Source: Armatimonadota bacterium | Lineage (GTDB): Bacteria; Armatimonadota; Chthonomonadetes; Chthonomonadales; CAJBBX01 | Length of the DNA stretch: 35,319 bases | Direction: 5' to 3' | NCBI GenBank assembly: GCA_026392115.1 | Contig: JAPLCQ010000077.1 | Span: forward strand, 1-35,319 | Part shown: positions 1 to 35,319 of the stretch, piece after piece | How the letters are laid out: each line of letters begins with the position of its first letter | How positions within the stretch are numbered: the first letter of the stretch is position 1 | Made by a program: the position numbers and the translations under genes | Notes under the pieces: model-generated | Databases searched by the model: none | Seen by the model: the letters and a program-made list of their open reading frames with translations, nothing else | What the model was told of the DNA's origin: nothing

Positions 1-632
1 GCGATGCCGTGGGCCGCGGCCTTGGCCACCATGTCCGGCTGTCGGGTAGACCGCTCCACGGCGGTGCCCATGGCGTAGCCGTTGTTCTCCAAGATGAAGA
101 GCACGGGTACGCCGTAGAGCGCGGCCATGTTCATCGACTCATGCACGCCGCCCTGGTTGATGGCCCCGTCGCCGAAGTAGCAGACGCAGACCTGGTCGCC
201 GCCGCGCATCTTGATGGCGTAGCCTACGCCCAGCGCCACCGGAACGGGGCCGCCCACGATGCCGTCGCCGCCCAGGAAGCCGTACTCCGGGCCGATGAGG
301 TGCATGGAGCCGCCCTTGCCTGCGGCGCATCCGCCCACGCGGCCATACAGCTCGGCCATCACCTCGCGCATAGGCACGCCGCAGGAAATCGCGTGGCCGT
401 GGTCGCGATAGGTGCAGAGGATGTAGTCGTCGCGCCGCAGCAATGGCACCACGCCGGCGACCAGGGCCTCCTCGCCGTCATAGCGGTGGAGGTAGCCGCC
501 GATCTTGCCTTCACGGTACCGGCGGTAGAGCGACTCCTCAAAGCGCCGCACGCGAACCATGAGGCGGTACATGCTCAGCAGGTCCTGCGTGTCCGTGCAC
601 GTGTCGCGTGGGTCCAAAGTCAGTTTCGCCAT
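1..632 (-). CDS. pdhA: Pyruvate dehydrogenase E1 component alpha subunit (partial, 3' end outside window)
   Basis: This is the thiamine-diphosphate subunit of the E1 part of a 2-oxo acid dehydrogenase complex, which decarboxylates pyruvate (or a related 2-oxo acid) in the cytoplasm. The 210 visible residues begin with MAKLTLDPRDT at 632. They include the entry segment around residues 21-56 (MYRLMVRVRRFEE, then YDGEEA), the HGH-containing TYRDHGHAISCG at 74-84, and GKGGSMH at 105-111. The complete TPP/Mg motif runs from GDGAINQG (154-161) to ENNGYAMGT (182-190). Family members are usually 320-370 residues, so roughly the last third is missing at the window edge. The reading frame continues open off position 1. 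Upstream is mfd on the same strand, 91 bp away. A branched-chain or acetoin dehydrogenase E1 alpha is the alternative; the beta subunit that would help decide should lie beyond the edge. Confidence 0.92.
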   Translation of the reverse strand, partial: MAKLTLDPRDTCTDTQDLLSMYRLMVRVRRFEESLYRRYREGKIGGYLHRYDGEEALVAGVVPLLRRDDYILCTYRDHGHAISCGVPMREVMAELYGRVGGCAAGKGGSMHLIGPEYGFLGGDGIVGGPVPVALGVGYAIKMRGGDQVCVCYFGDGAINQGGVHESMNMAALYGVPVLFILENNGYAMGTAVERSTRQPDMVAKAAAHGI

Positions 633-655
633 TGATCATGTAACTCCAGCGGGCG

Positions 656-683
656 GGTCGGCAGCCTCATGGCCGGGCCGACC
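656..683 (-). terminator. Weak inverted repeat between mfd and pdhA
   Basis: A perfect 7-bp GC-rich repeat (GGTCGGC at 656-662, GCCGACC at 677-683) with a 14-nt loop lies 41 bp past the mfd stop on the minus strand. No T tract follows. It could be a weak terminator or attenuator between mfd and pdhA, or chance in GC-rich DNA. Confidence 0.2.
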
Positions 684-723
684 GTATCGCCTATATTCTG
701 CACTATGAAGGGGCCGCGCGCTC

Positions 724-3700
724 TTAGAGGCCCGGCCTGCGCGGCGCCAGGGCGTGCTCGAGCACGTCGATCATCTCCTCGATGTTGCCCAGGACCGGCT
801 TGCCGGAGAGGCCCAGCACCATGGAGTCGGCCAGGAACCGGTGGGTCGGGAACATATGCGTCAGGGAGCGGATGGCCTTGGCCGTGAGGTGGACGGTGGG
901 GCCGAAGCGGACGGTGACCTGGTTCTTCTCGCCGCGCATGCCGGACAGGCCGATCCTCTTGGCCCGGAGCCGAATCCGCAGGACGTTGAGGGCGTTCCAG
1001 ACCGACTCCGGCGGAGAGCCGAACCGATCCTCGAGCTCCTCCAGCAGCAGGTCCACATCGGAGTCGTCCCGCACGGACGCCATGCGCTTGTAGAAGAAGA
1101 TGCGGTCCGCCTCGCCGGGGATATACGTCCGCGGGATGTGCGCCGTCACCGGGAGGTCCGCCGGCGGCAGCGTCTCGTCGACGAGCTCTTCGCCCCTCGC
1201 CTCGGAGACCGCCTGGGCCAGCAGCTCGCAGTAGAGGTCGAAGCCCACGGCGCAGACGGCGCCGGACTGCTGGGCGCCCAGGAGGTTGCCCGCGCCGCGA
1301 ATCTCCAGGTCGCGCATGGCGATCTGGAAGCCCGAACCCAGGGCGGTGAACTCGCGAATGGCCTGCAGGCGGGCCTGCGCCTCCTCGCTCAGCTTCTTGT
1401 GGGCGCGCACCAGCAGGTAGGCGTAGGCCTGCCGGTTGGATCGCCCCACGCGGCCCCGGAGCTGGTAGAGCTGCGCCAGACCCAGGTGGTCGGCATGGTC
1501 TACGATGATCGTGTTCGCGTTCGAGATGTCCAGCCCGTTCTCGATGATGGTGGTGCAAACCAGGATATCGAACTCGTGATGGTAGAAGTCGAACATGATC
1601 CGCTCGAGCTCGTCTTCCGACATCTGGCCGTGCCCCACGCGGACGCGGGCGTCCGGCAAGAGGCGCTGGATGCGCTGCGCCAGGTGGTCGATCGACTCGA
1701 CGCGGTTGTGGACGATGTAGACCTGGCCGCCGCGCTGGATTTCGCGGAGCACCGCGTCGCGCACCACGTCGTCCTCGAACTCGCGGACGTAGGTGATGAT
1801 CGGCACCCGGCCCATGGGCGGGTCCTCGATGACGCTCATGTCGCGCAGGCCGGACAGGGCCATGGAGAGCGTTCGCGGGATGGGCGTGGCCGTCAGGGTG
1901 ACCACATCCACCGTCTTGCGGAGGAGCTTCAGCTGCTCCTTCTGCGCCACGCCGAAGCGCTGCTCCTCGTCGACGATGACCATGCCGAGCTTGTTGAAGT
2001 GTACGTCCTTGGAGAGGAGCCGGTGCGTGCCGATCAGGATGTCCGTGACGCCGGTGCGGACGCGCTCGATGGTCTCCTTCTGCTGCTGGCGCGTGCGGAA
2101 GCGGCTCATCAGCTCCACCTCGATGGGGTAGGCCGCCAGGCGCTCGGAGAAGGTGCTGTGGTGCTGCGCCGCAAGCACGGTGGTTGGGCAGAGCACGGCT
2201 ACCTGCCGACCGGCCTCCACGACCTTGAACGCCGCCCGGATGGCCACCTCGGTCTTGCCGAAGCCCACGTCGCCGCAGATCAGCCTGTCGGCGGGACGCA
2301 TCAGGTCCATGTCGGCCTTCACATCGTTGATGGCCCGAAGCTGGCTCGGCGTCTCATCGTAGGGGAAGGCCTCTTCCATCTCCGCCTGCCAGAGGCTGTC
2401 CTCGCCGTAGGGCGGCCTCTCGGCGGCTTGTCGCGCGGCGTAGAGGTCGATGAGCTCCTTGGCCATGAGCTTGGCCTGCTCACGGGCCTTGCGCGTTGTC
2501 CGCTGCCACTCCACCCCGCCGATGCGGTTCACGGTGGGCGCGGCGCCTTCGGTGCCGATGTAGCGCTGGACGCGGTCGATCTGGTCCGCCGGCACGAAGA
2601 GGCGGTCCGCGCCCGCGTACTGGATGTGGAGGAAGTCCTTCTCTGCTCCCTCGGAGATGCGCTTGACCAGGCCCCGGTAGACGCCGATGCCGTGGTTCAC
2701 ATGCACCACATAGTCGCCTGGGCGCAGGTCCAGCAGCGTGGAGATGGGCACGCCGCCGGTGGATCGCTTGCGGGCCGCCACGGGCCGCGACGCTCCGAAT
2801 AGCTCGGCGTCGGTGGCGATGAAGAGCCCGACTTCGGCGAACTTGAGCCCCTGCCGCAGCTTTCCTTCGGTCACCATGAGGCCGCCGCCCGCGGGAGCGG
2901 CGTCGGAGACCTGGAGCTGGAGCTCTCCGCAGATCTCGCGCACACGGTGCGGCTGGCTGCTCACCAGGACGCAGAGGCCCCGGTTGGCGATCCAGTTGCG
3001 GATTTCGGCTGCGAAGATGTCGAGGCGGGAGCGGTAGCCCTCGATGGGCGCCGCGGTCACCGGCCAGCGGGCGGACTGCTCGAAGCCTTCGTGGACCCGT
3101 GGGATGGCGCTGAGCGCCAGCGTCGGCAACTCGCGGGCCGCGCGCTCCAGGGCGGGTGCGAAGCGGTCCTCGGGGTCGGCGCCGAAGAGGAGTTCGCCGC
3201 GCTCGCGACGCCGGTTGCGCGACGAGGAGAGCTCGCGGCTGTGGTGCTCCCAGTGGATCCGCACCTGGTCGGGATCATCCACAACGAGGATCGCCGGGGC
3301 GGCGCCGTCGGGCGCGGTGGCCGCGAACCCGAATCCGTCGGAGGTGACCGGCGTCAGGAACTCGATGTACTCCTCGATGCCGTCGAACCAGACCCCGCTC
3401 TCCAGCCGCGTCAAGTCGTCGCCCACGCTCTCGGCCACCCGGTCGGCGGCCTCGCGGAGGCTCAGCTTGCGGAGCTCGGCCTCACGGGCCTTGAGCATGG
3501 CCTGGAGGCTGGGCAGGGCGCGGTTGATGCCCTCGCTGGTGAGGCGGAACTCGCGCGCCGGGTAGACGGTCACGCCGGAGACATCGCGCAGGGAGCGCTG
3601 AGTACCCGCGTCGAAAACGCGAATGCGCTCTACTTCGTCTCCAAAGAAGTCCAGGCGAATGGGCGCCGATCCCGTGATGGGGTAGATGTCCAGGATGCCG

Positions 3701-4242
3701 CCGCGCCGGGCGAACTGGCCCGGCCGCGTGACGGTCGTCTCGATCTCGTAGCCCAGCGCGGCCAGGCGGCCCAGGGCGGCGTCCATCTCGATGCGGTCGC
3801 CCTGCTTGAGTTCCAGCGCGCGGTTCAGGATGTCGGCGGGTGGGCCCACGCGCTGGCTGGCGCCCTCGGCGGTGGCGACGACGATGCAGGGCTCTGGGCG
3901 GCCCAGCGCGACCAGCCCGGCGACGCGCTCGCCGACCTGGCGCCAGTCTGTGGCGTCGCGGGATTGCCAGCGCCCCTCGGAGGCGGGCAGGATGAAGAGC
4001 TGTTCTTCGGGCACGCCGAAGTTGCGCAGGTCATCGGCCATGCGTTGCATCTGCTCGTCGCCCGAGGTGAGGATGAGGATGCGGGCGCCCGTGCGTTGGT
4101 GGATGCGCGCGGTAAGGAGCGCCTTGGAGACGCCCGCGATGCCATCGACCTGGCAGGGCGAACCGGGCGTGCGGAGGGCTCCGAGGATGTCGTCAAGGCA
4201 CGGGAGGGCGTCGATGCGCCGGGGCAGTTCTGGCAGCGTCAT
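724..4242 (-). CDS. mfd: Transcription-repair coupling factor Mfd
   Basis: This 1172-residue SF2 DNA translocase removes RNA polymerase stalled at lesions and recruits UvrA. In order it shows a UvrB-homologous N-terminal module, the RNA-polymerase-interacting segment (DYVVHVNHGIGVYRGL, with RLFVPADQIDRVQRY after it), Walker A (GDVGFGKTEVA), DEEQ box (VIVDEEQRFG), motif III (LTATPIPRTL), motif VI (GRVGRSNRQAYAYLL), and the C-terminal TRCF domain that masks UvrA binding. Length is normal for the family. I start it at the ATG at 4242 (MTLPELPRR). The frame stays open up to an ATG at 4314, but that ATG lies on the -10 hexamer of the apparent promoter (4303-4308), so the longer form could not be fully transcribed from it. 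No clear ribosome binding site precedes 4242. Confidence 0.97.
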   Translation of the reverse strand: MTLPELPRRIDALPCLDDILGALRTPGSPCQVDGIAGVSKALLTARIHQRTGARILILTSGDEQMQRMADDLRNFGVPEEQLFILPASEGRWQSRDATDWRQVGERVAGLVALGRPEPCIVVATAEGASQRVGPPADILNRALELKQGDRIEMDAALGRLAALGYEIETTVTRPGQFARRGGILDIYPITGSAPIRLDFFGDEVERIRVFDAGTQRSLRDVSGVTVYPAREFRLTSEGINRALPSLQAMLKAREAELRKLSLREAADRVAESVGDDLTRLESGVWFDGIEEYIEFLTPVTSDGFGFAATAPDGAAPAILVVDDPDQVRIHWEHHSRELSSSRNRRRERGELLFGADPEDRFAPALERAARELPTLALSAIPRVHEGFEQSARWPVTAAPIEGYRSRLDIFAAEIRNWIANRGLCVLVSSQPHRVREICGELQLQVSDAAPAGGGLMVTEGKLRQGLKFAEVGLFIATDAELFGASRPVAARKRSTGGVPISTLLDLRPGDYVVHVNHGIGVYRGLVKRISEGAEKDFLHIQYAGADRLFVPADQIDRVQRYIGTEGAAPTVNRIGGVEWQRTTRKAREQAKLMAKELIDLYAARQAAERPPYGEDSLWQAEMEEAFPYDETPSQLRAINDVKADMDLMRPADRLICGDVGFGKTEVAIRAAFKVVEAGRQVAVLCPTTVLAAQHHSTFSERLAAYPIEVELMSRFRTRQQQKETIERVRTGVTDILIGTHRLLSKDVHFNKLGMVIVDEEQRFGVAQKEQLKLLRKTVDVVTLTATPIPRTLSMALSGLRDMSVIEDPPMGRVPIITYVREFEDDVVRDAVLREIQRGGQVYIVHNRVESIDHLAQRIQRLLPDARVRVGHGQMSEDELERIMFDFYHHEFDILVCTTIIENGLDISNANTIIVDHADHLGLAQLYQLRGRVGRSNRQAYAYLLVRAHKKLSEEAQARLQAIREFTALGSGFQIAMRDLEIRGAGNLLGAQQSGAVCAVGFDLYCELLAQAVSEARGEELVDETLPPADLPVTAHIPRTYIPGEADRIFFYKRMASVRDDSDVDLLLEELEDRFGSPPESVWNALNVLRIRLRAKRIGLSGMRGEKNQVTVRFGPTVHLTAKAIRSLTHMFPTHRFLADSMVLGLSGKPVLGNIEEMIDVLEHALAPRRPGL

Positions 4243-4302
4243 AGCGGGTGGCGCACCGGAGGGAGGTGTTTCGGCGGCCTGCCGCGTTCCGGGAGCGCCA
4301 GC

Positions 4303-4333
4303 ATTATACCGCACGGTCGTCGGGCCGCCTCAA
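4303..4333 (-). promoter_or_regulatory. Candidate sigma70-type promoter of mfd
   Basis: On the minus strand a perfect TATAAT (4308-4303) follows TTGAGG (4333-4328) at a 19-bp spacing, slightly long. Initiation around 4296 would give a leader of about 54 nt to the ATG at 4242. The -35 element overlaps the stop codon of the small membrane gene upstream. This exact hexamer stands out in a GC-rich region. Confidence 0.5.
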
Positions 4334-4620
4334 CGCCACAGCCGGGGCGCCAGCGCGGTGGCCACCGCCGCCGCCAGCGCGATCGCCGTGAGCGCCGTCG
4401 CGGCTACGGAAGCCCGGTTGCCTGCGCGACCCTCGGCGTGGGCCGCCACGGCCAGCCTGGCCACCGGCGTCAGAATCGCGGCGAAGAGGCCGGCGTACAG
4501 AAGCGCCGTGGCATGGCGCCACGAACCCGCGGCCAGACCGCAAGCCAGCAGCGTTGCCGTGACGGCCACCCCCGTCCGTAGCGCCGCCGCCGCGCGCCCA
4601 CTCGTGTCAGACGATTCCAT
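4330..4620 (-). CDS. Small membrane protein, DUF1634-like
   Basis: A 96-residue protein with three hydrophobic helices (about 15-32, 38-58 and 70-91). The middle one ends in the segment FAAILTPVARLAVAA, which matches what I remember of the DUF1634 family signature (a leucine-rich helix running into TPVxRV, followed by a polar stretch and a last helix). Function of that family is unknown; members are often predicted inner-membrane proteins beside permeases. Here no permease is adjacent: mfd follows on the same strand, with the mfd promoter overlapping this stop codon. The start is the ATG at 4620, 78 bp from the divergent cyclase gene. No convincing ribosome binding site is seen. The coding call is supported by the hydrophobic pattern; the family call is tentative. 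Confidence 0.55.
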   Translation of the reverse strand: MESSDTSGRAAAALRTGVAVTATLLACGLAAGSWRHATALLYAGLFAAILTPVARLAVAAHAEGRAGNRASVAATALTAIALAAAVATALAPRLWR

Positions 4621-4698
4621 GGCTTCAGGTTACCCAACGCCGCGCCGCCGCCGTCATGGCCTCGCCGTGACGGTGCTATCATCTAGCCGGAGCAAACC

Positions 4699-6441
4699 AT
4701 GAGCGCGCCGCAGCCCGAACCCTCGTCCGTCCCCCAGGCGGGCACGCCGCCGACAGGGGTGGTCACCTTCCTCTTCACCGACATCGTCGGTTCCACCGAC
4801 ATGTGGGAGAGGCATGGCGACGCGTTCCTGCCCGTGCTGCAGACGCACGATGCCGTCTTGCGCTCGACCGTGGCCAAGCATAGCGGCTATGTCGTGAAGA
4901 CCGAAGGCGACTCCTTCAAGGTGGCCTTCGCCAACGCCGCCGATGCCATCAACTGCGCGGTGGAGGCCCAGGCCGCCCTGCAGCGCTACCCGTGGCCGGA
5001 TGACATCGGCGCCGTCGACGTGCGCATGGGCGTCCATTCCGGGCGTCCTTTCCACCAGACCGGCGACTACTTCGGCCCCACGGTGAACCGCGCGTCGCGC
5101 ATCGCCGGAGCCGCCCACGGCGGGCAGATCCTCGTCTCCGAGGACGCCGCAGCCATGGCCGAGGCGGGCCTGGACGCCCACGCCGTCTTCTCCGACATGG
5201 GCCACCACCGCCTGAAGGACCTGGGTTCCGCCGTGCGCCTCTTCAGCGTGAGCCACCCGGACCTGGACGCCCGCAGCCACCTGCCGCCGCGCACCCTGAA
5301 CGGGCGGCCCAACAACCTGCCCGTGCAGCGCACCACCTTCGTGGGACGCGAGCGCGAAGTGGCGCAGCTCGCCCGGATGCTGGGCGAGGCCGGCGGTCGT
5401 CTCACGGCCGTCACGGGACCCGAGGGCGTCGGCAAGACGCGCCTCATCCTGCAGGCCGCCGCCGAGCGCATCGACTGGTTCCCCGACGGCGTCTGGCTCG
5501 TGCGCCTCAGCGACCTGCCCGATGCCGAGGCGGCCGCCCGCGCCGTGGCGGCGGAGGTCGGCATCGACCTCGCGGGCCATCCCACGGCCGTGGACGCCGT
5601 GCGCGAGCATCTGGCCCGGCGGGAGTGCCTGCTGATCCTCGACGATTGCGGCAACGCGCCCGAGGCCGGACGCCTGCTTCGCGAGCTGCTCTCCGGCGCG
5701 CCGTCGCTCCGTTGCGTGGTCACGTCGCGCCGCTCGTTGGATGTCTCCGAGGCCGCCGAGGTCGAGGTGCCGCCCCTCTCGATGCCCGAGGAGAGCCCCA
5801 CGGCTCGCGAGGTGATGGAGAGCGAGGCCGGTCGCCTCTTCGTGGAGCGCGTCTCCGAGGTCCGCCCGGACTTCCGCCTCACCGAGCAGCGCGCCAAACC
5901 CACCGGACGCCTCACGCGCCTGTTGGGCGGCCTGCCCGGCGCGTTGGAGAAGGCGGCCGAGATGTTCCGAGGTCCCGAGGGCCAGGCGGGCGTGGGTCTC
6001 GCCGATCTGGGCAGGGAGGTGGCACAAGCCGCCGAGATACTCACCCGCGCCACGGTCAGCAAGAGCCAGGAGCTGGTGGACCGCCTCAACACCTCGCCCA
6101 CCATGGCTTCGTTCCTCCAGAACCTCAGCGCCGCCCTGACCGACGCCCACGCGCTGGAGGAGGCCGAGGAGGCCTGCCGGCAGGCCATGGAGATGCACCG
6201 GGCCAACGGCAACCGGGCGGGCGTGGCGGCCTCCATGCGCCGGCTGGGCCTCATCGCCATGGCCCGGAAGCAGTTCGAGCGCGCCGAGGCGCTGCTGACG
6301 GCCGCACGGGATTCGTTGCAGGCCCTGGGCTCGCCCGAGGCCCTGGAGGTCGAAGCCGAGATCGCCGCGGTCCGCAGGGCGGCGGCGCGCCGGGCCGGAC
6401 TGGAAACCGCCGTGCAAGGTATCGCGCCGGACGCGGCGTAG
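4699..6441 (+). CDS. Class III adenylate/guanylate cyclase fused to NB-ARC-like ATPase
   Basis: A 580-residue signalling protein. Residues 20-185 form a class III nucleotide cyclase catalytic domain with every key residue present: metal aspartates D28 (FTDIVGST) and D71 (KTEGDSF), substrate-selecting K67 and D123 (TGDYFG), and transition-state N130 and R134 (VNRASRI). The Lys/Asp pair favours ATP, so cAMP is the likely product. A STAND-type ATPase follows, opening with FVGRERE (214-220), Walker A GPEGVGKT (240-247) and Walker B LLILDDCG (311-318). TPR-like helices follow from about 460. Such proteins often run to 900 residues or more, so the sensor tail is short, and no LuxR-type DNA-binding domain is present. 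No transmembrane helix is seen. GGAG at 4689-4692 sits 6 nt before the ATG. The acyl-CoA ligase follows 43 bp downstream and may be co-transcribed. Confidence 0.9.
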   Translation: MSAPQPEPSSVPQAGTPPTGVVTFLFTDIVGSTDMWERHGDAFLPVLQTHDAVLRSTVAKHSGYVVKTEGDSFKVAFANAADAINCAVEAQAALQRYPWPDDIGAVDVRMGVHSGRPFHQTGDYFGPTVNRASRIAGAAHGGQILVSEDAAAMAEAGLDAHAVFSDMGHHRLKDLGSAVRLFSVSHPDLDARSHLPPRTLNGRPNNLPVQRTTFVGREREVAQLARMLGEAGGRLTAVTGPEGVGKTRLILQAAAERIDWFPDGVWLVRLSDLPDAEAAARAVAAEVGIDLAGHPTAVDAVREHLARRECLLILDDCGNAPEAGRLLRELLSGAPSLRCVVTSRRSLDVSEAAEVEVPPLSMPEESPTAREVMESEAGRLFVERVSEVRPDFRLTEQRAKPTGRLTRLLGGLPGALEKAAEMFRGPEGQAGVGLADLGREVAQAAEILTRATVSKSQELVDRLNTSPTMASFLQNLSAALTDAHALEEAEEACRQAMEMHRANGNRAGVAASMRRLGLIAMARKQFERAEALLTAARDSLQALGSPEALEVEAEIAAVRRAAARRAGLETAVQGIAPDAA

Positions 6442-6484
6442 CAGGGGAGTAAGCCGGACACACCTGAACACTTCGGAGGCAATG

Positions 6485-8011
6485 ATGCTGCTATACGATG
6501 TGATACGCAAAGGGGCTGAGGAGTACCCGCAGGATAGTGCGATCCTCTTCCGCGATCAGGCCATCACCTACGGCGAACTGGCCCGCCGCGTGCAGTGCGC
6601 CGCACGGGGCATGATGGCCCGGGGCATCGGCAGGGGCGACCGTGTCGCCATCCTCCTGCCGAACTGTCCCGAGTTCACCGTGGCCTACTACGCGGCGACG
6701 GCCATCGGCGCCATCGCCGTGCCCGCCAACCCGCTGCTCAAGGCGCCGGAACTCGTGCACATCTGGGGGGATGCCGGAGCCCGCATGGCCGTCACCTTCC
6801 CGCACTGCCTGGCCGTCGCCGCGGAGGCCCGCAAGAGCCTCCCGGAGCTGGCGACGCTGGTCGCCACCGACCCCGTCGAGGGCGCCGACCTGACGTTCGC
6901 CGAGCTGGAGGGCCTGGGATCGCCAGAGCCGCTGCCGGCCGATGCCTGCGCCGAGACCGACCCGGCCGTCTTCATCTACACCTCCGGCACCACGGGAAAG
7001 CCCAAGGGCGCCGTCCTGTCGCACAAGAACCTCATCTCGAACTGCCGCCAGTTCCTGCAGGTGCTCTTCTTCGAGCGGACCGACAACCTGCTCTGCGTGC
7101 TGCCGCTCTTCCACTCGTTCGCCGGCACCGTCTGCCAGAATGCCGCGCTCCTCTCCGGCTGCCGCTTCACCATCGTCGAACTCTTCCAGCCTGCCCGCAT
7201 CATGGACGCCGTGGCGCAGCACGGGGTGACCCTCTTCCCCGGCGTTCCCGCCATGTACGCCGCGCTCACCCAGTACGCCTCCGACCGCGCCGAGGACTTC
7301 CGCACGGTCCGCTACTGCATCTCCGGCGGAGCGCCTATGCCGGTGGCGGTCATGCGCCTCTTCGAGGAGCGCTTCAACGTCGTGGTGCTGGAGGGCGACG
7401 GACCCACGGAGTGCAGCCCCGCCACCGCCGTCAACCCGCCCGATGGTCCGCGCAAGCCGGGAACCATCGGCCCGGCCATCCCCGGCGTGGAGATGCGCAT
7501 CTTCGACGACAACGACCGGGAGGTCCCGCGGGGCGTCGTGGGCGAGATCGTGGTGCGCGGCGACAACATTATGCTGGGCTACCACAACCAGCCCGAAGCC
7601 ACAGCCGAGGCCATGACCAGCGGCTGGTACCACACCGGCGACCTGGGAACCATGGACGAGGACGGCTACTTCACCATCGTCGACCGGAAGAAGGACATGC
7701 TGCTCGTGGGGGGCATCAACGTCTACCCGCGCGAGGTGGAGGAGGTGCTCTACGCCAACCCCGCCATCGCCGACGCCGCCGTCATCGGCACGCCCGATCC
7801 CCTGCGCGGCGACCTGGTGACCGCCGTGGTGGTCCTCAAGCCCGAGGCCGTCCTCTCCGAGCGCGAGATCGTCGGCTGGTGCCGGTCGCAGCTGGCCAAC
7901 TACAAGGTGCCCCGCAAGGTCATCATCCGCGACCAGCTGCCCCGCAGCGACACGGGCAAGATCCTCAAGCGGCTCCTGCGCAAGGAGCTGGAACTGGGCC
8001 GCGAAGCATGA
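6485..8011 (+). CDS. AMP-forming acyl-CoA synthetase (long-chain type)
   Basis: An ANL-superfamily ligase of 508 residues that adenylates a carboxylic acid and transfers it to CoA. It shows the phosphate loop YTSGTTGKPKG (about 165-175), the YHTGDLG motif, the hinge DRKKDMLLVGG, and the C-terminal catalytic lysine in SDTGKILKR. The usual aromatic residue of the A5 motif (Y/F-G-x-T-E) is replaced by aspartate: the protein reads EGDGPTECSP near residue 305, a one-base difference (GAC for TAC). Length and overall pattern fit medium/long-chain fatty acyl-CoA ligases, though the substrate cannot be read off. Two ATGs stand in tandem at 6482 and 6485; GGAGG at 6475-6479 is 2 nt from the first and 5 nt from the second, so I prefer 6485. 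Its stop overlaps the tdk start (ATGA). Confidence 0.92.
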   Translation: MLLYDVIRKGAEEYPQDSAILFRDQAITYGELARRVQCAARGMMARGIGRGDRVAILLPNCPEFTVAYYAATAIGAIAVPANPLLKAPELVHIWGDAGARMAVTFPHCLAVAAEARKSLPELATLVATDPVEGADLTFAELEGLGSPEPLPADACAETDPAVFIYTSGTTGKPKGAVLSHKNLISNCRQFLQVLFFERTDNLLCVLPLFHSFAGTVCQNAALLSGCRFTIVELFQPARIMDAVAQHGVTLFPGVPAMYAALTQYASDRAEDFRTVRYCISGGAPMPVAVMRLFEERFNVVVLEGDGPTECSPATAVNPPDGPRKPGTIGPAIPGVEMRIFDDNDREVPRGVVGEIVVRGDNIMLGYHNQPEATAEAMTSGWYHTGDLGTMDEDGYFTIVDRKKDMLLVGGINVYPREVEEVLYANPAIADAAVIGTPDPLRGDLVTAVVVLKPEAVLSEREIVGWCRSQLANYKVPRKVIIRDQLPRSDTGKILKRLLRKELELGREA

Positions 8012-8682
8012 CGCGCCGCGTGGCCGACAAGCGGACCGGCTCCATCACCGTCATCACCGGCAGCATGTTCGCCGGCAAGACGGAGGAGCTGATACGGCTC
8101 GTGCGTCGCGCCATGCACGCCCGCAGGCGGGTGCAGGTCTTCAAGTCTGCTCTGGAGACTCGTGCGGAGACGGAGCTGATCCGAACCCACGACGGCATCG
8201 TCTTCAGCGCCGCTGCCGTGCGCGATACCGCCGAGATGGAGGCCCTCATCGAGCCGGACACCGACCTGGTGGCCGTCGAGGAGGTGCAGTTCTTCGACGA
8301 GCCGGTCGTGGACCTCTGCTGCCGGCTGGCCGACCGAGGCGTCACCGTCATCACGGCGGGGCTGGATCAGGATTTCCGGGGCATGCCGTTCGGGTTCATG
8401 CCCCGGCTCCTGGCCCTGGCCGAGGATGTCTACAAGCTCCACGCCATCTGCAAGAAGTGTGGAGCCGACGCCAGCCGGACCCAGCGCCTCATCGACGGCC
8501 GTCCCGCCTCGTACCACGACCCCATCATCCTCATCGGCGCCGAAGAGAGCTACGAGGCCCGATGCCGCGCCTGCCACGAGGTGACGAATCGGCCCGGCGC
8601 CCCCGCCGGGAAGCCGCGCAGGCCGAGGGGAGCCGCCAAGCCGCCGCCCCCGCCGCCGCAGATAGGCAGCCTCTTCGAGTAG
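8008..8682 (+). CDS. tdk: Thymidine kinase (type II)
   Basis: A 224-residue thymidine kinase for pyrimidine salvage (ATP + thymidine to dTMP), cytosolic and normally tetrameric. The P-loop is GSMFAGKT (18-25), the Walker B/catalytic segment VEEVQFF carries the general base E92, GLDQDFRG (118-125) follows, and a structural zinc site is formed by C148/C151 and C186/C189. The lasso loop and the SYEARCRACHEV end are typical. After residue 195 comes a basic, proline-rich tail (a run of six prolines near 212-217) that most family members lack or keep shorter. The start overlaps the acyl-CoA ligase stop by 4 nt, implying translational coupling, although the two enzymes have no obvious metabolic link. 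It is the last gene before the 81-bp gap that opens the glycan cluster. Confidence 0.96.
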   Translation: MTRRVADKRTGSITVITGSMFAGKTEELIRLVRRAMHARRRVQVFKSALETRAETELIRTHDGIVFSAAAVRDTAEMEALIEPDTDLVAVEEVQFFDEPVVDLCCRLADRGVTVITAGLDQDFRGMPFGFMPRLLALAEDVYKLHAICKKCGADASRTQRLIDGRPASYHDPIILIGAEESYEARCRACHEVTNRPGAPAGKPRRPRGAAKPPPPPPQIGSLFE

Positions 8683-8728
8683 CCGAGGCGCGCGGGGCAG
8701 GAGTCGCGGGGTCCCGAGCCGTACTTAG

Positions 8729-8740
8729 CGTGCGCGCACG
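8729..8740. promoter_or_regulatory. 12-bp perfect palindrome before the glycan cluster
   Basis: CGTGCGCGCACG is self-complementary over 12 bp and lies 24 bp before the first gene of the glycan block, inside the only non-coding gap (8683-8763) where the block's promoter could sit. It might be an operator for a dimeric repressor or activator. No regulator gene is adjacent, no convincing -35/-10 pair is visible, and GC-alternating palindromes are common in DNA of this composition. Confidence 0.25.
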
Positions 8741-8763
8741 TCCGCCGCAAAGGGAGCCCCGCC

Positions 8764-10542
8764 ATGAGCCTGAGAGCCGTCAAACACCCCGAGATCCTAA
8801 TCCAGCCGCTCGTGAGTGGCCCGACATCCGGATGGGAGGGGCACCACGCCACCAACCCCTGCTGTGTGCGCCTGAGCCTCGACCCGCGGGTCTTCCTCGG
8901 CTACCGCGCGGGCGGCACGGCCGACTACTTCCGCGTCGATGTCCACGACGTCTGGGCCAGCCACCTCGGTCTGGCGGTGTTGGACGCCCGCGGCGAGCAG
9001 GTCACGCACCGCCTGCCGCTGCCAATCTTCGCCATCGAGCGGTCCGTCTGGCTACCCCAGACCCAGGAGGAGTTCGAGGCCTACCAGCAGGGGCCGCACC
9101 GCGACGAGATCCTGGTGCTCCACGACTTCCGCTTCTGGGAGGACGGCCCGTGGCTCTACATGATCTACCACGAGGGCTCCGTCACGCAGGTCTTCGACTG
9201 CATCGTGCGGATGCCCGCCGCCGACTTCCTGGCCCGCGTGGCCCGCAGCATCGAGCTGGCCGCGTCGCCGGTTGAGGAGATCATGGACGAGTGGCGCGCG
9301 CTCTGGTGGGCGCCCGGCGTCTGGGAACCCGCGGGCGTTGGCGGTACGAACCGCATCTACTCCTCGTGGGCCAACAAGAACGACATCGTCTTCATTCGCC
9401 TCACCGACGGCTCCCTGCGAATGCTCCACCGGCCCGTGCCGGACGTGGCCGTCGTGGACACCAGGGGGCGGACGCACTGCCCCTCCAACGCGGCCGGGGT
9501 CGCCGACTTCGGCGTGGTGCAGAGCAGCATCCGGCCCGGCTACTTCGACAACTCGCACATCGGCAACAACGGCACTCCGATCCGCGCCTGCGTGGGCTCG
9601 CAGCCCCTCTTCGTGGACGTGGTCCACGGTGTGCGCAACCGAACCCTCTGTGAGGCGGACGGCAGCGGCTGGCGGCTCTTCTACCTCCCGTACCTGCGCC
9701 TGCTGGACGCCGACACGGGCGAGTGTCTCTACTGGTCGTCCGAGCCGCTGCTGGAAGCCGACGAGACGTGGCGCGGTTTCGTGGAGGAGGGGGAGTGGGT
9801 CAGCACCCTTGTGCATCTGGACGGCGTGATGTTCGCGGGCGGCCAGGTGGAGGCCGATGCCGGCAAGATCGGCCCCGATGACCTCTTCCACTTCTACACC
9901 GGTGTAGGCGACACGGCGGTGGCCCGCGCTTCGTTCCGCCTTCGCGACGTGGCGCCGTCGCAGGTACTGGCTGACATCGAGACCCGGCGCACTCGGCGGT
10001 CCATCCGGCTGGAGTGTGAACCCTCTCCGACGGTGGCCCTGCCCGAACCCCTCTGCGGCTGGGAGTGGGCCATCGAGGGAGATGGTCCCGCGCGGGAGTT
10101 GGCCATCGTGAGGCGTCTGGGTGAACGAGAGGTCCGGCGGCCCGTCACCGGGCGCCCCGGCTTCTTCGATGCAGACGGCGTCTTCTTCGACGGTCAGGCG
10201 CCCGAGCGTGTGGAATGCCTCGGTTGGCTGCTGCCCTACCGGGGTGTGCGCTGGGAGAACGGTCCCGCCGGGCCCATCACGGTTTCGGGTCTGGGTGTCA
10301 TGGCGCTGGACCTCGAGTGCCCCGAGCGCATCCTCTATCGCTCCGAGGAGCCCATCGGCGCCGTCGCCGAGACTGCCGGGTGGTCGTCCGGGGGCGCGCT
10401 GGACGACGCGGCCCGACCATCGGCGTTGCATATCCCCACGCATGTGCGGGCGGAGATGCGGCGCATCTACGAGCGGCGCCCCATGGGGCAGGACATGGCA
10501 CGCCACCTCCGCATCGAGAGCGGCCTCGAAGATGCTCCTTAG
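8764..10542 (+). CDS. GH130-like glycoside phosphorylase/hydrolase with extra C-terminal blade
   Basis: A 592-residue protein without signal peptide, so probably cytosolic. I read it as a divergent GH130-type five-bladed propeller. FLGYRAG (44-50) resembles the family's first blade. VLHDFRF (118-124) sits where GH130 has its EDPR motif, and D121 would be the general acid. LRMLHRP (218-224) matches the phosphate-contacting HR segment, and TPIRA then PLFVDVVHGV (271-290) match the GTPI...GWLxxYHG blade. YLPYLRLLDADTGECLYWS (308-326) and FHFYTGVGDT (375-384) match the closing strands. GH130 enzymes mostly phosphorolyse or hydrolyse beta-mannosides. The remaining 190 residues repeat part of the fold (GWLLPYRGVR at 487-496, LGVMALDLECPERILYRS at 510-527). 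Usual length is 300-400. GGAG at 8753-8756 precedes the ATG by 7 nt. Its last 11 nt overlap the next gene. The family call is from pattern memory and needs a profile search. Confidence 0.55.
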   Translation: MSLRAVKHPEILIQPLVSGPTSGWEGHHATNPCCVRLSLDPRVFLGYRAGGTADYFRVDVHDVWASHLGLAVLDARGEQVTHRLPLPIFAIERSVWLPQTQEEFEAYQQGPHRDEILVLHDFRFWEDGPWLYMIYHEGSVTQVFDCIVRMPAADFLARVARSIELAASPVEEIMDEWRALWWAPGVWEPAGVGGTNRIYSSWANKNDIVFIRLTDGSLRMLHRPVPDVAVVDTRGRTHCPSNAAGVADFGVVQSSIRPGYFDNSHIGNNGTPIRACVGSQPLFVDVVHGVRNRTLCEADGSGWRLFYLPYLRLLDADTGECLYWSSEPLLEADETWRGFVEEGEWVSTLVHLDGVMFAGGQVEADAGKIGPDDLFHFYTGVGDTAVARASFRLRDVAPSQVLADIETRRTRRSIRLECEPSPTVALPEPLCGWEWAIEGDGPARELAIVRRLGEREVRRPVTGRPGFFDADGVFFDGQAPERVECLGWLLPYRGVRWENGPAGPITVSGLGVMALDLECPERILYRSEEPIGAVAETAGWSSGGALDDAARPSALHIPTHVRAEMRRIYERRPMGQDMARHLRIESGLEDAP

Positions 10543-13003
10543 CGGTCTGGCCGCGCTGGCCGCGCTGGCCATCGGCGCGGTCGGCGGGCCGGATTCCGCC
10601 GCTGTCGTGGCCAACGGGACCTACCGCCTGCGGCCCGGGGACGGGTGTGTCCGCGTGGAGTTCGACCCCACGGGCAAGGGGCGCTACCTGCCGCGCGGCG
10701 CCGTCTTGCGGCCCTTCCGCCAATCAGTTCCCGCAGAAGTGCGGGTGGAGGGCGGCGCATTGCGCGTCACCGGCGGGCGCGCCTTCGTGCCCAACGTGGC
10801 GCGCGGCGGCTACGGCGGGCCCTTCGACCACGGCGAGGACCTGCCGCCCACGGGCACGCTGGGCCAGAGCTTCACGGTCCCGGCGGGCGGCCCCTGGCTC
10901 TCCGATGTCTGGGCGCTCCTCACCTGCAGCGGCGTGGCGGACTCGGCGGTCACCATGACGCTCCGCCGCGACGGCCCCGCGGGCCCGGTGGTCGCCTCTC
11001 GACGCGTGCGGCCGTTGCCCAACGACACCGAAGTCCACCTGCCGCTCCCGGAACCGTCCGAACCGGGCGTCTTCTACCTGGAGATCGGCGAAAAGCATGG
11101 CGGCGCCTACTGGTGGGGCTGCAACACGGATCAGCTCGCCGGCGGCCAGGCTTACGTCAACGGTGTGGCCCAGCCAGGCAGGGACTGGCGGCTCGGCTTC
11201 GCCATGGCGCAGGCGACCGCCTCCGACTGGACCATCCGGCCCCAGGGGCGCAGGCTCGTGGTGAACTGCGGGTCGCCGCCGTCCGCATCAGCCGCTGCCG
11301 CCCCGGCCCTGGCCCTGGAGTTCCCGTGGCGCCGCGACGGCTACGACACCTCGAACCCGGCGACCACGCCGTTCCGATCCATCGTCACCGACACGGGCTA
11401 TTGGCTGCCGGTCCATGCGTTCAAGCGGCTGGAGGCGGACTGGTCGCTGGAGCCCGCCTGCGCCGAGGCCCGCCTGCAAGGCGCGAACGGTTGCGACCTG
11501 ACGCTGACGCACGGGCGCGGCGCCCTTCAACCGCGCATGGACGCCGATCGGCTCAGCCTCCTGCTCGGCTCGGGTGGTAGCCTGGAGGCCAGGCCGTCGG
11601 GCGCCGCCCTACCGCCCCACTTCCCGCGCTTCTTCACGTCGGACCCCTCCCGCGACGCATTGCTGAACGAGTTCCTGCTCACCTACCTGACCAGCCATAC
11701 CTCGTGCCCCTCCACGTATGAGTTCGATACGCTGAAGCTGGCTTGGGTGGGCGGCCCCATCCACGACTCGCTGGAGCGCGTGTTGCTCCACTACACCTTC
11801 CGCATCGACCCGGACGGCTTCATCTGGAGCCGCGGCGACTCCCGTGGGTGGGACGGAGGCGACTGCGCTACCTTCGACAGCCGCCACTACGACGGCAACA
11901 CGCAGTGGATTCTGGCCTGCCGCCGGTGGTACTGCTGGACCGGCGACCGCGCCTTCCTGGCCAAGTGCCTGCCCACGGTGCGCAAGGCCGCGGGCTACCT
12001 GCTCAACGCCCTGCACGGCGACACGGGCCTCCTCACCATTGACAGCAAGCAGCACGCCGGTGTGGAGATCGACGGGGTCATCCCCTGGCCCAGCGACTAC
12101 TGGGACTGCATCCCGGCGGGGCGCCGGGTGGCCTACATCAACGCCTTCTACGCCCCGACGCTGTGGGCCGCCGCCGACCTGGAGCGGGCAGCGGGCGACC
12201 CCGTCCGCGCCTCCGAACTGGAGCGGCTGGCCGACCGCGCCCGGGAGCAGTTCAACTCCGCCTTCTGGGACGACAAGGCCGGGCGCTATATCGGCTGGAT
12301 CGACGCCAAGGGCGGCAAGCACGACCCGGGGATGACGCACGTGAACCTCATCGCCGCCGCCCACGGCCTGGCCGCGAAGCCGCAGGTCCAGCGCATGATG
12401 CGGTGGATGACGCTGGAACCCACGGCAAGCGGCAAGCCAGACACCTTCACCCGGTGGGTGTTCGCGCCGCGCTCCAACACGCGCCACTGCGCCGAGCAGT
12501 ACAACCGGTACAAGTACGAGGATTGGTGCGAGGACGGCGGCGCCATCCTCTGGACGGCCTACTACGAGATCATGACGCGGGCGCTCTGGCTCGGCGCCGA
12601 CGACGCCTGGGCCCGCTTCGGCAAGATATTGGGCCGATTCGCCGAGCCCGACCATCTCGTGGGCGGCAATCCGCTCTACCGAGGCGAGATCAACAACCAT
12701 GGCGGTCCTCCCGGCTCCGTGGGCGTCTGGGGCGAGTTCCCCGAGAGCGGCATCACGCCGGCAGCCTTCCTATACGCCTTCGTCGGCATCGACGCCGACC
12801 TGCGCGGCCTCCGTGTGCGACCGCGGCTGCCAAGGGGCCTGCAGTTCGCGGGGGTCGACGGACTGGTCTTCCGCGGTCGCAGGCTCAAGGTCACCGCCTA
12901 CCGCGACAAGGTGGTTGCGGAGTGGCGGGGAGGCCGGCTGGTGCGGAAGCTGAAACCCGGCGGAGAGGTTCTGATCACGGCGGCGGAGGTTGGGCGACCA
13001 TGA
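10532..13003 (+). CDS. Secreted six-hairpin (alpha/alpha)6 glycosidase-like protein
   Basis: An 823-residue exported protein. A short hydrophobic leader (about 1-19) suggests Sec export. Residues 80-230 look like an all-beta ligand-binding module (GTLGQSFTVPAGG near 108-120; FYLEIGEKHGG near 181-191). From about 365 a helical toroid follows, with the six-hairpin pattern RHYDGNTQW...WTGDRAFL (451-476), VEIDGVIPWPSDYWD (511-525) and, later, WCEDGGAILW. The C-terminal beta part (LRGLRVRPRLPRGLQF, then VTAYRDK) is the cap seen in GH78, GH94 and related families. I cannot assign a numbered family or the acid/base pair. The ATG at 10532 lies within the upstream gene (11-nt overlap) with only a weak ribosome binding site, so translation is probably coupled. 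It ends in an ATGA overlap with the UroD-like gene. Likely acts on an oligosaccharide outside the cytoplasm. Confidence 0.72.
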   Translation: MLLSGLAALAALAIGAVGGPDSAAVVANGTYRLRPGDGCVRVEFDPTGKGRYLPRGAVLRPFRQSVPAEVRVEGGALRVTGGRAFVPNVARGGYGGPFDHGEDLPPTGTLGQSFTVPAGGPWLSDVWALLTCSGVADSAVTMTLRRDGPAGPVVASRRVRPLPNDTEVHLPLPEPSEPGVFYLEIGEKHGGAYWWGCNTDQLAGGQAYVNGVAQPGRDWRLGFAMAQATASDWTIRPQGRRLVVNCGSPPSASAAAAPALALEFPWRRDGYDTSNPATTPFRSIVTDTGYWLPVHAFKRLEADWSLEPACAEARLQGANGCDLTLTHGRGALQPRMDADRLSLLLGSGGSLEARPSGAALPPHFPRFFTSDPSRDALLNEFLLTYLTSHTSCPSTYEFDTLKLAWVGGPIHDSLERVLLHYTFRIDPDGFIWSRGDSRGWDGGDCATFDSRHYDGNTQWILACRRWYCWTGDRAFLAKCLPTVRKAAGYLLNALHGDTGLLTIDSKQHAGVEIDGVIPWPSDYWDCIPAGRRVAYINAFYAPTLWAAADLERAAGDPVRASELERLADRAREQFNSAFWDDKAGRYIGWIDAKGGKHDPGMTHVNLIAAAHGLAAKPQVQRMMRWMTLEPTASGKPDTFTRWVFAPRSNTRHCAEQYNRYKYEDWCEDGGAILWTAYYEIMTRALWLGADDAWARFGKILGRFAEPDHLVGGNPLYRGEINNHGGPPGSVGVWGEFPESGITPAAFLYAFVGIDADLRGLRVRPRLPRGLQFAGVDGLVFRGRRLKVTAYRDKVVAEWRGGRLVRKLKPGGEVLITAAEVGRP

Positions 13004-14223
13004 CATCACGAGAGCGCGTCCTGCGCGCGCTGAGCTTCGAGGCTACCGACAGGCTGCCCCGCGACCTGGGCGCCATGCGCTCCACGGGCATCAGCGCCTT
13101 CGCCTACCCGAAGCTGGTGGAGGCGCTGGGCCTGCCCTACCGGCGTCCGAGGGTGCATGACACGCACCAGATGCTGGCCCTGCCCGACCTGGACGTGCTG
13201 GATGCCCTGGGCTGCGACGTGGTGACCATCGACGGCGGCGTTACCAACGCCTTCGACGAGCCCGAGAAGTGGCACGACGCCGACTTCGGCGGGCGCCTGC
13301 CTGCGCGAGTGCAGCATCCGGAGACCTTCTCCACCGACGCCGACGGCACGGTCTGGCAGCGGCAATGGAACATCCAGATGCCCGCATCCTCCTTCGTCTT
13401 CAACTCGGAGCACAATGGCCAGCCCGTGCTGGGTATGGACCAGCCCCTGCCACTGCTGGATCTCAAGCGGTACAAGCGGGACCTTGAGGCCTGGGCGCTG
13501 ACCGACGAACAGGTGCGTGCGGCCGTCGACCTCTGCCGCCGTGCGCGTGAGGCGACGGACCGGGCCCTCTTCTACGCCGACCACCTGAACGCCCGCATCG
13601 CCATCACGGCGCACGGCGGGCTGGGCGTCTTCCCGGTCATCTGCTTGCTGGAACCCGACTACGTCCACGAACTGCACGGCATCACCATCGATCACATGGC
13701 CGGCGAAGCCCGCAAGCTGGTTCCCGAGATCGCCCCGTACGTCGACATCGCACTCACCGGCGGCGACGACTGGGGCACCCAGAGCTCGCTCATCGCCTCG
13801 CCTGCCACCTTTCGCGAGCTGTTCCTGCCCTACTACCGTCGCCACAACGCCGAGGTCCACCGCCTCGCTCCCGGCCTCAAGACCTTCCTCCACTCATGCG
13901 GCGCGATCTACGACCTGCTGGGGATGCTGGTGGAGAGCGGCTTCGACATCATCAATCCGGTCCAGTGGCCGGCGGGCGGGCACGGTTACGAGGCCTGGAA
14001 GGAGAAGGTCCGGGGCCGCGCCTCGTTCTGGGGAGGCGGCGTGGACACGCAGCATACGCTCCCATCCGGGACCGTCGAGGAGGTCGAGCACGAAGTCCGG
14101 CAGGTTTGCGCCTGCCTGGGCGGGGGTGGCGGGTATGTCTTCAACAACATCCACAACCTGCTGGCCGAAGTGCCGCCGGAGAAGGTGATCGCCATGTACA
14201 TGACGGCAGGCGAGCCATGCTAA
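13000..14223 (+). CDS. UroD/MtaA-family protein (paralog 1 of 3)
   Basis: A 407-residue protein of the uroporphyrinogen decarboxylase/corrinoid methyltransferase superfamily, a TIM barrel. It opens with MTSRERVLRALSFEATDRLPRDL, the usual start of the UroD-like (not HemE) branch. H298 and C300 in FLHSCGAIYDLL form the His-x-Cys metal motif of MtaA/MtbA-type methyltransferases; at the position of their third ligand the protein reads FNNIHNL, offering H385 instead of Cys. The arginine-rich N-terminal substrate site of true HemE is absent. No signal peptide, so cytosolic. GGAGG at 12985-12989 precedes the ATG by 10 nt; the start overlaps the previous stop (ATGA) and the 3' end overlaps the next gene by 7 nt. 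Role unknown; its position between two secreted glycan proteins suggests catabolism of a released sugar or substituent. Confidence 0.85.
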   Translation: MTSRERVLRALSFEATDRLPRDLGAMRSTGISAFAYPKLVEALGLPYRRPRVHDTHQMLALPDLDVLDALGCDVVTIDGGVTNAFDEPEKWHDADFGGRLPARVQHPETFSTDADGTVWQRQWNIQMPASSFVFNSEHNGQPVLGMDQPLPLLDLKRYKRDLEAWALTDEQVRAAVDLCRRAREATDRALFYADHLNARIAITAHGGLGVFPVICLLEPDYVHELHGITIDHMAGEARKLVPEIAPYVDIALTGGDDWGTQSSLIASPATFRELFLPYYRRHNAEVHRLAPGLKTFLHSCGAIYDLLGMLVESGFDIINPVQWPAGGHGYEAWKEKVRGRASFWGGGVDTQHTLPSGTVEEVEHEVRQVCACLGGGGGYVFNNIHNLLAEVPPEKVIAMYMTAGEPC

Positions 14224-16448
14224 GCCGTCGTGCGGCGGCGTGCGTCGGTCTCCTTGCCGTCGCGGCCTCAGAGGCGGCGCACGGAGCCCCGCTCCCCGAC
14301 ATCCGTGCCGACTACCGCCTGCCCAGGCGGACCGTGACGCGGAAGATGCTCGGCCTCGGCCCGCGCGAGGTCTGGCTCGTTCCCTTCTCGTCGATCTCGT
14401 CCTACGCGCCGGCGGGCCACCGGTTCGACGAGTACGTGCTGAAGCTCGCCGCCGCGGGGCTGGTCAACCGCGACGGGCCGCTCGTGTGGCTCGATATGGT
14501 CGACTTCATGGGAGGGCCGGAGAGCAACCTGTCGGCTGAGCTCGAATGGCGGAGCTACTACTCCAGAACGCGGGGCCTCGCCTTCACGCCCCTGACCGGC
14601 GGGACCGATGCGCTGCTGCGCCGGGTGGCGCCCGCCCTGAACGGGCTGGTGGTCTACGACTGGGACTGCGGCGCTATGCCGTCGGACAACATCGTGCTGG
14701 CGCTGAACCTGGCGAGCCTGAACCGGTGCCTGCCCATCAGCCGCCGGCTCTATGAGGCGCACCGGGAGGCGCTGGCAGGCGTCTCCGTGGTGGCGCGGGT
14801 CGAGCGGCTGGGCTGGGACCGGCGGCGCATCTACGACTGGCTCCTGCGCGAGGCCTACCCGCGCATGGACCGGACGGCCGCCCACAGCCTCTGCGCCGGC
14901 TTCGCCGACCTGCGCCAGCGCGACGACTGGAGCTTCCTGCACGGACTGGACTACGCCTTCTACCGGCGGTGCCCCATCTTCAACCTCTCGCCGCTCCGGG
15001 CGCCGACACGCAATGGCGACTCGGCCATCGACGGCGACGCCGAGATGGCCGGCATCCTCGACCGCGTCCTCGGCTGCCTGACCACGACGCCGGCGCCCAT
15101 CTTCGGCTGGGCAGAGCCCGAGCCGGTCTATGTGGAGCGCGTCTCGGCGGCCGGCCACTACGTGAACTGCACGGCTGCCGCCTGCGACCTCTCCTTCCAT
15201 GCCGCCATGAAGCCGCTCAAGCGTCCGCCCTTCACGCAGTCCGGCAAGCCGACCGTCCAGCGGCCCGAGCGCAAGGTCTACCTGGCCTTCGTGGCCAACG
15301 AGGGCGACGCCATCAAGTCGCAGACCCTCATGTACAATCGCGCCTGGGCCTACCATCCGGGGCGGGGGAAGGTCGCCATCAACTGGGCGGTGAACCCGGC
15401 CAGCGTGGCGCTCTGGCCCGCCGTCTTCGAGTACTTCCAGTCCACGCGGACGCCCCTCGATACCTTCGTCGGCGCCCCCAACGGCGGAGGCTACCTGAGC
15501 CCATCGGCCAACCCGAAGCTCGACGCCTTCCTGCGCCACACGGCCCGGGCCATGCCGGCCATGGGCATCCGCGAGGTGGGGCTCTGGTACCCCACGCGTT
15601 CGGCGCTCGACGACTACGCGCGGCTGCTGCCCAATCTGCGGGGCATGGACATCACCCCGCATGAAGCGCGGCCCGGCGGCGAGCTGTTCACCGTGGGTAG
15701 CAGGGGCGTGCCGGTGGTGCGCTATCCCTCCGCGCTCTGGTACTGGCAGACGCGACCCGACCTGCAGAAGGAGTACCGCATCGACGTGCCCCGGTTCGTC
15801 GAACACCTCGAGGGGCTCTACCGCGCCGGGCCGCTGCCGGCCTTCGCCAATGTCTACGGCGTCGAGGCCAATCTGGTGGGCGAGATCGCCAGGCTGGCCG
15901 CAGCGCTGGACCCGTCCCGGTTCGAGGTCGTCGACTACGGGACCTTCTTCCACCTCGCCGGTCAAGTGGCGCGCCCTGTCGGCCCGCCGCCGGTGCCTCG
16001 GCATGCGCCGCTCGCATGGTCGTCGGACCTGATGCTCGATGCCGCGCGGTGGAGCGAGCGGCTGAACGAGGCCCGTGTCGAGCGCACACCGGCGGGGCTC
16101 CGTGTGGCGGTCGCTCCGGGGAAGACCTGGGCCGTGGCGGCGCTGCCGGCCGTCTCCGTGCCGCCCGGCGCCACGAGGGTTCACGTCCCGATCCGGTCGC
16201 TCTCCGGCACGGGCGCGGAGTGGATCTTCAAGCTCTACGGCGACCTGGACGGCTTCGGCCTGAACGACAACTGGTTCTTCGGCGGCGCCGCGTCGCCCAC
16301 GGTCGCTTTAATCCCGCTGGACCGCCGCATCCGCGCCAGGCCGGGACAGCCCTGGATGCTGCAACTCGGCGTGACGGGCCCGGCAGGCAGCGCGGCCGTC
16401 TTCGGCGATATCGAGTTCCTGAGTGATGCAATGGAGGTGAAGCGATGA
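14217..16448 (+). CDS. Secreted GxGYxYP-family putative glycoside hydrolase
   Basis: A 743-residue exported protein with a signal peptide ending near AHG (residue 23). The centre carries KVYLAFVANEGDAIKSQ (353-369) and VGAPNGGGYLSPSANP (418-433), which I recognise as the GxGYxYP family, described as putative glycoside hydrolases of unproven activity. The defining motif here is GGGYLSP, with serine in place of the second tyrosine. A Rossmann-like or TIM-barrel-like region surrounds it, and the last 150 residues or so (from about 600) look like a beta-sandwich carbohydrate-binding module. The ATG at 14217 overlaps the upstream UroD-like gene by 7 nt; alternatives downstream would cut into the signal peptide. 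The stop overlaps the next start (ATGA). Substrate unknown; co-location with GH20 and GH130-like genes suggests complex glycans. Confidence 0.75.
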   Translation: MLSRRAAACVGLLAVAASEAAHGAPLPDIRADYRLPRRTVTRKMLGLGPREVWLVPFSSISSYAPAGHRFDEYVLKLAAAGLVNRDGPLVWLDMVDFMGGPESNLSAELEWRSYYSRTRGLAFTPLTGGTDALLRRVAPALNGLVVYDWDCGAMPSDNIVLALNLASLNRCLPISRRLYEAHREALAGVSVVARVERLGWDRRRIYDWLLREAYPRMDRTAAHSLCAGFADLRQRDDWSFLHGLDYAFYRRCPIFNLSPLRAPTRNGDSAIDGDAEMAGILDRVLGCLTTTPAPIFGWAEPEPVYVERVSAAGHYVNCTAAACDLSFHAAMKPLKRPPFTQSGKPTVQRPERKVYLAFVANEGDAIKSQTLMYNRAWAYHPGRGKVAINWAVNPASVALWPAVFEYFQSTRTPLDTFVGAPNGGGYLSPSANPKLDAFLRHTARAMPAMGIREVGLWYPTRSALDDYARLLPNLRGMDITPHEARPGGELFTVGSRGVPVVRYPSALWYWQTRPDLQKEYRIDVPRFVEHLEGLYRAGPLPAFANVYGVEANLVGEIARLAAALDPSRFEVVDYGTFFHLAGQVARPVGPPPVPRHAPLAWSSDLMLDAARWSERLNEARVERTPAGLRVAVAPGKTWAVAALPAVSVPPGATRVHVPIRSLSGTGAEWIFKLYGDLDGFGLNDNWFFGGAASPTVALIPLDRRIRARPGQPWMLQLGVTGPAGSAAVFGDIEFLSDAMEVKR

Positions 16449-18679
16449 GGCTCTGGGCGGCAATAGTGGCGCTGGCGCCGGCAACCTGCCTGGGCGGCGC
16501 GGCGGCGGCAGAGGTCGGCGACGTGCGTTTGACGGCGTCCGGCGAGCGCACCTTCACCATCGACACGGGCGAGTACCGCCTGGAGTACGGCCCCGAGGCA
16601 GGGCGCAAGCTGGGCGCGGGCATCAGCATCACGCGGCGCTCGCGGCCCGATGCCGCCATCTTCACGCGCATGGCCCACGGCCCCAGTTTCAACGTCACCG
16701 ACTACGGCACCTTCATCGGCTACGAGCACAAGACGCCGAAGAAGGACTTCAGCACCTTCGGCTCGTTGGCCTGCAAGGAGACGCCCGACGCCGTGGTGGC
16801 GGTCATTCGGTCGCGCCGCACCTGGGCAGACTTCGAGGGGACGCTCCTGGCCTACAAGGCGACGCCCGGCCTGGTGCGCTGGACAGTAAAGGTCACGGCG
16901 CGGCAGGACAAGGCCGTCTACGAGCCACCCCTGCCCGACTGCGAGTTCCGCGTGAAGGGCGGCTGGGGCGGGCACCAGGTGGTGCGGCACATGTCGCAGC
17001 GCGGCCCGGTTTCGGGCATCGTCTACTTCCGCGACCTGGAGATGGCGACCGAGGCGCTCTACTTCGAGGAGTTCACGTCCCTCAGCCGGCTCTACGAGCT
17101 GACCGGCGCGGCCAACCCGTGGCTGGGCTACACCGACGGCGAGCAGCGGGGCGCCGTGCGCATGGGCCCGGCGGTCAGCGAGTTCCAGCCCGCCGAGGTG
17201 GGCGGCAAGCAGCAGCCGCCGGCGCCGTATGCCGAGAAGGTCGAGGTCCACGAGCGCTTCGGCTACCTGCGGCCCGAGGGCTTCCGCATCCCGAAGGGCG
17301 AGCGGCTGACCGTCGCCGACACCTACCTAGCGCTCCGGCCTGCTCTGCCCGACGACAACGTGGCCGTCTGCAAGGCCTTCGTCGAGATGCTTGCGCCCAT
17401 CTACCAGCGCCTGGCCAAGCCGCCGCTGGTGGCCGTCGACTGGGCGGGCCGGGTGGCCCCTCAACTCGTGAAAGACCTGCGGCGGCCCGAGAACACGCAC
17501 ACCACCAACGGCCTCTGGTGGCCCCGCGCCTATGTGGGCTACGAGCACAAGGACATCCAGCTCTGGACCGTGTCGCAGCTCCTGCTGCCCCTCATGGAGT
17601 ACTGCCGCAAGAACCCAGCGCAGAAGGAGGCCGCCTCTCTGCGCGACGACCTGGCCCGCTCGCTACCCGCCTTCTGGGACGAGAAGTGGAAGGGCTTCAC
17701 CAACAACCTGCCGCCTACGCAGGACCTGCACTACACCGGCGTCTACCTGCTCAACCCGGTCTACATGGTGGCCGACATCGCCGCCGCGGGCAACGCCGAC
17801 GCCCGGCGCATGCTTCTCGGCTACCGTCCCAAGCTGCTGGAGTTGGGCCGCAACTGCGGCTACGTATTCGCCGACGTCTCCACCAGCGACCTCCGCACCC
17901 AGAAGGTGCTCTATCAGTTCGACACCACCTGCATGTACCTGCACATCATGATGCGGCTGCACCAGATGAGCGGCGGGACCGACACCGAGGTCCTGGCCGC
18001 GGCTCGGGGCGCGGCCGACGCGCTGGCCAGGCGGCGCATGGACCTCTGCTGGGAGATCAACCAGACCGCCATCGGCGCACCGGCCTGCGCCTGTCTGGCC
18101 GAGGCCACCGGTGAGGCCCGCTACCGCGACTTGGCCTACATCCCGCTGGCCAACACGCTCCGATGGGCGTGGCTCTGGCAGGGATACTACGGCATCGGCA
18201 AGAGCCTGACCACCTTCTGGGGCTTCAGCGGCACCCCCTCCAACCCGCACTCCTGCGAGTATGAGAGCCACCAGGTGCGCCGGTTCATGAAGGACTACGT
18301 CGCCCTGGAGTCCGCCCGGCTGGCCCCCGACATCCGCCGAATGCTCGACGACTGCTGGCAGCGCGGCCCCACCCAGAGCTGGTTCGCCCTGCCGCCCACC
18401 ATCGCGACCGCCGGGGCCGGCAACTACATGGCCCCGGCCGACGGCTCCGAGAGCGACTGCGGCCGCGTCGCCCCAGACCAGATGGTGCCGCTGGAGGACT
18501 TCCACGGCGGCTGGGGCACCGATATGGAGTGGTTCCAGGCCAACTCCAAGCTGGGGCAGATCGGCCAGGAGATCTACGGCGCCGGCGGGCCCTTCTGGTA
18601 CGCCGTCTGGCAGGAAGAGCTGAACGCCGTCGCCGGCCGCCCGGCTCCCGCGACATCCCCGAAGAGAGGCAAACGATGA
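16445..18679 (+). CDS. Secreted protein of unknown function, beta-sandwich plus helical domain
   Basis: A 744-residue exported protein I do not recognise. A signal peptide covers residues 1-22 (AAA before EVGD). Residues 25-300 look all-beta, with aromatic-rich strands. From about 320 the protein is helical with a repeating hairpin rhythm, for example TTNGLWWPRAYVGYEHKD, TVSQLLLPLMEYC, LHYTGVYLLNPVYMVADIA and FDTTCMYLHIMMRLHQMSG. This supersandwich-plus-toroid architecture is shared by several glycoside hydrolase and polysaccharide lyase families, so an (alpha/alpha)n carbohydrate enzyme is a reasonable guess, not a finding. Near the C-terminus a conserved-looking stretch has HSCEYESHQVRRFMKDY. 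GGAGG at 16433-16437 is 7 nt before the ATG, and both ends overlap neighbours through ATGA, so it is firmly part of the operon. Confidence 0.8.
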   Translation: MRLWAAIVALAPATCLGGAAAAEVGDVRLTASGERTFTIDTGEYRLEYGPEAGRKLGAGISITRRSRPDAAIFTRMAHGPSFNVTDYGTFIGYEHKTPKKDFSTFGSLACKETPDAVVAVIRSRRTWADFEGTLLAYKATPGLVRWTVKVTARQDKAVYEPPLPDCEFRVKGGWGGHQVVRHMSQRGPVSGIVYFRDLEMATEALYFEEFTSLSRLYELTGAANPWLGYTDGEQRGAVRMGPAVSEFQPAEVGGKQQPPAPYAEKVEVHERFGYLRPEGFRIPKGERLTVADTYLALRPALPDDNVAVCKAFVEMLAPIYQRLAKPPLVAVDWAGRVAPQLVKDLRRPENTHTTNGLWWPRAYVGYEHKDIQLWTVSQLLLPLMEYCRKNPAQKEAASLRDDLARSLPAFWDEKWKGFTNNLPPTQDLHYTGVYLLNPVYMVADIAAAGNADARRMLLGYRPKLLELGRNCGYVFADVSTSDLRTQKVLYQFDTTCMYLHIMMRLHQMSGGTDTEVLAAARGAADALARRRMDLCWEINQTAIGAPACACLAEATGEARYRDLAYIPLANTLRWAWLWQGYYGIGKSLTTFWGFSGTPSNPHSCEYESHQVRRFMKDYVALESARLAPDIRRMLDDCWQRGPTQSWFALPPTIATAGAGNYMAPADGSESDCGRVAPDQMVPLEDFHGGWGTDMEWFQANSKLGQIGQEIYGAGGPFWYAVWQEELNAVAGRPAPATSPKRGKR

Positions 18680-19731
18680 CCATTACCAACCTGCGCCGTC
18701 GCCGGCCCGACTACACCCAGTTCATGAAGGTCCTGCGCCGCGAGGGGCGGCCCACGCACCTGCCCTTCTATGAGCACGGGTACAGCATGGGCTTCTTCAA
18801 GCAGCGCACCGGGCACGACTTCGCCGACGGCGGCCTGGCCAACCCCGCGTTCTGGCCCAAGTACGTCGACTTCTGGCTCGACATGGGCTTCGACGTGGTG
18901 CCGCTGGAGGTGGGGCCCAACATGTGGCTCCCGCCGGCACACTCCACATCGGGCTCCGTCAGCCGCGAGAGCGAGGCCCACGCCTGCATCCGCACCCTGG
19001 ACGAGTTCGAGCGCTACCCCTGGCCCGAGGCCGACGGCTACATTGACTACCGCCACTTCGAGACCGTGGCCGACCTGCTGCCCGACGGCGTCAAGATCGT
19101 GGGAGGCGTCGGCGGCGGCCCCTACGAGTGGGCCACTGTTCTCATGGGCGTTGTGGGCCTCTCGCTGGCCCTCTTCGACGACCCGGAGCTGGTGGGCCTC
19201 GTCTTCGGCAAACTCGGCGGCCTCTACCAGGCGGCGCACCGGCGCATCGCCTCCATGCCGGACATCGTGGCCACGCGGCAGGGCGACGACCTGGGCTTTA
19301 AGACCGCCACCTTCCTCAAGCCCGCCGACCTGCGCCGCCACGTTTTCCCGATCTACAAGGCCATCGTAAACGAGGCGCACCAGCGCGGCAAGCCCTTCAT
19401 CCTTCACTCCTGCGGCAACCTGGCCACGGTGTATGATGACCTTATCGACGATTGCGGCATCGATGCCAAGCACTCCTTCGAGGAGGCCATCTTGCCCGTT
19501 GAGGATTTCAAACGGCAGTACGGCGCCCGCTGCACGCCGCTGGGCGGGCTCGACGTCGACCTCATATGTCGCGGCACCGAGGCCGAAATCCGGGCGGCCA
19601 CCCGCTCCAAGATCGAGCAGTGCTATGCCGACGGCTACTGGGCTCTGGGCACCGGCAACTCGCTGACCGACTACATGCCCGTTGCGAACTACCTGACCAT
19701 GCTGGACGAGGGGATGAAGGTGGCCGGCTAG
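18676..19731 (+). CDS. UroD/MtaA-family protein (paralog 2 of 3)
   Basis: A 351-residue cytosolic member of the UroD-like superfamily. FILHSCGNLATVYDDLID contains H244 and C246, the His-x-Cys metal motif, and the following GLDVDLICRGT is the strand-loop that corresponds to GNxDP in HemE. Near the C-terminus, where MtaA-type enzymes provide a cysteine, this protein reads LGTGNSLTDYMP, with no Cys or His. The N-terminal half (GYSMGFFKQRTG, WLDMGFDVVPLEV) differs clearly from paralog 1, so this is not a recent duplicate. The start overlaps the upstream stop (ATGA) with GAGG 6 nt before it, and 19 bp separate it from the third paralog. Activity unknown: methyl transfer, decarboxylation or another barrel chemistry are all possible. 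Confidence 0.85.
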   Translation: MTITNLRRRRPDYTQFMKVLRREGRPTHLPFYEHGYSMGFFKQRTGHDFADGGLANPAFWPKYVDFWLDMGFDVVPLEVGPNMWLPPAHSTSGSVSRESEAHACIRTLDEFERYPWPEADGYIDYRHFETVADLLPDGVKIVGGVGGGPYEWATVLMGVVGLSLALFDDPELVGLVFGKLGGLYQAAHRRIASMPDIVATRQGDDLGFKTATFLKPADLRRHVFPIYKAIVNEAHQRGKPFILHSCGNLATVYDDLIDDCGIDAKHSFEEAILPVEDFKRQYGARCTPLGGLDVDLICRGTEAEIRAATRSKIEQCYADGYWALGTGNSLTDYMPVANYLTMLDEGMKVAG

Positions 19732-19750
19732 GTCCGGCCGGGGAGGCGAC

Positions 19751-20698
19751 ATGAGCGCGACATATACGGGACGCGAGCGGGTCCTTCGGGCGGCCAGGCG
19801 GCAGGGGCCTTCGCCCTTCCCGCGCCACCTGCGTCCTTGCCCGGCGCTGGCGGCCCACTTCAGGCGGGCATCCGGCCAGGAGGACCTCGACGCGCTCTTC
19901 GGCCTCGACCTCAAGTGGCTGCCCTGCGGCCGCCCGGCGGAGTTCGACTTCGCCGCCGAGATCAGCCAGGCCGAGTTCGACCGCCTGTTCGACTTCGACG
20001 AAGTGGCGAGGCAGGCCGACCTGGTCCGCGCCCAGGGCCTCGCCGCCGTCTCCTCCTACGAGTGCGGCACTTTCGAGGAGGCGCACGGGGTCCGCGGCTT
20101 GGAGGGCCTGCTGCTCGACCTGATGACCGATCCGGCCGAGACGCGGAGCTTCTTGGAGCGTATCGCCGTCAACAAGGCCCGTATCGCCGCGGGTTACGCC
20201 CGAGCCGGGGTCGACATCGTCTTCATCGGCGACGACATGGGCTCCCAGCGCTCGTTGCTGGTGCGCGAGGAGGCGTGGCACGCCTTCTTCCGTCCGCCGT
20301 TGGAGCGCATCGTCGGCGCGGTCCGCTCCGCTGCGCCGGGCGCGGCCATCGCGTACCACAGCTGCGGCCACATCGAGCCCTTGGTCCCGCACCTCATCGA
20401 CGCGGGCATCGATATCCTGGAGCCCATCCAGCCCGAGTGCAACGACGTGGCCCGCTTGGTGCGGCTCTACGGCGACCGGCTGGCCTTCTGGGGCGGCATC
20501 GGCGCACAGAGCGACATGGCCCGCGGGTCGGTCGACGACGTTCGGGAGGCGGTGCGCCGTCTCACGGGCCTCTTCGGCCCGGGCACGGGGCTCATCGTCG
20601 CGCCGGCCCACACGGTGGAGCCCGACACCCCGCCGGAGAACCTGACCGCGTTCGTGCAGGCCATCGACGAAGTGAACCGGGAGGCCGCCGCCCTATGA
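19751..20698 (+). CDS. UroD/MtaA-family protein (paralog 3 of 3)
   Basis: A compact 315-residue UroD-like protein, shorter than paralogs 1 and 2. It begins MSATYTGRERVLRAARRQGP, a UroD-like opening, but the usual N-terminal segment is shortened. AIAYHSCGHIEPLVPHLIDAG holds H203 and C205, and LIVAPAHTVEPDTPPENL gives H287 where the methyltransferases have cysteine (APGC). IGDDMGSQRSLLV (159-171) is the strand carrying the conserved aspartates. GGGAGG at 19741-19746 lies only 4 nt before the ATG. The 3' end overlaps the GH20 gene by 4 nt. Being directly coupled to an exported beta-hexosaminidase is unusual for this family. Function not known; paralog 1 shares the His substitution, paralog 2 does not. 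Confidence 0.85.
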   Translation: MSATYTGRERVLRAARRQGPSPFPRHLRPCPALAAHFRRASGQEDLDALFGLDLKWLPCGRPAEFDFAAEISQAEFDRLFDFDEVARQADLVRAQGLAAVSSYECGTFEEAHGVRGLEGLLLDLMTDPAETRSFLERIAVNKARIAAGYARAGVDIVFIGDDMGSQRSLLVREEAWHAFFRPPLERIVGAVRSAAPGAAIAYHSCGHIEPLVPHLIDAGIDILEPIQPECNDVARLVRLYGDRLAFWGGIGAQSDMARGSVDDVREAVRRLTGLFGPGTGLIVAPAHTVEPDTPPENLTAFVQAIDEVNREAAAL

Positions 20699-22671
20699 CC
20701 GCCGCAAGCCGCTCCGCCTGGCCGCTCCTCCTCGCCGCGTGCGCCCTGCGCTCCGCCGCCTCGGAGCCGCCCATCGTCCCCCGGCCCGCCCTGCTGGAGC
20801 CGCGCGCCGGGAGCTTCCGCCTGGCCGCCGACGTCCGCGTGCTGGTCGACCGGGGCTCGGCGGCGGCTCGCGGCGAGGCCGAGGGCGTGGCTCAGATGCT
20901 CCGAGCGGCCGGTCGGCCCCGGGCCTCGGTGAGGCTCGTTCGCGGCGGCTCGGCGCGGCCCGGCTCCGTGCTTCTCACCTCCAGTGGCGCGCTCGCCGAC
21001 CTCGGGCCGGAGGGCTACTCCCTCGTGGCGGGTCCCCGCGGGGTGGTCATCCGTGCGCGTGGAGCGGCGGGCTTCTTCTACGCCGGGCAGACGCTGGGGC
21101 AGATGCTGGAGGGCGCGCCCGCGCAATCCGCGCTGCGGTCCGTGCGCATCGTCGACCGTCCCAGCTTCGGTTGGCGCGGCCTCATGGTCGATTGCAGCCG
21201 CACCTTCTGGCGCAGGGCCTACCTCGAGCGGACGATCGACCGGCTGGCGCGCTACAAGATGAACGTCCTCCACCTGCACCTGACGGACGACCAGGGCTGG
21301 CGCGTGGAGATCAAGAGCCACCCGAGGCTGACGCGGGTGGGCGGCCGGTTCGCCGAGAGGTTCCACGAGCCCGCCGAGCGTCAGGGCTACTACACGCAGG
21401 ACGATATCCGGGCGCTGGTGCGCTACGCCGAGCGGCGGCACGTTACCCTCGTGCCCGAGCTGGAGATGCCCGGCCACTGCAACGCCGCGGGGGTGGCCTA
21501 CCCCGACCTCTCCTGCACCGGCGGCAAGTACGAGGTCTACCCCTACTTCACCGGTCCCGGCATCCAGACCGACGTCTTCTGCCCCGGCAATGACCGCGCC
21601 TTCGCGGTGATGGAGGACGCGCTGGACGAGGTGATGCGCCTCTTCCCATCGAAGTTCATCCACATCGGCGGCGACGAGTGCCCCAAAGACCGCTGGAAGG
21701 CCTGCCCGCGCTGCCAGGCCCGCATGCGATCCGAGGGCCTGAAGAGCGAGGAGGAGCTGCAGAGCTACTTCGTGCGGCGCATCGGGCGCTTCATCGCCTC
21801 CCGCGGGCGGCGCATGATCGGCTGGGACGAGATACTGGAGGGCGGGCTGGCGCCCGGTGCGGCGGTCATGTCCTGGCGCGGCGTGACCGGGGGCGTGGCG
21901 GCCGCGCGCATGGGCCATACGGTCGTCATGTCGCCCACGAGCCACTGCTACTTCGACTATGGCTACGACGCCATCTCCACCCGCACGGCCTATGCCTACG
22001 AGCCCGTGCCGAAGGAGCTGACGCCGGCGCAGAGCAGGCTGGTCCTCGGCGCACAGGCCAACATGTGGACCCACATCGCCCGCACCGAGCCGGATGTGGA
22101 CCGCCAGCTCTACCCCCGGCTGCTCGCACTGGCCGAAGCGACCTGGACGCCCCGCGGGCGCAAGGGCTGGGCCGACTTCAGCCGGCGGCTCGCGGTGCAG
22201 AAGCGCCGCCTGATTGCCCTGCGCGTGCCGTACCAGACCGCGGAGGGCGGCCCCTCCGAGTGGCCCGCCGCGAAGCCGCCGCTACCCGCAGCGGTCACCT
22301 CCAGCTCCGGCGTCTGGACGACCTACACCCCCGCCTTCGCCTTCGACGGCAATCCGGCCACGTACTACTGGAACGACCGTCCCATCCGCACCGGCGATAC
22401 GGTCACCGTCACGCTCCAGCAACCCACGCGGCTGCGCCTCGCCGAGGTCCATACCGGCCGCCCCGGCGTGGAGATCGCGCGGATGCACCACGGCGTGCTG
22501 GAGGTATCGGAAGACGGCCAGGCATTTGAGACCGTGGCGACCATCGCCGACGACGGAGTGGCCCGCGCCGCGCTGCAGGGCCGCCCAATCCGCGCGGTCC
22601 GCATTCGCGCCACCGCCGACCAGGGCACCAACTGGCTCATGGCAAGGGACTTCGTGCTCAAGGCTGAGTGA
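20695..22671 (+). CDS. Exported GH20 beta-N-acetylhexosaminidase with F5/8-type C-terminal domain
   Basis: A 658-residue enzyme removing terminal beta-linked GlcNAc or GalNAc by substrate-assisted catalysis. After the leader, residues 28-155 form the GH20 N-terminal domain (GPEGYSLVAGPRGVVIRA). The TIM barrel follows with GWRGLMVDCSRTFW (159-172), LHLHLTDDQGWR (192-203), LVPELEMPGH (252-261) and the catalytic pair D327-E328 in HIGGDECPKDRW. Residues 520 onward form a galactose-binding-like (F5/8 type C, CBM32-like) module. The leader carries LAAC at 13-16, a possible lipobox, but a signal peptidase I site at AAS (residue 23) is equally plausible. The ATG overlaps the upstream stop (ATGA); GGGAGG at 20679-20684 is 10 nt before it. 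It is the most secure enzyme of the cluster and points to amino-sugar-containing glycans. Confidence 0.96.
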   Translation: MTAASRSAWPLLLAACALRSAASEPPIVPRPALLEPRAGSFRLAADVRVLVDRGSAAARGEAEGVAQMLRAAGRPRASVRLVRGGSARPGSVLLTSSGALADLGPEGYSLVAGPRGVVIRARGAAGFFYAGQTLGQMLEGAPAQSALRSVRIVDRPSFGWRGLMVDCSRTFWRRAYLERTIDRLARYKMNVLHLHLTDDQGWRVEIKSHPRLTRVGGRFAERFHEPAERQGYYTQDDIRALVRYAERRHVTLVPELEMPGHCNAAGVAYPDLSCTGGKYEVYPYFTGPGIQTDVFCPGNDRAFAVMEDALDEVMRLFPSKFIHIGGDECPKDRWKACPRCQARMRSEGLKSEEELQSYFVRRIGRFIASRGRRMIGWDEILEGGLAPGAAVMSWRGVTGGVAAARMGHTVVMSPTSHCYFDYGYDAISTRTAYAYEPVPKELTPAQSRLVLGAQANMWTHIARTEPDVDRQLYPRLLALAEATWTPRGRKGWADFSRRLAVQKRRLIALRVPYQTAEGGPSEWPAAKPPLPAAVTSSSGVWTTYTPAFAFDGNPATYYWNDRPIRTGDTVTVTLQQPTRLRLAEVHTGRPGVEIARMHHGVLEVSEDGQAFETVATIADDGVARAALQGRPIRAVRIRATADQGTNWLMARDFVLKAE

Positions 22672-22684
22672 GGGGGCCTCACCA

Positions 22685-22712
22685 CCCGCCCGGGCAGGAC
22701 TTGCCGGGCGGG
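22685..22712 (+). terminator. GC-rich hairpin between GH20 and glutaminase genes
   Basis: A perfect 9-bp stem (CCCGCCCGG at 22685-22693, CCGGGCGGG at 22704-22712) with a 10-nt loop begins 13 nt past the GH20 stop. No T tract follows. It is in the largest gap of the cluster (79 bp) and could be an attenuator or mRNA-processing element lowering expression of the last gene, or a terminator. Confidence 0.4.
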
Positions 22713-22750
22713 GCGACGAACTTGGGGGCATCCCTTTGCAGGAGTTAGGC

Positions 22751-25321
22751 ATGTCCCTGGTTCGTGCGGCCTTGCTGGCCGCTCCTCTTCTTGCCCTCTG
22801 GTGCGCGGCCGCTTCGGCTGCTCCGGAGGGCGCTCGACGCGCGCCCGCGGCGCCGCTTCTGGCCACCGATCCCTACTTCAGCGTCTGGTCCTGCACCGAC
22901 GCCCTCACCGGCGGCGAGACCAGCCACTGGACCGGCGCCGCGCAGCCCCTCCACTCCCTCATCCGGGTGGACGGCGCCGCGTACCGCCTCATGGGCTCCG
23001 AGACCGCGGACCTGCCCGCCATGCGGCAGACCGCCTGCGTCGTCACACCCACGCGAACCACCTACCGCTTCGCCGGCGCGGGCGTGGCTGTGGAACTCTC
23101 CTTCCTGACGCCCATGCTGCCCGACGACCTAGACCAGCTTTCGCGCTCCCTGGGCTACATCACCTGGAAGGTGAACGCCACCGACGGCAGGAAGCACGCC
23201 GTGGCGGTCTACTTCGACGCCGGCGCGGAGCTCGCCGTCAACACGCCGGACCAGCCCGTGCGGTGGCAGCGAGTGCGGCCCGGAGGCGTTCCCGCGCTCT
23301 GCGTCGGCACCGTGGAGCAGCCCGTGCTGGCCAAGCGCGGCGACAACCTGCGCATCGACTGGGGACGGCTCTATCTGGCGCCGCTGCCGGGCCAGTCGGC
23401 CAAGCTGGGCGCGGCGTCCGGCGACCTCATGCGCCGAAGCTTCGCCGGCTCGGGCGCCCTTCCGGCCGACGATGCGGGCGCCCCGCGCCCCGTGAAGGAG
23501 GGCGGCGTCGCGCTGGCCACAGCCATCCCGCTCGGCTCCGTGGCCTCCGCGCCGGTGAGCCGCACCGTGCTGGTGGCGTATGACGACGGCCTCTGCATCC
23601 GCTACTTCGAGAACGACCTGAAGCCCTATTGGGCGCGCAACGGCGCCGGCGCCGCCCAGCTGATCAAGTCCGCCATCGCCGACCTGCCCGCGCTGGAGAA
23701 GCGGTGCGCCGACCTCGACCGCGAGCTGACCGCCGACTTCAAGCGCGTGGGCGGCGCGGACTTCGCATGGATCGCCACGCTGGCCTACCGCCAGGCCTTC
23801 GCCGGCAACAAGCTGGCCGCCGACCCCGCCGGGCAGCCCCTCTTCTTCCCCAAGGAGAACTTCAGCAACGGCTGCATCGCCACGGTCGACATCCTCTACC
23901 CCATGGGTCCGCAGTTCCTCCTGTTCGGTCCCGCCACGGCCCGCGCCATGCTCCAGCCCGTCATGGACTACAGCGCCTCCAACCGCTGGAAGTGGCCCTT
24001 CGCGCCGCACGACCTGGGCACCTATCCCCACGCCACCGCGCAGGTCTACGGCGGCGGCGAGCGAACCGAGGAGAACCAGATGCCGGTCGAGGAGTCGGGC
24101 AACCTGCTCATCCTCATGGCCGCCCTGGCCAAGATGGAAGGCAACGCCGACTACGCGACACACTTCTGGCCGACGCTCACCAGGTGGGCCGAGTACCTCC
24201 GCGACAAGGGCCTCGACCCCGAGAACCAGCTCTGCACCGACGACTTCGCCGGCCACCTGGCCCACAACGCGAACCTCTCCGCCAAGGCCATCGTGGCGCT
24301 GGGGGCCTACGGGATGCTCGCCGGGATGCGCGGCGACGCGGCCACGGCAGCCCGGTACACCGACCTGGCCAAAGGCTTCGCCTCGCGGTGGCGGGAAATG
24401 GCCGAAGACGGCGGGCACACGCGCCTCGCCTTCGACAAGCCCGGCACCTGGAGCCAGAAGTACAACATCGTCTGGGATCGCATCCTCGGCCTGGGCCTCT
24501 TCCCCGCCGAGCTCGGCCGCTCCGAGGTGGCCTACTACCGCTCCATCCTGAACCGCTACGGGCTGCCCTTGGACAACCGACAGCCCTACACCAAGCTGGA
24601 TTGGACGATCTGGAGCGCCACGCTGACGGGCAACCGCGAGGACTTCGACGCGCTCGTCAAGCCCCTGGCCGACATGCTGCAGGAGACGACCGACCGCGTG
24701 CCCATGACCGACTGGTACTGGACGCAGAATGCGAAGAAGGTGGGTTTCCAGGCCCGTCCGGTGGTGGGCGGAGCGCTCCTGCCGCTGCTCTACGACGAGG
24801 CGCTCTGGAAGAAGTGGGCCTCGCGCAACCCCTCCCGCCCCACCGGCTACGCCCCGCTGCCCGAGCGGCTCGAGCTCACCGTGGTCATACCCACGGGGCG
24901 CGAAGCGACCTGGCGATACACGACGCAGCAGCCCGCCGCGGGGTGGCAGCAACCCCGCTTCGCCGATGAGGCGTGGCAGACGGGCAAGGGCGGCTTCGGA
25001 ACCCAGGGCACCCCCGGCGCCGTCATCGGCACGGAGTGGTCCACGGGCGACATCTGGCTCCGCCGCGAGTTCGAGTGGCCCGCGGGCGTTTCGGGCGCGC
25101 TGGGGCTGCTGGTGCATCACGACGAGGACGCCGAGATCAGCATCGACGGCGTCAAGGCGGCGGCGCTCACCGGTTACGTCTCGGACTACGTCACCGTGCC
25201 CGTCTCCAAAGCCGCGCAAGCCGCGCTGACCCCCGGCCGCCACGTCCTGGCGGTCCACTGCCGCCAGACCACCGGCGGCCAGTTCATCGACGTGGGCATC
25301 GGCGTCAGCAAGAAGAAGTAG
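22751..25321 (+). CDS. Exported GtaA-type glutaminase family protein (DUF5127/DUF4965/DUF1793)
   Basis: An 856-residue protein with a clear signal peptide (cleavage near ASA, residue 24). It opens with PLLATDPYFSVWSC, then SHWTGAAQPLHSLIRVDGAAYRLMG, the hallmark start of GtaA-like proteins (DUF5127). The DUF4965 region includes YRQAFAGNKL and FSNGCIATVDILYPMGPQFLL; the helical DUF1793 region includes ESGNLLILMAALAK and WSQKYNIVWDRILGL. Fungal GtaA is reported as a glutaminase, but bacterial homologs are usually found near glycoside hydrolases and their substrate is unproven. The last 140 residues or so (from about 715) add a beta-sandwich resembling the GH2 sugar-binding domain, with GDIWLRREFEWP and HHDEDAEISIDGVKA. 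GGAG at 22741-22744 is 6 nt before the ATG. It ends the operon at a strong hairpin. Confidence 0.85.
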   Translation: MSLVRAALLAAPLLALWCAAASAAPEGARRAPAAPLLATDPYFSVWSCTDALTGGETSHWTGAAQPLHSLIRVDGAAYRLMGSETADLPAMRQTACVVTPTRTTYRFAGAGVAVELSFLTPMLPDDLDQLSRSLGYITWKVNATDGRKHAVAVYFDAGAELAVNTPDQPVRWQRVRPGGVPALCVGTVEQPVLAKRGDNLRIDWGRLYLAPLPGQSAKLGAASGDLMRRSFAGSGALPADDAGAPRPVKEGGVALATAIPLGSVASAPVSRTVLVAYDDGLCIRYFENDLKPYWARNGAGAAQLIKSAIADLPALEKRCADLDRELTADFKRVGGADFAWIATLAYRQAFAGNKLAADPAGQPLFFPKENFSNGCIATVDILYPMGPQFLLFGPATARAMLQPVMDYSASNRWKWPFAPHDLGTYPHATAQVYGGGERTEENQMPVEESGNLLILMAALAKMEGNADYATHFWPTLTRWAEYLRDKGLDPENQLCTDDFAGHLAHNANLSAKAIVALGAYGMLAGMRGDAATAARYTDLAKGFASRWREMAEDGGHTRLAFDKPGTWSQKYNIVWDRILGLGLFPAELGRSEVAYYRSILNRYGLPLDNRQPYTKLDWTIWSATLTGNREDFDALVKPLADMLQETTDRVPMTDWYWTQNAKKVGFQARPVVGGALLPLLYDEALWKKWASRNPSRPTGYAPLPERLELTVVIPTGREATWRYTTQQPAAGWQQPRFADEAWQTGKGGFGTQGTPGAVIGTEWSTGDIWLRREFEWPAGVSGALGLLVHHDEDAEISIDGVKAAALTGYVSDYVTVPVSKAAQAALTPGRHVLAVHCRQTTGGQFIDVGIGVSKKK

Positions 25322-25341
25322 GCCCGCCGCCTACGCACGTG

Positions 25342-25378
25342 CATACGGCCCCGGAGTGCCATGCCCCGGGGCCGTATG
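25342..25378. terminator. Strong hairpin terminator between convergent genes
   Basis: A perfect 13-bp stem (CATACGGCCCCGG at 25342-25354, CCGGGGCCGTATG at 25366-25378) with an 11-nt loop starts 20 nt after the glutaminase stop and also lies downstream of the convergent SBBP gene. It has no T tract on either strand, so it may need a factor or act mainly by blocking 3'-end decay. Position and stability support a bidirectional end of transcription. Confidence 0.75.
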
Positions 25379-25384
25379 AAGCGT

Positions 25385-25402
25385 CCCGCAGCCGACTGCG
25401 GG
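25385..25402 (-). terminator. Short hairpin abutting the SBBP-protein stop codon
   Basis: A 7-bp stem (CCCGCAG at 25385-25391, CTGCGGG at 25396-25402) closes a 4-nt loop and directly touches the stop codon of the minus-strand gene (25403-25405). With the 13-bp hairpin beyond it, it makes a tandem 3'-end structure for that gene. No T tract. Confidence 0.45.
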
Positions 25403-28400
25403 CTACGGCACCACGTTGAAGGTGGCGCTCGCGCTCACCGCGGCGTACCAGGCGTCGCCCGCGAAGTCGGCGGACGCCGTGTGGGCGCCCGTGGGTTCGC
25501 CGGCCGGGATGGACCAGTTCACCGTGGCCCATCCGTCGGCGGCCACGTTGGCGGAGCCGATGACGGAGCCGTTCACCTTGAAGGTGATGGCCTTGCCGGG
25601 CTGGATCACGTAGTCGGGCAGGCTCCGCACATAGGCCCTGAGCGGATGGACCGTGCCGCGCTTGCCTGACCGGACGTAGGGCCAGACGTAGAGGTTGCCC
25701 TGCACCACGCCCAGCTTGCCGGTGTTGCTCGACGCCAGGTAGCCGCCGTCTCCGGCCCAGATCGCCTTGATGACGCGGTTTCCCGCCCCCACGCCCTCGG
25801 GCACCGTGTAGCCGAACGAGATATAGCCCCCGGAGTTGGTGACCTGCGAGCCGAGGCTCGTGCCGTCGACCTCCATCGTCATCAACTTGCCGGGGATGAT
25901 GGCGCTGGCGAGCGTGTAGAGGTAGGCCTTCAGCACGGTGTAGGTCTTGATCTTCACATTCAGGCGATCCACGACGTAGACCTTGGTGGCAACGGTCTGG
26001 CAGGTGAGGGTTGCCGTGCCCGTGGAGCCAAGGTAACTCACCTCGCCGGTGTAGATGCCCTTCAGCACGCGGCTGGCGGCGCCCGCGGTCACCGTCCAGG
26101 TCAGCACGGCCTGACCGCCGGCATCCGTTGGCGCGGAGCCGACGGAGGTCCCATTCACTGTGAACTCCACCGTGCGACCCACGAGCCACGCGGCGTCGGT
26201 GCTGCGCTTCAGGTAGGCCTTGAGCGCCACAGGCAGCGTGATGATCTGGCCGCGGTCGGGGACGTAGGCCGAAGTGGGCGCCGGAGCGACGGCGAGCACG
26301 CCGGAGCCGGAGGCCGAGCCATAGTCGGCGTTGCCGGCGAACACCACGTCCACGGGGTTGGCGCCCATCGTCAGGGTGTCACTCACGAAGTAGCTGAGAC
26401 TGGCGAGGCCGGCGGCGTCCGTGGTGGCGTGACCGACCGAGGCGCCGCTCACTGAGAAGTCGAGCTCCTCGCCGGCGATCGCCGCAAGGTCGCGGCCCCG
26501 CCGGAGCGTGGCCTTCAGAACGACGGTCTCGCCGGGCCTGCCGGCGCCGTTCGTCACGGTTACGACGGCCAGGCCGATGGTTCGCAGCTTTACGACATAG
26601 GCGTCGCTGGAGCCGCCGATGGTCGTCTGGAACGCGCCCGGCGTCACGGGGAACGCCGACGAGGCGGTGGTGCCGGAGAGGTAGACCGCGCCGGTCGGAT
26701 CGATGGCCAGGCCATTGCCCTCCTCCAGCGCCGCGCCGCCCACGAAGGTGGAGTAGGGCAGGCCGTCGCACGCGGGCGACAGGCGCGCCACGAAGGCGTC
26801 GCTGCCCCCCTGGAACACCCCGATGGCCGCGCCGGCCGTCACCGGGAAGTTGTTGGAGCCGGTCTGGCCCGCCACCACGTAGCCGGTCGGGTCCAGCACG
26901 ATGGCGCGGGCCTCGTCGGCGCCGTTGCCGCCCAGATAGGTGCTGCCCTTGAGGGTGGCGCCGGTCTTGGAGAGGTGTACGACGATGGCGTCGCGCGTGC
27001 CCTTCAGCGTGGTCTGGAACGAGGTGGGCTGCACCGGGAAGTCAGGGGACTCGGTGTATCCGGTGAAGGCCGGCTCCTGCCCGGAGTCGATGGCCATGCC
27101 GGCCCCGACATCGGCCGAGCCGCCGCCCACCAGGGTGCTCCAACTCACGCCGCTCAGGTCGTAGGGGAACCGGGTGCAGAAGGCATCGGACGGGCCCTGC
27201 CGAGCGGTCTGGAAGGCGCCCTGCGTGGTCGGGAACTGCGGCGACTGCGTGTAGCCGGAGACGATGGGCACGATGTCGATGAGGCCGATGCCCATACCCG
27301 AGTCCTCGCCGGCGCCGCCGATGTAGGTGGACGCCACGAGGACCGTTGCTGTCGGGTTGAGGACGGTCACGACCGCGTCGTAGTTGCCGTTCCACGTGGT
27401 GTCGTACGCGCCGGCCGTGGTGGGGTAGTTGGGCGACCTCGAGTAGCCGGTCACATACGGGGCTCGGTTGCTGCTCGCCGCCACGGCGGTCAGGCCGTCG
27501 TCGCCGTTCCCGCCGAGGTAGGTCGAGTAGATCAGGCTGGCGCCTGTGGGGCTCACCTTGGTGAGGAAGCCGTCGGTCGTACCGCCGCCGAAGGCCGTCT
27601 GAACGACGCCCGCGGTGGTCGGGAAGTTGGGCGAAGCCGTGCGGCCCACGACATAGGCGTCGCCGCTGTCGTCCAGCGTGATCCCGACGCCGTCGTCCGG
27701 TCCGGCGCCGCCCAGGAACGCCGAGTAGACCTGAGCGGTCCCGGAGGCGTTCAGCTTGGTGACGAAGGCGTCGATATTGAGGTTGTAGGTGACATCGAAC
27801 GAACCCGCCGACACGGGATAGGCCGCCGAGGCCGTGTTGCCGGTGAAGTAGGCCTCGCCGTCGGCGTTGACGGCGATCCCGCCGCCCGTCTCGGCTCCGG
27901 CGCCGCCTGAGAAGGTGGCCCACTCGAAGACCGGGTCGATCACGAGCCGCCGGGAGCGGTCATAGCTCCCGACCCGGAAACCGTACTCGCCGGCGCGGCC
28001 CGGGATCGGCCGGAAGCCGCCGGCCACCTGCACGCGCTTGCCGCCGACCACCTGGTAGAGGGTCGGGCGCGACTTGTGGAGATCGCCCAGCCGGGTCACC
28101 ATGCGGAGCGCGCCGGAGGGCTCGATGCGCGACCCGCGCAGGCCGTCGAGGGCCAGCCGGATGCGGGATGGATCGGCGCCGGGCTCCAGGACGAAGTCGT
28201 ACTCCGCCTGCTTCTGGTTGCCGGTGTAGACAAGGTCGATGCCCGGGTAGACCTGTCCCACTCGGACAGAGGCATAGGCGGGCATGCCTGTGCGCCACTG
28301 GGACCGGTCTCCCACGAAGCTGGAGACGGTGCCGGGCAGCTTGCCGGACGCGGCCACGACCGCGCCGGGATTGCCTCCCACCGTGCGCATGGCGAACGAG

Positions 28401-28642
28401 ACGGCTTTGGGACCCGGCTTGCCGCCGCCGCGCACAAGGGTCAACACGGCGCCTCGCTGCGAGACGGCGAGGCCGTAGCCCCGGCCTCGCGCGAGGTAGC
28501 TGCCGGACCTGCCGGATTGCACGAACTGCAATGGCAGCGAGCCATACCGGGCCTCGTTCGACAGAATGCCGTCGGGTCCGGCCCACGCCGGTGCCGCGCC
28601 GAGAACGACCGCCGCGGCTACCATGGGTGCATAGCGAATCAT
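25403..28642 (-). CDS. Secreted SBBP-repeat propeller protein with four Ig-like domains
   Basis: A 1079-residue exported protein. A signal peptide ends at AWA (residue 21). Residues 25-235 are the N-terminal domain common in SBBP proteins (VYPGIDLVYTGNQKQAEYDF; RLVIDPVFEWATFSGG). Then come seven SBBP repeats (about 238-650), each of the form STYLGGxGxDxxxxIxxDxxGxxYVxGxTxSxxFPxTxGxFQ, enough for one seven-bladed propeller. Four Ig-like domains of about 100 residues follow, each with an F/M-x-V-x-G-x-S-V/L-G strand and a closing FAGDxxY segment. No LPXTG, type IX signal or anchor is visible. Such proteins are thought to be surface or adhesion proteins; no enzymatic site is seen. I start at the ATG at 28642 (MIRYAPMVAA), preceded by GGGAGA. 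The frame is open further upstream, but without a signal peptide. Confidence 0.88.
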   Translation of the reverse strand: MIRYAPMVAAAVVLGAAPAWAGPDGILSNEARYGSLPLQFVQSGRSGSYLARGRGYGLAVSQRGAVLTLVRGGGKPGPKAVSFAMRTVGGNPGAVVAASGKLPGTVSSFVGDRSQWRTGMPAYASVRVGQVYPGIDLVYTGNQKQAEYDFVLEPGADPSRIRLALDGLRGSRIEPSGALRMVTRLGDLHKSRPTLYQVVGGKRVQVAGGFRPIPGRAGEYGFRVGSYDRSRRLVIDPVFEWATFSGGAGAETGGGIAVNADGEAYFTGNTASAAYPVSAGSFDVTYNLNIDAFVTKLNASGTAQVYSAFLGGAGPDDGVGITLDDSGDAYVVGRTASPNFPTTAGVVQTAFGGGTTDGFLTKVSPTGASLIYSTYLGGNGDDGLTAVAASSNRAPYVTGYSRSPNYPTTAGAYDTTWNGNYDAVVTVLNPTATVLVASTYIGGAGEDSGMGIGLIDIVPIVSGYTQSPQFPTTQGAFQTARQGPSDAFCTRFPYDLSGVSWSTLVGGGSADVGAGMAIDSGQEPAFTGYTESPDFPVQPTSFQTTLKGTRDAIVVHLSKTGATLKGSTYLGGNGADEARAIVLDPTGYVVAGQTGSNNFPVTAGAAIGVFQGGSDAFVARLSPACDGLPYSTFVGGAALEEGNGLAIDPTGAVYLSGTTASSAFPVTPGAFQTTIGGSSDAYVVKLRTIGLAVVTVTNGAGRPGETVVLKATLRRGRDLAAIAGEELDFSVSGASVGHATTDAAGLASLSYFVSDTLTMGANPVDVVFAGNADYGSASGSGVLAVAPAPTSAYVPDRGQIITLPVALKAYLKRSTDAAWLVGRTVEFTVNGTSVGSAPTDAGGQAVLTWTVTAGAASRVLKGIYTGEVSYLGSTGTATLTCQTVATKVYVVDRLNVKIKTYTVLKAYLYTLASAIIPGKLMTMEVDGTSLGSQVTNSGGYISFGYTVPEGVGAGNRVIKAIWAGDGGYLASSNTGKLGVVQGNLYVWPYVRSGKRGTVHPLRAYVRSLPDYVIQPGKAITFKVNGSVIGSANVAADGWATVNWSIPAGEPTGAHTASADFAGDAWYAAVSASATFNVVP

Positions 28643-28775
28643 GAGATTCTCCCGCGCGGCCGGGTATGGTCGCGCCAGCGGCGCGCCGCCCGCTTGCGGC
28701 GCTGTTACACTTCCCCGTACGGCCCGGCTCGGGCGGGCATTCCCCGCGCGCCGCTGTTCGGGCGCCCCGAATCGA

Positions 28776-28810
28776 CGAGCCGGGCGCCCCATGGGGGAGC
28801 GCCCGGCTCG
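28776..28810 (-). terminator. Hairpin terminator of the MFS gene
   Basis: A perfect 12-bp stem (CGAGCCGGGCGC at 28776-28787, GCGCCCGGCTCG at 28799-28810) with an 11-nt loop lies 34 nt past the MFS stop on the minus strand, inside the 202-bp gap before the SBBP gene. No T run of terminator type follows. It likely separates the two transcripts. I see no convincing promoter for the SBBP gene in this gap. Confidence 0.65.
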
Positions 28811-28844
28811 AGATGACCGAATGGACCGACTGCGGTGGGAGACC

Positions 28845-30218
28845 CTACTCGCCGGCCTCCAGCTTGACGGCCTGGTAGCCGCCCTTGGACTTGTCGATGA
28901 GCCACCAGATGCCGAACACAACCAGCAACGCCGCAGGTAGGATCGCAACCCGCATGAACGCGTCGCTGGATGCCTCGCCGAGGACCTTGTTCAGAGTGTC
29001 CTTGACGCCCTGGGCAGCGCTGGCCGCCGCGGCCTGCTTCTGCAGTTCGTCGAACGTGCAATTCGCCAGCGCCTTGGCGGAGGCGACCTTCGCGTTGTCG
29101 AACCACTGGCCGATCGTGGGCAGCATGAAGTAGGTGGCGATGTTGCCGGAGCAACCCATGAGGCCCAGCGCCAGCGCGCCGCCCTTGGGGAAGCGCTCGG
29201 AGGTGATGCCGAGCATGGTCGGCCACATGTAGCAGACGCCGATGCCCCAGATGGTGGCGGCGAGGAGGCCGGTGACCGGCGATGACGCCTTGGCCAGCGC
29301 CACGAGGCCCAGGGCCGCCAGCAGGCAGGAGACCCACATGAGGCCGATGGGCGAGAGCTTGTGCGCCAGCGAGCCGGCGAAGTGGCGCATGACGAACATC
29401 AGGCCGCTGACGTAGACCAGCAGCAGGATGCCCTGGAAGCCCACCAGGCGGGTGAGGGCCGAGTCGACCCACTGGCCGGGAGCCAGCTCGGAGGAGGCCG
29501 TCAGAAGCATGGCCAGGAAAAGGACGATAAAGGCCGGCCGGAACGCTTCCTTCAGCATGTCGGCGTTCGAGACGCCGGCGGCCATGCGCTCGGTGGCGGG
29601 GAACTTGGTGCTGAGGAGCATGATTCCGAAGGTGGCGGCCGGGATCAGAACGACGGCCATCTTGTACTGCCATGCCAGGCCGGCCGCGCCCATGGCGAAG
29701 CCCAGGAGGCCGCCGATGATGATGCCGCCCGGCCACCAGGCGTGCAGCACGTTCATGCGGTGGGTCTTGTCGTCAGGGTAGATCGTGGCGATCAACGGGT
29801 TGATCACCGCCTCCACCAGGCCATGGCCCAGCCCGGCGGTGAACATGCCGGCGAACAGCATCGCGTACGCGGAGCCGCCCGGCTTGGTGGTGATCGTAAT
29901 GACCGTGCCGCCGATGAAGCAGAGGCACGCCAGACCCAAGAGGCGCCCCATGCCCATGAAGTCGCAGAGCGGGCTGCCGACGAAGATAGAGATGGCGAAG
30001 CCCAGGAAGGCCGCCCCGGCCACCGCTCCGATGAGGGCGGCGGAGTGCGTCGGATCGCTCACCTTGAAGAAGATGTCCTCCATCTCCTTCAGACTACTGG
30101 CCCGGATGCTGAAGACCATGCCTGCCGTTACCAGTGCGATGACGCTCAGAAGGAACAGCTTCCCCCTGGCGAAGGTCGCACCGGTATGATCGGTATGATG
30201 CGTTGCGTCTGTGCTCAA
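28845..30218 (-). CDS. Major facilitator superfamily transporter
   Basis: A 457-residue inner-membrane permease with about twelve hydrophobic helices, starting with LFLLSVIALVTAGMVFSI (about 21-38). GSPLCDFMGMGRLLGLACL (about 81-99) is the loop 2-3 region typical of MFS proteins, and HAWWPGGIIIGGLLG lies in the fifth helix. A soluble insert of about 55 residues stands before the last helix (KVASAKALANCTFDELQKQ and a coiled alanine-rich stretch). Substrate cannot be told; sugar-type permeases of this look are frequent near glycan genes. The start is a TTG at 30218-30216, supported by the purine-rich AAAGGGGGG just upstream and by no ATG before the first helix (next in-frame Met is residue 34). 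It is divergent from the PQQ-like gene and may import products of the cluster across the convergent region, which is only a guess. Confidence 0.9.
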   Translation of the reverse strand: MSTDATHHTDHTGATFARGKLFLLSVIALVTAGMVFSIRASSLKEMEDIFFKVSDPTHSAALIGAVAGAAFLGFAISIFVGSPLCDFMGMGRLLGLACLCFIGGTVITITTKPGGSAYAMLFAGMFTAGLGHGLVEAVINPLIATIYPDDKTHRMNVLHAWWPGGIIIGGLLGFAMGAAGLAWQYKMAVVLIPAATFGIMLLSTKFPATERMAAGVSNADMLKEAFRPAFIVLFLAMLLTASSELAPGQWVDSALTRLVGFQGILLLVYVSGLMFVMRHFAGSLAHKLSPIGLMWVSCLLAALGLVALAKASSPVTGLLAATIWGIGVCYMWPTMLGITSERFPKGGALALGLMGCSGNIATYFMLPTIGQWFDNAKVASAKALANCTFDELQKQAAAASAAQGVKDTLNKVLGEASSDAFMRVAILPAALLVVFGIWWLIDKSKGGYQAVKLEAGE

Positions 30219-30261
30219 CTCGCCCCCCTTTCACGCGGTTCAGGCGCCGTCCCGCACCGAT

Positions 30262-30277
30262 GCCGGCGCTCGCCGGC
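30262..30277. promoter_or_regulatory. Inverted repeat in divergent MFS/PQQ-like intergenic region
   Basis: GCCGGC, a 4-nt spacer, and GCCGGC again form a 6-bp dyad 44 bp before the MFS start, in the 265-bp divergent gap 30219-30483. It could be an operator or a leader hairpin of the MFS mRNA. For the plus-strand gene a TATGAT at 30397-30402 could be a -10 box, but no -35 stands at a proper distance. Confidence 0.25.
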
Positions 30278-30483
30278 CAACTGGGCGCACCTGCACATGG
30301 TATTCACCGTTGCGGGCGCGTGTTCCTGCCCCCGAATCTGCATCTTCTCTACCGGTTGGCGGGTAGTTACCGCGATCCTTGGTGGGCAGTCGAACGTATG
30401 ATGGAGTCAGAGTGCACGCCCCTGACCTCCGACGGTTGTGTTCGCGTGCATCCTGCCCCACCTGACCCAAGGAGTGTCAAAGA

Positions 30484-31731
30484 ATGCGCAAGACCCTCGC
30501 ACTGGCTGCGTTGGCCGCCGTCACACTGGGCCGGCCCCTTGCGGCGCGCGCCGATGACTGGCCGCAGTGGCGCGGCAAGAGCCGCGACGGCATCTCTGCC
30601 GAGACGGGCCTGCTGAAGCAGTGGCCCGCGGGCGGCCCGGCATTGGTCTGGACGGCTACCGGGATCGGCGAGGGCTATTCCGGCCCGGCGGTCGTCGGCG
30701 CCAAGGTGTACACCATGGGCGACGTGGCCGGCTCGAGTTGCCTGCTGGCCCTCAACGCCGCCAACGGCAAGATTCACTGGACCGCCAAGATGGGCCAGCC
30801 CGGCGGCGGCGGCGGCTACGCGGGCACGCGCTGCACGCCCACCGTGGACGGCGGCATGGTCTACGGCATCAACCAGCACGGCGACGTCGTCTGCGTCAAG
30901 GCCGCCACGGGCGCCGAAGCCTGGCGCCGGCAGATGAGCGAATTCGGTGGCAAGATGATGTCCGACTGGGGTTACTCGGAGTCGCCGCTGGTGGATGGCG
31001 ACAAGCTCGTCTGCACTCCCGGCGGCCCGGGCGGAACGGTGGCGGCACTGAACAAGACCACCGGCGCCACCGTCTGGCAGAGCAAGGGCCTCACGGACTC
31101 GGCGGCCTACTCGTCGCTCATCACCGTGACCATCGGCGGCGTGAAGCAGTACATCGTCCTCACGGACCGGAGCCTGGCGGGCATCGCCCCGGCCGACGGC
31201 AGCGTGCTCTGGCGCGCCGACCGACCCGGCCGAGTGGCCGTGATCCCCACGCCAGTCTATAAGGACGGCATGTTCTTCGTCACGTCCGGCTACGGCGTCG
31301 GCTGCAACATGATCAAGGTGACCAACTCCGGCGGCGCCTTCTCGGCGCAGCAGGTCTACGCCAACACGGCCATGGCAGACCACCACGGCGGCGTGGTCCT
31401 GATCGGCGACAACGTCTACGGCCACTCGGACAGCAGCGGCTGGGTCTGCATGGAGCTGGCCACGGGCAAGGTGGTCTGGTCCGAGCGGGCCAACGCCCCC
31501 GGCAAGGGCTCCATCGCCGCGGCCGACGGCATGCTGATCGTGCGGCAGGAGGGCGGCCCGGGGACCATCGGCTTGCTGAAGGCCACCCCCGCCGGCTATC
31601 AGGAGGTCAGCCGCTTCGACCAGCCCTCGCGCAGCAGCAAGAACAGCTGGCCGCACCCCGTGATCGCCAACGGCAAGCTCTACATCCGCGACCAGGATGT
31701 GATGCTCTGCTACGACATCAAGGGCAAGTAG
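30484..31731 (+). CDS. Exported PQQ-like beta-propeller protein
   Basis: A 415-residue protein with a Sec signal peptide (cleavage near ARA, residue 23). Mature residues begin DDWPQWRG, an opening common in planctomycete-type proteins of the PQQ-like propeller group. Repeating blades contain the motif A-x-x-x-x-T-G-x-x-x-W, for example LLALNAANGKIHW, CVKAATGAEAWRR, AALNKTTGATVWQ, IAPADGSVLWRA and MELATGKVVWS. This is the BamB/PQQ propeller repeat; residues that bind PQQ and calcium in true quinoprotein dehydrogenases are not evident, so a structural or periplasmic scaffolding role is more likely than catalysis. AAGGAG (30469-30474) lies 9 nt before the ATG. It stands alone: a hairpin follows 39 nt after its stop. 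Function unknown. Confidence 0.88.
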   Translation: MRKTLALAALAAVTLGRPLAARADDWPQWRGKSRDGISAETGLLKQWPAGGPALVWTATGIGEGYSGPAVVGAKVYTMGDVAGSSCLLALNAANGKIHWTAKMGQPGGGGGYAGTRCTPTVDGGMVYGINQHGDVVCVKAATGAEAWRRQMSEFGGKMMSDWGYSESPLVDGDKLVCTPGGPGGTVAALNKTTGATVWQSKGLTDSAAYSSLITVTIGGVKQYIVLTDRSLAGIAPADGSVLWRADRPGRVAVIPTPVYKDGMFFVTSGYGVGCNMIKVTNSGGAFSAQQVYANTAMADHHGGVVLIGDNVYGHSDSSGWVCMELATGKVVWSERANAPGKGSIAAADGMLIVRQEGGPGTIGLLKATPAGYQEVSRFDQPSRSSKNSWPHPVIANGKLYIRDQDVMLCYDIKGK

Positions 31732-31770
31732 CGGCTGGTCGCATCACGGCTGCAACGCCGCTCCCGTACA

Positions 31771-31806
31771 CAGGCCGATGCTCGGAGTGATCCGCGCATC
31801 GGCCTG
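31771..31806 (+). terminator. Long tetraloop hairpin after the PQQ-like gene
   Basis: An 11-bp perfect stem (CAGGCCGATGC at 31771-31781, GCATCGGCCTG at 31796-31806) continues past one mismatch into a 4-bp stem (CGGA/TCCG) closed by GTGA, a GNRA-type loop. It lies 39 nt after the stop and 4 nt before a TTGACA element. No T tract. It probably ends the PQQ-like transcript. Confidence 0.7.
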
Positions 31807-31810
31807 ACGC

Positions 31811-31840
31811 TTGACAGCGAGGCCGGTTGCGTGGCATTCT
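31811..31840 (+). promoter_or_regulatory. Candidate promoter of the porin-amt-glnB unit
   Basis: A perfect -35 hexamer TTGACA (31811-31816) is followed after 18 bp by CATTCT (31835-31840), a poor -10 (3 of 6). It sits just behind the hairpin of the upstream gene, where a promoter for the ammonium module is expected. A sigma54 site, common for amt genes, was looked for and not found. Confidence 0.4.
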
Positions 31841-32084
31841 GATCCCACTTCCAGCCACGCGGCGCAGTCGCCGCCGGCTCCTCGGCGTTCCGAAGGCATC
31901 CTCGCCCGAGAAACGCCCCGCGCGCAGCGCCTTGCGCACCCTCCTCGGCCACCGCCCGGCCCCGCCCTGAACGGGACCATCAACGGTATTTCGGTCGGGA
32001 ACCGCCTCAGTCCGACGCTCCACGGGGTTGTGGGCCGTCTCCCTGCGGATTCGTCCGCCAACCACCACCCAAGGAGACCGAGCC
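31841..32084 (+). other. Long non-coding leader before the porin gene
   Basis: The gap 31732-32084 (353 bp) holds the terminator hairpin, the candidate promoter and then about 240 nt with no coding evidence. This leader contains small dyads, such as GGCGTT near 31887 with AACGCC near 31913, and CGGT/ACCG around 31990-32010. It ends in ACCCAAGGAG at 32067-32076. It may be a structured leader controlling the nitrogen genes. It does not match a riboswitch I can name. Confidence 0.35.
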
Positions 32085-33188
32085 ATGCCACATGTCCCGC
32101 TCGTGCGCCAGTTCGCACGCGCCATCGTCACCGCCTCCGCCCTGGCGGGGCTGGCCGCCTGCGCGGCCGCGGAAGACGCGCCGACCACCACCGTCACCGG
32201 TCTGGTCGACATCTACACTCAGGCGAGCCTCTCCCATCCGCCGTCGGGGACGCTCCTCGCCGGCCGCAGCTTCGACGTGCGCCACAGCAGCTTCGCGCTC
32301 AGCCTGGCCGAGATCAACATCACCCGTTCCACCACCGCCGCATCGCCGTTCGGCTTCACCGCGACCCTGACCGCCGGCAAGACCGCCGACCTCGTCCATG
32401 CCACCGAACCCGGCGGCGCCACCAGCTACAAGCTGCTACAGCAGCTCTACGGCACCTGGACCGGCGGCGGGACGCGCCCCGTCACCATCGACGCCGGCAA
32501 GTTCGTCACCATGATGGGCATGGAGGTGATCGAGAGCCCGCTGAACGACAACTACTCGCGCGGCCTGCTCTTCAACTACGCGATCCCCTTCTACCACATG
32601 GGCATCCGCGCCACGACCCCGCTCAGCAGCAACCTCACCGGCCAGCTCCACCTCGTGAACGGCTGGAACAACGTTGAGGACGACAACGGCGGCAAGTCGC
32701 TGGGCGTCCAGCTCAACTACAAGCCCACCGCGGCCTCCAACGTGATCCTGAACTGGATGGGCGGACCCGAGGGCGCCGGTGCGGCTCTGGCCCAGAACCT
32801 GGACGTGCAGGTCGTCGACATCGTGGCCACCGTCGGCCTTACGCCCAGGCTCAAGCTCGGCGCCAACTTCGACTACGCCTCTGCGGCGCGGTCGGCCGGC
32901 GGCGGCGGGCACTGGAACGGGCTGGCCCTGTACGGTCGCTACCAGGCCAGGGAGAACTGCGCCGTAGCCGCGCGGTTCGAGGGCTTCGATGACAGCGAAG
33001 GCCTCCGGACCGGCGCGCCTCAGACCCTCCACAGCTCCACCCTCACGCTGGAGCACGCCCAGAAGGGCGGCGGCCTCACTCGCCTGGAGTTCCGCTACGA
33101 TCACGCGGGTACGGCCTTCTTCCCGTCGTCGGCAGGCGCGTCTGGACGGCAGCATACCGTCACCATCGGCCAGACGGTGAAGTTTTAG
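32085..33188 (+). CDS. Outer-membrane beta-barrel porin-like protein (OmpL/bbp2-like)
   Basis: A 367-residue exported protein built of alternating amphipathic strands and ending in VTIGQTVKF, with the C-terminal phenylalanine that the BAM machinery recognises. The leader (1-29) ends in AAA-ED; LAAC at 23-26 also resembles a lipobox, but a lipidated barrel would be unusual. TVTGLVDIYTQASL near the mature N-terminus, DAGKFVTMMGMEVIES and NYSRGLLFNYAIPFYHMGIR are patterns of the bbp2 / OmpL-like porin family. Its place directly before amt and glnB suggests that it lets ammonium or other small nitrogen compounds across the outer membrane. AAGGAG (32071-32076) is 8 nt before the ATG at 32085, which decides the start; an in-frame ATG at 32028 has no ribosome binding site and would hide the signal peptide. 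Thirty-six bp separate it from amt. Confidence 0.75.
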   Translation: MPHVPLVRQFARAIVTASALAGLAACAAAEDAPTTTVTGLVDIYTQASLSHPPSGTLLAGRSFDVRHSSFALSLAEINITRSTTAASPFGFTATLTAGKTADLVHATEPGGATSYKLLQQLYGTWTGGGTRPVTIDAGKFVTMMGMEVIESPLNDNYSRGLLFNYAIPFYHMGIRATTPLSSNLTGQLHLVNGWNNVEDDNGGKSLGVQLNYKPTAASNVILNWMGGPEGAGAALAQNLDVQVVDIVATVGLTPRLKLGANFDYASAARSAGGGGHWNGLALYGRYQARENCAVAARFEGFDDSEGLRTGAPQTLHSSTLTLEHAQKGGGLTRLEFRYDHAGTAFFPSSAGASGRQHTVTIGQTVKF

Positions 33189-33224
33189 CGCATGCGAAAC
33201 ACATCGAGGGAAAGGGGACCCGAT

Positions 33225-35161
<1,937 letters not shown>

Positions 35162-35168
35162 CGACGGC

Positions 35169-35208
35169 AAAAAGAGCGCCCCCGATGGCCGAAGCCTTCG
35201 GGGGCGCT
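35169..35208. terminator. Bidirectional intrinsic terminator
   Basis: An 11-bp stem (AGCGCCCCCGA at 35175-35185, TCGGGGGCGCT at 35198-35208) contains a further 3-bp stem with a CGAA loop. Five A residues at 35169-35173 give a T tract on the minus strand, so it is a classical rho-independent terminator for the gene entering from the right and a hairpin end for the P-II gene. Confidence 0.85.
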
Positions 35209-35237
35209 TGGCGCGTGTGCGATGGGTTCTGCCGCGG

Positions 35238-35319
35238 TTACGGCGTGATGGTCACCGTGACCGGGGCGCTCTGGCTGGTGTAGAAGGCCGGATCGCCGCC
35301 GTCCTCGAACTTCACCACC
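35238..35319 (-). CDS. C-terminus of an Ig-like/secreted protein (partial)
   Basis: The last 26 or so codons of a minus-strand gene whose start is outside the window. The reading VVKFEDGGDPAFYTSQS, then APVTVTITP and a TAA stop, has the alternating beta pattern and the xVTVTITP ending common for bacterial Ig-like domain proteins. The tail of the SBBP protein at 25403 is Ig-like in the same way but not the same sequence. The intrinsic terminator with its T tract at 35169-35208 lies 29 bp downstream, in the right place and orientation to end this transcript, which supports a real gene. Confidence 0.5.
   Translation of the reverse strand, partial: VVKFEDGGDPAFYTSQSAPVTVTITP

Follow-up and report, generated by a model that had tools for sequence, protein, structure and literature searches.

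Three UroD-family proteins of an Armatimonadota bacterium as candidate substrate-specific methyltransferases sharing a corrinoid carrier

Introduction

The closest described systems are those of the MTI O-demethylases MtvB, VdmB, OdmB and MtoB and of CdmB, UroD-fold proteins that do not require the third cysteine of the metal site and work with a corrinoid protein (CP), an MTII and a RACo-type activator. In these known systems each operon has its own CP, and the substrates are methoxy-aromatics or haloalkanes (PMC13222342, PMC8630106). A His-Cys-Cys site goes along with sulfur or selenium transfer; O-demethylases replace one or both cysteines (PMC10418091). In type 1 mlp clusters, 2-3 UroD-family proteins, with Mlp2 and Mlp3 among them, are encoded together with a CP and a Ram/RACE protein; they act on S/Se-methyl groups, and nearly all of them, some Mlp1 proteins excepted, contain His-Cys-Cys (PMC10418091).

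Here, we describe three UroD-family proteins (UroD1 to UroD3) encoded on a stretch of 35,319 nucleotides, hereafter the window, from an Armatimonadota bacterium. They resemble the MTI O-demethylases and CdmB in their fold, in lacking the third cysteine, in the CP-MTII-MTI operon layout found among UroD2 relatives and, as we propose, in working with a CP, an MTII and a RACo-type activator. In contrast to these systems, dozens of putative MTIs fall to one carrier, the gene neighbours are glycosidases and the sequences are far apart. This scale and the variety of metal sites are new, and our literature search yielded no description of a UroD-family expansion in Armatimonadota. As in the mlp clusters, several UroD-family proteins accompany a CP and an activator; however, the set described here has altered sites, comprises ~50 proteins per genome and is scattered over separate loci, and for UroD1-3 there is neither a His-Cys-Cys site nor a CP or RACo gene in the window.

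Results

The genome (5.7 Mb, 98.6% complete) has uncultured Chthonomonas (Armatimonadota) as its nearest named records. UroD1-3 all score above the curated PF01208 cut-off of 23.9 bits (Table 1), and the AF2 models of UroD1 and UroD2 (pLDDT 89.8 and 89.3) show the UroD barrel, with Z-scores of 24.2 against UROD and 30.5 against UroD 4zr8, respectively. The models likewise match MtaA (4ay7; UroD1: Z 22.8, rmsd 3.9, 312 aligned residues; UroD2: Z 29.0, rmsd 3.0, 316 aligned residues). By sequence, UroD3 matches 4ay7 (phmmer E 7.5e-8; profile E 7.7e-17), and the search against solved structures yielded marginal matches at best for UroD2 and none for UroD1 when it was searched by itself.

Table 1. 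Positions of genes and predicted metal-site codons in the window
Feature	Position	Strand	Remarks
Glycosidase-like protein	10532..13003	+	GH78 rhamnosidase B-like (phmmer 2okx E 8.8e-7), weak GH116/GH65C
UroD1	13000..14223	+	407 aa, PF01208 60.7 bits; MTI candidate (UroD-type methyltransferase), site HxC..H
UroD1 His298-Ser-Cys300 codons	13891..13899	+	first two metal-ligand positions (predicted)
UroD1 His385 codon	14152..14154	+	predicted third-ligand position
GxGYxYP putative glycoside hydrolase	14217..16448	+	PF14323 E 1.8e-25
744-aa protein between UroD1 and UroD2	16445..18679	+	no Pfam, NCBIfam or PDB sequence match
UroD2	18676..19731	+	351 aa, PF01208 53.2 bits; MTI candidate (UroD-type methyltransferase), site HxC..N
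UroD2 His244-Ser-Cys246 codons	19405..19413	+	81/81 named relatives
UroD2 Asn328 codon	19657..19659	+	predicted third-ligand position, 81/81 named relatives
UroD3	19751..20698	+	315 aa, PF01208 78.7 bits; MTI candidate (UroD-type methyltransferase), site HxC..H
UroD3 His203-Ser-Cys205 codons	20357..20365	+	H203 in 30/30 relatives
UroD3 His287 codon	20609..20611	+	predicted third-ligand position, 30/30 relatives
GH20 beta-hexosaminidase-like protein	20695..22671	+	PF00728 E 5.9e-106
GtaA/DUF5127/DUF4964 protein, downstream	22751..25321	+	PF16335 E 2.3e-132

With respect to known families, UroD1-3 reach 40.9, 40.6 and 52.7 bits on the NCBIfam models of MtaA/MtbA/CmuA, far under the cut-offs of 235-600. 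They share with HemE the fold and, in UroD1 and UroD3, the His at the C-terminal active-site position; however, UroD3 scores 20.1 bits on the curated hemE model (cut-off 302.95), and UroD1 and UroD2 do not match it. In contrast to UroD1-3, the HemE-type protein that this genome encodes separately (C116; 447 bits to PF01208) contains no HxC motif. In line with the sequence-only reading, which had held that the three paralogs are not recent copies, each falls into a supported tree clade of its own together with orthologs from other genomes.

The three genes share an operon with glycosidase-like genes, and the start of uroD2 overlaps the preceding gene by four bases. Relatives of the 744-aa protein, which perhaps represents a new glycosidase-like or accessory family, are found beside UroD1 in G018 (L139), G019 (L138) and G032 (L143); apart from these, we found few conserved neighbours of UroD1 orthologs. 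Upstream (window 8764-10542) lies the gene for a 592-aa protein without Pfam match and with weak similarity to mannobiose phosphorylases, which G019 and G018 also retain in this operon. On the minus strand (25403-28948), a probably secreted protein of 1181 aa combines DUF7948, SBBP propeller repeats and bacterial Ig domains. In this genome, UroD1-3 have no gene for a CP, an MTII or RACo in their vicinity.

All three proteins contain the HSCG motif (H298/C300, H244/C246 and H203/C205, respectively) that the sequence-only reading had pointed out. Among the UroD1 orthologs spanning the site, His298 is invariant and Cys300 is a cysteine in all but one; His385 is kept in 29 of 29 and corresponds in the alignment to the active-site His of UroD 4wsh. 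UroD3 His287 lines up both with MtaA's third Cys ('APGCGI' in 4ay7) and with the true UroD His ('NLGHGI' in 3cyv/4wsh), and position 205 alternates between Cys and Asp among the relatives. In UroD2, the position of the MtaA third Cys is occupied by Asn328, and H244, C246 and N328 are present in all 81 relatives from Armatimonadota, Hydrogenedentota, Planctomycetota, Clostridia, Thermotogota, Chloroflexota and archaea. Hence the altered sites are kept by conservation and have not decayed, and the residue at the third position as well as the model scores place UroD1-3 outside the MtaA/MtbA family of methylcobamide:CoM methyltransferases, with which they share the His-x-Cys motif.

In the models of UroD1 and UroD2, His-x-Cys stands at the end of a strand (294-300 in UroD1) and the third position directly follows the last strand, so that the predicted site would lie at the barrel mouth, as in the UroD family. 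The earlier proposal of a metal site that is kept but altered, with His in UroD1 and UroD3 and neither His nor Cys in UroD2, agrees with these data. The conserved Cys316 of UroD2 was considered as an overlooked ligand and rejected on topology: it ends the helix 302-316 that leads to the last strand, which in the model puts it at the barrel bottom and not at the mouth. Two other UroD2 residues present in 81/81 relatives, His266 and Glu269 (window 19471-19482), lie where strand 264-266 ends or directly behind it and could serve as alternative third metal ligands.

The sequence-only reading had overlooked that the three paralogs belong to a large family. A first look at this genome gave 65 UroD candidates, 53 of which were confirmed as PF01208 matches; at least one further copy of paralog 2, on contig C24, comes on top of these. 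These 53 paralogs display 20 different site patterns (14 HxC..H, 8 DxD..H, 5 HxC..D, 3 HxC..C, 3 HxC..N, 3 HxD..H and many singletons). In a tree of the paralogs and some orthologs, a quick tree with many weak nodes, the second position underwent no fewer than 14 changes and the third position no fewer than 18. Since just three of the 53 proteins have His-x-Cys..Cys, the supposedly lost cysteine is the minority state, and an altered site is the family norm in this genome. UroD itself carries His at the third-ligand position; the absence of the third Cys, which had been taken as unusual, is therefore not so here.

Several relatives are encoded together with corrinoid genes. In a Chloroflexi locus (L265), the order is CP, Pterin_bind MTII, DUF1638 and UroD2 relative, and in Kosmotogaceae (L241) alpha-amylase, an unknown protein, UroD2 relative, CP and RACo. 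DUF1638 follows the UroD2 relative in two Hydrogenedentota loci (L224, L227), and in Bathyarchaeota (L244) RACo precedes it on the opposite strand. All these UroD2 relatives have the His-Cys-Asn site. Thus, UroD2 is unlikely to be a partner subunit, as had been considered previously, because its relatives stand alone with a CP and its partners in compact operons. UroD3 relatives lie beside a homocysteine methyltransferase in three loci (L125, L131, L134) and a few genes from a CP in four others (L180-L183). Among the loci examined, no UroD1 ortholog was seen beside a CP.

Across phyla, DUF1638 recurs beside UroD-type methyltransferases and CPs (L265:2216-2947, L224, L227, L004:11536-12276) and is probably a component of the corrinoid system. 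Further operons link UroD proteins to glycosidases: in Caldicoprobacter, a GH78 rhamnosidase precedes paralog 2, whose C. oshimai version is 58% identical, and in G042 an alpha-L-fucosidase lies between MtaB and the UroDs in an operon that also contains a CP. In G041, a relative from the same taxonomic order, a 606-aa protein adjoining MtaB (L196:10512-12332) comprises UroD fused to B12-binding_2 and B12-binding in a CmuA-like layout.

We surveyed 205 Armatimonadota genomes for RACo (PF14574) and CPs (PF02607). RACo is present in 104 of the 105 genomes that have three or more UroD matches vs one of the 100 others (Fisher 4e-57, not corrected for descent; species are not independent). The problem of shared descent is partly answered by covariation at lower ranks: RACo and the UroD expansion are gained or lost together within four families and also covary within four genera. 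RACo-bearing genomes contain 1-5 CPs, usually one or two, and their number does not rise with that of UroD (Spearman -0.18). Exactly one CP is found in 17 of the 32 genomes with ≥50 UroD candidates, and G198 combines ~130 candidates with a single CP directly after RACo; above ~10 per genome, such counts refer to first-look candidates and not to confirmed genes. There are exceptions: G147 has RACo and many UroD proteins but no PF02607 match, and in the UroD-rich G134 RACo was not found.

Of the 20 loci examined, 11 have the genes for RACo and CP side by side. In L178:7055-9602, the pair is embedded with PriA, peptide deformylase (Def), Fmt, MetK and a B12 radical SAM protein. The Pfam assignments of these neighbours led us to reject an ACS/CODH cluster. 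This arrangement, with a single PF02607 protein, occurs in many genomes apparently without MetH, which suggests a role as a split methionine synthase.

A genome-wide search for corrinoid proteins, as proposed in the sequence-only reading, revealed candidate partners on other contigs, which that reading had missed. C36 encodes, in this order, a CP, a 358-aa unknown protein, UroD, a PF02574 homocysteine methyltransferase (HcyMT), DUF1638, Methyltransf_24 and UroD. The CP contains a DLHDIG motif, has MtgC/MtbC as best models and is the sole MtbC/MtgC-like CP of the genome. The 358-aa protein (L004:8360-9436), of unassigned family, has a 46% relative (L192:3002-4072) in a CP-MtaB-fucosidase-UroD operon. 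On C32, a UroD with a His-Cys-Cys site is followed by RACo. C103 encodes a methyl-THF:corrinoid methyltransferase (MTII; 296 bits vs the NCBIfam cut-off of 259) with MTHFR directly after it. The genome also encodes a full MetH. Neither CdhC/ACS nor COX1/haem-copper oxidase was found in it, which argues for an anaerobic, non-acetogenic route. The Wood-Ljungdahl pathway was therefore discarded as methyl acceptor. As a further difference from MtaA and MtbA, there is no indication of a CoM pathway.

Discussion

We consider it likely that UroD1-3 act as substrate-specific MTI enzymes in a demethylation system that depends on corrinoid and has a hub-and-spoke layout. An association with CP, MTII and activator is seen for relatives of UroD2 and UroD3 and, genome-wide, in the co-occurrence with RACo, though not locally in the window. 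Each protein would bind a methylated compound, probably released by the co-encoded glycosidases, and hold it at the altered site at the barrel mouth, where His-Cys-His or His-Cys and the conserved Asn may bind a metal. The methyl group would then be transferred to one shared carrier in its Co(I) state, the CP of C36, which the RACo of C32 would re-reduce, and passed on to tetrahydrofolate via the MTII beside MTHFR on C103. Alternatively, the PF02574 enzyme beside the carrier could transfer it to homocysteine. Judged from the gene neighbourhood, the methyl donors are most likely methylated sugars; genome-wide, the commonest neighbours in UroD operons are Gfo/Idh/MocA sugar dehydrogenases and sugar-type permeases.

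This neighbourhood would also fit a different role, in which UroD1-3 are not methyltransferases, the barrel being reused for another sugar reaction (decarboxylation, retro-aldol or metal-site hydrolysis) and RACo tracking a few paralogs that serve corrinoids. UroD itself needs neither metal nor corrinoid, the three genes sit among glycosidases and not corrinoid genes, and the 20 site patterns of the paralogs also speak for it. We nevertheless regard this as unlikely: relatives of UroD2 and UroD3 that share their site residues are encoded in corrinoid operons, and HxC is a methyltransferase-type motif that the genome's own HemE lacks.

A variant of our preferred explanation differs in the methyl acceptor. 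Here, CP, HcyMT and RACo would form a split methionine synthase, and the system would mainly serve methionine salvage, the UroDs scavenging methyl groups solely to make methionine and not to feed C1 oxidation. HcyMT lies beside the CP in this genome and beside UroD3 relatives, and in L178 the RACo-CP pair has MetK, Def and Fmt in its vicinity. However, the genome also possesses the full MetH and the MTII-MTHFR pair, and dozens of demethylases seem too many for methionine supply, which renders this variant rather doubtful as the main function. Finally, S- or Se-methyl transfer as by MtaA/MtbA or the mlp clusters is highly improbable, despite the retained HxC and MtaA 4ay7 being among the closest structures by sequence, since His or Asn replaces the third Cys in all three proteins and is conserved within their clades, whereas His-Cys-Cys is the rule for S/Se enzymes (PMC10418091) and occurs in so few of the paralogs.

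Of the sequence-only reading, the altered site stands, as does the view that the reaction is probably something other than thiol methylation; the unusual loss of a cysteine does not, and a partner subunit is unlikely. Returning to hub-and-spoke demethylation, its broadest form, in which one or two CPs and one activator would take methyl groups from 50-130 different UroD-type demethylases whose metal sites are evolving (HxC..H, HxD..H, DxD..H, HxC..N), so that anaerobic bacteria could broadly strip O-methyl groups from glycans, appears to us evenly poised between true and false.

The huge UroD-family expansions of uncultured anaerobes currently carry haem-enzyme annotations. Should they prove to be demethylases that share a single B12 carrier, a function could be assigned to a large class of annotations, and a candidate route for the anaerobic breakdown of methylated glycans would emerge. 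The UroD set samples a metal site whose second and third ligand positions changed many times, and a carrier recognised by dozens of partners would offer a tractable case of hub-protein evolution.
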